The notes under the pieces were generated by a model. It was given only the letters and a program-made list of their open reading frames with translations. It was not told where the DNA came from and searched no databases. From assembly GCA_033065855.1 (NCBI GenBank), contig JAVXUO010002247.1:1-64000 (forward strand): a stretch of 64,000 nt of DNA, written 5' to 3'. This document shows positions 1-64,000 of the stretch, one piece after another. Within the stretch, counting starts at the first letter, position 1. Every line of letters starts with the position of its first letter. The stretch comes from Escallonia rubra. Its lineage: Eukaryota; Streptophyta; Magnoliopsida; Escalloniales; Escalloniaceae. The position numbers and the translations under genes were made by a program.

Positions 1-2130
1 AATCTGTGTTTGCATATTGAAAAAAGGTAAGGTCGAGCTGGATTTGGGGCCACCAATCGATTGGCCCACCCACGGCCAATGTTGGAGCAGTCCCTCCACC
101 AGGCACCCACACACGCCGCCGCACAACCACCATTCCTGTCGCATGCCGTGGGCCACCAATTGGCCATCCAAAACCATACTGAATCCTAAACCCCAATTGA
201 TCATCAACATCCGATCCATCCTCTCTGCCTCTAACTCCATCAGCGTGGCCGCATAACCAAACCCAATCTTCAAAACCCCAATAGATCATCAAACCCAATC
301 ACATACACCGGCCACCCACGACTCCCAATCACCATCGCCGGCGACCATGACTCCCAAGCCCCGTCACCAGACACCCAACCGCCACCAATCGCAATCACAA
401 CCACAACTACAGGGAAGGGGAAATGCAGAGAATGGGAAGGCGAAAGGAGTGAAGAACAGGTAGAAGAAGGGAAAACCCCATCTTTCTCTTTCTCTTTGCT
501 CTTAGTAATCTTTTAAACCTGTGTGAATATATCAGCCATTTCCAACCACCGATTATCGCGCCGCCGCAACAGCCCTGACTCAATCCTCCCTCAAATCCAT
601 CTTCCTTAGCTGCAACCCTAATCCTCCCTCAACACCCGCATCGTGAGGCACAGCCACGACGCCCCACCACGAGCTTCTGCCTCGACAAGCCACCGCGACC
701 CTAATCGCACCACCGTCATACCTCAACACCATGGGCAACCCACCATTAGCGTCAACTCCGACCAAACACCAAAACCACAGCCATATATACCCACCCGCAC
801 CACCACGGCCGGTCAAGCCATACAAACCACCACCATAAACAAACGACGGGGTGGGGTTTGTAGCATCGGGGAAAGAGGATGGTAAGTGCGGCAATGAGGT
901 GAAGGGATGGTGGGTGCAGCGACGGGGAAGGGGGAGGGTGAGGGTGGCAACATGTAAGGGGGAAGGTGAAGAGAATCCCCAATTTGAAAGCCCAAATTTG
1001 AAAATGAGAAATTTAAAATTTTAAGCCCTAATTTTTTAAACTAATTTGAGGTTAGAAGAATGGTATTAAAATTAAATAGGGTAAGGAAATAAGGGCATTT
1101 TGATCACTTCACGCTATTCATAACGGATCTGTCAACCGTGCTCATTTTCTTAAACTGTGGAGCGGTTTAGTGCTTAAGTTTGAAGTGGAGGGGGACAAAA
1201 CGCACAACGTGTAAAGTAGAGGGGGTCATTCCCTACTTTTCCCTATAAAGAGATTAAAAAAAATATCCCTTAACCTTAGTTAGCTGAATAACCAAGGTAT
1301 AAAATAACCTCAACCATACCTCAACCGTAGCCCTACTCTTCAGATTCAGCCGCCCCGTTGTCCAAATCCAATTTTCTTCTTCACTCTTCAGCGACAACAA
1401 ACCCACACACACTACAAGCATTTCAGCTCTCCCCCAACCCCTATCTCCATATGTATATACATATATATCCATTTCGTTCGTAATGGTCATTATATAGTCA
1501 GAGAGCTCACCCCCCTTTAGACGAGAAAGCCCTTTTTTCCATCCAATTTGGGAAGATTGCAAGGGTTACTGCTGAGCCGGCAACCACGTCAAGTTGCCGA
1601 GACGCCTCCGGCAAGCGCCTTGGCAAATCCACGCCGCCGGCAGTCCCCCTCGCCCCACCATCCAGCAGACTTACCCCACCACGCCGGTAAGCCCTTGGCG
1701 AGGGAGGGAGGAAAACTGGATGGGAAGAAGATAGATTTGGCCATTGCAAGCCCATCGTGGTGGTGATGGCGCTGCCTTTCTGGTGGTCACGGTGGCGCGC
1801 ATCTCGAAGGAGGAGGTCGGTGTCACGACGCAACTCGGTGATGCTTGCTATCTCGGACGGCGCGAGGTACGGAGGTAGGTCGCGGCGGTGATGGTGGCGA
1901 CCGGTATGGCGACAGGCAGATCGAGAGTGAGACCGCGATCTTGCAGCGTCGGTGCCTCACCGGAGGGCCTGCTACTGTGCTGATCGGGGGTTGTGGGCAT
2001 GACGGGGTGGGCGGGTGACAGGGAAGGGGGAGGCAGACGGCGTGGGGGCGGGGGGGTGTGGGGAGAGGAAGAATAAACATTAAATTAGGTGGGTAATTTA
2101 TTTTAAAGTCAGGGGCAATCAAGTCTTTTT
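1..2130. other. No supported gene; C-rich low-complexity sequence
   Basis: I see no gene here. The stretch holds CCACC-rich and GGTGG-rich low-complexity blocks separated by AT-rich DNA. Short open frames on both strands have skewed composition and no recognisable motif. Around 1080-1250 there is AT-rich sequence of the kind often found near the ends of non-autonomous plant transposons, but no matching partner end was found. Confidence 0.5.
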
Positions 2131-2260
2131 GTCAAAACCGTTAAATATTTTTGTATTCCGTTTGTCAATGGACATAAGTGTTACATTTTGAAACTTTGTG
2201 TCCTTGCGTGTAATTACCCTCAAACCTCAGGGATATAGATGTAATTAGCCCTATATATAT
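2125..2260 (-). mobile_element. Possible MULE-like terminal segment
   Basis: Read on the minus strand, the segment starts GGGCTAATTACATC and continues with 'CCCTGAGGTTTG'-type sequence, a style common in ends of plant Mutator-like non-autonomous elements. No inverted partner or target duplication was found, so this is a weak call. It directly abuts the truncated left side of the CACTA element and may explain why that end is missing. Confidence 0.25.
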
Positions 2261-2305
2261 TTTAAGTATTTTAATTTATTTTCTTTTTTGTTAAATTAGC
2301 GACGG

Positions 2306-2430
2306 AATAAATGTTTTAGCGACGGAATATTCCGTCTCTAACTAAGCTTTTTAGCGACAGAATATTCCGTCGCTAATTAACTGATAGTAGGAACACTTTT
2401 AGCGACAGAATTAATCCGTCGCCAAAAGTC
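2306..2430. repeat. CACTA subterminal repeats, left side
   Basis: Several copies of AGCGACGGAAT and its complement ATTCCGTCGCT occur here in both orientations. They match the repeats at 8147-8455, marking this as the left subterminal region of the same CACTA element. In En/Spm such repeats are binding sites for the element's regulatory protein; that role is inferred here. Confidence 0.75.
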
Positions 2431-2509
2431 AAAAATTTTTTTCTATTACCCAGACCTGTAATAAAAATTTCATTTCTCAACAACAACACGCAATAATCAA
2501 TACACAAAG

Positions 2510-2510
<1 letters not shown>

Positions 2511-2553
<43 letters not shown>
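2511..2553. repeat. (TA)n microsatellite
   Basis: About 20 uninterrupted TA dinucleotides lie between the left CACTA subterminal repeats and the 3' end of the TNP1-like pseudogene. Confidence 0.95.
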
Positions 2554-2555
<2 letters not shown>

Positions 2556-2691
2556 ATCATAAAAAATGTTTATTATAAAAAAGACTCATTATGTACAAGC
2601 CGGGAACCGGATACAGCCGGTTAGGGGAGGGGAGAAGAGTACAAGCCAGGTGGGGGGGGGGAAGCTGGGAACGAGGACGAGAAGGGGCTCA

Positions 2692-4323
2692 TCAGGGGTT
2701 GCCGAGTCCCGGATCTGGATCCTGCTGATCCGGGGCCGGCTCTGCATGTCTAGCAGCGGTACCCTGCTGATCCTGCTCCCTGATCATCCTCATCACCATC
2801 ATAGCAATACGCTGGATCTCCTTGTCGTCCAACGGACGCCGAGGAGCCGGTGTCTGTGGAGGGGCAGCGGGGGGTGAGGACGCTCCTTTCACGGCACGGG
2901 CAGTCGTGCGAGGCAGGCTGCATATGCGGCCTTTCGGCCGATTGACGACCTCCGGCGTATCCAGCCATCGCTTCAACCCCCCAGTACTCGCACCCGTACT
3001 AGTGGACTCTGATGGCTGTCCGGACTGCTGCTCGGACCCCCTAAGCTATTCATACGAGGCCTGCAAAAACAGTGATTTAACGATATGTTAGGGCATTAAT
3101 TAACGCAACAGACATTGAGGATAGAAAGACAAAAAATTAACAACTTAAACAAATTGACTCACATCGATCCGCCGGGCAATATCTGAAATATAGTTGCCCG
3201 CCCGGTGCGCCTCGTCCTTGTCCTTCTTCCGCACGTGCGTCTGACTATACGTCAGAGCTATGACCTCATCCTCCTCCAGATCCGGGTGCTTGACCGCGTT
3301 CATGTGTCGAACGATGTCGTGTGGCACCGACCCCCCCGTGTGCGTCGGATCTCTGTTCTGTCTGTTCTCGGCACCGCTCTTACTCTTGGCGTCCCAGCCT
3401 GGATCCGTAGCCCACTGATCTATCATCTCCCCCCATACACCATGAGATATCCAATGTGGGGGATATCTTGTCATCTCCGTCATCGGGGCACCCTCGGGCA
3501 GCATCTTCTTCACCCGGTCCCGTGTGTCGTGGAGCCATCGACGGTAATTCTTGCCGATGTAAGCAAAGAAGGCTTACTGCTCCAGTGCCTGCTGCTCAGG
3601 CGAGTCAAACGTGAACCCCTCATGTAAGGCATTCAATAACACAAATTAACTACAGAAAACAAACTCTAATAAAACAAATACTATCGCTGAAAAAAATACT
3701 TCACCGTACCAGCCACTCCTCCCATAGAGACTCCCTCGCAGCGGCATTCCAGTCCTTCCAGTACAGGCGTGGCTCAAAGAATCGGCCCTTCACAAGAACG
3801 CCGATCTTCGTCCTCGCCTGATTCTTCAGGATCCTGTCAAAGAAGTAAATAAATTAATTAATACAGTTCAAATATAAATTAACACCCTAAAATTTTAAAT
3901 ATAAGGCATGATGTGATATTTTTTTTACTTACAGGCCCTCCTGGGTGAGCGTAACTCTCTGTTTACGCTGGGGGTCGATGCGTACCCAGCGTGTCGGACC
4001 ATGGCCTCGTCGAGATCCTACAAAACACAGACATTAATACAGTTCAAATATACTTTAAATATAACGCTAGCGAAAATTGACTAAACACCGTTATCAACTA
4101 TACTTGAGGTAGAACCCATAGAAGAAGGAGAATCAATGCGCGTGTGGGAGGAATTTGCGTCGGGCTGGGGCGACGGTTGGGGCTGGGGCCCCGTCTGCTG
4201 TACGCGAGCACTCTGTGCCTCGTCATCAATGAGCAATGACGAGGTGGGACCCACCGGGGAGGAAGCAACTCGACGTTCAGCCCAGCCACGAATAGCCCAT
4301 ATTCTATCCATATCTGACTTCAT
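2692..4323 (-). pseudogene. CACTA TNP1-like (Transposase_24 type) gene, degraded
   Basis: Minus-strand exons can be followed at about 4323-4081, 4019-3934, 3833-3706, 3625-3163 and 3062-2692. The core exon reads 'AYIGKNYRRWLHDTRD' followed by SGAENRQNRDPTHTGGS, the hallmark of plant En/Spm TNP1-type proteins. The last exon ends in a Pro/Ala-rich stretch and a short charged segment (DDKEIQRIAMMVMRMIREQD). The core exon has an in-frame TAA just before the AFFAYIGKN motif, and the 4081-4323 piece is Gln/Pro/Ser-rich. In complete elements this protein is thought to bind subterminal repeats. It lies downstream of TNP2 on the same strand, the usual gene order. Exon borders are my reading from AG/GT signals. 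Confidence 0.75.
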
Positions 4324-4484
4324 ATAGATAAATTACAAAGACATTAACACGCTAAAAATAATAATTTCGCATAAATCATCATCGCCACTATATATATATA
4401 TGAACGGAGGTGCAAAAACACATCAATATGAACCAAGTTCTAAAATGTTACTACATTTTTCCCGTGATGTTACAACATTACAAG

Positions 4485-5811
4485 TCAATCATTTTCAGTT
4501 TGAGAATCATCTTCATCTTCATCACTTTCATCGTCGTCCTCTTCTTCGTGGGACTTGTCGTCCTCCTCATTTTCTAATTCATCCTCTTCATCAGTAGACT
4601 CGGTCACATCATCTCCAACACTTTCCACGTCTTCCGCGTCATCATCTACGACTTTTTCTCCTTCATAAAGTGTTGTTGGAAGAGGAAGATCGTCCTCCTC
4701 ATTGTTGACCTTAACAAGGAACAAGACAGGTGGTTGGTTGGCTTGAAAGGAGTCTAGCTCACTATCATATGTCACGGGAAATTTCTTGGACTTAATAATT
4801 GTATACCAATGAGATTTGGGATTGGCGACGTCCTTCGCGTAAAAGACTTATACAGCTTGACTAGCAAACACAAAGGGCTCGTCTGATGCAAGTCTTGACA
4901 TTGACATCTAAAATCCTTTGAGAGCTAACATGGATTCCTCTACTGCATGTTACATCGAACCACGTACACTTGAACATTACCAGGCAGTTTTGGGAACCCA
5001 GATATGTTAGCTCAACAATCTCATTTAGCTCTCCGTAAAAGTCCATGCAATTCTCGGCATAACAGTCGCTGTTGACCAAGACTCCACTGTTTTGGGTTTG
5101 TTTTGTTCGGTCATCATCTTTTACGTTAAACCTAAACCCGTTGATGATATAGCCTCCGTAACAGGATGTTTGTTTGTTAGGGCCTTCAGCTAGTAATTTC
5201 AAGCATGAGGCCACTGGTCTATCCATTGACTGAACCTATTGTAGATGACGGTAAAAATTAAGGATAAATCAGTATACTAATTGGCCACAGAACTGTATAT
5301 AACACATAATATAATTTTGTTAAACAATCTTACACGCCTTTTGAACCACTGTACAAATTGTGATTTTCGATGAGATTCAAGTCCAGCGGGATCAGTGATT
5401 AAAGATTCCGCATCGAACTCACTGCAAACCAATATAGTTGACTCGCTTAACACACACTTTCAATTATGTACAGCAATGTAAGTGAATTAAGACTTTAACT
5501 TACTCAACGAATGCCGAAACTTCATCGCAATTTAGAAGGGCATATATTGTTGCAGCACTGTACTCTTCACTCGTTAGCCATCGAGTATACGTTCGACCGA
5601 ACGGACTACCTGACTGCTTGAATATTGACAATTGCCCTTCCAAATTTGTGCTTGATCCGGGGTCATTTTGGCCTAGTTGATTTAACCTTTTACCAACATC
5701 AGGCCCAAAATATTGACTACAAAAGTTTACAAGTTCTTCCATTACGTAAGCCTCTGCAATTGAGCCCTCAACCCGAGCCTTATTGCGAACTTTTTTCTTT
5801 AAATGGAACAT
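4485..5811 (-). pseudogene. CACTA TNP2 transposase, 5'-truncated and broken
   Basis: Only the C-terminal half of a TNP2 transposase remains. Exon 5811-5503 has the DUF4218-like 'KVRNKARVEGSIAEAYV' with 'FCSQYF'. A short exon near 5423-5334 carries 'HRKSQFVQWFKRR'. The segment 5235-4861 has the DUF4216-like 'GYIINGFRF' and 'TQNSGVLV', then 'FKCTWFDV'. The remainder continues as DEPFVFASQA and ends in a long Asp/Glu-rich tail (4485-4700). A one-base shift near 4890 and an in-frame TAA after 'FASQAV' break the frame. The N-terminal Transposase_21-type catalytic region is absent to the right of 5811, so this is a fossil. It shares strand and order with the TNP1-like remnant downstream. Confidence 0.8.
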
Positions 5812-7935
5812 GAACCTAGAAGTTTAGCGAATCGAGTTAGGTGGAATATCAATGATAACAGGTGTCGCATTAAGTGTAAACGAACAACTAGGGAAAGTAG
5901 GGGGTTCTATTGATTCAATTTAGGGTTCGGTTGATTTCGTTATTGTAGGGAAAGTAGTCATGCGCTTCAAGCACTCAAGAACTAGTTAGAGAAAAGTCAA
6001 GAGTAGTCTTCTAGTTAAGGCAAGAGAGGTAGCGGAAGAGTTGCAAAGGCTAGGAGAACTGCACCCCAAGCGAGTTGCTTGAAGCTGCTCCATAGGAGCT
6101 ACCCTGAGAGGAACTACATCAACACTAACATTCTTGGGTACTTCAAGGGCAGATACACATCGAGTAAACCATAGACCATGCAGAGAAGAGCAGGGACCAT
6201 GGCCCCAAATACTTAGAAATTTAAGCAAGATCTTCACTTCAACATCAACAGGTTTTATCTGCCCTGCATATTCCCAAGGTAGTTGATGTGCAGAAAGAGT
6301 GGATGGGTATCCGTTATGAGCTAAATAAACAATACAAATGTAGCAGTTCGATTTGAAGAATAGAACAACTAGCGGGGAGAAGCAAGGTCTCACTGCCAGA
6401 GTACAACGGATGGGACCTATTCGCTCAACCCGAAGGACACTTAGTAACTGAGTGCATGAATCTGCGTGTGCATTTTATCGACCCGCTTTTTGGCCTAACC
6501 TAAGTTAAATTCAATAGAAGGTAATGACGTAGATGAGCTTTCTTTCATTAAGCGGTCATTGCATAAACTCTGGCAGTCCCTCATAACATCATAAAGATCT
6601 GATGAGGAGTTGCTAAAAATGCTAAACCCGTCACCCCCCCACCCCACCCTTCCCCCCGCGCCAGGGGGCCTGGGTTTACCTCATCCACAAAATAAAATTA
6701 ACCCCAAGGCAGCCCTTTATATTTCAGATAGTCCCATCATTGACTTTTATATGGCAGAAACAAAATCTACGCAATTTCTGCTCAAATTACGAAACCTGCC
6801 TCCAACTTTCAGCTTCATATACCCACACCAAACACCTTACTACACTTTTAAGTTCCCATATTCCAGAGATAACCCTAATAGATAACTATCATGGCACTTT
6901 TTGTGGACCTTCCTGGATCCACTAAGGTAAGAAACTAAGAATAGATTACTACCATGGCTACATTGCTCGGGCTTAACGGCCTTAGAGTCAACTCTGTCTG
7001 GGATGGTTTGGGAGTTTTGAGTTGGTGGTTGGGAGAAAAAGTTAATTACATTGAACTGGACTAAGACTCTTCCATGTTTGTTCCTTTTCAAGTTGAAAAC
7101 TCTCGTTCTAAAACCAGCTTGATCAACGTCATTACATGTCCCATTAAAAGAAATAACTGACTCTCTTTTTATTTCCTATAGCAAGGTCATGTAATTGGTG
7201 CAAAAGTATTTTCCCCCTTTTCGTACCCTATTTCTTATTTCTCAAGAAGTTAAAAGTTTCGAAGGCCATTAAAAATGAAAATCAAGGTAATGCAATTCAG
7301 AAAATAGAGCTGCATTTATCATTAATGAGTATCTAATAGTATAGTAGGCACTGAGTGAATGTACACAATGAGATGGCTCGATAACCACAGGCAAGGTATT
7401 TAAATTTTTACAATTTCTAACAGTTCCCAACAATGCTGGAAATTTTCAGATATTTTCTCAACCCTTCATATATTATGAATGTCCAGAATTTCACTGTGAA
7501 AAGCTATAAGATGAAAGGAACCAACGTAAAAAACTACTACTCAAGCACTTGCCACCTGAAAATAGTTCAAGGCATTAAGACCTAGTGAGAGTGATGACAC
7601 CCTTCAATCACTTAAAGAAAAATGCCTTCAGGACAATCGCACAAGTAAAGACATAAAAGAGTTGTATATACCTTCGATTACAATTTCTAAGAACTGTACA
7701 ACTCTATGTTATCTCAAAGTGAAATTATGCATCAGTCAATAGCGTGCTGAAATCATGCACAAAATGTGAAACAAAGAAATAGCAAAGTCATAGCAAATCA
7801 AAAAAATGACTGCCTAGGGAGGTCACGGCCGAAATCATACACGAAAGTCACAAATTCACAGCAAATCATACACGAATATGAAAACCGACTGGCTAGAAGT
7901 AAACAAAGTCACAGCAAATAAAAACAATCCCTGAT
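5812..7935. other. No recognisable gene inside CACTA element
   Basis: This stretch should have held the start of TNP2 but shows only AT-rich sequence with scattered short frames. I recognise no motif. It may be an internal replacement or later insertions. Confidence 0.5.
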
Positions 7936-7945
7936 GGGAGTTGCC

Positions 7946-8030
7946 GTTGTCGAGGGAGGTCCTCACCGGTGTCAAGGGAAGTCACCGCCGGTGTCGAGGG
8001 AGGTCGCCGCCGGTGTCGAGGCTTTCGATG
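7946..8030 (+). repeat. 22-bp GC-rich minisatellite, about four units
   Basis: Units of the form GTGTCGAGGGAGGTCGCCGC plus CG repeat about four times with a few substitutions. The block lies just inside the right subterminal repeats of the CACTA element, where the 5' untranslated region of TNP2 would begin. Confidence 0.8.
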
Positions 8031-8146
8031 GTGCCGAAGGTCGGGCAGGATATGAGAACGGCGGTGGCACAATTGCCGAAGCCTTTTTTGGATTTTCCAA
8101 GAGAGAAACGGTGAGAGAGAAAACCAGATCTGAGAGTTAAATAGGC

Positions 8147-8471
8147 TTTTAGCGACGGAATATATCCGTCGCTAAAAGTCCGTCGGTGAAGGTCTATTTT
8201 TACCGACGGATTTATTCCGTCGTTTAAAATATTTCCATAGACCCTTGGAAAAAAAAGGCCCATCAAAATGTTTTAGTGACGGAAGTACCGTCGCTAAAAG
8301 TCCACCGGCAAAAGTCGTCGCCACAAATTATTATCGACGGTTAATTCCGTCAGTAATAATATTTTACGACGGAGTTTTACTGACGGAGGTTTCCGTCGGT
8401 AAAACTCCTTTTGGCGACAGAATGTATGATGTTGCTAAGAATCGGTCGTAAAGAACGTCTTTTCTTGTAGT
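8147..8471. repeat. CACTA right end: subterminal repeats and terminus
   Basis: At least eight AGCGACGGA / TCCGTCGCT or GACGGAATT-like motifs in alternating orientation precede the terminus CTTTTCTTGTAG. This is the typical design of a plant CACTA end. The final base pair differs from the usual ...TAGTG, so the terminus itself has decayed. Confidence 0.8.
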
Positions 8472-10415
8472 CATAGCCACGGTCTTATAAGAGCAATCTC
8501 ATACTATTCCCGTATGATGTGGGATATTACAACACATGTCATCCATTGGGAGAATATAGTCTTCTTGGTCCTTGGCACATGGCTAGAGCCAGTATCATTG
8601 AAATTTGATAAAAATAGTACTTGGTTAGGTCTCTATTTCCACATTTCAATAACATTATACAATTTCAAGCGTTTACAAGGATCATGCTTGTCTTTTTCAG
8701 CCAATCGAGCGATTAAGTGTTGGATAATGGGTGTTTAGAGCATATGGGCTTAGTTGTTTTTAACTATGCAACGAGTTGACGGTCTAGTGGCCCTAAGTCC
8801 TTAATTTGTTGTAGTCTTTGGCTAGGAAAAAGGTATCCAACACAAGTGAACATTTTACGCCTTTGGACGTTTGACACAGAAATCTATCCTTCAATTATTT
8901 TTAGATGTGGCCAGATTTGGAAGAGGTTGACTCTTGCTCGAAACTAGCGACTTATAAGGAGATACCATCCTGCCTGTTTTGTGATAGCACAAAAAGTGTA
9001 GAAAATCCTAAATGCCCTAAACATCTTGGCTTTAAGCTTCACGATGGCGTGGAAATCGAAGAGACTGATAAAATCTCCACGCATAAGAAGAAAGCTGCAT
9101 AAAGATGAGCTATAAAAACACATATAGGAACCCTAAACCTGTTGTGTAACATATCCACATAAGCTGTTATTTGGTCTATTGTGTTTAGTTGGCCACATTG
9201 GATTCCTCAGGCAGTCTAGACACAATACACCTTAAAACTTCACAACATTTTCTAAGGGTTTGGAGAGGGTAAGGCTTTAGGTCTTGTGGCTCGTCCAGAC
9301 TGCCATCCACCACATCAGCAAGGACATGATAAGGACAAGTAAAGTGTATTAAAGACTCCTTAACTTCTAAGGCTGAAGGGCCAAGAGAGTTCCTCTAAAC
9401 AATATCCCCACAAGATAAGTCAGTTGACTCTGAAAACAACTATAGTAGTTATATAGAACATGATTAAAGATAATAGCTAGAAAAAGCGAAATAAGAACGA
9501 TCGAAGAACTTTTACTTGAAAATACTTTCTAAGGTGGATGTGAATTCTCAGAAAACTCTTGGGAATCTCCAATGGTGGGTACTTTGAAATTCTCATATGT
9601 TCTTAGTGTATTTTTACAAATAAAGTTTCTAGTAATCCTCGATAATTATGATCTTGTGACCCTTAATCTTAATGGTCAAGATCAAGTGACTACCGAGCTT
9701 CCAGTAAGATGAGTAACATGACAGAAATTGGGCACATTTCTCTATGAATCACATTTTATGAGATAAAAGCGATTTCAGTACTATTGGGCTTATGTTCGTC
9801 CAGCCAAGAAGGTAAGCTCCTTGTAAGCTCAAAGTGTCTCCTCATCCTATAAACTAGATTTGGGATTGAACTCGTTGATTGGCCAACCTAGCAGACGAGC
9901 TCCCTTTAGGGCTGAACCCACTACCCGGTTAACCAAGTAGACGAGCTCCCTTTTTGGGTAATTCTGTGTTCCACCAACCAAGCAAAAGAAACTTAAGGGT
10001 ATTCACAAAAATTCCATATGTTTTTAGATGTTGTTCAAGTCAAATTGACAGACAACTTCCCTCCGTGGACTTTAATGCCGATACATTTAGAAAAACAGAT
10101 ACAAGCTTTCCTAGTTGGGCACTAAAACTGATTATCCTTAAAGAAGTAAGGACTGAATCCAAACATGAAAGTGAGGGGCAAATGATATGGGTGAACTTGA
10201 ACAGCGAATCTGGATGCAAAAGGGGGGAGGAGGGAAGGAGAAGGGGGATAATCCTTTAAAAATGACTTATTCAGCCTTAATTAAGATTCCAGTGGATTCT
10301 AGAATATGCTACCTAATCAGGGAAATATGCTAGCCAATTTTGGTGGATAATCAAGTGGGATTGAGGTAGAGGGGGGGGGGGGTGGTGGGGGTGGGGGATA
10401 ATCCATAGTGGATTC
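8472..10415. other. No recognisable gene
   Basis: AT-rich sequence with short frames only. A stretch at 8480-8540 resembles the TGTGGGATATTACAACACA-type repeat seen again at 23.4-24.1 kb, suggesting a dispersed LTR-like repeat. A poly-G tract occurs near 10371-10382. Confidence 0.45.
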
Positions 10416-10419
10416 TAGA

Positions 10420-12090
10420 CCCAAGGGTTTGGGCTTGTAGCCATATAAGGCTTAAAAGGAGTCATATTAATGTGACAAGTGATTTGAAGTTTTGTACCAT
10501 AGTTCAGCTAGTGTAAGCCACCTAGCCCAATTCTTTGGTGTCTTAATGATCACACACCTCAAATAGTTTCTAGAAACGTGTTAACCATTTCAGTTTGGCC
10601 GTTTGTTTCGGGTGATGAGTTGTGCGAAGGGTGAGCTTGGTGCCCGATAGCTTGAAGAGTTACTCCGGACTTTACTGAAGAGATTTTGTCCATGTCACTA
10701 ATGGCGTGGGAACCCAATATGTAAGAGAGAAATTATCACAAAAATTGCCAAACTCTCAATCCAAAATTAAAAATCCCAACAAACTTCAATTAGAAACCTA
10801 TACAACAACCACCCATGAGTAGCAATTGCAATCTAAAATAAAAAAACCAAAATCTCAATTAGAAATCAAGGATATCACTTTCAGTCCCAATTCCCAATTG
10901 TCAAATTCTAAATTGAAACAAAAAAGAAAGGGTTTAAGTTCAAGGAAATAGAAATTGTAAGAATAAATATTGGAAGTCTAGATCTTACATTGCTTTCAAA
11001 GTGGAGGATTATGATTTGTGACTTTGTGTGGAGGCAGTAGAGCAATTTCAATAATCAATGGAATGGTCGCTTCATATTTGGAGAAAAAAGTTAGGGTTTT
11101 TCATGATTTCAGGCTAAAGGAAAGATACTGAGATTTTGGGAAATGAAAGATAAGGAGAGCATCACTGATAACTGTATCAGAGCAATACACCACGACGAAT
11201 CGACGATGAAGGAGGAATTTGCAAATCGAACAGTACACCACGATTCCAAGCATCCTACCGAGATTGGATTTACCGTCTACACAACTACGCCGTTGCCGGA
11301 GGTGGACCGACTGGTGAGGGGGTGAGGCTAATGAAGGGTCCGAGGAGATGGTATGCTTTGTCCGTTATGTTGCTTTCATGGTTAGGAAACAAAGTGGCTT
11401 TGAGAATAATACTAAATAAGGAGGAACTTTTGTGTTGACTTAATGTATGTACCTTTTTTTATTATTATTTGTATAAGTTTAGTATTTTAAATGACAAGAA
11501 GATATATATATTTTAACTATTTTAAATTTTTTTAGATAGTTTAACTTGCAAAATGATTAAAAATTTATCTTCTTTAAGGATTTTAAAAAATTTCAGGTGG
11601 GCACTTTTCTCATGGGGCATAAAATATAACATATAAAATGAAAAAATTATGGAGAAGCAAGTGTGAAGTGGCCCACGGGCGCCCCCCACTCCCTCTGCGA
11701 CTACTTGTCACTCATTATAGACTTGCATGTCATCGTGTTTCAACATTTGGTCAAAGGATACCAAACGTCTTGTAGAATGAAAGGGCGTGCTAAAGCCAGG
11801 AAATGAGCATACTTGCTAAATCTATCAAATACCACTAGTATAAAATCCTCGCCCTTGGATCTTGAGAGGCCCTCAATGAAATCCATAGAGAGGTTGGTAT
11901 GTAGTTGATCTGGTTAGGGAAGGGCTGTAATGGGCCTGGATGAGAAACATTCTCTGCCTTATTCCCTTGACATGTATCACACTTGGCCCACATAGGAAGG
12001 TCTGTCTTGTCTGAGTAGTGCCGGTAAAAGAGCTGTGAAACCATGGAGTAAGTTGTATTATCAATCGAAAAATTGCAGGCGACCCTCAAC
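10420..12090 (-). pseudogene. Ty3/gypsy integrase remnant, split
   Basis: Read on the minus strand, 12090-11730 encodes an integrase zinc-finger tail and core start: 'KCDTCQGNKAENV', then SMDFIEGL followed by 'DRFSKYAHFLAL', the classic Ty3/gypsy integrase signature with the first catalytic Asp. The continuation is found at 10745-10420: 'SDMDKI' (second catalytic Asp region), then 'ETNGQTEMVN', the HPQTDGQTE-type motif, and 'MTPFKPYM'. The two parts are separated by about 1 kb of unrelated sequence (10750-11725), and several stops and shifts break the frame. Polymerase, protease and LTRs were not located, so it is a fragment. Confidence 0.75.
10750..11725. other. Unidentified insertion within the gypsy integrase remnant
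   Basis: This roughly 1-kb segment separates two collinear parts of the same integrase reading. It is AT-rich, has a short open frame at 11143-11325 without known motifs, and no clear terminal repeats. Being inside a retroelement fragment suggests it is a later insertion. Confidence 0.4.
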
Positions 12091-12099
12091 TGTGACTAT

Positions 12100-13515
12100 C
12101 ATCGGCATGTTATAAGTTAATTCAAAATTTTAAAAAGCAACTTAAATGAGAAACTGATAATAAAGATGTTCTTTAAACATAGTCTAATGATTAGGAAATT
12201 GTACATAATAAAGAAATTTCTCCTACTTTTTAACTTCAAAGATAGGTTGAAAAAAAAAATAACCGATGTTTATCACCAATTGGAAAAATTACATACAGAA
12301 TGGAAAAAAACATTGAAAAATTAGAAGGGAAATAATTCAGCTTCATCATTAGGATGAGAGAACTCGAGCAAGGCTCATACCACAAGAAGTTCAAGAATAT
12401 TATCCACCACAACAAGATGAGGGAAACCATCAAGTGACAACAGAAGATCCTATGCATTCAAGCAATGCAAAAAAGAAGATCAAATTTGATGAAGACTAAA
12501 ATGATATTATATAACAGTAGTGATTAAATTATTTAAATTAAAACTACAAGTACATGCTAAAAACTGAAAGCATCCTGCATCATGATAGATTCGCTGCATT
12601 TGTTTGTTGAAATCTGAAACGTACATTAAGTGTGACATTCCTATGTATTGCTTTAGTATAATTGATTATATACACATACATGGTAGTGTTCATATTGCGA
12701 GGGTTGGTTTGGACATGCATAATTTTTGGACCAGCTTCTCATTGATTGTTCGTTAAAAACCCACTTTCCGTCTCTTGTTGGCTTTAAAAAAAAATGGAAC
12801 TAGCCTTCTCCCGGCCTCTACACCGCAAACAACAGACAATGGTAATCTATTTGTGCACTTATTTGTTTAAAACAAAAAGGAAAAGAAAAAGAAAAATTGT
12901 CTTTCTAAGTTTTTGAGTTCTTCTTTCTTGTTTATTATTCAACAAAATTCTTATTTTTTACTAAATAAAAATAGCTTTATTTTTTTCTTGTCGTGATGAA
13001 TAGAGAATGCATTAGAAGCTTTCAAATCCACGTAATTTGGTCAAACAATGAAAACAAAAAATATGTAAACATCCTCATGGACTATAAAAATCCTACACAA
13101 CCTTTTTCCTAAACTGCACTTTATGGCAATAATCTTTACACCAATAACAATAATAATAATAATAATAATAATAAAATAACCTCAAAGATCTCACAAAATG
13201 AGACCAAACTAGAATAACTGATGAACATTATAAATCTTAAGTGTATAGCATAAACCAATTTAACAGATTACAAAAACAAAGATGTAGATTGAATCTTTTT
13301 AATTTCTCCATCTGCTTTTCTTTTCAGCAACAGTATCAACCATTTCTAAAATTCAGCATCCGATAAAGAAGATTTTCAAATATTGAACTGATCACAATGG
13401 CGAATATTAAATATACTTTCCTCCTAAAGCAAGTCACAAAAGAAATAAGAACATAATTGAATTCTATTATTTGTTCTAAAAAAGCTAATGATATCACATC
13501 CACGTGTGTAATGCA
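12100..13515. other. No gene; AT-rich sequence with (AAT)n
   Basis: No coding signal was recognised. A trinucleotide (AAT)n microsatellite sits at about 13146-13174. Confidence 0.5.
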
Positions 13516-13864
13516 CGTGCTCAATAGTCGATACTAATGCCTACAAATGTCCAAAAATTTAAAATAGAAAGAATATAAGACTGACTTTTGGAGTACGTGG
13601 AACTTTTGCTTGGCTTAGGCAGAATCCACCTAAGAATATCTGTATAATAAAGGGGAAGGGTTAGCTCAGATTGTTCCAACGAACTTGGAACCAAGATTTT
13701 TTTTTTTGAGATCACAACTATTAAAAGAAATCTGTATTGATTCACATGATCCTGACCACATAATTTATTTTTTTGACCAGTCAGTAATTAACCAGTGATC
13801 ACTAGCTTAATATTCTTAAACTTGATCACTGCTGCTATAACCGACTCTGTTGCTTGCCACTGAT

Positions 13865-15061
13865 CTAGCTGTTAAGTGAGCATTCAGGGTACGACTCGTT
13901 GTTCTTCGAACAATAATCATAAGACATATACTTCTTTCTCATATCTTCGTATTTTCCCTGCTGATCAGGGTCGAGTTGCCAGTACTTCTCTGCATTCCAA
14001 GAGTTTGTAGGCGTATTTGCATAACATTGTTGAGGGTTTAAGTCTTGGTACAGGCAGCCATCAATGTCAAATTTTTGATAGAAAGCTGTGAAGGGTCCTT
14101 GACTCCAATCAACAGGTCCCAGCCAATTGGTTGAGTTCCATATGCTTGCCTCTATATGCATGGACCGTGATAGGTAATTCACTCCCACATGTGAATTGTT
14201 CTTGAAAACTCTGATGGGTGTATCGTCAACAAAGAACCTAAACAAGAAAAGGATGCTTAGATCATCTAAAAACGTCCCTAGAAACAAGCAAACAAAGTCA
14301 AAAACTAAAAAAGGATTAATTTCAAGGCTAAGTGAATCTTACACTATCTGGTGTTGGTTCCATAGGATAGCGTAAGTATGAAAGTCTGCCGTGGGATCGA
14401 ACCAGAGCTGAAATTGTTGCTCCCTGCCTGCAACTCCATTTGTTATCACATTTGTGCTAAGGGTGTAAGGCATGCTGTTATTACCCATGAATTCAAGGTC
14501 AAGCTCGTCGTGATACACCGCGTCCTGGTTAACTGGCTTGGATGTTAACTACAACCGCAAAGCAGAAACAAGATTATCAATGTCAAGACAACCAGAAGGC
14601 TGATTCAAAAGCCCTTTAGAAGGGAAAAATGAAACGCCACAAGATTGAAAGACCAAGGTTAATTAGCCTTGCTGCGTACGTAGAATGTTGTGACAACTCC
14701 GTTGCTCTTCTTGTTTGGTATCTTCATCCTCATCTGGAAAAATCCCGAACCATAATCATGAACTGAAGCAAATCCAGATCCTATTTTACAGAAAAATACT
14801 TGTTATCTGTGTCTTTTAAGTACTATAAGCACGAGTATATGCATGGATGGAGAGATCCATATAATGGCATGAGAAGAAGTAACCTGAGTATTGGTCTATT
14901 AAAAGCTGAACTTCTTTCCCTTGGTCAAGAACTGTTGCATGGTCAAATCCCCATGTAACGTTGTAGTTTTGATCAAAGGTATTTTCATCAGCTCTGCTTG
15001 CAAGTAGGAGAGCTGAAAAGAGGAGAAGAGCTGCAAAGGGGCTTAGTAGAAAATGATCCAT
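13865..15061 (-). CDS. XTH: Xyloglucan endotransglucosylase/hydrolase, 4 exons
   Basis: This predicted apoplastic enzyme cuts and rejoins xyloglucan chains in the cell wall. Exons on the minus strand are 15061-14884, 14780-14680, 14548-14343 and 14237-13865. All introns are GT/AG and the joined frame gives 285 residues, the usual XTH length. The N-terminus is a hydrophobic signal peptide (about residues 1-23, ending near SRADE). The GH16 catalytic motif is [11 protein letters not shown], a conservative variant of HDEIDFEFLGN with both catalytic Glu, followed at once by an N-glycosylation site (NNS). The C-terminal XET region has the usual cysteines (for example DYC and PEC). The start is the first ATG before the signal peptide; a GTG lies directly upstream. 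No disabling change was seen. A partial, broken copy lies at 29.5-30.4 kb. The exact XTH subgroup is not assigned. Confidence 0.93.
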
Positions 15062-15079
15062 CACAACTATAGTAGAGCT

Positions 15080-16930
15080 TAATGATCAGTATGCTATGGC
15101 TGGCATAACTATGGTGTTTATATAGACAAATATAAGGCATTGTTTGTTGCTTAGAAACTTAAAGAGTCTCTTCGAACAGTTTGCGGAGTCAAGGAACCGC
15201 AGATTGTTTCGTTTCTCTTTTTCACACTACGGATCGAGTCATGCTCACTATCTAGTATCCTAGCATCGCTAGTCGTAAGTATTATTCTACTAAAGTTAAA
15301 AAATATATAGTTCTCATCAAATTACATTAATATTTCACACGGTGAAAAAATTGATCGCATAAGTTAACTAAGAGCCTGTTTGACATCCTTTTAGTTTTTT
15401 GAGTTTTCGTTTAAAAAAATTAAAAAATAAAATAAAAAACCAAACTAGTCGTGGTTATATATTTTAAGAAAAATTTATGGATGTTTGGTACAAATTTAGT
15501 TTTGCACTTCGCGTCATACTTGCTTTTCTTTTACTTCTTCTTCGTTTGATGTATATGCCTCCTCAACCTAACACACAAGCGAACACCACCACCGTTACCA
15601 ACCAAAACATCACCACCATGCACCTAGCGCCACCGATCACCACTAACTGCCATTACACTAATAAATGGACACACAGTAGTAACCACATCTGAATTCAAAT
15701 GAAGAAATCCTTCACTGAGTTCTTCCACACTTTATTCATATTTTTTTCCTGCTTGGATTCTCCAGATCTAGATCCAACCTTGAAGAATCCTTGACCGAGT
15801 TCTTCCACGCTTTAGTCAGAATTTTTTCCTTCTTGGATTTTCCAGATCCAGCTCCAACCTTAACAGTTTGGATATCGTGCATTCTTGCTTACGGAAATTA
15901 TGTAGAGTTTCTCTTGAGTTCTAGTTAAGTTGATTACGAGCGTATAAAGGCTGCACCAATAACCACGAGGCACGAGTTATGAAATTCGTACCATACAGCC
16001 CAAGAAGATCGCTCGATTTAGACCACTTCTCCATCTTACCAAGAGCCCTGCTGCCTACGGAAAAATTTCCAAAGATACTCCCCACCACACTACAACCATC
16101 GACTAATTGAACGACTCTATGCCCGACCTATTTAAACACAGATCGAAGGCAATGTCTCACACATAAACTAGTGCTCGGACTCTTAAGAAAATCAAATCAT
16201 GCGGGGGCCTTGTTGCACAGATTCGGCGACAGATGTCCTATAGATGCACTTTAGTTAAAGCTTGGACAAGGATCTGTGGGGAAGAGAAGGAAAGAAAATT
16301 AATTTTCGGTTTGGTCGAATTGAGTTTTAGAGGTGGTATTGCGGTGGCAGTGGTATCAGGTGCCGGCAGCCCTCCAACATTAATGATTTTGATCGTTGTT
16401 TTCTTGAGTGGTGGTAACGCTGGATCGTTGTTACTAGAGCCAATTCTGTAAATTAAAGAATATTCTAAATTTACTCCAAATATTATGCATACTTTTTCAT
16501 GCTGTTTATTGTTAGATCAATTAGGTCATGTCTGTCAGCCTCCTATGTGTTATTAAAACACAACGAAATATATGAACTCATATACACTTTTCTAGTTCCA
16601 ACTTGGTCTCAAAGCACTTTTCTAGGATTTATGTCAGAGCGCTATATTGGCTCAATGTTTCTCACACAATACACATGTCACCACCATCTTCCCGACGGCG
16701 CCAACGCTGCGGGTCCTGGTTCCTCTTTTGCTCATCTTCTGCTGAATTACAGGTCCTGTAACCATTAGAGACAGGGTGAGAATAAAAAATCAAGCTGATC
16801 TGCACTTTGCAGAAAAATTCCCCCGCCAGAATTCGCCACATGTTACAACCAAATCCGGTTTTCTAACCAGATTCGGCTAAAAAAAAATTAAATTTCTTTT
16901 CTTTATTTCTCTATGGCGCCCAAAAGGATA
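15080..16930. other. XTH upstream region; no further gene
   Basis: The first few hundred bases upstream of the XTH start are conserved in the second copy at 30.4-30.7 kb and probably include its promoter; no sure TATA box was assigned. Around 15370-15480 and 30680-30800 both copies carry 'GAGCCTGTTTGAC' followed by A/T tracts, the style of a small MITE end. No coding motif was recognised to 16.9 kb. Confidence 0.45.
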
Positions 16931-16941
16931 GCATTGATATT

Positions 16942-17960
16942 TTGCGACCTATTCAACCTGTCTTTAATGATGCTAACTATCTTCATTGGGCACAACAAAT
17001 GCGCCTTTTTCTTCAAAGACCCCGTGTTTGGGATATGTCAATGGTAATATCAAGGTTCCGTCTCTCACTCACTGATGAAAATTTTGAGGACAAAGAGGCT
17101 GATTGGGTTGCACAAAACTCTAAGATTATCAGCAAGTTTTTCAACACCTTTCGGCTGAAAATTAACCAACTCTTTAGACTGTTTGATACTATAAAGGAAG
17201 TTAGGGACTATTTGACTGTCATCAACGCAATGTCTAACTTGGCCTCTTAATGTCAGATTGAACTGGATCTTCACCGTCTTCGACAGGTTCCATGTCAGCC
17301 TGTTCAAGACTGTTACAGTTAGTTAGCAATCCATTGGGAAAAGGAGACAACCCTCTTTCTGTATAGAGCTTCTCTCTAGTGCACTACATTAATGCTCAGG
17401 ACAGTAACTCCGACAATTTCTAATGAGTCTGCTTGATGACTACAAAGAATAACGCTTCTTTATCATGAATAGGAACCCTGCTTCTACTCTTGCTTATATC
17501 AAATTTGAGGAGGTCAGAAAGAATAATGCTGCTGTTCTCGCTCTTCCCTCTTCTACTCAGAATGTTCTTGCCACTCAAATTGCCACTCAGTGTGCTGTTG
17601 CCACTTCTTCTCGCCCTCCATCTAGAAAGAAGTGGCGTGACACTCACAAGTAGGGGTCTCTTTGTAATCAAGAACGCAAGCAGAATCCGAAAAGCAAGAA
17701 CTATAATATGTGGTACACTCCACCGAGATCACAGTCCTAACTAACGCCTCTCTTTACGGACACTAGGTACTGTCTCTGCTCTACCTTATTCTTCTGCCTC
17801 CACTTTGGAGCTAATTGCAGATAAATTGGTAGTTGTCTCTTAGTATCAACTTTCTCATACCGGTAACTATAGTGACATTTCTGCTTTATCATCTCTTTGT
17901 TATTCAGTCTATTCTGTAACTTCAGGTACCAAACCTTGGTTATTAGATTCTACTATTGCA
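16942..17960 (+). pseudogene. Ty1/copia gag remnant
   Basis: An open stretch (16942-17250) reads 'NYLHWAQQMRLFLQ', then 'FDTIKEVRDYL', matching the N-terminal gag region (UBN2/Retrotran_gag type) of plant Copia elements. Beyond a TAA the homology continues with 'ELDLHRLRQVPCQPVQD' and short pieces to about 17.96 kb, with stops and shifts. LTRs and pol were not found. A second, more decayed copy is at 31.2-31.98 kb as part of the same duplicated block. Confidence 0.7.
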
Positions 17961-17999
17961 ATCATATGACCTAGATTCTTCTTTATTCTCTCACAAAGT

Positions 18000-19205
18000 T
18001 TCTAATATTTCAATCCCTCCTTTACACAATGTAGTGAACCGTATCGAAAAATTCTATTCCCGGACAAGCGAGTGGTCAGCAGAGAGTTCGAGTCGCCATC
18101 TTATTTTGTGAAAATAAAGGAAAAATAAGAAAGAGAAAACCTTAAAAAGAAGTTAAAATACCAAAGAGGCTTCTAATCTATTGAAAACAGAAGTGAAAGG
18201 TTCTGATACTAAGTTATATGGCCAGAAGGTGTTAATCACCAACCTACCCTCTCGGTCTCTACCATATTTTTATTGATGTTTGGTCTTTTAACACATAACA
18301 ACTAAATAAGCATAAATTACACCTTACTTCTAATGTTGTAGTTTTGGTTTGAATTTGATTACTGGGGTCTAATAGCTTACATGCCCTGTCAAACAAACAA
18401 GGACTAACCCACTGTAGTTCGACATGGACCCTACGGGAGGCAACCTAAATTTTGGTTTTTGACATGAAAATCGAAAAAGGGATTTGAAAGACTATTTTTA
18501 TAAAAGCTATTTTGTAAATCGAAATTTGGTCGTGCGGAAGGAAGTACAGTATACTTCTCTAGTCTAAGAAAGCAAGGTAAAGTTATCTCTAGAAGACGAT
18601 GGCTTAGAGAGTTTACAACCACCTTGAGATGAATCTAGGGTGCAATGTAGATTATCAATATAAAACGAGTTTGAAAATGCTGAAGTTCTCCTTAGAATTA
18701 ATGTATCACTTCTAGGAAGAAACCATACGAAAGTTCTAGAGAGACTAGCCTTCTTAAAAATGTAGCCAAAATGCCCTTTTTATATAGGTCTGGGGCTAAC
18801 TGGAGTGATAAAGATAACTTTTGAGTCAAAAATCCTTGATAAAGTCAGATATTTAATTGATATTGCAGATCTGTCCTAAACTTGATAATGATCTTTGATT
18901 AAATAAATATGGAATACACTAGATTTCGAGAATTACCTCCTTTCATCTAGTTAAATCAATGAGATTTGCACGCATCAGTGATTAATCTAAAAATATTTTA
19001 GAAGTATTTAAGCAATCATAATCTTTCGACCTTAACTTTGGTTTAAACCTAACTAACGGGACTGGTTTAACCAACTGGACTAGACTATAGCTAGACTGGA
19101 CTAGACTAGACCAATTATTAGACTTAATTAAATAGATTAGGCTCATTACATTATTAGGCCTAAACCCTTGATTATAATGAACTTAATTATCAACAAAGGC
19201 CAATA
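18000..19205. other. No recognisable gene; possible retroelement-derived sequence
   Basis: AT-rich non-coding sequence. It has the look of LTR or untranslated retroelement DNA next to the gag remnant, but I could not define termini. Around 19020-19190 there is a run of related 'ACTAGACTAG'-like words. Confidence 0.35.
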
Positions 19206-19210
19206 AAACA

Positions 19211-19560
19211 TACTCCCTTCGTGTCACAAAATTGATCATATTTTCTTTTTAGACCGTCCCACAAAAATTGCTCATCTCTAAATTAAGAAACATTATGTTG
19301 GTACTTTTACATATTCACCTTTTTTACACTACATTTAAATGTCTATAAACTCATTTACTCTCTCCTCGACCACTTCCTTGCACTTTTTTATTCATTTCTC
19401 TCTTCACATTTAACACTCAACTAACTCAGTTTCTCTCTCCTGGCCCACTGTCTTCCCCTCCTCTTCGGAGAAGGTAGAATGAAAAACACCAAATATATGA
19501 CTTAAATCATTAATATACGTGTAAAAAAAATTGATCAAATTATGTGGGATGGAGGGAGTA
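19211..19560. mobile_element. Stowaway (Tc1/mariner) MITE
   Basis: The left end reads TA-CTCCCTTCGTGTCACAAAA and the right end is ...TGTGGGATGGAGGGAG-TA. These are inverted copies of the CTCCCTCCGTCCCA Stowaway terminus, flanked by TA on each side as expected for a TA target duplication. The body is about 346 bp, AT-rich and non-coding. Confidence 0.9.
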
Positions 19561-19734
19561 TAAGAAAGATAAAACAAAGCTACAAAAAAGGGTGTCTATA
19601 GAGCCCAATGGTGAAGCATCTTGCCTACGGGCAAACATCACCAAGAACAACACACTTTTGTAGTAAGAAACACGGAAAAGACCACATGAATGACTCAAAA
19701 CTTCAAATAGGTATGAGGTTGGATCATTGCAAGG

Positions 19735-20240
19735 TTTCCAACAGCACTGGAAAGTGGTTGGTCGCTAACACACAAGGAAGGGAAGCACATATAGAAGCTG
19801 GAGCCAACAACGCTTGGAAAACGCTAGTCACTTAGAGACGAGGAAAGGAAACTTGCGTAGAAGTTGGAGCCAACAATGTTTGGAAGCGACTTGTCGCTTA
19901 GACACAAGAAAAGGAAGCATGTGTGGAAGTCAGAGCCAACAATGCTTGGAAATGGCTGGTCGCCTAGACACGAAGAAAATAAGCAATGCTTGAAAGCGAC
20001 TGGTCGCTTAGACACGAGGAAAAGAAGCATGTGTGGAAGTTAGAGCAAACAACGCTTGAAAGCGGTTGATCTCTTAGACACGAGGAAAAGAAGTATGTGT
20101 GGAAGTTAGAGCCAACAACGCTTGAAAGCGGTTGATCTCTTAGACACGAGGAAAGGAAACATGTGTAGAAGTCAGAACCAACAACGTTTGGAACTGGCTA
20201 GTGGCTTAGACACAAGGAAAGGAAGCATGCGTAGAGGCGA
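19735..20240 (+). repeat. 66-bp tandem repeat, about seven units
   Basis: The word GAGCCAACAA or a close variant recurs at 19801, 19867, 19933, 20043, 20109 and 20175, spacings of 66 bp apart from one shortened unit near 19980. Units also share 'GGAAGCATGTGTGGAAG' and 'TAGACACGAGGAAA'. Because 66 is divisible by three, frames stay open through parts of the array, but I see no gene. Confidence 0.9.
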
Positions 20241-20244
20241 AGGA

Positions 20245-20945
20245 AAGAATTATTGTGGATACGCCAACTGGACTGGGACTAGGCTGGAATTGGACTAAGG
20301 TTAAAACTGGGACAGGCCTAGGCTAAGAATTGTGATTGGGTTGAAACTGGATTGGAAGTGGAACTGGAGACTGGAATTGCATAATCGGAGTAGAGTTCGG
20401 ACCGAAAAATGAGACCGGAGCTTTAAAGAGGACTGTAAGTGACTTCCACATACTAACCTAAACTGAGTGTCAAATATCCTTAAACATAGACCTGGAGCAA
20501 AAAAATGGCTGCACCTAACAAAAGTTGCCTACATACCCTTATCCAAAAAGGATCAAGCCAAATTTAGTTTGCACCTGGATCTGGAAAGAATACTTTACGT
20601 AGCTGACATAGTGTCTTGAACTTAAGGTTAAATACCCTCGGATATACATCTAAGCTGGGCAATGAAGCTTGTACATGGTCTCCATGTACTAGTCTGAGTT
20701 CAGGGTCAAATACCTTAAAAGATGGACCTGGATTTGGACCTGGATTGGGACTGAATGGAGACCAGACAGGAAGGTACACGGTATCTGCATGTCAACCTAG
20801 ATTAAGGGTTTCCACCTTTTATCATGGATCTGGACTGAGACCAGAATTGGGAAATAAAGAGAATGTTGCACGTGACTTTCACGTACTAACCTAAACTGAG
20901 GCTTAAATACCCTCAGACACGATTCAGATCGTTAAGGAAGTGGAA
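20245..20945. repeat. Imperfect GGACTGG-rich repeat region
   Basis: Short words such as GGACTGGGACT and GGATTGGGACTG recur. The phrases ACCTAAACTGAG and TCAAATACC appear at about 20455, 20700 and 20890. The region looks like a decayed longer-period repeat adjoining the 66-bp array. No gene was recognised. Confidence 0.55.
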
Positions 20946-23320
20946 ATGTATAAATAGGTAACGTCATCACTTGGCCAAACCATTTAAGTAATCCAAGACA
21001 TGCAAGAATCGAAGCATTAATGTAACCTGTCTTTGCTATAGAGCAACTTTGTCCTAAACTCTGTCTTTTGTTCTAACTTTTGTTGTTGCCCGGGCCAGGG
21101 GTAGGCTGACTTAGCATTCTAGCGGGAGCTTGAAAGTGCTGAAGGTTGACTTAGTTTTGTCTAAGGCCATGACAACAAGCTTGCAATTGGAAAGTTAGAA
21201 ATGAAACTGAGAGAGAGAGAGAGAGAGAACTAATTCTATGCAATAAAATGTGATAACAATACATGTGATCTCTCTTCTCTTTTTAAGTTCGAATTAAAAA
21301 ATACAACAAAAATGCAACTGAATATTAAAATGGAATTTGGTTTGGATTCTGTTATCATTCTACATCTCCTTTAACGCGTCTTGTAGTGTTTGCTATGACC
21401 TTGAACGATGTCGTTTAAGTTCCTGTCCCCTACTTGGTGTGATCTTGCTCGCTGCCTCCTAATGCATAGCTTAAGACCAAGCAAGGCTGTTACACATGGT
21501 AGTGTGTGCAGGAGAGACTACAGAAGAATAGTGCCAGTAGGGAGGTATTGGCTGCTGTTGCATGAATCTAAACGAAGCAGAGAAGGGACCAAGCGGCATC
21601 GCAGCAGTTCCCAAGGACGAGCGAGGACAGAACTGGAAGGATCAAGTGTTGGCACGGCAAAGTCAACGCCGAGGCTGCGGCAGGAGAAGCCACGGTTAGC
21701 TTGATCGGAAAGGAAAAGCCATGGCAGTAGCCATTGATAGGAGAGGACCACCGAGGGGGATGGCGGGAGGTCAGCCCCTTCTGATATTCTTGAATATTTC
21801 TCTTCTTTCTATTTAGATTTCATGGTGTTCATTTTTTGTCCCTTCAAGTAAACTTTTGATCAGGTATAACAACTCTGATTAGCAAAGGTGTTACCTTATA
21901 TTCATCTCACGTTACTGAATTGTCAAAAGCTATAATATTTGGCTAAAATTCACCACATATTGCGGAAATAACTTTTACATTTAGATGCAAATAATTTTAA
22001 CACGTATTGTTCGTTGTTCTAATCTAAGTCGTTGCACCCTATTTTTCATGCTATTTTTATTCTCACTTTGCGTCGCTACAAATACTTTAAGTGTTGTTTT
22101 GTTATTTAAAAGGAAATTCTAAACGTTAGTTATCAAACCTGGATTTCTTGTGCATTAATTACTTTCGCCCCCCCTCAATATATGGTCCAAGGTCCGCCCG
22201 TGGCCATTGATTGATGTGGTAAAGTGGCTGAATCCAGCTGAGAGAGAACACCAGCAGTGAAGAATTGTAGAGGCGACTAATACCATCTAGAGGTTTGTGC
22301 TCCTTAACACTAGTTAGAGTAGGGCTCACGTACATATGTGTGCAATAAAGAGTTAGTCACATAGGTGCCCTTACATAGGTACTTACAATAGAATTGTCTA
22401 GAACCCAAGTTAATCCGGTAACACTTATAAAGTGCACCTGAGACAACACATTCACCTTTTTAGAGACAAAACATATGAAAGTTTGAAAACATACGTTTTA
22501 TCTTACAATAACTTTTAGTTACCAAGTTTGCGGAGAAACACATGGACAAGGAATGAGGTTTGGCTTCGAATTGCAAGCTTAAATTTGGAAGGAGGACGTT
22601 ACTCTGTTGTGAATTGAGGGGAAAAAAAATTACATCGAGAGCCTAATTATAGCTAATCTACTGTAACGAATATGATAGTGACCCAAAACATATTTTTTCG
22701 AGTTCACACACTCGTGGGTTTAGTAGTCTTGTAAAGACTCTTTAGATTAATGGCCAACAAACAACTCAAAATCGGATAACCTGCAGGATGTAGAAAAGAT
22801 GGTGACTGCCAACAAATTAATACACTTAACCAAAATGCCATCCAAGACGTGTATGAGAGTTTACTATTTACCAAAAGACGAGTTTGAAGTAACCATTGAA
22901 GAATATAGTTAGCCAAGAAAAAATAAGAGCAGTCAAATTTCCCTTCTTGTTGTGAATTGAACGATATACCTTGTCGAAATCGATCAATTGACATTTAGCC
23001 ACTTTAATGCTCCACTTGGTTATAAGCTCACGCCACGAAACTTGTTGAATCTTCAATATAAGGTGGCACAGTTAATTAACTACCCCAGTTTGTATGGGTG
23101 GTTGCGACTAATTTCTTGTGACTATACTGAAAATAAGGAAAACGTAAAAGGTTACTCTATAAGGTGTGAGAAGGAAAATGCAAGTGAAGGGTCGTAAGTT
23201 GGTCAGATTACCATCCGTTTTTATCTTATTTCCTTAACCTCTTTTAAAACAGCAGAGTGAACAAGCAAAATAATTAGCACAATAAATCCACTCTACTTGG
23301 GTACATTACCATTCTCACGA
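20946..23320. other. No recognisable gene
   Basis: Only short open frames without known motifs. A (GA)n microsatellite lies at about 21210-21228. The region has no clear element termini. Confidence 0.45.
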
Positions 23321-23329
23321 GCTTCAGAA

Positions 23330-24060
23330 ACTAATTGTAACGACTCAGTCCACGGTTCCGTCATAAAGCATTGTCTCCCTCAAAAGGACTAGCCAAGTAG
23401 GTACTTCTAAGATCATAGGTAAGGTCTTGCAAGAGCAATCTCATACTATTCCACGTCAAGAGGATAGTGATGATTGGGATAACGAAGGGTGAGTCGCGTA
23501 TATTCTACATCGGCTAGAGAGGAAGATTCTAGACTAGGTGAAGGGAGATTGTGATATCCCACATCCGATGTGGGATAATTTCTGATTGACTTTATAAGTC
23601 CTTGCCCATGAACTCATAAGTACCGACTAGCCCTTTTGAAGAAGGCATTGCGCTGTTATGGGGCCGTGGAAAGGTCATTGTAGATGATATGAGAGTCGAC
23701 TCTCGAAAGTTCGGCATGGGATATCCAGTCAGGTTATGGATGCTTGGGGGAAACGAAGGTATGGCCGGGTATATCCTGCATCAATAGGATGGTTGGGACA
23801 ACAAAAGGTGAGCCGTGTATAATCACATCGACTAGAGAGGAAGATTCTGGACTATGTGGAGGGGAAATTGTCATTTCCCACATCGGACGTGGGATTATTT
23901 GTGATTGGCCTTATAAGACCCTCCCAACTTGGCTATCCCTTTTGAGGGAGGCATGTGGTAAGGCCCGTGGACTGGGACGTTATACTAAGTATGATTTGCA
24001 GGTAATGCAGTAACCAATTTGACATATTATGTTTATTATTTTTATTTTCTTTTACTAATG
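23330..24060. repeat. LTR-like direct repeats of about 200 bp
   Basis: Two related segments (about 23465-23668 and 23788-23969) share 'GAGAGGAAGATTCTGGACTA', the palindromic block CCCACATC-GATGTGGGAT, 'TATAAG' and a GGCCCGTGG ending. The block begins TGTGATATCCCACATC in the first copy, resembling the start of small plant LTR or TRIM elements. Internal genes, primer-binding site and clear target duplications were not found. Confidence 0.5.
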
Positions 24061-24089
24061 CAACACTGATAATACATGTATGTGGTATA

Positions 24090-24930
24090 TTACAACACAT
24101 TCTTTATGCCTACAAATGTCCATAAATTTACAATAGAAAGAAAGTAAGACTGGAGAACTTTTGGAGTACATGGAACTTTTGCTAAAATCAGTATAATGAA
24201 GGGAAGGGTTAGCTCAGATTGTCCAAAAGACTTAGAACCAAGAAATTCCGTCGATACTACAACTATCAAAAGAAATCTGTATTGATTCACATGATCATAA
24301 CCACATAATTTATTTTTTAATCAGTAATTAACCAGTCATCACTAGCTTAGGGGCCGTTTGACACGGTTTTTTTTTAGCTCTTTTTTTTCAGTTTTAAAAA
24401 TTGAAAAAAATAGGAGTGTTTGGTAACACTTTTTTTTTCAATTTAAAAAGTGACTTTTTAAATTGTAGAGTAAAAAAAAAGAGGAAAAAGCTCTTTTTGT
24501 TCACTTAATTTTTTTTTTTTTGGCCTCCACCACAACGCACCCATCGTCCACTGCCGCCCGGCAGCCACCGATAGCTACCTCCGGCAGCCACCACCGCTGG
24601 CCGGAGGCCACCTCCGGCCACCACTGACAGCCACCTCCGGCCGCCGGCAACCACCACCGGGCGGCAGCCACCCCCGGCCACCACTATCGGCAGCCACCAC
24701 CTCCGGCCACCACAGCTGACCACCACCACCGTCGACCACCCCTACGCCCCACCACCACCACCGCAAACCACCAAAATAAAAAGGATTACCAAACACCAAA
24801 AAAAAAATGGTTATCAAACACACACTTATTTTTGTAAAAAAACAAAATTAAGCTGCCCTTTAAAAACTGGAAAAAAAAAATTCTATCAAACAGACCCTTA
24901 ATATTCTTAAACTTGACCACTGCTGCTGGA
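24090..24930. repeat. Duplicated block, copy 2 left part (XTH downstream region)
   Basis: The segment matches 13530-13840, the region just 3' of the intact XTH gene (shared 'GCCTACAAATGTCCA', 'GGGTTAGCTCAGATTGT', and 'AGAAATCTGTATTGATTCAC'). It is interrupted by a Harbinger-like MITE at 24350-24897. At about 24930 the match stops and foreign DNA begins; homology resumes at about 29500. Confidence 0.85.
24350..24897. mobile_element. Harbinger-like MITE with TTA target duplication
   Basis: The insert begins GGGGCCGTTTGACA and ends TATCAAACAGACCC, imperfect inverted termini, with TTA directly on both sides (24347-24349 and 24898-24900). The paralogous site at 13.8 kb reads straight through as GCTTAATATTC with a single TTA, proving the insertion and its 3-bp duplication. 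TTA duplication points to the PIF/Harbinger superfamily. The interior has A/T homopolymers flanking a CCACC/GGCAGCC-rich core of about 250 bp that gives spurious Gly/Trp-rich frames. Confidence 0.88.
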
Positions 24931-24934
24931 TCCC

Positions 24935-27900
24935 GATCCACTGCTGTGGCTAAGGTTACAGCAGTGGTGCTGTGACCCTGTCACAGCCGTCCGATCTTTA
25001 TCGGTGGGAGGGAAGGGTCTAGATCACGCCACGTCACCCAGCCCTTTATTCCCTTAATTCCCCTCATTTACTCTCCCTCCCCTCATTTACTCTGCCGGCA
25101 CCGTGACACACTCTCTCTCCAGTTCCTCACGCCGGCGACATTCCCGGCAAAGACACAGCGATCGGACGGCTCCTCACGCCGTCCACGGCGACACAGCGAC
25201 GTCACCTCAGCCGTAAGGATCGGACGGCGACGCATCTACCAACACCGGCGTGCCTTCCATCGACCAGCGGCTCCTCACGCCGTCCATCGCGACGCTACAT
25301 CCACCGGTGGAGATCCCGGCAGACGCATCTACCAAGCCTTACGCCGGTGACGTTCCCGGGGAAGCCTCACGGTACACCGACGACACCGGGACGACACCGG
25401 TGAATCTTCCGGCGTCTTATCTACTGCCGGCGATTGTTCGAGACTCAATCTCACTGTACACCGCGTGCCTTCCATCGACCAGCGGCCACTCACGCCGTCC
25501 AATTTCCGGTGAAGACACGGCGACGCCACATCCACCTTCCGGCGACAAAGCCTTACGCCGGCGACGCCTCACGGTACACCGCCGACACCGGTGAATCTCG
25601 ACGTTCCCGGCGAAGCCTCACGGTACACCTCGACGACACCGGTTTACTGTAAAAAGCATTATTGGAAATGGGTTGACTCGGGTTCGGTTTGATCTTGATC
25701 ATGTTTTTGGATTGATTTAGCCAATTTTTTACTACTTGTCCTGATCATGTGTTTTGGATTGATTTAGCCAATTTTTTCTTCCTATATTCTCTGTGGATTT
25801 TGACTTCTTTCACTTCATTTATAAGTCCTCTTGAATATTGGCTTGAACTTGAAGTTTCATGGCTAAAATGAAATTTGCCTCTTATGCTCAATTTTACATA
25901 AAGAACAAATCACTCTTTATGGTGAAGTATAGGCTAAAATGCCTTTGGCCACTGCTTTACGTGTGTGGATGTACATTCTATCTTGCAATTGCCTGCAAGT
26001 GATCTATCTTTGCAATTATCAAGATCAAGACTACATATATGGGTGAATCATATCAACCTCCCTTAGGTTTGTTTTGGTTGTCAAGAACTTTTTCTTGAGA
26101 GGCATTGTTTTAAAGTATGATCCAGAAAATTTCTAGTTATGGCAACGAGGTAACTATAGTTTCTAGCCCTGTTTTAATTGCCAATGACAATGTGTGTTTC
26201 TCGGAACAAGCAAGCTTAGCTACTGACCTCTCATTGTTTAGGGTGTGCAGTGTAATCAGTGTACAGTGCCTCTGACTTTGTCGAGTTTACTTATTTCACT
26301 AGAAGTTGAATTGGTTTTAAGCCAATTTGTGTATGACAGGAGGTTAACCATGACAATTTTAAGATTTTGTGTGTAGTGCGTGCACGCTTGTGTGTGTGTT
26401 TGTGAGAGAGTGAGAGAAAGAGGTTTTGGAGATCATTGCTTGTGATAGACCAGACATGGTTTGACTGGAACTTGTTTTGAAGGAACTCATTGGAGAATAA
26501 ACCAAAGCTTTTGTTTCAAAATTAATAAGGCTTTTCAATTTGCACTATCACCAATATTGTGCAAGGTCCCTCGACCGCTATTATGACCAATTCGACCTCA
26601 AAATCAACCATTAAGCTATCATTTGCTTAGCACCTATAACAACTTTTTAAGGGGCATTAGCGTTTTTTGCAAGTGAAGTTCGTAACAAAAAAGGAGTGAC
26701 ACCAGTCCCTTTATTAACCATGACCAGCGTCTACGTCTGCATCACTTGATGAGGTAGCAAAGCAAAGTGTTATGAGACTCTAGCCGTCTTATATATTCCA
26801 TGCTTGGAACGGCTTTGACATACTGCATAGAGCACGCACAACCCATCAGCGATGGCTTTTTCCTTTGGTTGCAATTAATAATCATATTTCATAATAATTT
26901 TTCTCCCGAATATAGTTCTAGGTTTGCTAGTGGTTTGTGGCATTTATTTTCCAACTATTACATCTTAGTTCAGAGTTTTAGTAGTACTGACCTTCCTAAT
27001 GAAGAAGATGCCCTACTTTCTCTATTGGGAATATGTAGAATCCATATGTCCACACAGGATCTCCATGTGGATCAAGCAGTGGATCAGCAATATCAGTAGC
27101 TGCAAACCATATGCATGCTGCAAACATGGTTTGCAGCATGCATATAAACCAACAGAATTAAACTCTCCACTCTGTAATTCCACACAAAAACAAAGTACTT
27201 CAATGTAACAAGCCCATAGAACAACGCAGACATAAGTTGATTCACCAAATGACTTTTTAAATCGACTTTTTCGTATGTAGGAAAGCCACAACCGAATTCC
27301 AAGATAGTGTACTGTCTGAACAAATTCGCTAGCACAATATAGGCAAACTTCGGGATCACAGTGAAAGCAATTGGACAACCTCCAACTTCTATCTAGCTTC
27401 TACATGCCGCGGTAAGGCGGATACAATCAGACTTCCAGCTGGTCACGATTTAGAAAGGGGAAATCCTCCTACAATACTGGGGGCAAAGGCTGCATACGTT
27501 AACCCTCTTTCCGGAAAGAAGGATTTGCCAGGAACCCTGCACAAGAGGCCACTCCTTTGCAACTTCTCACGTATTGGCATTCTTCCAGATAAGTTGAGGG
27601 GTATGTTTGCGGATAAAAGTGTCATTGCTTGGATAGCTTCCTTCACTATTTGGCCAACTATTTACGAAGAGAAAGGTTCATACTGGATGAAACAACGTAA
27701 CTATCCATCACCAAAGTGATCATTGAAAACAACCATAGGCACCCCTCGTAAATCATTTCTCACCGAAAACAAGCAAAAGGCAGCCCTTCTAAACCAATTT
27801 TCTATATCATTTAAGAGACAAGAGTATCTGATACATACAAACAACCAAAAATCACGTCTACATTCATCTATCTTGAAGTCAGCACCTATGACATCATTAT

Positions 27901-28030
27901 GGAATATTCAAATTTATTCAAGGGCTTATAACATCATGAATGCACAATCCAAAAATGGATAAAACAAGATAGCAAAATACACTTGCGATTCAGAGGAAAA
28001 GGTAAACTACATGTAAAGGCATGGCATAAG
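24935..28030. other. Foreign segment; GC-rich repeats, no clear gene
   Basis: From about 24935 the sequence no longer matches the XTH block. 25.1-25.65 kb is GC-rich with repeated phrases such as CCTCACGGTACACC and AAGCCTTACGCCGG, so its open frames are repeat-driven. Around 27.4-27.72 kb an open stretch has more balanced composition, but I do not recognise it. A perfect 16-bp hairpin is at 27110-27144. No terminal repeats of a carrier element were found. Confidence 0.4.
27110..27144. repeat. Perfect 16-bp-arm hairpin
   Basis: TATGCATGCTGCAAAC (27110-27125) is followed by ATG and then the exact complement GTTTGCAGCATGCATA (27129-27144). Function unknown. Confidence 0.9.
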
Positions 28031-28032
28031 TG

Positions 28033-28241
28033 CTACCAGCAGAAGGAAGGCATTTTGAAGGAGAATGAAGAAGGCAGATGGCCTGTCCTCCTTATATAAT
28101 CTGCCCTTTCTGAAGTCCTCACGGATTTTTCATTTAGTTTAGCTTCAGCGTTTGCACGCTTCTCTTCTGCTATCCTCCTAGCTGCAGCTAGCTTATTTGT
28201 AAATTTTTCTTGAGCTCGAGATTTTAGTCTTTCAGCCTTCA
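28033..28241 (-). pseudogene. Remorin C-terminal exon fragment
   Basis: The minus-strand frame starts directly after an AG acceptor (TTTTAG, then GTGAAGGCT) and encodes about 69 residues. They read KAERLKSRAQEKFTNKLAAA, then RRIAEEKRANAEAKLNEK, then 'ADYIRRTGHLPSSFSF', ending in a Cys-Trp tail. This is the remorin C-terminal coiled-coil and membrane-anchor region; remorins are plasma-membrane nanodomain scaffold proteins. Heptad-like Ala/Leu spacing and the TGHLPSSF motif support the call. No upstream remorin exons were found in the following kilobase, so it is probably a captured or relict last exon. It lies inside the foreign segment that replaced part of the second XTH copy. Confidence 0.75.
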
Positions 28242-28249
28242 CCTAAAAG

Positions 28250-29490
28250 TAGCAGTAGAAAACACAAAATGCTAAGAAGGTTATCAATCTGAGGTGAACA
28301 GTTACGGCATTGTTACTTGGCTTGCGAAGCACATTTCTCTGCTTTGAAAGAATATTATTCCGACTCCAATGTCGACAAAAAGAGCACACATTTGTATCCA
28401 CTACTTTAAAAAAGAGATTCATATGATACAATTTCACAAGGTCCATGACAATAATCAAGGAGCACACATTGTATTACCGCATTGAAGACGTTCATGATTC
28501 CATTCAAGAGCAACAGGGCACTAATCATATTGTAATGTTATTTAGAATGTCATAGTTCGTTGAAAGGCTTTATCCTAGCTTGAGCTCGCATCAAGACATT
28601 TATGGTTCTATTCAACAGCAATAGGGCATTAATCACAACGAAGCACATTGCGACCCTCGGCCTAATCGAGGCTGCTTCAACCGAGCGTGCTCTTACGAGC
28701 CTCAATTTTATATAAATGTTTTCCTCACGTGAGGTTTGAGCGTCTATTAATCATACACGTTTTCTCGCACGTGCTTATTCCCGCAATCCACTATTGGGAG
28801 ATATCCTGCAATAGTAACTTTAAAATTCTTTTTTGCAGTTTTTTAGCTTTTTGTTAATAGTTACAGTTATAATGCAGAATTACATTGCATAACATGAATA
28901 TTATGTTCGAGGGATGCATTACAGCCACCGACAGGGGTCATCAAGCTCATCTATCCAGTGAACTATTGTATCATCAACGTCCCTCACTAGTTAGCATCTA
29001 CAAGCTCTTCCACTTCTATAATCGCAATCCTACCTTCCTCCTTCAGTGGACTAGAAGCACCGTCCATTTAAAACTACCGTTTGATAACTAGAAGTGCCAC
29101 CTAAAACTACCGAAACGAGACCATAGAACATCGGTTTACAAAAACACCGGGCATTGCATCATTTACATGGATGAAGGAAAAAGGCACACCCCCGACATTG
29201 GGCCACTAAGGTCGAGGTGCAAAGGGAAATCAAACAATACTTTTGCTTATACAGAACTAGAGACGTGAAGCAGAAGTCAAGAAGAACTAGTATCAAACTT
29301 GGGTTGCATCATCGATGTCATAATGAATGTGTTTTCTGTTTCAATTTAACATTATTTCCTAAGAAAACAATCTCAAAAAGATGAATCCTCTACAATCCAT
29401 TCTCATTTACTTAACATTCAAAACATGTACATTGTACAACAAATTAAAACTTGAACCAAGCATGCAGGTCTATCATTTCATGTCAATCGA
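28250..29490. other. No recognisable gene
   Basis: AT-rich sequence without coding motifs or clear termini. I looked for upstream remorin exons on the minus strand and found none. Confidence 0.45.
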
Positions 29491-29494
29491 AGCA

Positions 29495-29615
29495 AAAATT
29501 GTGGTAATTCACTCCCGAATGTGAATAGCTCTTGAACACCCTGATGGGTGTATCGTCAACAAAGAATCTAACAAGAAAAGAAACGCTCAGATCATTTAAA
29601 ACCTCCCCAAAAATA

Positions 29616-29652
<37 letters not shown>

Positions 29653-30383
29653 TTTCAAGGCTAAGTGAATCTTACACTATCTGGTGTTGGTTCCACAGGA
29701 TAGCGTAGGTATGAAAGTCTGCCGTGGGATCGAACCAGAGTTGAAATTGTTGCTCCCTGCCTGCTACTCCATTTGTTATCACATTTGTGCTAAGGGTGTA
29801 AGGCATGCTGTTATTACCCATGAATTCAAAATCAAGCTCGTCGTGATATGCCGCCTCCTGGTTAACTGGCTTGGACGTTAACTACAACCGCAAAGGAGAA
29901 ACAAGATTATCAGTGTCAAGACAGCCAGAAGGCTAGTCCAAAAGCCCTTAGAAGGGAAAAAGGAAACGCCACAAGAGTAAAAAGATTGAAACATCAAGGT
30001 CAATTAGCCTTGTTACTTACGTAGAATGTTCTGAGAACTCCTTTGCTCTTCTTGTTTGGTACCTTCATCCTCATCTGGAAAAATCCCGAACCATAATCAT
30101 GAACAGAAGCAAATCCAGATCCTATTTTACAGAAAAATATGTGTTATCTGTGTCTTTACGTACTATAAGCCCGAATATATGCTTGCATGGAGAGATCCAT
30201 ATAATGGCATGAGAAGAAGTAAACTGAGTATTGGTCTCTCAAAAGTTGAACTTCTTTCCCTTGGTCAAGAACGGTTGCACGGTTAAATCCCCATGTAAAG
30301 TAGTAGTTTTGACCAAAGGTAATTTCATCAGCTCTGCTTGTAAGTAGGAGAGTAGCAAAGAGGCTAAGTAGCAAATGATCCAT
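29495..30383 (-). pseudogene. XTH pseudogene, 3'-truncated copy
   Basis: This is the paralogue of the intact XTH gene at 13.87 kb. Exon 1 (from ATG at 30383) encodes the signal peptide and 'FTWGFNRATVLDQG'. Exon 2 (about 30122-30022) and exon 3 (about 29878-29674, with [11 protein letters not shown]) are preserved. Two lesions are visible. The first donor, G|GT in the intact gene, is G|TT here through one substitution at 30223. Exon 4 also stops matching after 'DDTPIRVF' plus about 10 residues, where foreign DNA begins (about 29500). The last 110 or so residues, including the C-terminal XET region, are gone. Intron 3 contains a long poly-A tract absent from the other copy. Confidence 0.88.
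29619..29650. repeat. Poly-A tract in XTH pseudogene intron
   Basis: About 31 consecutive A residues. The intact copy has only short, interrupted A runs here, so the tract arose after the duplication, by slippage or as the tail of a small retroposon remnant. Confidence 0.9.
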
Positions 30384-31199
30384 AACACTACGGTAGAGCT
30401 TAATCAGTATGCAATGGCTGACTTAACCATGGTGTTTATATAGACGAAGATAAGGCATTTTTGTTGCTTAGAAAGAGTTTTTTTCGAACATTTTGCCGAG
30501 TTAAGGAACTGCAGATTGTTTCGTTTCTCCTTTTCACACTACGGATCGAGCCATACGCACTGTCTAGTATCCTAGCACCACTAGTCGGAAATATATTATC
30601 TACTAAAGTTCAAAAATCTAATCAAAGAAACTCATTAAATTAAATTTTCTCATGGCAGAAAAGTTGATGCATAAGTTATAACCAAGAGCCTGTTTGACGA
30701 CCTTTTAGTTTTTCAAGTTTTGGTTTTCAAAAAATCAAAACGCAAAAGTAGTCTTGGTTTTATATTTTGGACAAAAAGTTATGGATGTTTGGTGTACAAT
30801 TTTTGTCAAATTCAGTTTTCCCATTTTTAACGTTATACTTGCTTTTCTTCTACTACTTCTCCTCCATTTGATATATGCCCCCTGAACTTAACACACAAGC
30901 GAACACCACCACCATTACCAACCAAGACATCACCACTACCTAGTACCACCAATCACCACCAACTACCATAACACTATTAAATGGACACAAACTAGTAAGC
31001 ACATCTGAATTCAAATGAAGAATCCTTTACCGAGTTCTTCCACACATTATTCATACTTTTTTCCTTCTTGGATTCTCCCGAGCCAGCTCCAACCTTAACG
31101 GTGATAAGGTGCATTCTTGCTTATAGAAGTTATGTAAAGTCTCTCTTGAGTTCTAGTTAAACCCACAACAAACAGGCACGAGTTATGAATTCATACCAG

Positions 31200-31985
31200 A
31201 TTTTGACGAAGATTTTGACGACAAAGAAGTGATTGGGTTGTAATTTCCAAAATTATCAGTTGGTTTTTCAACACCTCTCTGCGGAAAATCAACCCTCTCT
31301 GCCAAAAATCAATCAATTTTAGACTGTTTGACACTGCAAAGGAAGTTTGGGACTAATGGCTGCCACCAAAACCGTGTCTCACTTGGCCTCTCAGTACCAG
31401 ATTTAGCTGGATCTCCATCATCTTTGACAAGTTTGTGGTCAATCTATTCAGGACTATTATGGTTAGTTAACAATACTTTAGGACAAGTAGACATATCCCT
31501 CTCAGTGGATAGCTTGTCTAGTGCACTACTCTAATGCTCGTGATAGTAAGCAACTCCGCCAACCAAATTTTTGATGTGTATTCTTGATGATTAAGAAGAA
31601 CGGTGCTCCTCTTTTCTAAACAGGAACCTAACTCAAAACTTTTGCTGCTGCTTTTGCTGAGAGAAATCTTGAGGAGGTAGAAAGAAGATTGTTCTTATCA
31701 CTCAAACAGTTCTTGCCACTTCTTCTCGGCCTTCATCTAGAAAGAAATGGCGTGCACAAGTGTGGGTATCCCTCGAATGAAGAATGTAAGCAGAATCCAA
31801 AAAAGAAGAACTTTAATTATGGCTCCACTGTACCTAGATCATAGTCTCAACTAGCTGCTACTGTTGTGGACACTTACATCTCTGTGGCTTCGCTATGAAG
31901 CAAACTGCAGATGGACTGGGGGTTGTCTTTTTGTATCAACTTTAAAAACAGACTAGTAACTCTCGTGGTATTTCTGTTATATAAT
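31200..31985 (+). pseudogene. Copia gag remnant, second copy
   Basis: Broken frames match the gag remnant at 16.9-17.96 kb: 'FDEDFDDKE', then pieces corresponding to the DTIKEV and LHRLRQ regions, then 'AFAERNLEEVERR' and a zinc-knuckle-like 'KCGYPSNEECKQNPKKKN'. Many stops and shifts. It ends where the MULE A transposase homology starts. Confidence 0.6.
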
Positions 31986-31998
31986 TTCGTAGGTACTT

Positions 31999-33636
31999 TG
32001 CCTATGGAAGCGAATGCAAATGGGGGACCCGCAATTTACTTATGAGTATAATCTTGACGACTAGTACCGAGTTACCATAACTTTTGGGTCGATGATCGTT
32101 CGAGACTTGCTTATCAGCATTTTGGGGATGTCTTGACTTTCAACATCACCTACCTTACAAACAAGTACTCGATGCCTTTCGCTCATTTCACAGGCGTTAA
32201 TCGTCATTACCACTCCATCCTGTTTGGGTTCGTATTATTAAGGGATGAGAGCGAGAGTTCGTTTGTATGATTGTTTAAGACATGGCTGGAATTCATGAAC
32301 AACAAAGCACCTAAAGTTGTCATCAGTGATCAAGATTTGGCAATGAAAAAGGCTATTGCTGCCATCTCCTCAGGTACTCGGCACAACTTTTGCACTTGGC
32401 ACATAAGCAACAAATACCGTGAACGTCTGCATCACATGTATGCAAAGTATCCAGACTTTAAACAAGATTTTGACATGTGCGTTAACAAGTCGTTAAGGAT
32501 TGATGAATTGGAAGAGAGGTGGGAAAAGCTTGTTGAGGATTACTCATTGCAAGACCATGAGTGACTCTAACACTTGTATGAGCTCAAAGAGCAATGCATT
32601 GACGTTTACACAGGAAGGTATTTTTCTGTGGGCATGAAAACGATGGGCAGGAGTGAATCTATGAATGCCCTGTTCCATAGCTTTGTAGGTACAACTACGA
32701 ATTTAAATAGTTTCGTCATAAGTTCCCAAAAAGGGGTTGCACATATTTCGTGAAAGAAAGGGTTGCGGACTTTACAAGCACGTACAAACAAAGAAGAAGG
32801 TTGCTTGAGACCCCACTGGAGGTGAATGGTGTAAGAGTCTATATGAAGGAGATGTTCATGCAATACCAAGTAGAGTTACAAAAATTGGGACAATACAATA
32901 TAAACAAGGTGGCAGAAAAGTCTACACATGAATACAAACTTTATTCATTGATGAACGACCTCACTCCTGAGGAGGTGCGTAGACTGTATACGGTGAGCCA
33001 TGACACAGAGACGGATTCTGTGACATGTGTTTGTAAGAATTTTGAGTTTCATGGTATGCTGTGTCGACACATTCTGTAATTTTTCACTCAAATGAATATC
33101 AAGGCAATCCCCAATAAATACGTCTTGCCGCGGTGGACTATGGTTGCAAGCAGGATGCATGGTACCATTACTTTTTCGGAGCATCCGTATACTGATTTTT
33201 AAAAATCATAGACGTTGCGGTATAATCATCCAGTGACAATGTTCACATGTTTGTCCGTAAAGGGTGCTGCTACAATGGCCATATATAAACATCTCTGCAA
33301 TCTAGCGAAGAAGTAAGAACTCATTGTCGACCAGCAATGCGGTTGACACTGAGCCTACACAGGAATCAGAAGATGATGAGCCGGTTGAGGAAGAAGATAA
33401 CGATATCTGGCCTTTGGATCTAATTATATTGCAAACGAAAGGCCGCAAAGAGATCTACATGGATGAAGAGGTCTATTGAACAAGCAACCCAACCTAAAAA
33501 TCTTAGAAACTGTGCATTGTGTAACAAAATTACCAACCATGACAAGAGGAACCATTACAAGGCACGAAGGATAAGTCCAGAGGGTTTGCAAGATGAAGAA
33601 GAAGATGATGCCGAAGAAGATGAAGTGGACTTTTAG
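31999..33636 (+). pseudogene. MULE/FAR1-type transposase, 5'-truncated (MULE A)
   Basis: Homology to the MULE B transposase begins near 31999 at 'MQMGDPQFTYEYNLDD' and runs to a TAG at 33634-33636, so the FAR1 DNA-binding N-terminus is missing. The MULE domain shows 'HFGDVLTF' followed by NITYLTN, where MULE B has DTTYRTN; the first catalytic Asp is therefore Asn here. The second Asp is kept (SDQDLAMKKA). The SWIM zinc finger (CVCKNFEFHGMLCRHIL) and an acidic C-terminal tail are present. Stops interrupt it at several points (for example after NLDD, SSFV and QDHE), so it is inactive. Confidence 0.88.
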
Positions 33637-33869
33637 TCTACGGACTCACCTTATAATCTTTTATGAGTCATCAAGTCTGTGGATGTTATATTTGAATTAT
33701 AGATTTTGTAATAATCCTGTGATAATCCTAGATGTTTATTCATACTCAAATTTGATTTACCATTGGGTTATTCATGAACTGTGTTTCTTCACCATCTGAA
33801 TTGTAATGTACTTTTGCAGTGACTAGTTTAGCATTGTAGAAACATTCACATCCAACATTTAGAAATTTT

Positions 33870-34548
33870 TTGGCTCTTTTAACCGTCTGTCGCTAGATAA
33901 TGTAGCAGACAGTTGGGCAGAAACATTGACCTCCAACACTTAGAAAAATTTTGACCCTTTAATCCTCCGTCAGATAGTCTAGCGGACGGTTGGGCAGAAA
34001 CGCTGATCTCTAACATTTAGAAAAAAATTTGGGCCTTTTAACTGTCCACCAGATAATGTAGCGGACGGTTGGGCAGAATCATTGACCTTCAACACTTAGA
34101 AAAAATTTGGCCATTTTAATCGTCCATCAGATAATGTAGAGGACAGTTGGGCAGAAACATTGACTTCCAACACTTAGAAAAAATTTGGCCCTTTTAACCG
34201 TCCGCTAAATAATATAGCGGACGGTTGGGCAGAAACACTGACCTCTAACACTTAGATTTTTTTTTTTTGGCCCTTTCACCGTCCGCCTGATAGTCTAGTG
34301 GACGGTTGGGTAGAAACACTGATCTCTAACACTTAGAAAAAATTTGGTCTTTTAACTGTCGCTAGATAATGTAGCAGACAGTTGGGCAGAAACATTGACC
34401 TCCAACACTTAGAAATTTTTTTGCCCTTTTCACTGTTCGCTGGACGGTTGGGCAGAAACACTGACCTCTAACACTTAGAAAAATTTGGCAGTAATTTTCT
34501 CAGTTTGCTCAACCGTTCGTTACACTATGTGGCGAACAGTTGAGCAGA
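33870..34548 (-). repeat. 78-bp tandem array of MULE A, about nine units
   Basis: GTTGGGCAG (or variant) recurs at about 33912, 33989, 34068, 34146, 34224, 34305, 34381, 34447 and 34539, mostly 76-81 bp apart. Each unit has an inverted pair such as GTCCGC...GCGGAC around a short A/T-rich loop, plus CTAAGTGTT on the minus strand. Read on the minus strand the unit is homologous to the 78-bp unit of MULE B at 49.0-50.1 kb (GGGCC, A-tract, CTAAGTGTTGG, TTCTGC, palindrome). In both elements it lies 3' of the ULP gene in the same orientation relative to that gene. Confidence 0.9.
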
Positions 34549-34559
34549 CTAATTAAAAT

Positions 34560-34795
34560 ATTTGTTCCTTTATTTTCTTACCCACGATCAACCTGTTTCA
34601 AGTAATACTCAACAACCAAAACACATAAAATTCTCAAAAGAAACATTCAACCACAGCAAAAAACCAAAACACATAAAATTTCACAAACACACAAAATAAA
34701 ATTTCATAAACACAAGAAATACTGCAATGATTTTTTTATTACATAAGAAGATAAAATTTCCAATGTTATCCGGCATCGTATGTAGTCGGATTTAC
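34560..34795. other. Spacer between array and PMD-ULP 3' end
   Basis: AT-rich sequence with ACACATAAAATT words repeated; no gene. Confidence 0.5.
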
Positions 34796-36612
34796 AATAT
34801 CCCTAACTAGTCTAGGTCCTCCTTGATCAATTTGTCAAGCTATCCTATATCTAAAGTTTTATATGTCTTCTTGGCTCCAGACGGCTTTCTTAAGGCTCTT
34901 GGACCGACAAATGTAGTCCGTGTACATCAAGACCTGGACGCCGCAGTCTGAGTGATTATTTTACATGGAACTCCGTTTTTTCACTTGAACTTCGAGTTTC
35001 GGCATTGGCAGTACTTTTTGTCCACTGAGAGAGTGAAGCATAGCACAAAACATATCCCGCGGAGGAATAAAAACGGCGTAAGCTACGGGAGTCAAATTAC
35101 ACTGAGCAAATGAAGAAATAGACTAACTGTAACAAGAATGCAAAGATTACCATAGCCACCAATTGTTCTCTGAAAAGGTCCTTCAGGGGCATCAAGGGGA
35201 CATCGTTGTGGGGACTGTCGAGGAATGAAATTACCATAGCCCATGGTTCATAGCAAACTAAATACCATTGGGAAATCTCTAAGAAGGGTACTAGGAAGGC
35301 ATCCGCCTCACGGAAGCTCACTGAATTCGCAATATTCATAAAAATACAGTGAGCTCCCTAGGCTGACGCCAATGGATCAATGTTTTCTTCCCTCTCACCA
35401 GTTTCCATCATTGTCGTTCTCCCTAAAGCAATTTATGAAAAAATGCTTCTAACATAAAAACATGGGGATATGCATTTACCCTATCCCTCTCTCGAAGCAT
35501 CAGAAGCTTGATGTAGGCAGTCATCACCGTGTCTTCCAACAAAAAACTCGGCCTGAGGGTGGACATTCCTTCCCACGAGACATAGATCAACGGAAAGGCA
35601 GTCCACACCACTTTCTAATCGTAGCTAGGGGGTTCGCTAAAGTGTCATTGGTGGACTAGGGATCGTTTACCGACTTTAGAGGCTTCAACGGATGACCTTT
35701 AGGATAAGTGGGATTGACAGGGGGATCAACCGGGGATATTCTCATCATTGAGGCTCCTCGGGTATTCCAGGGCCGGAAGTGAAAGGTTCCGCCCACGGGA
35801 CAAGTGACAGTGACTAGGAGAAGTTAAAGTTCACGAAGTTGAACTCTTGTGTGACTTGACTCCGAGTAGCTAGTGTAATCTCTGGGTCCCCATGCAAAAC
35901 AAATGAGTGATGACGCCACTTGTCCCAATGAGCCATTCCCATACGCGATGGCAGCCCCCAAGCATCACTCATTCAAGCTATAGAGTGACCACCAATCACT
36001 ACAAGAAACAGTGCCTTTAGCTACCGCGTCTGGCGGTCGCCAAATGTGTCAACGCGGTCGCTAAAGGGTTTTAGCGATCGCGGTAGAGCGGTCGCTAAAA
36101 CGGTCGCGATAGGCCAGGTCGCTAAATTTTAGCGACCGACAATTACGGTCGCTAAATATTTTAAAATAATTTTTTTTTTATATTTTTTAGAAATATATTA
36201 AACATATTCAGCGACAGCACTTATTTAATTTAGCGACAGCTATGTGCGGTCGCTAAATATTTTTAAATATTATTTTATTTTTAAATATTAAAATTAGCGA
36301 CCTCACATCGTGGTCGCAAAACCTGGCTTTGCAAAAAAAAATTTGCAGGTCAAATAACCTGTCCAAAACCTGTCGCAGAACTAATATCAATTCATAAGCA
36401 ATTCACATCCAATCCAATCGATCCAAAAACAAATTTAACCTCGGTTGAAACCCGCATTCATTCAATCAACTTATCGCATTCATCAAAGTATAGATAAACC
36501 ATAACATATACATTAAAATAATAGAATTCATAGAGTTAAGTACCGATGATCAATTCAAAATAATAAAATTACATTCATTGCATAAACCAAACCAAACCCC
36601 TATATAAATCAC

Positions 36613-37370
36613 TCACCGACAGAACAACCAGCACCGTCATAATCTTCTTCATTCCTCGATGAAGAAGGCACGTTCGATCCAACAACATCTTCATCGCCCC
36701 GGGGGTCATCGGCACTAGGATCATCGGTATCACCCTGCATGAAGCCATACAAATGATTCAACATCATTTATCAAATCAAGATCACATATAGAGCACAAAA
36801 TACATAAGTACTTGAGAAATTTTGCATTACATGTAGTTTGGGCCCCTTTATAATTACATAACCGTCCTCGAGCATCCTCCGCATGCGCGCATCAAACATT
36901 GTGTTAAAGCGCTCTGCCTCCGTCGCAGTAGTCGCATATGCCCGAGGACCGGTACAATTGGTCTCGCCTGATGATTGAGGTCTGCCAGCTAGCAACGCTC
37001 GTGCGGACTGACGAGGGTGGCCGAGTATACGGTCCTTCCTAGGACCTCCCGTAGCGTCTGACCACAACGAGAACTCATCCACTGTCTGGCTACCGTCTGG
37101 CTGGGAGTTGGCTTGAACTCTCTCTCTCTAAATAAACTCTGTATAAGAAAACAACAAATTTTTTTGAGAAATTCTATGCCCACAATCGCAAAAAATGCAA
37201 TAGGAATACAAAAGTAATACATGAGTTACGTGCTCACCGCAAACCGCTCGGCGCTCTCAGACACCCACTTCCCGTCACTATTCTGGTGTGTGCGCTCAAA
37301 ATGGCGGAGCCTCATAGGGTAGGAGAACTTGTCAAAGTCAAAAGTGACAATATTGATACAATTGTCACTA
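36613..37370 (-). pseudogene. TNP1-like fragment of the CACTA element
   Basis: The minus strand encodes 'RLRHFERTHQN' and 'KWVSESAERFA' (about 37345-37240, followed by a GT donor). Next come 'SQTVDEFSLWSDATGG', 'GRTVYSA' in an alternative frame, 'EAERFNTMFDARMRRMLEDG' (37082-36771), and an acidic C-terminal exon near 36740-36613. The THQNSDGKW...SAERF pattern is typical of En/Spm TNP1-type proteins. The N-terminal half is missing. Confidence 0.75.
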
Positions 37371-37399
37371 TTGAAGATTCAAATTTGTTCCAAGATATA

Positions 37400-39940
37400 C
37401 ATGAGCACAAGTTTGAGGACCATCTATAACGAGTATGAAAGAAGCTGAGAGGCCTTTAATGACCTAAAAATCAACCAGACTCTCTGTCCGACGATTTTCA
37501 TAAGTAAGGCCTTTTTTTTTCCATTAACACAAATGCTTATGGATTTACAATTTTAGCTATTGGTGTAATGCAACGCCAATATTGTAATACAAGTATATAA
37601 AATTATGGAGATAACTGTAAGGATATTTATCTTTCAACAATTTTGTTGTAGCGCAAACATATTGGTTTTGGTTGTAACAAGTGTTTTGCCCTGACCTTTG
37701 TTGTGTCTTTATTTCAGATGCCACGGAGACAATCACATATTAGGCGCTGGAAGAAGGGATTTAACATCATGGGCTCTGAGGGTTAGCACTATCATGAAGC
37801 AAGTGTAAAGTACCAGACCTTTATAATAACGACCCGCCTCAAAGTTACTTGAAGCGTCTGTTAGTGCTGTGAGTCTTTCAACTAGTGCACATTTTGTTTT
37901 TGGTGAATCATGCGATTTAATTCTTGTGTATTTTGCGTTGTATGCAAATTTTTGACATTAATAAAAGTAAAAAGGATTGGACTAAATCTACCTTGAAAGC
38001 TACTGGAATCTGATGTGGATTTATATACATCTTTTACAAGGGTAAAAGCCGGTACTCTCTCATCAAAATCCTCTAGAAAAAGAACCAAATGTGCAGTATG
38101 TTTTTCATGTGCTTACACTTTGTTAAACTTAGACCTCAGTCTTAAAGGTTTACCTAAGTTTCAGCTATGCATCAGCACTAAGCTCATGTTCATTTTGCAA
38201 TTTCTCAAGTAATAGAATTTGATGTTATAACATTACTTCTCCTACATAAAATTGTTTTCTGTTGTCAATAGTGACCAAATTTCTTATAGTGATCTTGTCA
38301 CCCATTGGGGAATTAATTCACTCTTCCACCACCGAAATTACTGCCCCACCATATAAAGAACAAAATAATGTAACAAATATTTATGTTGTCAGGTAACTAA
38401 CATTACTATTGACCGGTCATACTCCACTGGTGACCATGCCACAACCAGACATGTATGTGTGTGCGAGGCGGATTCAGTCCTTAAATCCTACTATAATATA
38501 CATGTGTGAGGGGCACCTCAACTGACATCTACATGGATCTATCTGGGACTAATACATTCACTCGGTCTATGGCAAGCATATCATGAAGGGTTGATCCATC
38601 CATTTGACCAGATTCAAAATCGAAGGGGCACCAAGTTATGATCGCCAACAAGCCTAGTACAACGAGTTATTCATAAAGTCATACTGCCATATGCTTACTG
38701 GAACTTGGAAAGAGTACAATTAGGGATGTCTTATTTTTATCATCAGTTGAAACAATAAATGCCCAGCATCACCACAATTGCAAGGTCACATGCAGCATCA
38801 GTCGTGCGTAAATGTAAAAAACATTGTCAATGAATTAAAGTATTCTACTAGAGGATAAGGAGTGCAAGAGACTGAAAGAAACCTTGATGGTTGTGATCGT
38901 CTAGCAAGTTTCAACTTTGAACCCGTAACAAGATGTTAACTTGGCTGGCACATGTCAACTTTCTAACCCTGAAGAGGCAATCAAAGAGTCACAGAGTCAC
39001 AACTCATAACATCATCAACAATTGCAACATACCAAGCACATCACTCCGACCAAAATTTACTCAAATTTTGATAAATCTGATGATAAATAGACATATGTGA
39101 GCTGAATTCTCTATTGTCTGGTTTGACTAATCTTGATCAGATACAAACATGTTTTACAGATGAAAAGAAACCAATTACAATTGCTTTGGGTGGTTCCTTC
39201 GGATCATAATTTGAAATGCCTCATAAGAATCGGCAGTGTATGCTATACACCCATAAAAAATTGAGTGGATATTTTAAAAGCAATTTGATGTATACTTTGG
39301 AATACAGTTTTACATTACATTTTCTGACCTTAATAAAATTCCGACCACAGAGTTTGCCTACTTGCAATTTCAATGGAAGCACTCTGAAATCCTACAATCA
39401 AATTTCAGCTTACTTACTCAAGGATCCACTTGACAAGTTTCAGCTCGGTTAATGGTTGCTTGAAGTAATTCATCTACTTGGATTAGGTTCTCAAGTCTAA
39501 ACTATAACATTGATGCATTATATTTACAACTTGGGTCATTACATTCCTCTAATTTTATCCTCAAATTGTGCGTAACCTAGCTAGCCAACAAATGAGACCA
39601 AACTTCACCACATGAATCAAAGTTCTACAGCACATCCAGATAAATCAAATCAATCTCTAGTCCACCAATCTTACTCTAATCACACGCAGCTTGAAAGTAT
39701 CATGCTCAACTTTGAGCCTAAGGTGTACTAATGCACCAACCTCCCCTAACTACCTGGATCTTACAACCCATAACCCAACTCGCACAACCTCATCCCTGCT
39801 CAGATTGAGAGTAGGAGTGGGTGAGAGAGAGAGAGAGTTGTAGAGTGAGAGTAGATGAGGTGAAATGCAAAAAAAATTATAGTAAACCTCCTCAGATTTG
39901 TACAACCGTGATGAATCAAAGAATTTCTTGTTGGTATAAA
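37400..39940. other. CACTA interior without recognisable gene
   Basis: AT-rich sequence with short frames only. A (GA)n tract occurs at about 39820-39838. The segment 39950-40230 has a short GC-richer frame with Arg/Gly runs that resembles a transposon 5' untranslated exon; no motif was recognised. Confidence 0.45.
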
Positions 39941-42387
39941 ATTGAGGGGTGAAAGATCAGGCATACCAGAAGGAAGTTGTAGACAGTCTAGAGCAACTGT
40001 TGACGGCGGCTGAAAATCACGATTTGGCGCGCGGCCGCGGTGGCAGAGGCGGAGGCGTTAAGGGCATGATGAGCAGCGATTGTGGCGGGGCGGGTAGAAT
40101 ATGGCAGAAGATTGTGATTGGCAACAAATCTGGGCATGATTTAGCGGAAGCAACGAATCTGGGCGAAAGAGAGACAGAGGAAAGAATGGCATTTGTAATT
40201 GGCAATAGCTGGGAAGTGACCAAAAATTAAAGACGAAAATGCAATTAAGGGCTTTTTTTTTTACTAAATATTTAGCGACGGCCAAAATCGGTCGCTAATT
40301 TAGCGACGGCAACGATAGTCGCCAAATTCAGTCGCTAAAGCCAAATTTTCGTTGACCATTAATCTTTAGCGACCGCGAAATAGAGCAATCGCTAAATTGG
40401 TCGTTAAACTAAACTTTAGCTACCGCATGTTTTGGCGATCGCAAAATGCGGTCGCTAAAGCCTCTGTTTCTTGTAGTGAATTCCCTCACTCACCCCCGAA
40501 GTCTGTCCCGAGGGATCACCAATTCCCTCGCTCACATGGAAAGGATGCCACGAGGGATAATCCATTCCCTGGTTCATGCCCGAAGGCTGTCTTGTATAGC
40601 GGCTCACAAACTCCCCGCAGCCATACACCAAGATCTCAGAATAAGAGCTAAGATACGCTCCCATGGCATCTAGCAGATCCTTCCGCTGACTCAATTTCTT
40701 GAAGAAGGCAAGCAGAGGCATCAACCTACATCCAATTAGATCATAAGTAACTTTAAACGCGAACGAGATTAAATGCAAAACTTACGAGATCAAATTCAAT
40801 TAAAAGTCATTAAGAAACTTACGAGCTCAAATGCTCTACGCTCATCAATTTGACTGGTATTTCTTGCAGCTTGTCCACTGCACTGTGTCTATTCTCTTTC
40901 GAGTGATGCGGTAGTACCACCCCAGATACTGCTCGATGCTGACCACAAGGTTGGGCTCTGACACAACGACTGTCAGCATGTCTCGCCAAGAATCCCACAT
41001 TTCAAGTTCAGCAATGCACAATTCGAGTGCATTCACCTGACTGAACCGTATGATATCCAGTGGGTTCTTGTTAACCTTCATGCCAGGGGCATCAACTGGC
41101 AACTGTTTCAGGCACTCAAAATGGCGCATCACGCGATCCGATAGTTGATACTCTGTGATCTTCCAATGGATCAACGGAGTGCGTTGCAACCCAAAGAGCT
41201 TAAATATGAACAATTGTGCCCGTACGGTGCCCGAGACATTTGACCCAGAGACAGCAAGCCAAACTCGCCCCCCCCCTCTCCGATAGAATACAATGTTGTG
41301 ATGGGGATCATCTCTCCTCAAGTAGTGACTCTCCCTCTGACTGTACTCCCAAGCGCGCAATCGAGGCCACACATTATCGGTTCCCTCCCGACAGTTGGGT
41401 ACGCCGACACTTAAGTGTTCATAAGACTACACCTGAGAACAAAGACAAATTAGGGTTGTATGGTCAAAATTTATTGTGCACAGACTAATAAAAAAATATA
41501 AAAAATGTAACAATGTGGGACATGCACATATAACTTTGCAGTCAAGCTCATTCCCTTGTGCAATGCGCGATACAAGTATGCAAGTGTAGCTGCACCCCAA
41601 GCATACTCCCCAACCTCTTACATGTTACCCAACAAAGTTAAATTTTTGTATTGAACCATGTTCTTTATCGGCGTTGGGAATATAATTTCCCCCTCACCCA
41701 CAGCAGGAATAAATCCTTTGTGTGCAGCATAAGCATCTCCTCCGTGTAGTTTTTCGGCAAAAACTTAAAGTTTTCTACCAACCACTTCAACTTTATTCCA
41801 CAATGCCCAAATTCATTCTTGGGTATCGGACCAAAAAAGTCCCTAGCAACTCTGTTATTTGTTGTGGAAATCCTAGCAAAAATAACTCAGCGTCACGTCA
41901 CGGGTAACCTTAAGATGTACCCTACATCTTCTAAGGTTATTGTCATCTCTCCAAGAGGGAAGTGAAATGTTTCACTTCTCCACCGTTCAACAAGAGCACC
42001 TATTAAGGTCCAATTAAGTTGCTAAAAGATATTTCCATAAGTAAAGAACCCAATACCCATTCCATGTAGCAATTTTTTCTGTGTTTTGTTCAACCGCCAC
42101 TCCGGATTTTTTGGTTACTTCTACTGTGATAAGTGTTGTTCTTTCCTACGAATTAACAAAGACTATTTAAGTAAAGCAAAAGGTATACAATGTTCATGAG
42201 ACTAAAAAAATAAACAAAAGATAAGTATCTTACTTATCCATTCCAGATGGATGTACTGGTTTGAGTGGTCGTATAATATGGAGGGATCTTCTGGTTCAGG
42301 GTTAAAGGCCATTTTTTACAACTGAAATTATGCAAAAACATCAAGTTCGGGAGTTTCTATCAAACGTTGGCAAATTGCCAACGCTAG

Positions 42388-42390
<3 letters not shown>

Positions 42391-42461
<71 letters not shown>
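42391..42461. repeat. (CA)n followed by (TA)n microsatellite
   Basis: About 15 CA repeats run directly into about 19 TA repeats, immediately left of the hAT-like element. Confidence 0.95.
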
Positions 42462-42464
<3 letters not shown>

Positions 42465-42468
42465 ACAC

Positions 42469-43539
42469 CAGTGTTATTAAAAGCGCGCCTAGGCGCAAGG
42501 CGCGCTCAGGCGCACAACCCGCGCCTCGCCTAGGCTAGGCGCAGCGCGTTCAACTAGGCGCGCGCCTTGTGAGCCTAGGCGCCCAGGCGCTAGGCGCACA
42601 GCGGGGCGGGAGGCGCGAAGCTAGGCGCTGCAGGTGAAGCTTTTTATCTCTGCAGGTGAAGCTTTTGCCTTCCGCTACGGCCCGATGCCTCCATTCCTCA
42701 CCTTCTTCCACTTCGACGCCGACGGCAACAAGCAACCAGACGTCCCAATCTTCACCATGACACGCCCCTCCTTCACCCACGACTTCGCCATCACCAAGAA
42801 GCACGCAATCTTCGGCGACATCCAAATAGGCATGAACCCGGTGGACATGCTCGGCGGTGGCTCTCCGGTGGGCGCGGACCCGACAAAAGTGCCCAGGATC
42901 GGCGTGATCCCGCGCTAAGCGAGGGATGAGTCCGACATGCGGTGGTTCGACGTGCCGGGGTTCAACGCCGTGCACGCCATCAACGCGTGGGACGAAGAGG
43001 ATGTGATCGTTATGGTGGCGCCTAATATCTTGTCGGTAGAGCACACGCTGGAGTGCATGGATCTGATTCACGCGTCCGTGGAGAAGGTGAGGATTGATTT
43101 GAAGACGGGGATGGTGTCGAGGCATCCGGTTTCGACGAGGAATCTGGATTTTGCGATGATCAATCCGGCTTACATGGGGAAGAAGAACAAGTAAGTTTTT
43201 TATTCTCGTTTGTCGCTAATAGATTTATAATCATAAAATGAGGATATTATTTAATACGCTCATTATCGATAAAATGGGGATGTGAACGACTTAAAACATA
43301 TGTACAAAAATAAGGTACAATATCTAGTTCTTTGTGGTTCTCATAGGAAGTATACTGAAAAAGAAATGTTTTTTTAAATGTAATTTTATTGTTTTAATGC
43401 ACTATTATTTATTTATTTATTTATATTTATTGTAATTTTGCACCTCGCTTTGAAAAGGCGCGCGTCTGCACCTGCGCCTTGCGCCTAGGCTCCAGGGACC
43501 TTTTGCGCCTTAGGTGCGCCTGCGCCTTTAATAACACTG
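42469..43539. mobile_element. hAT-like non-autonomous element carrying a CCD4 fragment
   Basis: The left end CAGTGTTATTAAAAGCGC and the right end GGCGCC-related sequence ending GCGCCTTTAATAACACTG are inverted copies, a CAGTG-type hAT terminus. Both subterminal regions are packed with AGGCGC/GCGCCT words (42485-42620 and 43455-43530). The interior carries a captured carotenoid-dioxygenase exon. No 8-bp target duplication is visible (GTATACAC on the left, GGCTAGCC on the right), so one flank has probably been rearranged; the right end abuts the next element exactly. Confidence 0.75.
42656..43190 (+). pseudogene. CCD4: Captured carotenoid cleavage dioxygenase 4 fragment
   Basis: The fragment is bordered by an AG acceptor (TCTCTGCAG, then GTGAAGC) and a GT donor (AACAA, then GTAAGT). 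It encodes about 178 codons: 'EAFAFRYGPMPPFLTFF', 'PSFTHDFAITKKHAIF', 'GGGSPVGADPTKVPRIGVIP', 'FDVPGFNAVHAINAWDEED', ending 'LDFAMINPAYMGKKNK'. These are CCD4-type motifs, including two His in positions of the Fe(II) ligands (HDFAIT and HAINAW). One in-frame TAA at 42916-42918 replaces the Tyr expected after IPR; otherwise the frame is open. CCD4 cleaves carotenoids in plastids. The low decay suggests recent capture. A duplicated TGCAGGTGAAGCTTTT at 42629 and 42651 marks the left junction. Confidence 0.88.
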
Positions 43540-43540
43540 G

Positions 43541-44509
43541 GCTAGCCTCACGCAACTTGCGTGAGGCTAGCGGCCAAAATGACGTAGTTTTGGGAAAAAC
43601 ATATGTAGTCTTTTTTTTTTCTTTTTTCCTATTTCTCTCAGTCCCTATTTTCCTTTCCTCCGCGTCTTTCTGCCGGGCCCTCGCAAGCCACACCCACCGT
43701 CAACCATCACCGCCACAACCTTCTTGCGCAGGCCACCATCACCCAATTTATTTCCCTCGTTTTCTTTCTCTCCCTTTTCCCCGTTTTTCTTCTCTGATTG
43801 ATTCTGGGTTGCTGAGTTCAACCCGAATTAGTGTTCAAAGTTCATGACAAAACCCATTGAAAACTCTGATTGATTGCTGGGTTGGGTCTCGTTTAGAGGC
43901 AAAGCAAAACCAAAAGGCAAATAATCTTTATGGCTTCCCTTCTGCCAATAAAATTTGATTTAAGAACCCAAATGAACATTGACCAAGGTTCTCTCTGCTG
44001 AAGAAATGAAACTCAGTCACGCCAAAATCTATGGCAGTGATTAGTGACGGTGGGTTTGGTGGTGGCCGGCGCAAGAAGGTTGGGCGGTGATGGGCGACGG
44101 TGGGTGTGATGGTGGCCGGCGCGGTGGCTTGTGACTGTGTTTTGTCTGTGGTGTTGGCGGTAACTATCGCGGCAGGAGGATGATTGTCGGTGGGCGTGAT
44201 GACGGCAAGGTGGGGCGGTGATTCGTGACGGAAGCTGGCTCAGGAAGGTTGGGTAGTGGGTGCAGGAAGATTGGGGAGTTGATTGAGGAAGGTTGGGCGA
44301 CGGCGGAAGGTTGGGAAGTGGTTGCGGTGGCGGGTTTTGAGGGCCCGACAGAGAGACGCAGAGGAAAGGAAAACAGGGACCGAGAGAAATAGGGAAAAAG
44401 GAAAAAGAAGAAAAAAAGACTACATATGTTTTTTTCCAAAACTACGTCGTTTCGGTTGCTAGCCTCACGCAAGTTGCGTGAGGCTAGCGTTATATTCGCT
44501 TCTTTCCCC
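43541..44509. mobile_element. Palindromic-end element 1 (long TIR, non-autonomous)
   Basis: Both ends carry the 31-bp palindrome GCTAGCCTCACGCAAGTTGC and its completion, then AAAACTACGTC..., GACTACATATG and a polypyrimidine tract (43541-43680 and 44350-44509), giving TIRs of well over 100 bp. On the right the TIR extends outward as ATATTCGCTTCTTTCCCC next to (TA)n; on the left this outer 20 bp is missing, cut by the hAT-like element. The interior is GGTGG/CCACC-rich and encodes nothing I recognise. Confidence 0.8.
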
Positions 44510-44532
44510 TATATATATATATATATATATAT
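44510..44532. repeat. (TA)n at left edge of MULE B
   Basis: About 11 TA repeats lie between the palindromic-end element and the first base of the MULE B TIR. A matching (AT)n lies at the right edge, so any target duplication is hidden in the repeat. Confidence 0.95.
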
Positions 44533-44829
44533 GGAGCTGATCCGTTGAGAGCGTTAGCAAAATAGGAGAAGTTGCAAGCGCGATCTGACCGTCTATCCTG
44601 AGAGATGGACGGCCCAGATCGCGCCTTTTTCCAAAACTGTCAGTCGTCCGCCATACAGTATCGCAGACGGGCCTTTTTACCTTTTTGCCCCTCCGTGTCT
44701 GTCCGCTACACTGTTTGGCGGACGACATTAAAGTCCTGATGAGAGACAGCAAAAAGACGTCTGCGATACTGTGTAGCAGACATCCCTAGGCTGAGACCTG
44801 TCAGGGCCCGTCCCGTCGGTCCTTTTCGG
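44533..44829 (+). repeat. MULE B left TIR
   Basis: It matches the complement of 57006-57294 almost base for base for about 290 bp. It contains an inner inverted pair (GCGCGATCTGACCGTC...GACGGCCCAGATCGCGC around a second small stem) and three GTCCGC- or GTCTGC-type palindromes near 44648, 44700 and 44758. Confidence 0.93.
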
Positions 44830-44867
44830 CAATGACGATTATCTTGTCCTTATCTGTCATGTCAACA

Positions 44868-44962
44868 GTGTCCGCTACAGAGTGTAATGGACGTTATAGC
44901 CATCCGCGATACTGTATCGCGGACGTAATAGCCATCCGCGATACACTATTGCGGACGTTCAA
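44868..44962. repeat. Subterminal palindromes of MULE B, left side
   Basis: Three further stems of the GTCCGC/GCGGAC family (for example ATCCGCGATACTGTATCGCGGA) lie just inside the left TIR. They match the stems in the TIR and arrays. Confidence 0.85.
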
Positions 44963-45119
44963 TATACTTTCAAACGACAGTAACTTCGACACTCTTCTCC
45001 ACTCCTTCTACTCATAAAATTTTTCAGCGGCGTTGGCAAGCATATCGGTGCAATTCCGTCTTAAGAACACCTTTAATACTCTAAATCGATCACGTAAATT
45101 CACAAAATCTATACTTTTT

Positions 45120-45490
45120 TTTGTTTGTAATCGATAGTTGTGATGAATATTGCGTTTTATATATCTATGTTTTTGTTCATGTGCTAGCGTTTGTAAAATT
45201 TGATTCCGTATATGTATATATATCTATTATACACATGAGTACATATGCTAACATTGTATGCATTCTTTGCATGTGCTTGCATTATATGTAATATGCATGT
45301 GCTAGCTTTCGTTTGTAATCGATAGTTGTGATGAATATTGCGTTTTATATATGTATGTTTTTGTTCATGTGCAAGCGTTTGTAAAATCCAATTCCGTATA
45401 TGTATATATATTTATACATATGAGTACATATGCTAACATTGTATGCATCATACATGTGCTTGCGTTATATGTATTATGCATGTGCTAGCG
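45120..45490 (+). repeat. Tandem duplication upstream of PMD-ULP (2 x about 185 bp)
   Basis: The segments 45120-45308 and 45309-45490 share 'TTTGTAATCGATAGTTGTGA', 'GTATGTTTTTGTTCATGTGC', 'GAGTACATATGCTAACATTG' and 'TATGCATGTGCTAGCG', with few differences. They end about 80 bp before the start codon, so they probably form the promoter and 5' leader of the PMD-ULP gene. Confidence 0.9.
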
Positions 45491-45572
45491 TCGTATTTTT
45501 GCGAGCGATTATCAAAATTTAAAACGTAAAATCCAAACTGAGAAGGTTTTTTCATAATTTCAGTTGCAAAAA

Positions 45573-48500
45573 ATGAAATTTAACCCTGGACCAGAAGACC
45601 CATCCGTGTTATAAGACCAAGCCAACCATATCAGTATGCTCATATGGGATGGTGGAGTAAGATACATTATTTATCGACTTTCTTAAAATTACGAACGTTG
45701 TATATACCGTTTGTTTTGCTTAAATTGTATTTATTAAATCGTAGGAAAGAGAACTTCTCAACACCGTAGAAGTATCTCGCGAGTTCACATCGTGGAAACT
45801 GAACACCGCCCAGAAGAGGATACTGCGTGGAATTGGGTTTGGGATTTTCACGCATGGGCAGATATTTCAACAGCTTGACCGGGCCTTGATAGGTGCCCTT
45901 ATTGAGAGGTGGAGAAGTGAAACGAATACGTTTCACTTCCCGCTCGGAGAGATGACAATTACCCTAGAAGATGTAGGGTTCATCTTAGGGTTGCCGGTGA
46001 CGGGGTGGCCGGTAATTGCTCCTCCGTCAGAAGCAACGAATAAGAGAACCGCTAAGGACTTCTTAACTTCAATACCCCATGATCAATTTAGCAGTGGTGG
46101 TATCAAGTTGAAGTGGTTGGTAGATACCTACGGGGTTTTGCCGGAAAACTATACGGGCCGTGACCTTGTGCTGTACACACAAGCCTTCCTCTGGTGGGTG
46201 ATGGGGGCAATATTATTCCCAACAACGTCGAAGAACACGGTCAGCGTGAGATATTTACCGTTGTTGGGTAACCTGGCTGAGGTTGGAGATTATGCATGGG
46301 GTGCAGCGGTTCTTTCGTATCTGTACCGAGCATTGCACAAGGCAACGAGGCTCGACTCCAAAGCCATATGTGCATGTCTCTCGCTATTGCAGGTATATCA
46401 TATAAATCCTGTCTTCGTTATTCTTTTTTTTTTTGTTTTTGTTGAATCGACGATATAAATATAATTTGCCCATGTTCTCAGGTATGGTCTTATGAACACA
46501 TTGCTCCCGGTGCACCAACGCATAGGGATGGAACCGATAGAGTGTGGCCTCGGTTGCGTGCTTGGGAGTACAGCCGGAAGAATAACCACTACCGCAGGAG
46601 AGTCGATCCCCATCACAACATCACGTACTATCGAGGGGAGTTCGACCGCCTATCTCCGGGCCAATTGCGTTGGGCACCGTACATGCGTTTGGCGCGACGG
46701 GTAGAAGAGTCGTTCGTCTTCACGCTCTCCGGGTTACAGCCACACCCCTCATCCACTTCGAGGTCGTAGAGTGGCAGCTGCTAGGCCGAGCAATGGGCCA
46801 TTTTGAGTTGGAACAGGGTTTGCCAGCCGGTGCCCCAGATATGAGGGTTAACAGGGACCCACCGGATGTCGGGCGGTTTGGCAAGGCCAATGCGCAAGAA
46901 TTGTGCGCGGCCGAACTAGAGCTCTGGACTTCTTGGCAGGACACACTGGCGGCCATCGTCTCGGAGCCGGACCCCGTTATCAGCATCGAACAGTACGATG
47001 ACTGGTACTACCGCATCACGCGGAGGAGAGTAGCCCCAGTGAACTTTGAACGCGGGGAGAGGTATGCGCCTAGGGGTCAGATCGACGAGCGTATGGCATA
47101 CAATCTCGTAAGTTGCCCAACTAGTCTGACTTGTCTTGAATGTGTTGAATATAAATGTCTGATTAAAGTTACTTATTTGTTATCTCTTTGGATGTAGGTT
47201 AATGCCTCGCTTGCATTCTTCCAGAAGTTGAGTGAGCGGAAGGATCTGATGAGTGCAATGGGCGAGGATCTTCGCCAACAGGCTGCTGCACTGGCTTTAG
47301 GCTGCGGGAATTTTGTGCGGCAAGCATCGGGACAGTCTTCGGTCGACAGCCCGGGAATGGGTTATACGGGTGTCAGCCCGTATAACGTTGATCCCCGTGG
47401 GCAAGCTTCGGGGGTGAGCCAGGGAGTTGGTGGTCTCTCGGTGCCGGGGATGGGACATGCTCAAGCGTCGTGGCCCGACCCCAGCGGCCCGACCTGCAAT
47501 TTGTTCCCGGACTCCCAACCACTCTCTCAGCGTCAAGTCACGCAACGCTGGCCTTGCGGTTCCACCCAGGCACCGCCCCTTGTCGCGTGGACGGCCCCAC
47601 TTGGCGGCCCCGAGAGGCAATAACAGCCGGCGGGAGAAATGGCCGGCGAGCAATATCAGCCGGCCGGGGCCCCCGAAGGCGATTATTATCAGCCGGCCGA
47701 TCCGTTGGTTGGAGGCCAATTTCTTCCGTTGCTCTTGCCCCCCGGCGGAGGGCAAGAGCAACCGGTCGACCCCCGAGGGCAATATCCGAAAGGGCATCCA
47801 GCCAGGCCCCTGAAGCCGCATAAACATGACCTAATCCAAGCCCATTATTTTAGTGGGCCCCCCCCAGACGGAGCGTCATATGACATGTATCACCCGCATG
47901 GCTTGGATTACAATGCCTCGTGGAGAGAACTGTCCTCGCTGGCGCCCAGAATTTGGTTAGACAACTTTTTCATCTCGCACTACGTGCAAATTCTGAGGCA
48001 AAGGAGTCGGGAGCAGCCTAACTACGGTCCGCGCATTTTTATCCTCGATGCTTACTTTCATGACATGCTAGTACAAGAGTATAACGACTGGGACAAGGTG
48101 AGGAAGCAGGCGAGAAAGGGGGATGCCCAGCTCCAGTGGAGACCGTCTGCTAACCTACAAGCATATCTTGCTCGGCCGAGTCCAGTGAGCACGGGTGTGG
48201 CGGAAGTGTTTCTAATCCCAGCTATAGTGAATGCCCACTGGTTCTTGGTTTGCTATGAACCGGTAACGAATACCGTATCAGTCCTCGACAGTCTCTACGA
48301 TGATACCCCCGTGATGGGTGTGATTGAAATGTACCGAGGCTTAGGCCAGTTGGATGCCATGGTAAGATCCTGTTTACTTCTTATTGTAACTTGCATATTG
48401 TAGAACTGATTAATCTTATTATGTTTGCTATGTTTAATGTTTAATGCTTATTATGTTTCTCGCAGAATCTATTTGCTGCCATGGTCAATAGTAAGCGTCG

Positions 48501-48798
48501 TCGAGAGAGTCGAAAGAGTCGAGTGAGGGGACCGTGCGAAACGCAGCTTGTTCTCCGATTGAAGAGGAGTAGGCCCAGGCAACTTAATTCCTTTGACTGC
48601 GGCGTCTTCGTTTGCGTGTACATGGATTACATCTGTCGGTCTGAGAGCCTCAAGAAGACTGTCTGGAGCCAAGAATGCATAGACAACTTTAGGTATAGGA
48701 TGGCTTGGCAAATTATCAATGGCCGGCCTAGAGCTATTAGATTTACTGTAAATCCGTGTAACGAGGGGGATCCCGCAGGGGCTGAGGGCCCCAATTAA
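45573..48798 (+). pseudogene. PMD-ULP gene of MULE B: plant mobile domain fused to C48 cysteine protease
   Basis: Exons are about 45573-45656, 45744-46392, 46482-47107, 47198-48361 and 48466-48798, all with GT/AG introns. The plant mobile domain covers the first three exons (from 'FNPGPEDPSVL' through 'LGEMTITLEDVGFILGLP' and 'WPRLRAWEYSRKN' to 'DDWYYRITRRR'). A Gly/Pro/Gln-rich linker with QYQPAG-like repeats follows. The Ulp1-type protease then shows 'NAHWFLVCYEP' (His), VLDSL (Asp), 'RQLNSFDCGVF' (Gln and nucleophile Cys), so the catalytic set is complete. Three lesions break the frame: TAA at 45612 (where MULE A has TAT), a one-base loss near 46737, and TAA at 47621 in the linker. Ulp1 enzymes remove SUMO-like tags; a role in the element's own proteins is inference. 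It converges on the transposase gene. Confidence 0.9.
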
Positions 48799-49019
48799 CA
48801 ATGTTTGCGTATAATAACATTATATTCACTTTTTTAATTGTCCTTCAACTTCTTGAATCTTATCGTTGAATGCGATTGATGATTTCATTTGTGTTGACTG
48901 AAAAGTGATCGTTGTTGAATGCGATTGATTTGATTCACTGATATCGTTGTGTTGTTGATCTGAGTGTTTGATTTGTTCTGTGTGATTTGCTTTGATCAGG
49001 GGGAAACAAAGTGTAAAAA

Positions 49020-50130
49020 CCAAGTGAGACTGTTTCTGCTTGACCGTCCGCTATATAGTAAAGCGGACATAGATAGGGCCAAAAAAAACTAAGTGTTGGG
49101 GACTCTTCCTTCTGCTTGACTGTCCGCTACATAGGGCCCAAAAAAACTAAGTGTTGAGGACTCTTCCTTCTGCTTGACTGTCCGCTATATAGTATAGCGG
49201 ACATAGATAGGGCTGAAAATAAAACTAAGTGTTGGGGACTCATCCTACTGCTTGACTGACCGATATATAGTATAGCGGACATAGATAGGGCCCAAAATAA
49301 AACTAAATGTTGCTGACTCTTCCTTCTGCTTGACTGTCCGCTATATAGTATAGCGGACATAGATAGGGCCGAAAAAAAAACTAAGTGTTGGGGACTCTTC
49401 CTTCTGCTTGACTGTCCGCTATATAGTATAGCGGACATAGATATGGCCGAAAAAAAAACTAAGTGTTGGGGACTCTGTCTGTCCGCTATATAGTATACCG
49501 GACATAGAGAGGGCAAAAAAAAAAACTAAGTGTTGGGGACTCTTCCTTCTGCTTGACTGTCCGCTATATAGTATAGCGGACATAGATAGGGCTAAAAATA
49601 AAACTAACTGTTGGGGACTCTTGCTTCTGCTTGACTGTCGGCTATATAGTATAGCGGACATAGATATGGCCGAAAAAAAAACTAAGTGTTGGGGACTCTT
49701 CCTTCTGCTTGACTGTCCGCTATATAGTATACCGGACATAGATAGGGCCGAAAAAAAAACTAAGTGTTGGGGACTCTTCCTTCTGCTTGACTGTCCGCTA
49801 TATAGTATAGCAGACATAGATAGGGCCGAAAAAAAAACTAAGTGTTGGGGACTCTTCCTTCTGCTTGACTGTCCGCTATATAGTATAGCGGACATAGATA
49901 GGGCAAAAAAAAAACTAAGTGTTGGGGACTCTTCCTTCTGCTTGACGGTCCGCTATATAGTAAAGCGGACATAGATAGGGCCAAAAAAAAATTAAGTGTT
50001 GGGGATTCTTCCTTCTGCTTGACTGTCCGCTGTATAGTATAGCAGACATAGATAGGGCCCAAAAAAAAACTAAGTGTTGCTGACTATTCCTTCTGCTTGA
50101 TTGTCCGCTATATAGTATACCGGACGTATT
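49020..50130 (+). repeat. 78-bp tandem array downstream of PMD-ULP, 15 units
   Basis: Palindromes start near 49046, 49122, 49180, 49258, 49336, 49414, 49481, 49559, 49637, 49715, 49793, 49871, 49948, 50025 and 50103. The period is 78 bp except for two shortened units. A unit reads GTCCGCTATATAGTATAGCG plus GAC, then ATAGATAGGGCC, an A-tract, CTAAGTGTTGGGGACTC and TTCCTTCTGCTTGACT. The array begins about 240 bp after the ULP stop codon. Because 78 is a multiple of three, long repetitive frames stay open on both strands (26-residue repeats); I do not regard these as genes. Confidence 0.96.
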
Positions 50131-50139
50131 ATTTTTTTG

Positions 50140-50800
50140 GTTTTCCGAGGAAAGGCCTATTCGCGCACACTTTAGCGCCAAATTCATAACTTGCGAAAAA
50201 TATTGGAATTTTTTTTGTCACTTTTTTTTGGCTCATTGCCCCTTAGGCACGCTATATAAGCCCATTTCTATGAATTTTGGCAAAAATCGCGACAAATTAT
50301 TTTTTGATTTTCCTATTAAGGGCCCATTCGCGCACATTTTAGCGCCAAATTCATAGCTAGCGAAATATGTTGTAATTTTTTTTTGCTCATTGCACATTAG
50401 GCATGTTACTTAGGGGACTCTTCCTTCTGCTTGACTATCCGCTATATAGTTGGGGGACTCTTTCTGTTGTGATGTCCGCTTTACTATATAGCGGACATGC
50501 ATAGGACAAAAGAAAAATCAAGGTTTGGAAGGTCCCAATTATAGTATGGCGGATGTAGTTAGAAACATAAATTCCCAACATTTTACATGCTCCAAAAGAT
50601 GGGATTCGCTAATTAGAATGACATGTGGATAAGTGCCAGTTGGAATGAAATCCTAACAATGCAGTAGGAAGAGATATATATATCACTCTTCATTTGACAT
50701 ATACTCATCAGATAAGTACTGATCATTGGTTAAAATATTGTTTCTCTCGTTTGATTTGAGCTGCCTCCCACTAGCCTCGGCCATTTTTTCCGCAAGTTGA
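50140..50800. repeat. Direct repeat pair and isolated array-like units
   Basis: Segments 50149-50235 and 50325-50410 share 'ATTCGCGCACA', 'TTTAGCGCCAAATTCATA', 'GCTCATTGC' and 'TTAGGCA', about 170 bp apart. Two isolated palindrome units follow (near 50437 and 50472). The remainder to 50800 is AT-rich and non-coding. Confidence 0.75.
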
Positions 50801-50811
50801 AGCATGTAAAA

Positions 50812-51117
50812 TTATTTTCTTCGCAGTAATTTTCGGTTTTTCTCCTTACGTATTTGGCGCACTGCTTTCTTACACTGCTTAACATTACGCCTCGACATAC
50901 TAAGTGAACGACGTTGCGGCACAGGTGCCCTCAGCGTGGTGAGATCTTGGTGTAGTGCTTCTGATTCCTCAACTCGATATGCCCATTCTCTCCGTAAACC
51001 GCAATAATACTCTCTCGGGTCCGTGTACTTCACTTCTTTGTAGTCGTCGTTCCTTTCACACAACAACCACACAGTCTCGTGTCCCTGCAGACTAGAACTC
51101 CCAGGAACTCCTGCCAT
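50812..51117 (-). CDS. Small basic ORF of MULE B, function unknown
   Basis: An open frame of 101 residues starts at ATG 51117 (MAGVPGSSSLQGHE) and ends in a strongly basic tail (SRRNVKQCKKAVRQIRKEKN, then RKLLRRK). The middle part has 'EYYCGLRREWAYRVEESEAL' and is likely helical. I do not recognise the family. It faces away from the plus-strand ORF at 51503 across a 385-bp gap holding AT-rich TATA-like words, as in a divergent gene pair. Composition is less biased than in the neighbouring arrays. It could be an element-encoded accessory protein or a captured host fragment. No equivalent is left in MULE A. Confidence 0.5.
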   Translation of the reverse strand: MAGVPGSSSLQGHETVWLLCERNDDYKEVKYTDPREYYCGLRREWAYRVEESEALHQDLTTLRAPVPQRRSLSMSRRNVKQCKKAVRQIRKEKNRKLLRRK

Positions 51118-51502
51118 TTAACTTAGGCGGTTCTAATGCGATGAGCATGGCTAACATATATAAATAAGCCCACACACACATACACGATATATTGGTGTGA
51201 TAGCTACACAATAGTCTGTCCATCTCTGGTGACAAGACAAGTCTCTGGACATTGAAGATGACAATAGTTGGAGACAATAACATGCCCGTGTCATAAAGTT
51301 GACAAGTCTTTGGTGACAAGACAAGTCTCTTCTTGCACAAGACAAGTCTCTAGTCTATTGCAGAGGCTTGTCACATCTCATAAAGTTGAACCTGTAGCAT
51401 CTCATAAAGTGGTCCCGTTTCAAAGTATATATAAGTACATGCATTGCACGAAGGGCAAAGGGCATAGAGTGATATACTCCCAATTTCATAACAACTCTAG
51501 AA
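51118..51502. promoter_or_regulatory. Putative divergent promoter between two small MULE ORFs
   Basis: A TATATAAG box at about 51426-51434 lies some 70 bp before the plus-strand ATG. On the minus strand ATTTATATATG (about 51155-51165) lies about 40 bp before the ATG at 51117. The middle contains several direct and inverted copies of GACAAGTCTCT (51235-51345) and a repeated CATCTCATAAAGT (51375 and 51399). Promoter function is inferred. Confidence 0.4.
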
Positions 51503-51934
51503 ATGTCATATACTCCACGAGATATTTTTGAAGCAATGGGTCGTTACTGGGCGGGCGAAAATGAATTTCACTATTCTTTGCGTCCAAGTTTGCGTTACTC
51601 ATCAAGCTATGTTAATATATTACGTGCAGAATAGTCTTATCGGATGAATGAATATGAGGTCTTAGTAGCTGATTCACGGAGCATGAATATACCCATACCT
51701 CGACAAAAGGCAATCAACATGCCTCGAATTACGCACATGGAGCTTGAAAGGGCACTGCATCGAATACGTGAAGAAAATAATAGAATGAGAGTTCGTCAAA
51801 GTAGGCATAACTTACGTCGTATGGCACGTGATGCACATGAAGATGGCAATAACAATGAAGCACATGTATACTGGAACATGAGCTTCGAACTAGGATCTGT
51901 TTTCGATGCTCCACTTTCAGATGAAGATGACTGA
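51503..51934 (+). pseudogene. Second small ORF of MULE B, one internal stop, function unknown
   Basis: From ATG 51503 the frame reads MSYTPRDIFEAMGRYWAGE and continues 'FHYSLRPSLRYSSSYVN' to an in-frame TAG at about 51632. It then carries on in the same frame with 'MNEYEVLVADSRSMNIPIP', 'ITHMELERALHRIREENNR', an Arg/His-rich stretch and an acidic end (DAPLSDEDD). The total is 143 codons with one stop. The second part has a probable amphipathic helix or coiled coil. I do not recognise the family. Translation could start again at ATG 51644, giving 96 residues. It pairs divergently with the minus-strand ORF at 50812-51117. Confidence 0.5.
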
Positions 51935-51955
51935 AGATCAAGTTCTTCTAAGGCT

Positions 51956-52262
51956 ATAAGACCTCCGCTTAGGCCGGGGTTCGGGAAGGTCGGAACTAAG
52001 TGTCTGGTCCGTGCCAACCATTTTTTGGTCCAAGTTGCAGACAATGATCTGCACCACTATGACGTGAGATCCTCAGCTGTCCACTATATAGTATAGCGGA
52101 CAGCCCCGCAGAATACATGAACAAGCAGAAAGGTGCACAGCTGAGGATCTTACGTCATAGTGGTGCAGATCATTGTCTGCAACTTGGACCAGAAAATGGT
52201 TGGCACGAACCAGACACTTAGTTCCGACTTTCCCGAACCCCGGCCTAAGCGGAGGCCTTATG
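51956..52262. repeat. Foldback: 125-bp inverted arms, 56-bp spacer
   Basis: Left arm 51956-52080 and right arm 52137-52262 are complementary with only a handful of mismatches (both carry CCTCCGCTTAGGCC / GGCCTAAGCGGAGG at the outer end and CCTCAGCTGT / ACAGCTGAGG at the inner end). The 56-bp spacer begins with another member of the GTCC...GGAC palindrome family. A transcript through it would form a long near-perfect hairpin RNA. Confidence 0.95.
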
Positions 52263-52285
52263 TCTGCTATATAGTAGAGCTAGAC

Positions 52286-52394
52286 GTTGTAGCGTAATGC
52301 AGTTTTAATAAATTGGCGCCCGAAGACTTGTTTTAGCGACATTGTAGCATAATGTTGTTTTAATAAATTGGCACCCGAAGACTTGTTTTGGCGA
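52286..52394 (+). repeat. Tandem duplication of about 55 bp
   Basis: Two adjacent copies share 'GTAGC(G/A)TAATG', 'GTTTTAATAAATTGGC' and 'CCCGAAGACTTGTTTT'. Confidence 0.85.
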
Positions 52395-52550
52395 CAGAAT
52401 CAACAATCTCAATATCGATAAACAATAAATAACGTACGATTCACAATCAACGATCTAAATATATAGAGGGAATCTCAAACGGCACAATTAAGCGAGAAAA
52501 AATTTGGAAACATAATGAATAAGAACATAAATTCTTTTATTAATAATAAA

Positions 52551-53029
52551 TTAGGGTTCACATTGGGGGAAAGAAATTTTTTCACAAGCGCTCCGATCAA
52601 AGATTACAACTTGAAAAGCCCACTACCCAAGGTGTTCAAACACTACAAAGTCCGAGGCCATGCTGGCGCACGAAGACGGTCCAACCCTTTGCGACGGTCC
52701 AACCCTTTGCGAATTGCTTTTTTTGGGGTCAGCCGGGCTTCAGCTTGATTTCAACCTGCCATGCCCCCTTGCGGCTATATAATCTTGCACTGTCATGAAT
52801 TGTTGTAAATTGATTGGTAAAGGCTCCCGCTATGTCCTAACAAACACAATACAAAAAATAGGTTAGTTTTTAACCAAAAGATCAAACTTTTAACAGACAA
52901 AAATACAGAGAAAGAGGGATGGACTACAAGTTCATTCTCAAACCCCGGCATCATGACTTTGAAAAAGTGTTTGCCTGCCAGGTGCAAGTTGCCAATAAAA
53001 TCGTAGGTGGTCTCCGATCCAGAAGCCAT
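52551..53029 (-). pseudogene. Captured B3-domain protein gene inside MULE B
   Basis: The minus strand starts at ATG 53029 (MASGSETTYDFIGNL) and encodes the parts of one plant B3 DNA-binding domain in order. First comes 'HFFKVMMPGFENEL' (about 52965-52924). After an AG acceptor near 52840, 'FTNQFTTIHDSARLYSRKGA' and 'WQVEIKLKPG' follow. Next, 'GWTVFVRQHGL' (about 52685-52650), then in a shifted frame 'DFVVFEHLG', 'FQVVIFDRSACEKISF' and a TAA at 52551-52553. The pattern FFKV, W-V, GW-F--HGL, D-LVF, F-V-IF--S-CEK is the B3 fold. Frame breaks, a stop, and a duplicated GCAAAGGGTTGGACCGTC show decay. It is probably a host transcription-factor gene fragment picked up by the transposon. Confidence 0.8.
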
Positions 53030-53223
53030 CGAGGTCGGCGTTGAGGGGAGGACGGTGGTATCGCCGGAGTTAGTTGTCGCCGGAGATGTGGGTCACCGGA
53101 GATGTGGGTCGCCGTAGATGGGGCAGCCGGCCTGGGTTAGATGTTCGAGACAGAGAGAGTGCCCTCAGCGGACTGATAACAACTGATTGCCCGATATGAT
53201 TAATATATATAATAGGATAGAGT

Positions 53224-53700
53224 TATCCGCTACATTGTATAGTGGGCGTAAAAGAATACAAAAAGATTTTCTGCGATGAGGTCCGCTACATTGTATAGCG
53301 GACATAAAAGAAGGTATCAAGTTTTTCTGCGATCACGTCCGCTACATTGTATAGCAGACACAAAAGAAGGTATCAAGTTTTTCTGCGATGACGTCCGCCA
53401 CATTGTATTGCGGACATAAAACAAGACCAAAAGTTTTTCTGCGATTCCGTCCGCTACCTTGCATAGCGGACATAAAACAAGGCCAAAAGTTTTTCTGCGA
53501 TTCCGTCCGCTACATTGTATAGCGGACATAAAAGATGACCAAAAGTTTTTCTGCGATGACGTCCGCCACATTGTATAGCGGACATAAAACAAGACCAAAA
53601 GTTTTTCTGCGATTCCGTCTGCTACATTGTATAGCGGACATAAAAGAACAAAAATTAGGGCTCTGCATATCCGTCCGCTACATTGTATAACGGACAGGGC
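53224..53700 (-). repeat. 56-bp tandem array downstream of the transposase, nine units
   Basis: Palindromes start at 53225, 53281, 53337, 53393, 53449, 53505, 53561, 53617 and 53673, an exact 56-bp period. A unit reads GTCCGCTACATTGTATAGCG plus GAC, then ATAAAA, CAAGACCAAAAGTTTTTCTG and CGAT. The array begins about 140 bp beyond the transposase stop codon (53838). The unit differs from the 78-bp unit outside the palindrome. Confidence 0.96.
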
Positions 53701-53837
53701 TGACAAAAAAAAAAAAAAACTAAAGACTTTAGATTTGATTTCATGGCCTCTCATAGGTCCATCAGAAAAAAATTCCAGTATTCGGTTGAAAAATTATTAT
53801 CGAAAAATTATTACAAATGTCAAACTTATACAAAAAA

Positions 53838-56299
53838 TTAAAGGTCCACTGCAGCTTGTTCGTCCTCATCTTCGGCGTCATCTTCTTCCCCGTCTTGCAA
53901 ACCCCCTGAACTTATCCCCAGTGCCTTGTAATGGTTCCGCTTGTCGTGGTCGGTCATTTTGTTGCACAATGCACACCTTCGCAGCTTTTTAGGTTGAGTT
54001 GCCGTTTCAATAGAGCTTTTCATCCGCGTAGATCTCTTGCGGCCTTTCGTTTGTAATATAATTGGATCCAACAGCCAGATATCATTGTCGTCTTCCTCCC
54101 CCGGCTCGTCATCTTCTGACCCCATCGTAGGCTCGGTGTCAACCGCATTGGTGACGGAAGCTGCTTCCAACTGGTCGACGATGGGCTCTTGCTGCTGAGC
54201 TACCTCGAGGAGATGTTTATAACCGACCATTGTAGCAGCAGCCTTTACGGACAAACGGGTGAACATTGTCACCAGATGATTATACCGCAACGTCTCCAAT
54301 TCTTCAAAGTCAGTATACGGGTGCTCCGGAAAAGCAATGGTACCGTGCAACATGTTAGCACCTTTCGTCCACCGTGGCAAGACGTATTTATCGGGGATTG
54401 TCCTGATATTCTTCTGAGTGAAAAATTGCAGAATGTGTCTACACAGGATTTCGTGGAACTCAAACTTCTTGCAAACACATGTCACCGAGTCCGTCAATGT
54501 GTCGTGGCTCACCGTATACATTCTGCGCAGCTTCTCAGGAAGAGATCATTCACTAACGAATAAACCTTGTACTCACGCGTAGACTTTTCTACCACCTTGT
54601 TTATACAGTATCGTCCCAATGTCTGCAGCTCTACTTGGTATAGCAAGAATATCTCCTTCGTATAGACTTTGGCACCGTTCAGCTCCAGCGGGGTCTCAAG
54701 CAACCTTCTCCTCTGTTTGTATGTGGTTGCAAAGTCTGCAGCCCTTTCTTTCACGAACAACGACGCAACCGCTTTCTGTGCGGATGTGACGAAACTCTTC
54801 AAATTGGTAGCTGTACCCACGTAACTATCGAACGTGGCATTCATAGATTCACTCATGCCCGTCATTTTCATGCCCGCAGAAAAATGCCTCCTCGTGTAAA
54901 TGCCAATCCATTGCTCTTTGAGCTCGTACAAGTGCTGGAGTCACCCGTTGTCTTGCAATGAGTAATCCTCAACAAGCTTTTTCCACCTCTCCTCAAATCA
55001 CTTGAGCGAGGCTGTGAACGACAAAAGCTGATCGAATCAAACCAAAATCAAACTCGAGAGTTATTTGACCCGACGGTCAAATTAGAGAGTCAAATGACGT
55101 CCATCAAACTTAATCTAAGTTTCACTGTTTAAGTTGACAAGTGTATCGCAACTGATGCGTTAAGGTTTAAGAATCGTTAACGACTTGCTAACGCACGTGT
55201 CAAAATCCTGTTTAAAGTCTGAAAACTTTGCGTACACGTGATGCAAACGTTCGGGGTATTTGTTGCTTATGTGCCAAGTGCACAAGTTGTGTCGAGTATC
55301 TAGGAAGACGGTGGCAATAGCCTTCTTCATTGTCAAATCTTGATCGGTGATGATAACGTCGGGTGCTTTAAAGTTCATGGCTTCCAGCCACGCCCTAAAC
55401 AACCATTCAAAAGAACTCTCGCTCTCGTCCCTTAACAAGGCGAACCCGAACATGATGGAGTGATAATGATGATTGACCCCCGTGAAAGGGGCAAACGGCA
55501 TCGAGTACTTGTTGGTACGGTATGTGGTGTCGAAAGTCACGACATCCCCAAAATGCTTATAAGCAAGCCTCGAACGACCGTCGACCCAAAAAATTGTGCT
55601 AACTCGATGCTCGTCGTCAAGTTTATAATCGAAGGTAAACTGTGGGTCCTCCATCTGCATCCACTTCAATAGGCTCATTGTGGCTTGAGCATCATTGATG
55701 TCATACGCGGCTCGTCTATGGGTTTGGACCGCGTTACGAAAGTATATCGTGTTAAAGTTTAAATTTTGAATCCCTCCGGCCTGTTCCGCAAGACCATTTA
55801 TCACGTCGGTAGGTCCTCGCCGCGCATCGCTCATTGTGTGAATTAGGCTCTTCGCGACCTTACCCATCTTCTTGTGTTGATGCATCTGACTCACCTTAGA
55901 AGGGGTTACTAACGGGTGATTGTGTGCCAGTTCCAGGCTGCTAATAAGCCAATGATCTTGCTTGGCTTTATAGCTTACGAACATCTTGACCTGGCAATTC
56001 GTTCGCGCAAAGAAGTCCCGTCTTCTGCGCGAATATCCTATTTCGTCATCACTGTCCTCGTTGCCTACGCGTGTCTCATTTTGCACTGGGTTTCTGCCCC
56101 TATGGCACTCGTATAAGCGAGAGCATATCTTTTTCGTTATGTTGCTCATTCTTGAAGTCTTTATTCTAATGCCAAATCCAACCCTCAATGAATACGCTCG
56201 GAAACATTCTCCAGCTTCCTCCAATGTTTGAAAGGTTCATCCTAGATACAGATCATTAGCATTTACGGGGGTGTTGGCGCTCGACACGAAATCAGACAT
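53838..56299 (-). pseudogene. MULE/FAR1-type transposase of MULE B
   Basis: From ATG 56299 (MSDFVSSANTPVN) the frame meets a TGA after YLG (about 56238). It then continues as a FAR1-type DNA-binding domain ('EEAGECFRAYSLRVGFGIR' to 'LELAHNHPLV', about residues 25-135). The MULE transposase domain follows: 'HFGDVVTFDTTYRTNKYSMP' (first Asp), 'GFALLRDESESSFEWLFRAW', 'VIITDQDLTMKKAI' (second Asp) and 'HNLCTWHI'. After a 172-bp insertion (55000-55171), the helical region, SWIM finger (CVCKKFEFHEILCRHIL) and a CALCNKMTDHDKRNH zinc-knuckle-like tail with an acidic end complete it. A one-base loss near 54545 also breaks the frame. The protein would bind the TIRs and cut them; FAR1/FHY3 light-signalling factors are domesticated relatives. 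Confidence 0.93.
55000..55171 (+). mobile_element. 172-bp insertion in the transposase, with 4-bp flanking repeat
   Basis: The insert begins ACTTGAGCGAGGCTGTGAAC and ends ...GGTTTAAG. AATC occurs directly on both sides (54996-54999 and 55172-55175). An almost identical 172-bp segment (about two mismatches) lies at 61771-61942 with different flanks. The MULE A transposase lacks it. Ends CTTGAGC/CTTAAAC are weakly inverted. Superfamily not identified. Confidence 0.8.
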
Positions 56300-56309
56300 T
56301 GTGAAACAC

Positions 56310-57000
56310 GACCTATGTAGAAATATAGAATACGCTTAACAATCAAATCACGTTTTAAACTGAACATATTAACTAAACATGATCTTGACGAATAGACAAA
56401 TTTAAGATGACAAATATACCATGTACATAATCTCAAAAGTCTCCCATTTTGCTAACTATAGATTTTTCGGCAATGACAAATTCATCATGCCAAAATTACT
56501 AAGATAAATAGACAAATTCATCATGCCAAAATACAACAAACGTATCTCAAAAAATTCGAATTTAAATAGGATAAATGTGCCGAAGTTAGTGCCCCTCAAA
56601 AAAATCAAAATTAACTACAATAAACTTCTTTAAAGTTAACAAATTAATTTCTAGAACATCACAAGTTGATGAATAGAGTGACAAATTTCTAGAACATCAT
56701 CAAAAATCTATAATTTTTTGCTGAAAAAAATATATACTTTATCAGTCAATCCACCCAAAAAATATTTGAGATCAGAAACTTACCTTGCTTGACTGAAGAA
56801 GATTGAAACAAGTTTTACTCGAAGCTTGAGGGGAGTCGAAAATGGAAGCAAGTGAATCCGAAGGAGAAGAAAATTTTGCCGAAATAGTTGAGAATTAAGG
56901 AACTCCGGGGTATATGGGAAGAGACGTCCGCAATACTGTATAGCGGCAATTATTCCCGACACTGACACGTGCAGAAATAAAGACCTGACAAGAGAATCTC
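56310..57000. promoter_or_regulatory. Transposase upstream region and inner right end of MULE B
   Basis: AT-rich non-coding sequence between the transposase start and the right TIR, presumably its promoter and leader. A duplicated 'GACAAATTCATCATGCCAAA' lies near 56476 and 56512. A truncated stem of the terminal palindrome family (GTCCGCAATACTGTATAGCGG) is near 56926. Confidence 0.45.
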
Positions 57001-57005
57001 TTCCT

Positions 57006-57294
57006 TTTCGACGGGATAGGCCCTGACAGGTGTTAGCCTAATGACGTCCGCTACACAGTATCGCAGACGTCTTTATGCTGTCTCCCATCAGGACTTTAAT
57101 GTCGTCCGCGATACTGTATCGCGGACAGGCGCGAAGGGGCAAAAAGGTAAAAAGTCCCGTCCGCGATACTGTATGGCGGACGACTGACAGTTTTTGAAAA
57201 AGTCGCGATCTGGGCCGTCCATCTCTCAGGATGGACGGTCAGATCGCGCTTGCAACTTCTCCTATTTTGCTAACGCTCTCAACGGATCAGCTCC
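57006..57294 (-). repeat. MULE B right TIR
   Basis: Inverted counterpart of 44533-44829, ending ...CTCTCAACGGATCAGCTCC. It contains the same inner stem (GATCTGGGCCGTCCATC...) and three GTCCGC-type palindromes. Confidence 0.93.
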
Positions 57295-57295
57295 C

Positions 57296-57321
57296 ATATA
57301 TATATATATATATATATATAT
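57296..57321. repeat. (AT)n at right edge of MULE B
   Basis: About 12 AT repeats between the MULE B TIR and palindromic-end element 2. Confidence 0.95.
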
Positions 57322-58605
57322 GGGGAAAGCGAATATAAGGCTAGCCTCACACAAGTTGCGTGAGGCTAGCGGCAAAAACTACATAATTTCAGCAAAAAAA
57401 AAAGGAGGTCAGATTTCAGTCAATTCCACACACCCCCCCCTCTCTTTTCTCCTCGCCGTCAGCCGTCAGTCTATCGCAGGCCCCAGTACCACCGCCCAAC
57501 CTTTCTTCCCAACCTTTTTTCACCGGCCACCGTCACCAATCCCGGCCACTACGTCACCAATCCCAGCCACCATCACGTCCACCGAGTGCCATCACCGCCC
57601 AACCTTCCTGCGCCGGCGACCATCACCAATCTCGGCCGGTGAACGCCCACCGAGACTCATCCTGCTGCCGCAACAGAAAATCGCCAACACCACGGAAACA
57701 TCGTGGCAAGCCACCGCAGCTTGCACCATCACACCCATCATCTCCAAAGCAGAAACCCGCCTTCACCTTCCTCCGTCACAAGCCACCACAGCCACCACCG
57801 CTGGAACAACCTTCTTCTTCCCACGACCCCCACGCCCACCATCACAAGCAATCACCTCCTTATAGGAACCCAGCACTACCGCCGGCCACTTCACAGAGCC
57901 AAGCAGCACAATCCCTGTTTATGCTCTGATTGATTAAGTTGATGATGTGCCGTTGCGAATAGGTGGAGTGCTTGAAGGCTAGCCTCCGTCGCCGGGCAAT
58001 TCCATCGTGAGTACGACAGCAATTGGTGCTAGATTTTGACGCAACCAGACCACACACTACCTCACCCAATTCCCAGCTGCCGGTTACTCTCACAAACAAT
58101 TACATGACTCAACCACTTCCTGTGATGTCTTCCCCTACCAGATCTCAGTGTAATTACATGGCTCATAATGGAAGGACACCAATGGCTGCTCAAAGTTTTC
58201 AGTCGATTGAGGAAATTGCAGTCTCTTTCTCAACCACAAAGTCGGTCGCATCAACCAGCTAGATCTTTCCTTTACTTGGGTCTCACAAGCGTTGGTAAGG
58301 AAGAACTTACAAAGGGTCTTGCCGAGCATTTTGCAACTTCTGAATGGGCAGACACGGTGATCAAAATCAACTTGCGAGAATACTGTGAACTAAATTCATT
58401 TTTCCAGCAGATGGATAGAAAACTTTGGGCTTTCATCGTACATAACGTTGCTTTTAATATATTCCTTTTATTTAGTTGGGGATGGAAGGGGGGGGGGGGA
58501 AATTGACTGAAATGTGACCTCCTTTTTGTGTGCGCTGAAACTACGTAGTTTTTGCCGCTAGCCTTACGCAACTTGCGTGAGGCTAGCCTTATATTCGCTT
58601 TCCCC
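57322..58605. mobile_element. Palindromic-end element 2 (long TIR, non-autonomous, 1.28 kb)
   Basis: It begins GGGGAAAGCGAATATAAGGC followed by TAGCCTCACACAAGTTGC and GGCAAAAACTACATAATTTC. It ends with the complement, ...CTTATATTCGCTTTCCCC. The TIRs are about 110 bp and include the same 31-bp palindrome as element 1. TA repeats flank both ends. The interior (57480-58260) contains CCACC-rich Pro/Thr/Ser-type frames and an open stretch up to 58506 without known motifs. Confidence 0.88.
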
Positions 58606-58628
58606 TATATATATATATATATATATAT
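58606..58628. repeat. (TA)n microsatellite
   Basis: About 11 TA repeats between palindromic-end element 2 and a diverged MULE terminus. Confidence 0.95.
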
Positions 58629-58813
58629 GAGCTGATTCGTTGACTGCGCGGGCAACTTGGGTTAAGTTGCTAACGCGATCTGGTCATCCATACACGATCT
58701 GTGGACGGTACAGATCTTTTTTTTACGTTTTTAAGTACATCCGCTACATAATGTAGCAGATGTACTTTTTGACAAAAATAGCCTTTTTTTTCTTTCGTCA
58801 AATCTATTTCTCT
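58629..58813 (+). mobile_element. Diverged MULE terminus (MULE C fragment)
   Basis: GAGCTGATTCGTTGACTGCG and 'AAGTTGCTAACGCGATCTGG' followed by a GTCATCCAT stem parallel the MULE B TIR (GAGCTGATCCGTTGAGAGCG, GAAGTTGCAAGCGCGATCTG, CCGTCCAT). A palindrome ACATCCGCTACATAATGTAG plus CAGATGT matches the internal stem family. The sequence is cut by a CACTA end at 58814. Confidence 0.8.
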
Positions 58814-58925
58814 CACTACAAGAAAGAGTCTTTCAGCGACCGCCACTAAATACGGTCGCTAAAGCATAATTTAACGACCTTATTCGCGACCGCAGAAGGG
58901 ACGGTCACTAAATCCCAGTCAAAAT
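58814..58925 (+). mobile_element. CACTA left terminus with subterminal repeats
   Basis: CACTACAAGAAAGAGTC starts at 58814, followed by GCGACCGCCACTAAATACGG, GGTCGCTAAAGC and more GCGACCGC/GGTCACTAAA motifs. No matching right terminus was found before the window end, so the element is either truncated or runs out of the window. Confidence 0.85.
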
Positions 58926-58995
58926 AACTAAAGTCAGATCTTCTCTCTCTCGTGTTGTGCATCCAGGCTACGAAGTGTGCATCCAACCTGCGCTG

Positions 58996-59070
58996 CCGTA
59001 AACCACCGTTACCCTCGCCACCGTAAACCACCGTTACCCTCGCCGCCGTAAACCACCGTTACCCTCGCCG
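58996..59070 (+). repeat. 25-bp minisatellite, three units
   Basis: CCGTAAACCACCGTTACCCT plus CGCC(A/G) occurs three times in direct succession. Confidence 0.95.
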
Positions 59071-59074
59071 CCGA

Positions 59075-61680
59075 AGACGAACCTCTACAACAGCGCCCAC
59101 TCCGGCAGAGTCCACCTCGCCACAAACCAGCTCACGACGCCAGGCGCGGCCACCTTGCCACACTGTTACCGGCCGCGCCACCGCCACGCACTACGCCGCG
59201 GCCAAGCCCACCTCCTACGCCGCCTCCAGGTGTGTTATATCTATCCAATTATTAGCGTTTATGTTTCAATTTTCCTGATTTAGGGTTTTCTGATTGGAGC
59301 TATTAGAGTGGAAAAGAAAGACCTTAGGTTGTCTTTGACCGGAGTTCACCTTATGTGACTACATGGGTGGGAGACTATGAGCAAGTTTGTGCAGAGACTC
59401 CCGGGGAAAGCCATCTCTGTTGGTAACTGATGTAGGATTTTGTTTCCCTTTTCAAGCCGCTACTTCCTTCACAGTTGTGGAAGAAGAGAGTGCTGGGGCA
59501 GAAAAGCTGTTGATAGGAATGGGAATGAAGGAGATGAAACACGTGTCAATATATATATAGGCATAGGGTTTAACTTCAAAATGTTGTTTTTTGGACTTGG
59601 TAAAGATTTGTTCTTCCTATTGACTTGGCCATGGTCTAAAGTTTGAACCAATCTAGTTTGTATTCTAACCACACACACGGTTTGTGAAAGATTTATGATG
59701 GATCTCGAATGAGACTCAATATTACCCCTCTGTTAGATACTAAGAAGACAACTTTGAACTACTGTGTTGCGTGCATTCATAGTTGTTAAAAGTTATTTCC
59801 AAAGAAAAAATACTTGTTAGAAGTTGCAAATTTCAAAGTTTTCCAAATGACTACACAAAAGCAAAAATTTTCAAATGCATGTGCCAAGTGTGAATGGTCA
59901 TTCTCATTACTTACTAGCTTCTTCGTACAAGGGAAGAAAATGACTTGACCTCATGGTCTGACTCAAAACAGGATGAAAGAGTATTAATCTCCCCTCTAAG
60001 ACTCAGTTTATTGTCTTCAAATTGGTTGGTTCAGTTTGGTTCAAATCTATGTGGATGTCCTTCAAAGTAAATTGGATGATAGATATTTTTTTGGTAATAT
60101 TTTAACTTCGAATTCACTATCTTAAGAAAAACATGGTTCATAAATTTGCTGATTCATATGTTTGAAGCTTTTTGAAAAGCATCAAGACATAACATAAACT
60201 TCACAGATGAATTCAAAACTTCGAATTTTGGATGTGTTAGGCGGTGTTGGCTAGAACTAGTGGTCTAACACGATATATTATGTAGACTTGCTGATGGTTC
60301 ATTTAGATATTGACAGGGACTTGCATTCCTCTGCCACAAACTGTGACACGGGATCCACCACTCGGCAGACCTGTAGGCAAACATCCCTTCAAAGCCCAAC
60401 GTGTTTTGATCACCCATTGGCCCCGTCCAGGTAAGTATATGTGCTTGAGCTCCGATATTTCTTTGATTACTAGCTATCGCCTCGTCATTCGTCATCTACA
60501 ACATCTGTGTCGTGCCCTGGAAGCAAAATTTGACGTATGCCAACTTGATTTGGCAGCACATAAGTTACTTATATAATCCTTTCTAGTATGTTTATGCTTA
60601 TTTACATATTCTTGTAGCTTAAGCTACTCGAGCAACTTCTAGTGTGAAAGGAACTCAGTTTTAAATAAAAAACTCTCTCGAACACTTTAGAAGCTCATTC
60701 CACAGGAAAAGAGCCCTCTAGAAAGAAGCGTATGCCACTGTTTATGGCGAGCACACGGTATTCTTTAGTAAAAGGCGAAATAATAGTTCGCTTTATGCTC
60801 ACTAGATGGCTGCGTGGTTTGGATATGCTGTAAGAGAGGCAACATATGGACTACTAGATGTTTCTGTTTCCTTTCTTGGGTTGGTTGACCTTTTACGTCA
60901 TTTTGAACGCTGCTGATTTGATACATTTTATTGGTTGGAAACACGTGATTTAGTGTACGCAGATCTAGCCAACACGCTTAAGACGGTTAATTTGTTTTCC
61001 GAGAGAGTGATTTTTAACTAGGCTTATGGTTGGTCATTGCAAAGCTTATATTATTTCTTCTGTTATCAAGTATCTTAAACAAATGTAGATGTTCTTCAAA
61101 TGCACTAGAGGCCCACACTCAGAAACGTATTTCAGAAATTAGAGATGGCAACAAATGATAATCGGTTGCTTCAACTAGAGATGGCAACTTGACCTGATAG
61201 ATTTGTGCATCACAAGCTCCATGTGATTAGGCAAATACCTACCGAAGTTTAGGAAGAAATATCTACTCCATGTCATCGGTTTCTAGGAGTAATTCAGCTC
61301 CATGTCATCGGTTTCAAAACTGTAAAAGTTATCAGCTCCATGTCATCGGTTTCTAGGAGTAATTCATGGTTAGCTATGCAAGAAATGTCAAGGGTGATAA
61401 TTAGTAAACTCAATAAGCTGATAACTTTTACAGTTTTGAAAGAAGTGAAATAATCTCTAAAATGTGCAGTCTCTAAAAAGGAAGCCTTGATTGTCGGAAG
61501 GGCTGGCCCCCTGCCGACCTCTTGGCCGAAAAAGAATCCAAAACAGTAAGAAGTATGTCCATACGCAAGAGGTATCGATTGCTTTTGATTTTGTCGATCA
61601 TTTTCCTACATTTAATTATCCCTTCCCGGCTACCTTATACTGATTGACACTTTTTCCCCCTCCCCACTGGAACACTAAAA
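59075..61680. other. No recognisable gene
   Basis: AT-rich after 59.25 kb with several short frames and possible splice signals (for example CAG/GTGTG near 59228 and CAG/GTAAG near 60429), but no motif I know. At 61260-61440 CTCCATGTCATCGGTTTC is repeated three times, and AAACTGTAAAAGTTATCAGC (61317) is matched by its complement near 61418. Confidence 0.4.
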
Positions 61681-61770
61681 CGAGGGTGTGAAACGAGACA
61701 AGCTCTCTAATCACACCGAAACTAAGCTCGAGAGTTATATGACCCAACGATCAAATCAGCGGGTCATTGC

Positions 61771-61942
61771 ACTTGAGCGAGGCTGTGAACGACAAAAGCT
61801 GATCGAATCAAACCAAAATCAAACTCGAGAGTTATTTGACCCGACGGTCAAATTAGAGAGTCAAATGACCTCCATCAAACTTAATCTAAGTTTCACTGTT
61901 TAAGTTGACAAGTGTATCGCAACTGATGCGTTAGGGTTTAAG
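61771..61942 (+). mobile_element. Second copy of the 172-bp element
   Basis: Nearly identical to 55000-55171 with the same start and end. TTGC occurs directly on both sides (61767-61770 and 61943-61946). A diverged related stretch (GACAAGCTCTCTAATCACAC, GCTCGAGAGTTATATGACCC) lies just upstream at about 61695-61766, so the locus may hold an older partial copy in tandem. Confidence 0.75.
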
Positions 61943-61949
61943 TTGCTGC

Positions 61950-64000
61950 TACTCAAAAGATTATCGGAATAAAAATGTCTCAAGAAAACCGGACTAGAGG
62001 ATATAGTGGAATGGTTGTTTGCCGGGGTTGATTATATTATTTAAAACACCTGTGAACAAGTAACTGGCTTCGAAACTTAATTTTAGACTACGAACGTGGA
62101 TATGGAATATGCGTTTGACACATTTCATAGGATATGTCATGTGTGTTCAACGCTATCTTATAATGTTCATTTTAATTCGTTGTTACATTGAGGTGAGACA
62201 AGTTACAAATTAGACCATTTTACCTTAGAATAAGTAAAAAGTTACAAGAAATAGATATATTTTGCCGTGTGTCCGCGTCTTGTAAAATCAGACGAATCCG
62301 ACACTTATCAATCTGATTTTCGTAACGAGTCCATGTAACAAGCTTCTAAATGACTTAGATGCAGCAAACATGAGGTAGTTTGCCATTGTTGGACCATTTA
62401 TGTGTGTGTGTGTGTGTGTGAGTGAGAGAGAGAGAGAGAGATGGGGTTGTATGGCTGTGGATGCACTGCGGTGATTTTACAGGTAATAGCAGCTGGTTGT
62501 GTTGGCCCAAGAGAGGGAAAAGAAGAGCAGCAGCTGGTTGTGTTGGCATGTCTCTGGTTGTTGCCATATTTATGAGTCGGTTACAACAAGACAGTTGTAT
62601 GGTGTGGACTGTTTGCACCTCTTCTTGGTCCCATGGCCTCAAATTTCTCTGATAACACATTTCCTAGTTCTATTATTAAAGGGATGCCGTGATTTGGATG
62701 GCATTTATTATGGGTTTGCTCGAGGTGACGAAATTTCCTAGTTCTATTATTAAGAGATGAATCAAACTTGGAGGACTTAGGTTGCATCAACTTGAATTGC
62801 AACTTAATGACTACACTTAACTTGCTCTATCAGACTTTGGATTTGTTGGCATGGCTGGCTACTTGCATGTACTCTGCCGTGTTGAACTGAAAGTAGCTGG
62901 TGGCCTTTGTCTCCATTTTGATGGGGATAGCTTCTCTTCTCCTGGAGCTACGCTGTGGTTATTCCCTTGCTCAGTGAGATAATAGATGTCTGGTCCAATT
63001 TTTTTTATGCTTCATTTTCTGGTGATCGTGATGTATTGATTGAAGTCTGTTGCAAATGGATTCGTCACGGTCTATCTATTTTAAAGAGTATCCACCAATT
63101 TCGCAGAGAAAAGCAGGGTCACATGCATGGTTGGTTCGGAAAATATCAACTACTCTATCATGTATCATGTATATAGTGAGAGCAGAGGGGAGGGAGATGA
63201 GAGATCCACCTTCTTTTCTTGTGAAAACCTTGTTTTGGCGACCACGTAAAATTTTTAATGACAGATGAAAAAAAAGTTACGTATTAGGGAGTGAAAATAG
63301 TCCTGCCTAAAGAGAAAAGTGAAATAACGGATACTTGAAAATGGAGTTGGAATTACAATGAATGTCTTCTCCTGGTGGTTGTAGTTATTACATGAACAAA
63401 GTTATGTGATTTTAACAGGCTGTACTAGCTTTGTTGGACTTGCTAATGTCACGTATCATTGATAGCTAGTTTTTTAACCCGTGTTTTGCATACAGAAATA
63501 AATTTTAAGAAATGCCACATAAAATTAAAATTAAAAAATCGTATGCAAAAGAACTACTTTAGGAGCAAAGATGAGAGAGATAATAGGATATTTGAATTTT
63601 GATTTTCTGTTAGGATATGAAATTACCCTGATTTAGGAGATAATGATTAAGAGATAATATAGGAATCAATTTTAAAAGAGAGTAAACAATAATGGCCTAG
63701 GTTGGAAGTTCTAACTGCACAGAAAGTATTGTATATTGAAAAGGAATGAGAATATTTGTGTCAAATAATTAGCATTTCTTATATGACACGTGGCAAGCGG
63801 AGAGAACTTGATTTTGGACAAATTTTTTGGAAATAATTGTGGAATAAGATATTAATTAGATTAATGAGATAATAATAATTATAGAAACTTGATTAAGGTG
63901 CAATAATTCCTGCCACACACCGCAATAATTTTTGACTAACACATGATATACATTATGTAGTCAATATTTCACAATCCTTGGGATATTAGTCATGTTATTT
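61950..64000. other. No recognisable gene
   Basis: AT-rich sequence with short frames. A (TG)n/(GA)n microsatellite lies at about 62400-62440. The phrase TTTCCTAGTTCTATTATTA occurs twice (62660 and 62733). Confidence 0.45.

What the first reader, a model, noticed from the sequence alone, without database searches (positions are those of the whole stretch)
44640..57190. One palindrome family links TIRs, subterminal DNA and both arrays
Stems of the form GTCCGC...GCGGAC with a 9-11-base A/T-rich loop occur several times in each TIR, inside the left end (44868-44962), once per unit in the 78-bp and 56-bp arrays, in the foldback spacer and in the MULE A array. The rest of the two array units is unrelated, so the palindrome itself seems to be what is kept. 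It could be the transposase binding site, a titration array, or an RNA hairpin.
Basis: partly seen in the sequence, partly recalled or inferred. Interest (0 to 1): 0.8.

Follow-up and report, generated by a model that had tools for sequence, protein, structure and literature searches.

The report
Paired binding-site palindrome in jumping genes
A short mirror-image DNA word is repeated at both ends and beside both genes of a plant jumping gene, and about twenty thousand exact copies lie across the genome; it looks like the docking site for a protein that the jumping gene makes itself.

Summary
The palindrome is real and far above chance, but its shape was misdescribed. It is a strict 23-bp dyad: two half-sites GTCCGCTAYAY, inverted around one centre base. 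There are 35 sites in the element against 0.17 expected from shuffles. Genome-wide, exact GTCCGC-N11-GCGGAC occurs 19,579 times (reversed control 2) and the N10 form 33 times (control 4). The element (44533-57294) is a Mutator-like transposon with a FAR1/MULE/SWIM transposase gene and a convergent plant-mobile-domain plus C48 (Ulp1-like) gene. Dyads lie in the TIRs and in tandem arrays just past the 3' end of each gene. Relatives without these genes still carry dyad clusters. In 33 TIRs, 97 of 99 dyads survive; the recognition positions vary less than most shifted controls. The half-sites vary nearly independently, which favours a protein dimer site over a hairpin. Best reading: the FAR1-domain transposase binds the TIR dyads, and the arrays are extra docking sites that regulate or protect the element, as VANC target arrays do in Arabidopsis VANDALs. 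No binding was measured; the PMD-C48 protein is the main rival binder.

The parts
44533..44818 (+). Left TIR with dyads at 44646, 44701, 44759
44870..44956 (.). Left subterminal dyads at 44870, 44902, 44934
45745..48798 (+). Second gene in several open pieces: plant mobile domain (PMD) and C48 Ulp1-like protease; holds no dyad
   Evidence: PF10536 E 3e-50 (45745-46458); PF02902 E 0.0018 (below the Pfam cut-off, 47624-48403) and 6.2e-7 (48445-48798); 0 sites
49046..50125 (.). Array 1: 14 dyads, unit mostly 78 bp, beginning about 250 bp after the C48 stop
50474..50496 (.). Single exact dyad after array 1
52079..52101 (.). Dyad across the inner edge of the foldback (arms 51956-52084 and 52133-52261)
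53225..53695 (.). Array 2: 8 dyads plus one more decayed unit (first), unit 56 bp, just past the 3' end of the transposase gene
53838..56236 (-). Transposase: FAR1 DNA-binding domain, MULE domain, SWIM finger; interrupted here by a 173-bp repeat at 54999-55171
   Evidence: PF03101 E 2.8e-14, PF10551 E 3.4e-30, PF04434 E 0.00027
56926..56948 (.). Decayed right subterminal dyad
57009..57294 (-). Right TIR with dyads at 57046, 57104, 57159
33838..34489 (.). MULE A array: 78-bp units, 4 dyads within 2 mismatches, between A's transposase remnant and its C48 tail

Best explanation
The 23-bp dyad is a binding site for a protein encoded by the element, most likely the transposase itself. A dimer of its N-terminal FAR1 (WRKY-GCM1 class) zinc-finger domain would read two inverted GTCCGCTAYAY half-sites around one centre base. 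Clusters of dyads about 55 bp apart in each TIR would gather transposase at the ends for transposition. The tandem arrays just past the 3' ends of the two convergent genes would be extra docking sites at high density that act on the element's own genes or chromatin (autoregulation or anti-silencing) rather than in cutting. SHOWN: the sites, their strict spacing, their genome-wide number, lower variation at the recognition positions, persistence in relatives without the genes, and array size changes between copies. INFERRED: binding by a protein, that the protein is the transposase, dimerisation, and what the arrays do.
For: Strict N11 spacing: 19,579 sites against 33 with N10. Of 40,189 GTCCGCTAYA half-sites (control 426), 27,150 (68%) face an exact GCGGAC at the dyad distance. 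97 of 99 TIR dyads are kept in 33 TIRs. Mean diversity at the 16 recognition positions per dyad is 0.061 against a shift mean of 0.098, with 3 of 255 shifts as low. Five loci without a hit to B proteins (L055, L056, L058, L059, L060) carry dyad clusters; in L058 and L060, which are copies of one kind, all 8 dyads lie in the TIRs and match the 12 outer bases exactly. The core is the same in copies whose C48 part is 51-68% identical to B while the transposase is 73-87% identical (A, C358, C1; partial matches), so the slower-changing protein is the better candidate. The transposase has a FAR1 DNA-binding domain. Host FAR1/FHY3 proteins form homodimers and bind CACGCGC (PMC6000157, passages).
Against: No binding data. 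The whole 23-mers are no less variable than the rest of the TIR (0.096 against 0.099 without the 30 ragged inner columns); only the recognition positions are. With the outer 12 bases alone the shift test is weaker: 16 of 255 shifts as low. The FAR1/FHY3 site CACGCGC differs from GTCCGC. The four B-type copies read across both ends (B, C1301, C893, C467) all have PMD, C48 and transposase matches, so the two possible binders were not separated. A slight excess of arm symmetry at positions 7 and 9 (P 0.0020 and 0.0025, not corrected for descent) is what base pairing would also give.
Confidence: 0.55

Rival explanations
1. The dyad is the target of the PMD-C48 protein, a VANC/KIU-like anti-silencing factor that binds dense arrays and the TIRs to keep the element unmethylated and expressed.
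For: Array anatomy matches VANC targets: short motif, non-coding DNA, tandem repeats that change size between copies (array 1: 14, 8, 8, 15 dyads; array 2: 8, 12, 6, 0 in B, C1301, C893, C467). VANC21 also binds terminal non-coding regions (PMC5735166, parts 1-3 of 6 read). Some VANC genes carry an Ulp1 domain (KIU; PMC13317346, passages). PMC5418596 (passages) speculates that PMD captured by MULEs serves anti-silencing. The C48 part changes faster than the transposase, as VANC does against VANA.
Against: VANC specificity changes with the family, whereas here GTCCGC-N11-GCGGAC is kept in copies with C48 51-68% identical. Relatives without the gene keep the dyads in their TIRs, though they could be acted on in trans. 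Pfam finds no DUF1985 or DUF287, the VANC domains, in the pieces scanned.
Confidence: 0.25
2. The palindromes act as RNA hairpins in the 3' parts of the two convergent transcripts (stability, termination or small-RNA source).
For: The arrays lie just past the stop codons of both genes; each dyad can form a stem of about 10 bp.
Against: Arms vary nearly independently: 77 of 191 distinct sites lack symmetry at position 7, 82 at position 9 and 101 at position 11; only positions 7 and 9 exceed independence, slightly. The same dyads are in the TIRs of elements with replaced interiors.
Confidence: 0.08
3. The dyads have no function: a repeat born in a TIR or an array was copied by slippage and transposition.
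For: Arrays change size between copies; transposition alone can raise copy number; the whole 23-mer is not less variable than the rest of the TIR.
Against: Recognition positions vary less than in 252 of 255 shifted placements while the inner positions vary more than the rest (0.176 against 0.099). Arrays 1 and 2, whose flanks are not significantly alike, share the dyad. 68% of half-sites genome-wide face an exact partner at one spacing.
Confidence: 0.1

Closest known systems
VANC target motif arrays of Arabidopsis VANDAL MULEs (PMC5735166, parts 1-3 of 6 read; PMC10398659, passages)
   Same: A MULE whose own short motif is packed in terminal and internal non-coding DNA, often in tandem repeats that grow and shrink between copies.
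   Different: VANC21's motif is a 9-base one arrayed in one orientation; here it is a 23-bp dyad, it also lies in long TIRs, it is shared by copies with a diverged second protein, and the arrays sit at the 3' ends of both genes. No DUF1985 was found.
KI-MULE / KIU (Kaonashi) elements with an Ulp1 domain (PMC13317346 and PMC2528002, passages)
   Same: Ulp1-like domain encoded opposite to the transposase.
   Different: KI-MULEs are described there as non-TIR; this element has 286-bp TIRs, a PMD and dyad arrays.
FAR1/FHY3 binding site CACGCGC of domesticated MULE transposases (PMC6000157, passages)
   Same: FAR1 DNA-binding domain, homodimers, GC-rich core.
   Different: Different sequence; no 23-bp dyad in the passages seen.
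MuTAnT MULEs of Medicago (PMC4486113, abstract and passages)
   Same: MULEs with long foldback TIRs that insert into (TA)n.
   Different: Passages seen describe one transposase ORF and no dyad arrays.
Subterminal motif repeats of CACTA (En/Spm) elements bound by TnpA (recalled, not read)
   Same: Short element-specific motif repeated near the ends, bound by an element protein said to act against methylation.
   Different: Another superfamily, shorter motif, subterminal.

Membership tests
Mutator-like element (MULE) | MULE transposase domain | tested here: met
   PF10551 E 3.4e-30 in the window, 9.7e-33 in copy L022
Mutator-like element (MULE) | Long terminal inverted repeats | tested here: met
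   286-nt arms, 92% complementary
Mutator-like element (MULE) | Target-site duplication of 9-11 bp | tested here: inconclusive
   Both ends lie in (TA)n, so a duplication cannot be read
VANDAL / VANC system | VANC-type protein with DUF1985 and DUF287 | tested here: not met
   Pfam scan of the gene pieces finds PMD and C48, and DUF7745 below its cut-off
VANDAL / VANC system | Element-specific short motif at high density in non-coding DNA and tandem repeats | tested here: met
VANDAL / VANC system | Protein binding to the motif and loss of methylation | not testable with these tools
   needs ChIP, in vitro binding or bisulphite data
KI-MULE (Kaonashi) | Ulp1-like domain in reverse orientation to the transposase | tested here: met
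   C48 on +, transposase on -
KI-MULE (Kaonashi) | No TIRs | tested here: not met
   TIRs present
FAR1/FHY3 binding site | CACGCGC core | tested here: not met
   half-site consensus GTCCGCTAYAY from 191 distinct sites

The most novel reading that the evidence does not exclude
One dyad serves two jobs. In the TIRs it is the transposase docking site. In arrays placed at the 3' ends of both genes, the same protein, or the PMD-C48 partner, keeps the element's genes free of silencing. That would make a single-site circuit in a TIR-bearing MULE, with some 20,000 exact sites across the host genome.
Probability: 0.3. Interest if true: 0.78.

Novelty: new variant of a known kind. Interest (0 to 1): 0.6.

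Why it matters
Which protein a plant MULE uses to find its own ends and to escape silencing is known for few elements. Here one strict 23-bp dyad marks the TIRs, the gene 3' ends and relatives without the genes, with 19,579 exact copies. It is a ready-made probe: one in vitro binding experiment with two element proteins would separate a transposase site from a VANC-like anti-silencing target. If the transposase binds both places, transposition and self-protection would share one site.

Tried and rejected
REJECTED. (a) A 6-bp stem with a 9-11 base loop: the spacing is N11. (b) Homology of the 78-bp and 56-bp units beyond the dyad: a shared TTCTGC at the same offset looked suggestive, but the flank tests give P 0.049-0.47, so I keep 'not shown'. 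(c) RNA hairpin as the main reading. (d) A published dyad: a full-text search for four 8-mers of the motif found 47 papers with at least two of them; the 20 listed, seen as listing only, have titles about primers, vectors or unrelated genes, none about transposons. A search for palindromes in MULE TIRs with Ulp1 (listing) gave nothing closer. This is no proof that it is unpublished: most subscription papers are not held.

LED NOWHERE. No solved structure matched the transposase by sequence (E up to 1). I did not find a family with the dyad and provably no PMD-C48 gene, which would have separated the two candidate binders.

DROPPED BEFORE COUNTS. In one search, 6 of 197 distinct sites were left out because they lacked three of the four inner A/T positions, and the locus L020 was left out as a duplicate of the window. 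In one search, 4 of 32 subjects (L030, L032, L034, L047) gave no TIR match of about 230 nt or more; 26 TIRs came from the other 25 of the 29 loci L021-L049, 5 from three fetched copies, 2 from the window. The TIRs were picked by similarity to the window TIR and the transposase loci by similarity to its transposase, so they sample one family.
Full report
OBSERVATION. The window holds a Mutator-like element B at 44533-57294 with 286-nt TIRs, 92% complementary, set in (TA)n. GTCCGC-N11-GCGGAC with up to 2 mismatches in the 12 outer bases occurs 35 times in 44418-57410, against a shuffle mean of 0.17 and maximum of 2; outside it occurs 5 times, 4 of them in the MULE A array. Sites lie in the TIRs, subterminal DNA, two arrays, and once at the foldback; there is none in the PMD-C48 gene and one chance-like match in the transposase.

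SHAPE. The unit is a 23-mer, not a 6-bp stem with a variable loop. The array-1 form GTCCGCTATATAGTATAGCGGAC has 10-bp arms and a 3-nt centre. In the own genome (566 Mb, 3,222 contigs) the exact N11 pattern occurs 19,579 times (reversed control 2), the N10 pattern 33 times (control 4). The half-site GTCCGCTAYA occurs 40,189 times on both strands (control 426) and 27,150 of these (68%) face an exact GCGGAC at the dyad distance. One form, GTCCGCTACATWATGTAGCGGAC, accounts for 3,118 sites; in several listed contigs its sites come in two clusters about 1 kb apart.

HOST ELEMENT. Pfam finds PMD (E 3e-50) and C48 (E 0.0018, below the cut-off, and 6.2e-7) on the + strand, and FAR1 (2.8e-14), MULE (3.4e-30) and SWIM (0.00027) on the - strand. 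The genes converge and the arrays lie just past their 3' ends. A search with the transposase scored 114 of 3,635 candidates; identities of the listed matches are 93-95% apart from the window itself, and many have open frames of 770 or more residues, so the family was active recently. Three more copies read across both ends (C1301, C893, C467) keep the TIR dyads in the same order. Their arrays differ in size: array 1 has 14, 8, 8 and 15 dyads and array 2 has 8, 12, 6 and 0 in B, C1301, C893 and C467.

RELATIVES. MULE A in the window and a copy on C358 share the 78-bp unit outside the dyad as well (CTAAGTGTTGG, TTCTGC). Over the matched parts, the transposase is 73% (A), 83% (C358) and 87% (C1) identical to B, and C48 is 51%, 56% and 68%. 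Loci L055 and L056 and L058-L060 have no match to B proteins yet carry dyad clusters. In L058 and L060, two copies of one kind, the 296-297-nt TIRs are 97-99.7% identical and each holds four dyads exact in the outer 12 bases. L055 holds a phosphoesterase-family ORF (PF04185, E 1.4e-30), as in a gene-capturing MULE.

CONSTRAINT. In 33 aligned TIRs (32 subjects given, 4 without a long enough match), 97 of 99 dyads stay within 2 mismatches. Mean diversity is 0.046 at non-CpG and 0.090 at CpG recognition positions, against 0.125 and 0.141 outside; the inner variable positions show 0.176. A circular-shift test gives 1 of 285 shifts as low. Without the 30 ragged inner columns it is 3 of 255, and with the outer 12 bases alone 16 of 255. 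Against this, the whole 23-mer is no less variable than its surroundings (0.096 against 0.099). None of the 33 rows has a twin at 98% or more.

DIMER SITE OR HAIRPIN. Among 191 distinct sites (6 of 197 dropped), symmetry of the two arms matches independent half-sites at most positions. Positions 7 (114 against 100.8 expected) and 9 (109 against 90.9) show a slight excess, and position 11 none (90 against 98.4). 77 of 191 are asymmetric at position 7. A base-paired hairpin should show more. The test is not corrected for descent.

MECHANISM. I take the dyad as a protein dimer site. The FAR1 domain is a C2H2 finger of the WRKY-GCM1 class, and FHY3/FAR1 form homodimers and bind CACGCGC (PMC6000157, passages). 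The dyads are in the TIRs also where the element's proteins are missing, and the transposase changes less than C48 while the core stays the same; this favours the transposase. The arrays resemble VANC targets (PMC5735166, parts 1-3 of 6 read; PMC10398659, passages). The PMD-C48 gene resembles KIU genes in its Ulp1 domain and its orientation (PMC13317346, PMC2528002, passages), and PMD in MULEs has been proposed as anti-silencing (PMC5418596, passages). So a PMD-C48 binder stays open.

VERDICT. A real, genome-wide, geometry-strict dyad, most likely the binding site of an element-encoded protein. Known kind (TE-encoded proteins with their own motif arrays), new variant (23-bp dyad shared by long TIRs and 3' arrays of a PMD-C48 MULE). 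Binding and function are inferred.

Noticed in passing
44510-44532 and 57295-57320: The element sits in a (TA)n microsatellite; L058's right end is also followed by a TA run, as in MuTAnT of Medicago.
   Followed up: partly
44418-44534 and 57294-57410; also 43541-43706 and 58488-58760: Outside the TIRs lies another inverted stretch with the palindrome TAGCCTCACGCAANTTGCGTGAGGCTA (with small changes), found four times in the window; only some genome TIR matches include it. An older element or a longer TIR variant.
   Followed up: no
2316-2376, 8149-8175, 36054-36256, 40272-40309, 58854-58879: A second palindrome family, TTAGCGACGG/CCGTCGCTAA and its reverse, recurs in the window and directly after the C358 array.
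   Followed up: no
54999-55171 and 61770-61942: A 173-bp stretch 99% identical to one 6.8 kb away interrupts the transposase of B; copies with uninterrupted frames exist elsewhere in the genome.
   Followed up: partly
51956-52261: A foldback with 129-nt arms, 95% complementary, between the two arrays; part of it is inverted in C1301.
   Followed up: no
L055 3883-4563: Element without MULE proteins that carries a phosphoesterase (phospholipase-C-like) ORF between dyad-bearing inverted repeats.
   Followed up: partly
58739-58761: A third TIR fragment with the dyad-like ATCCGCTACATAATGTAGCAGAT.
   Followed up: no
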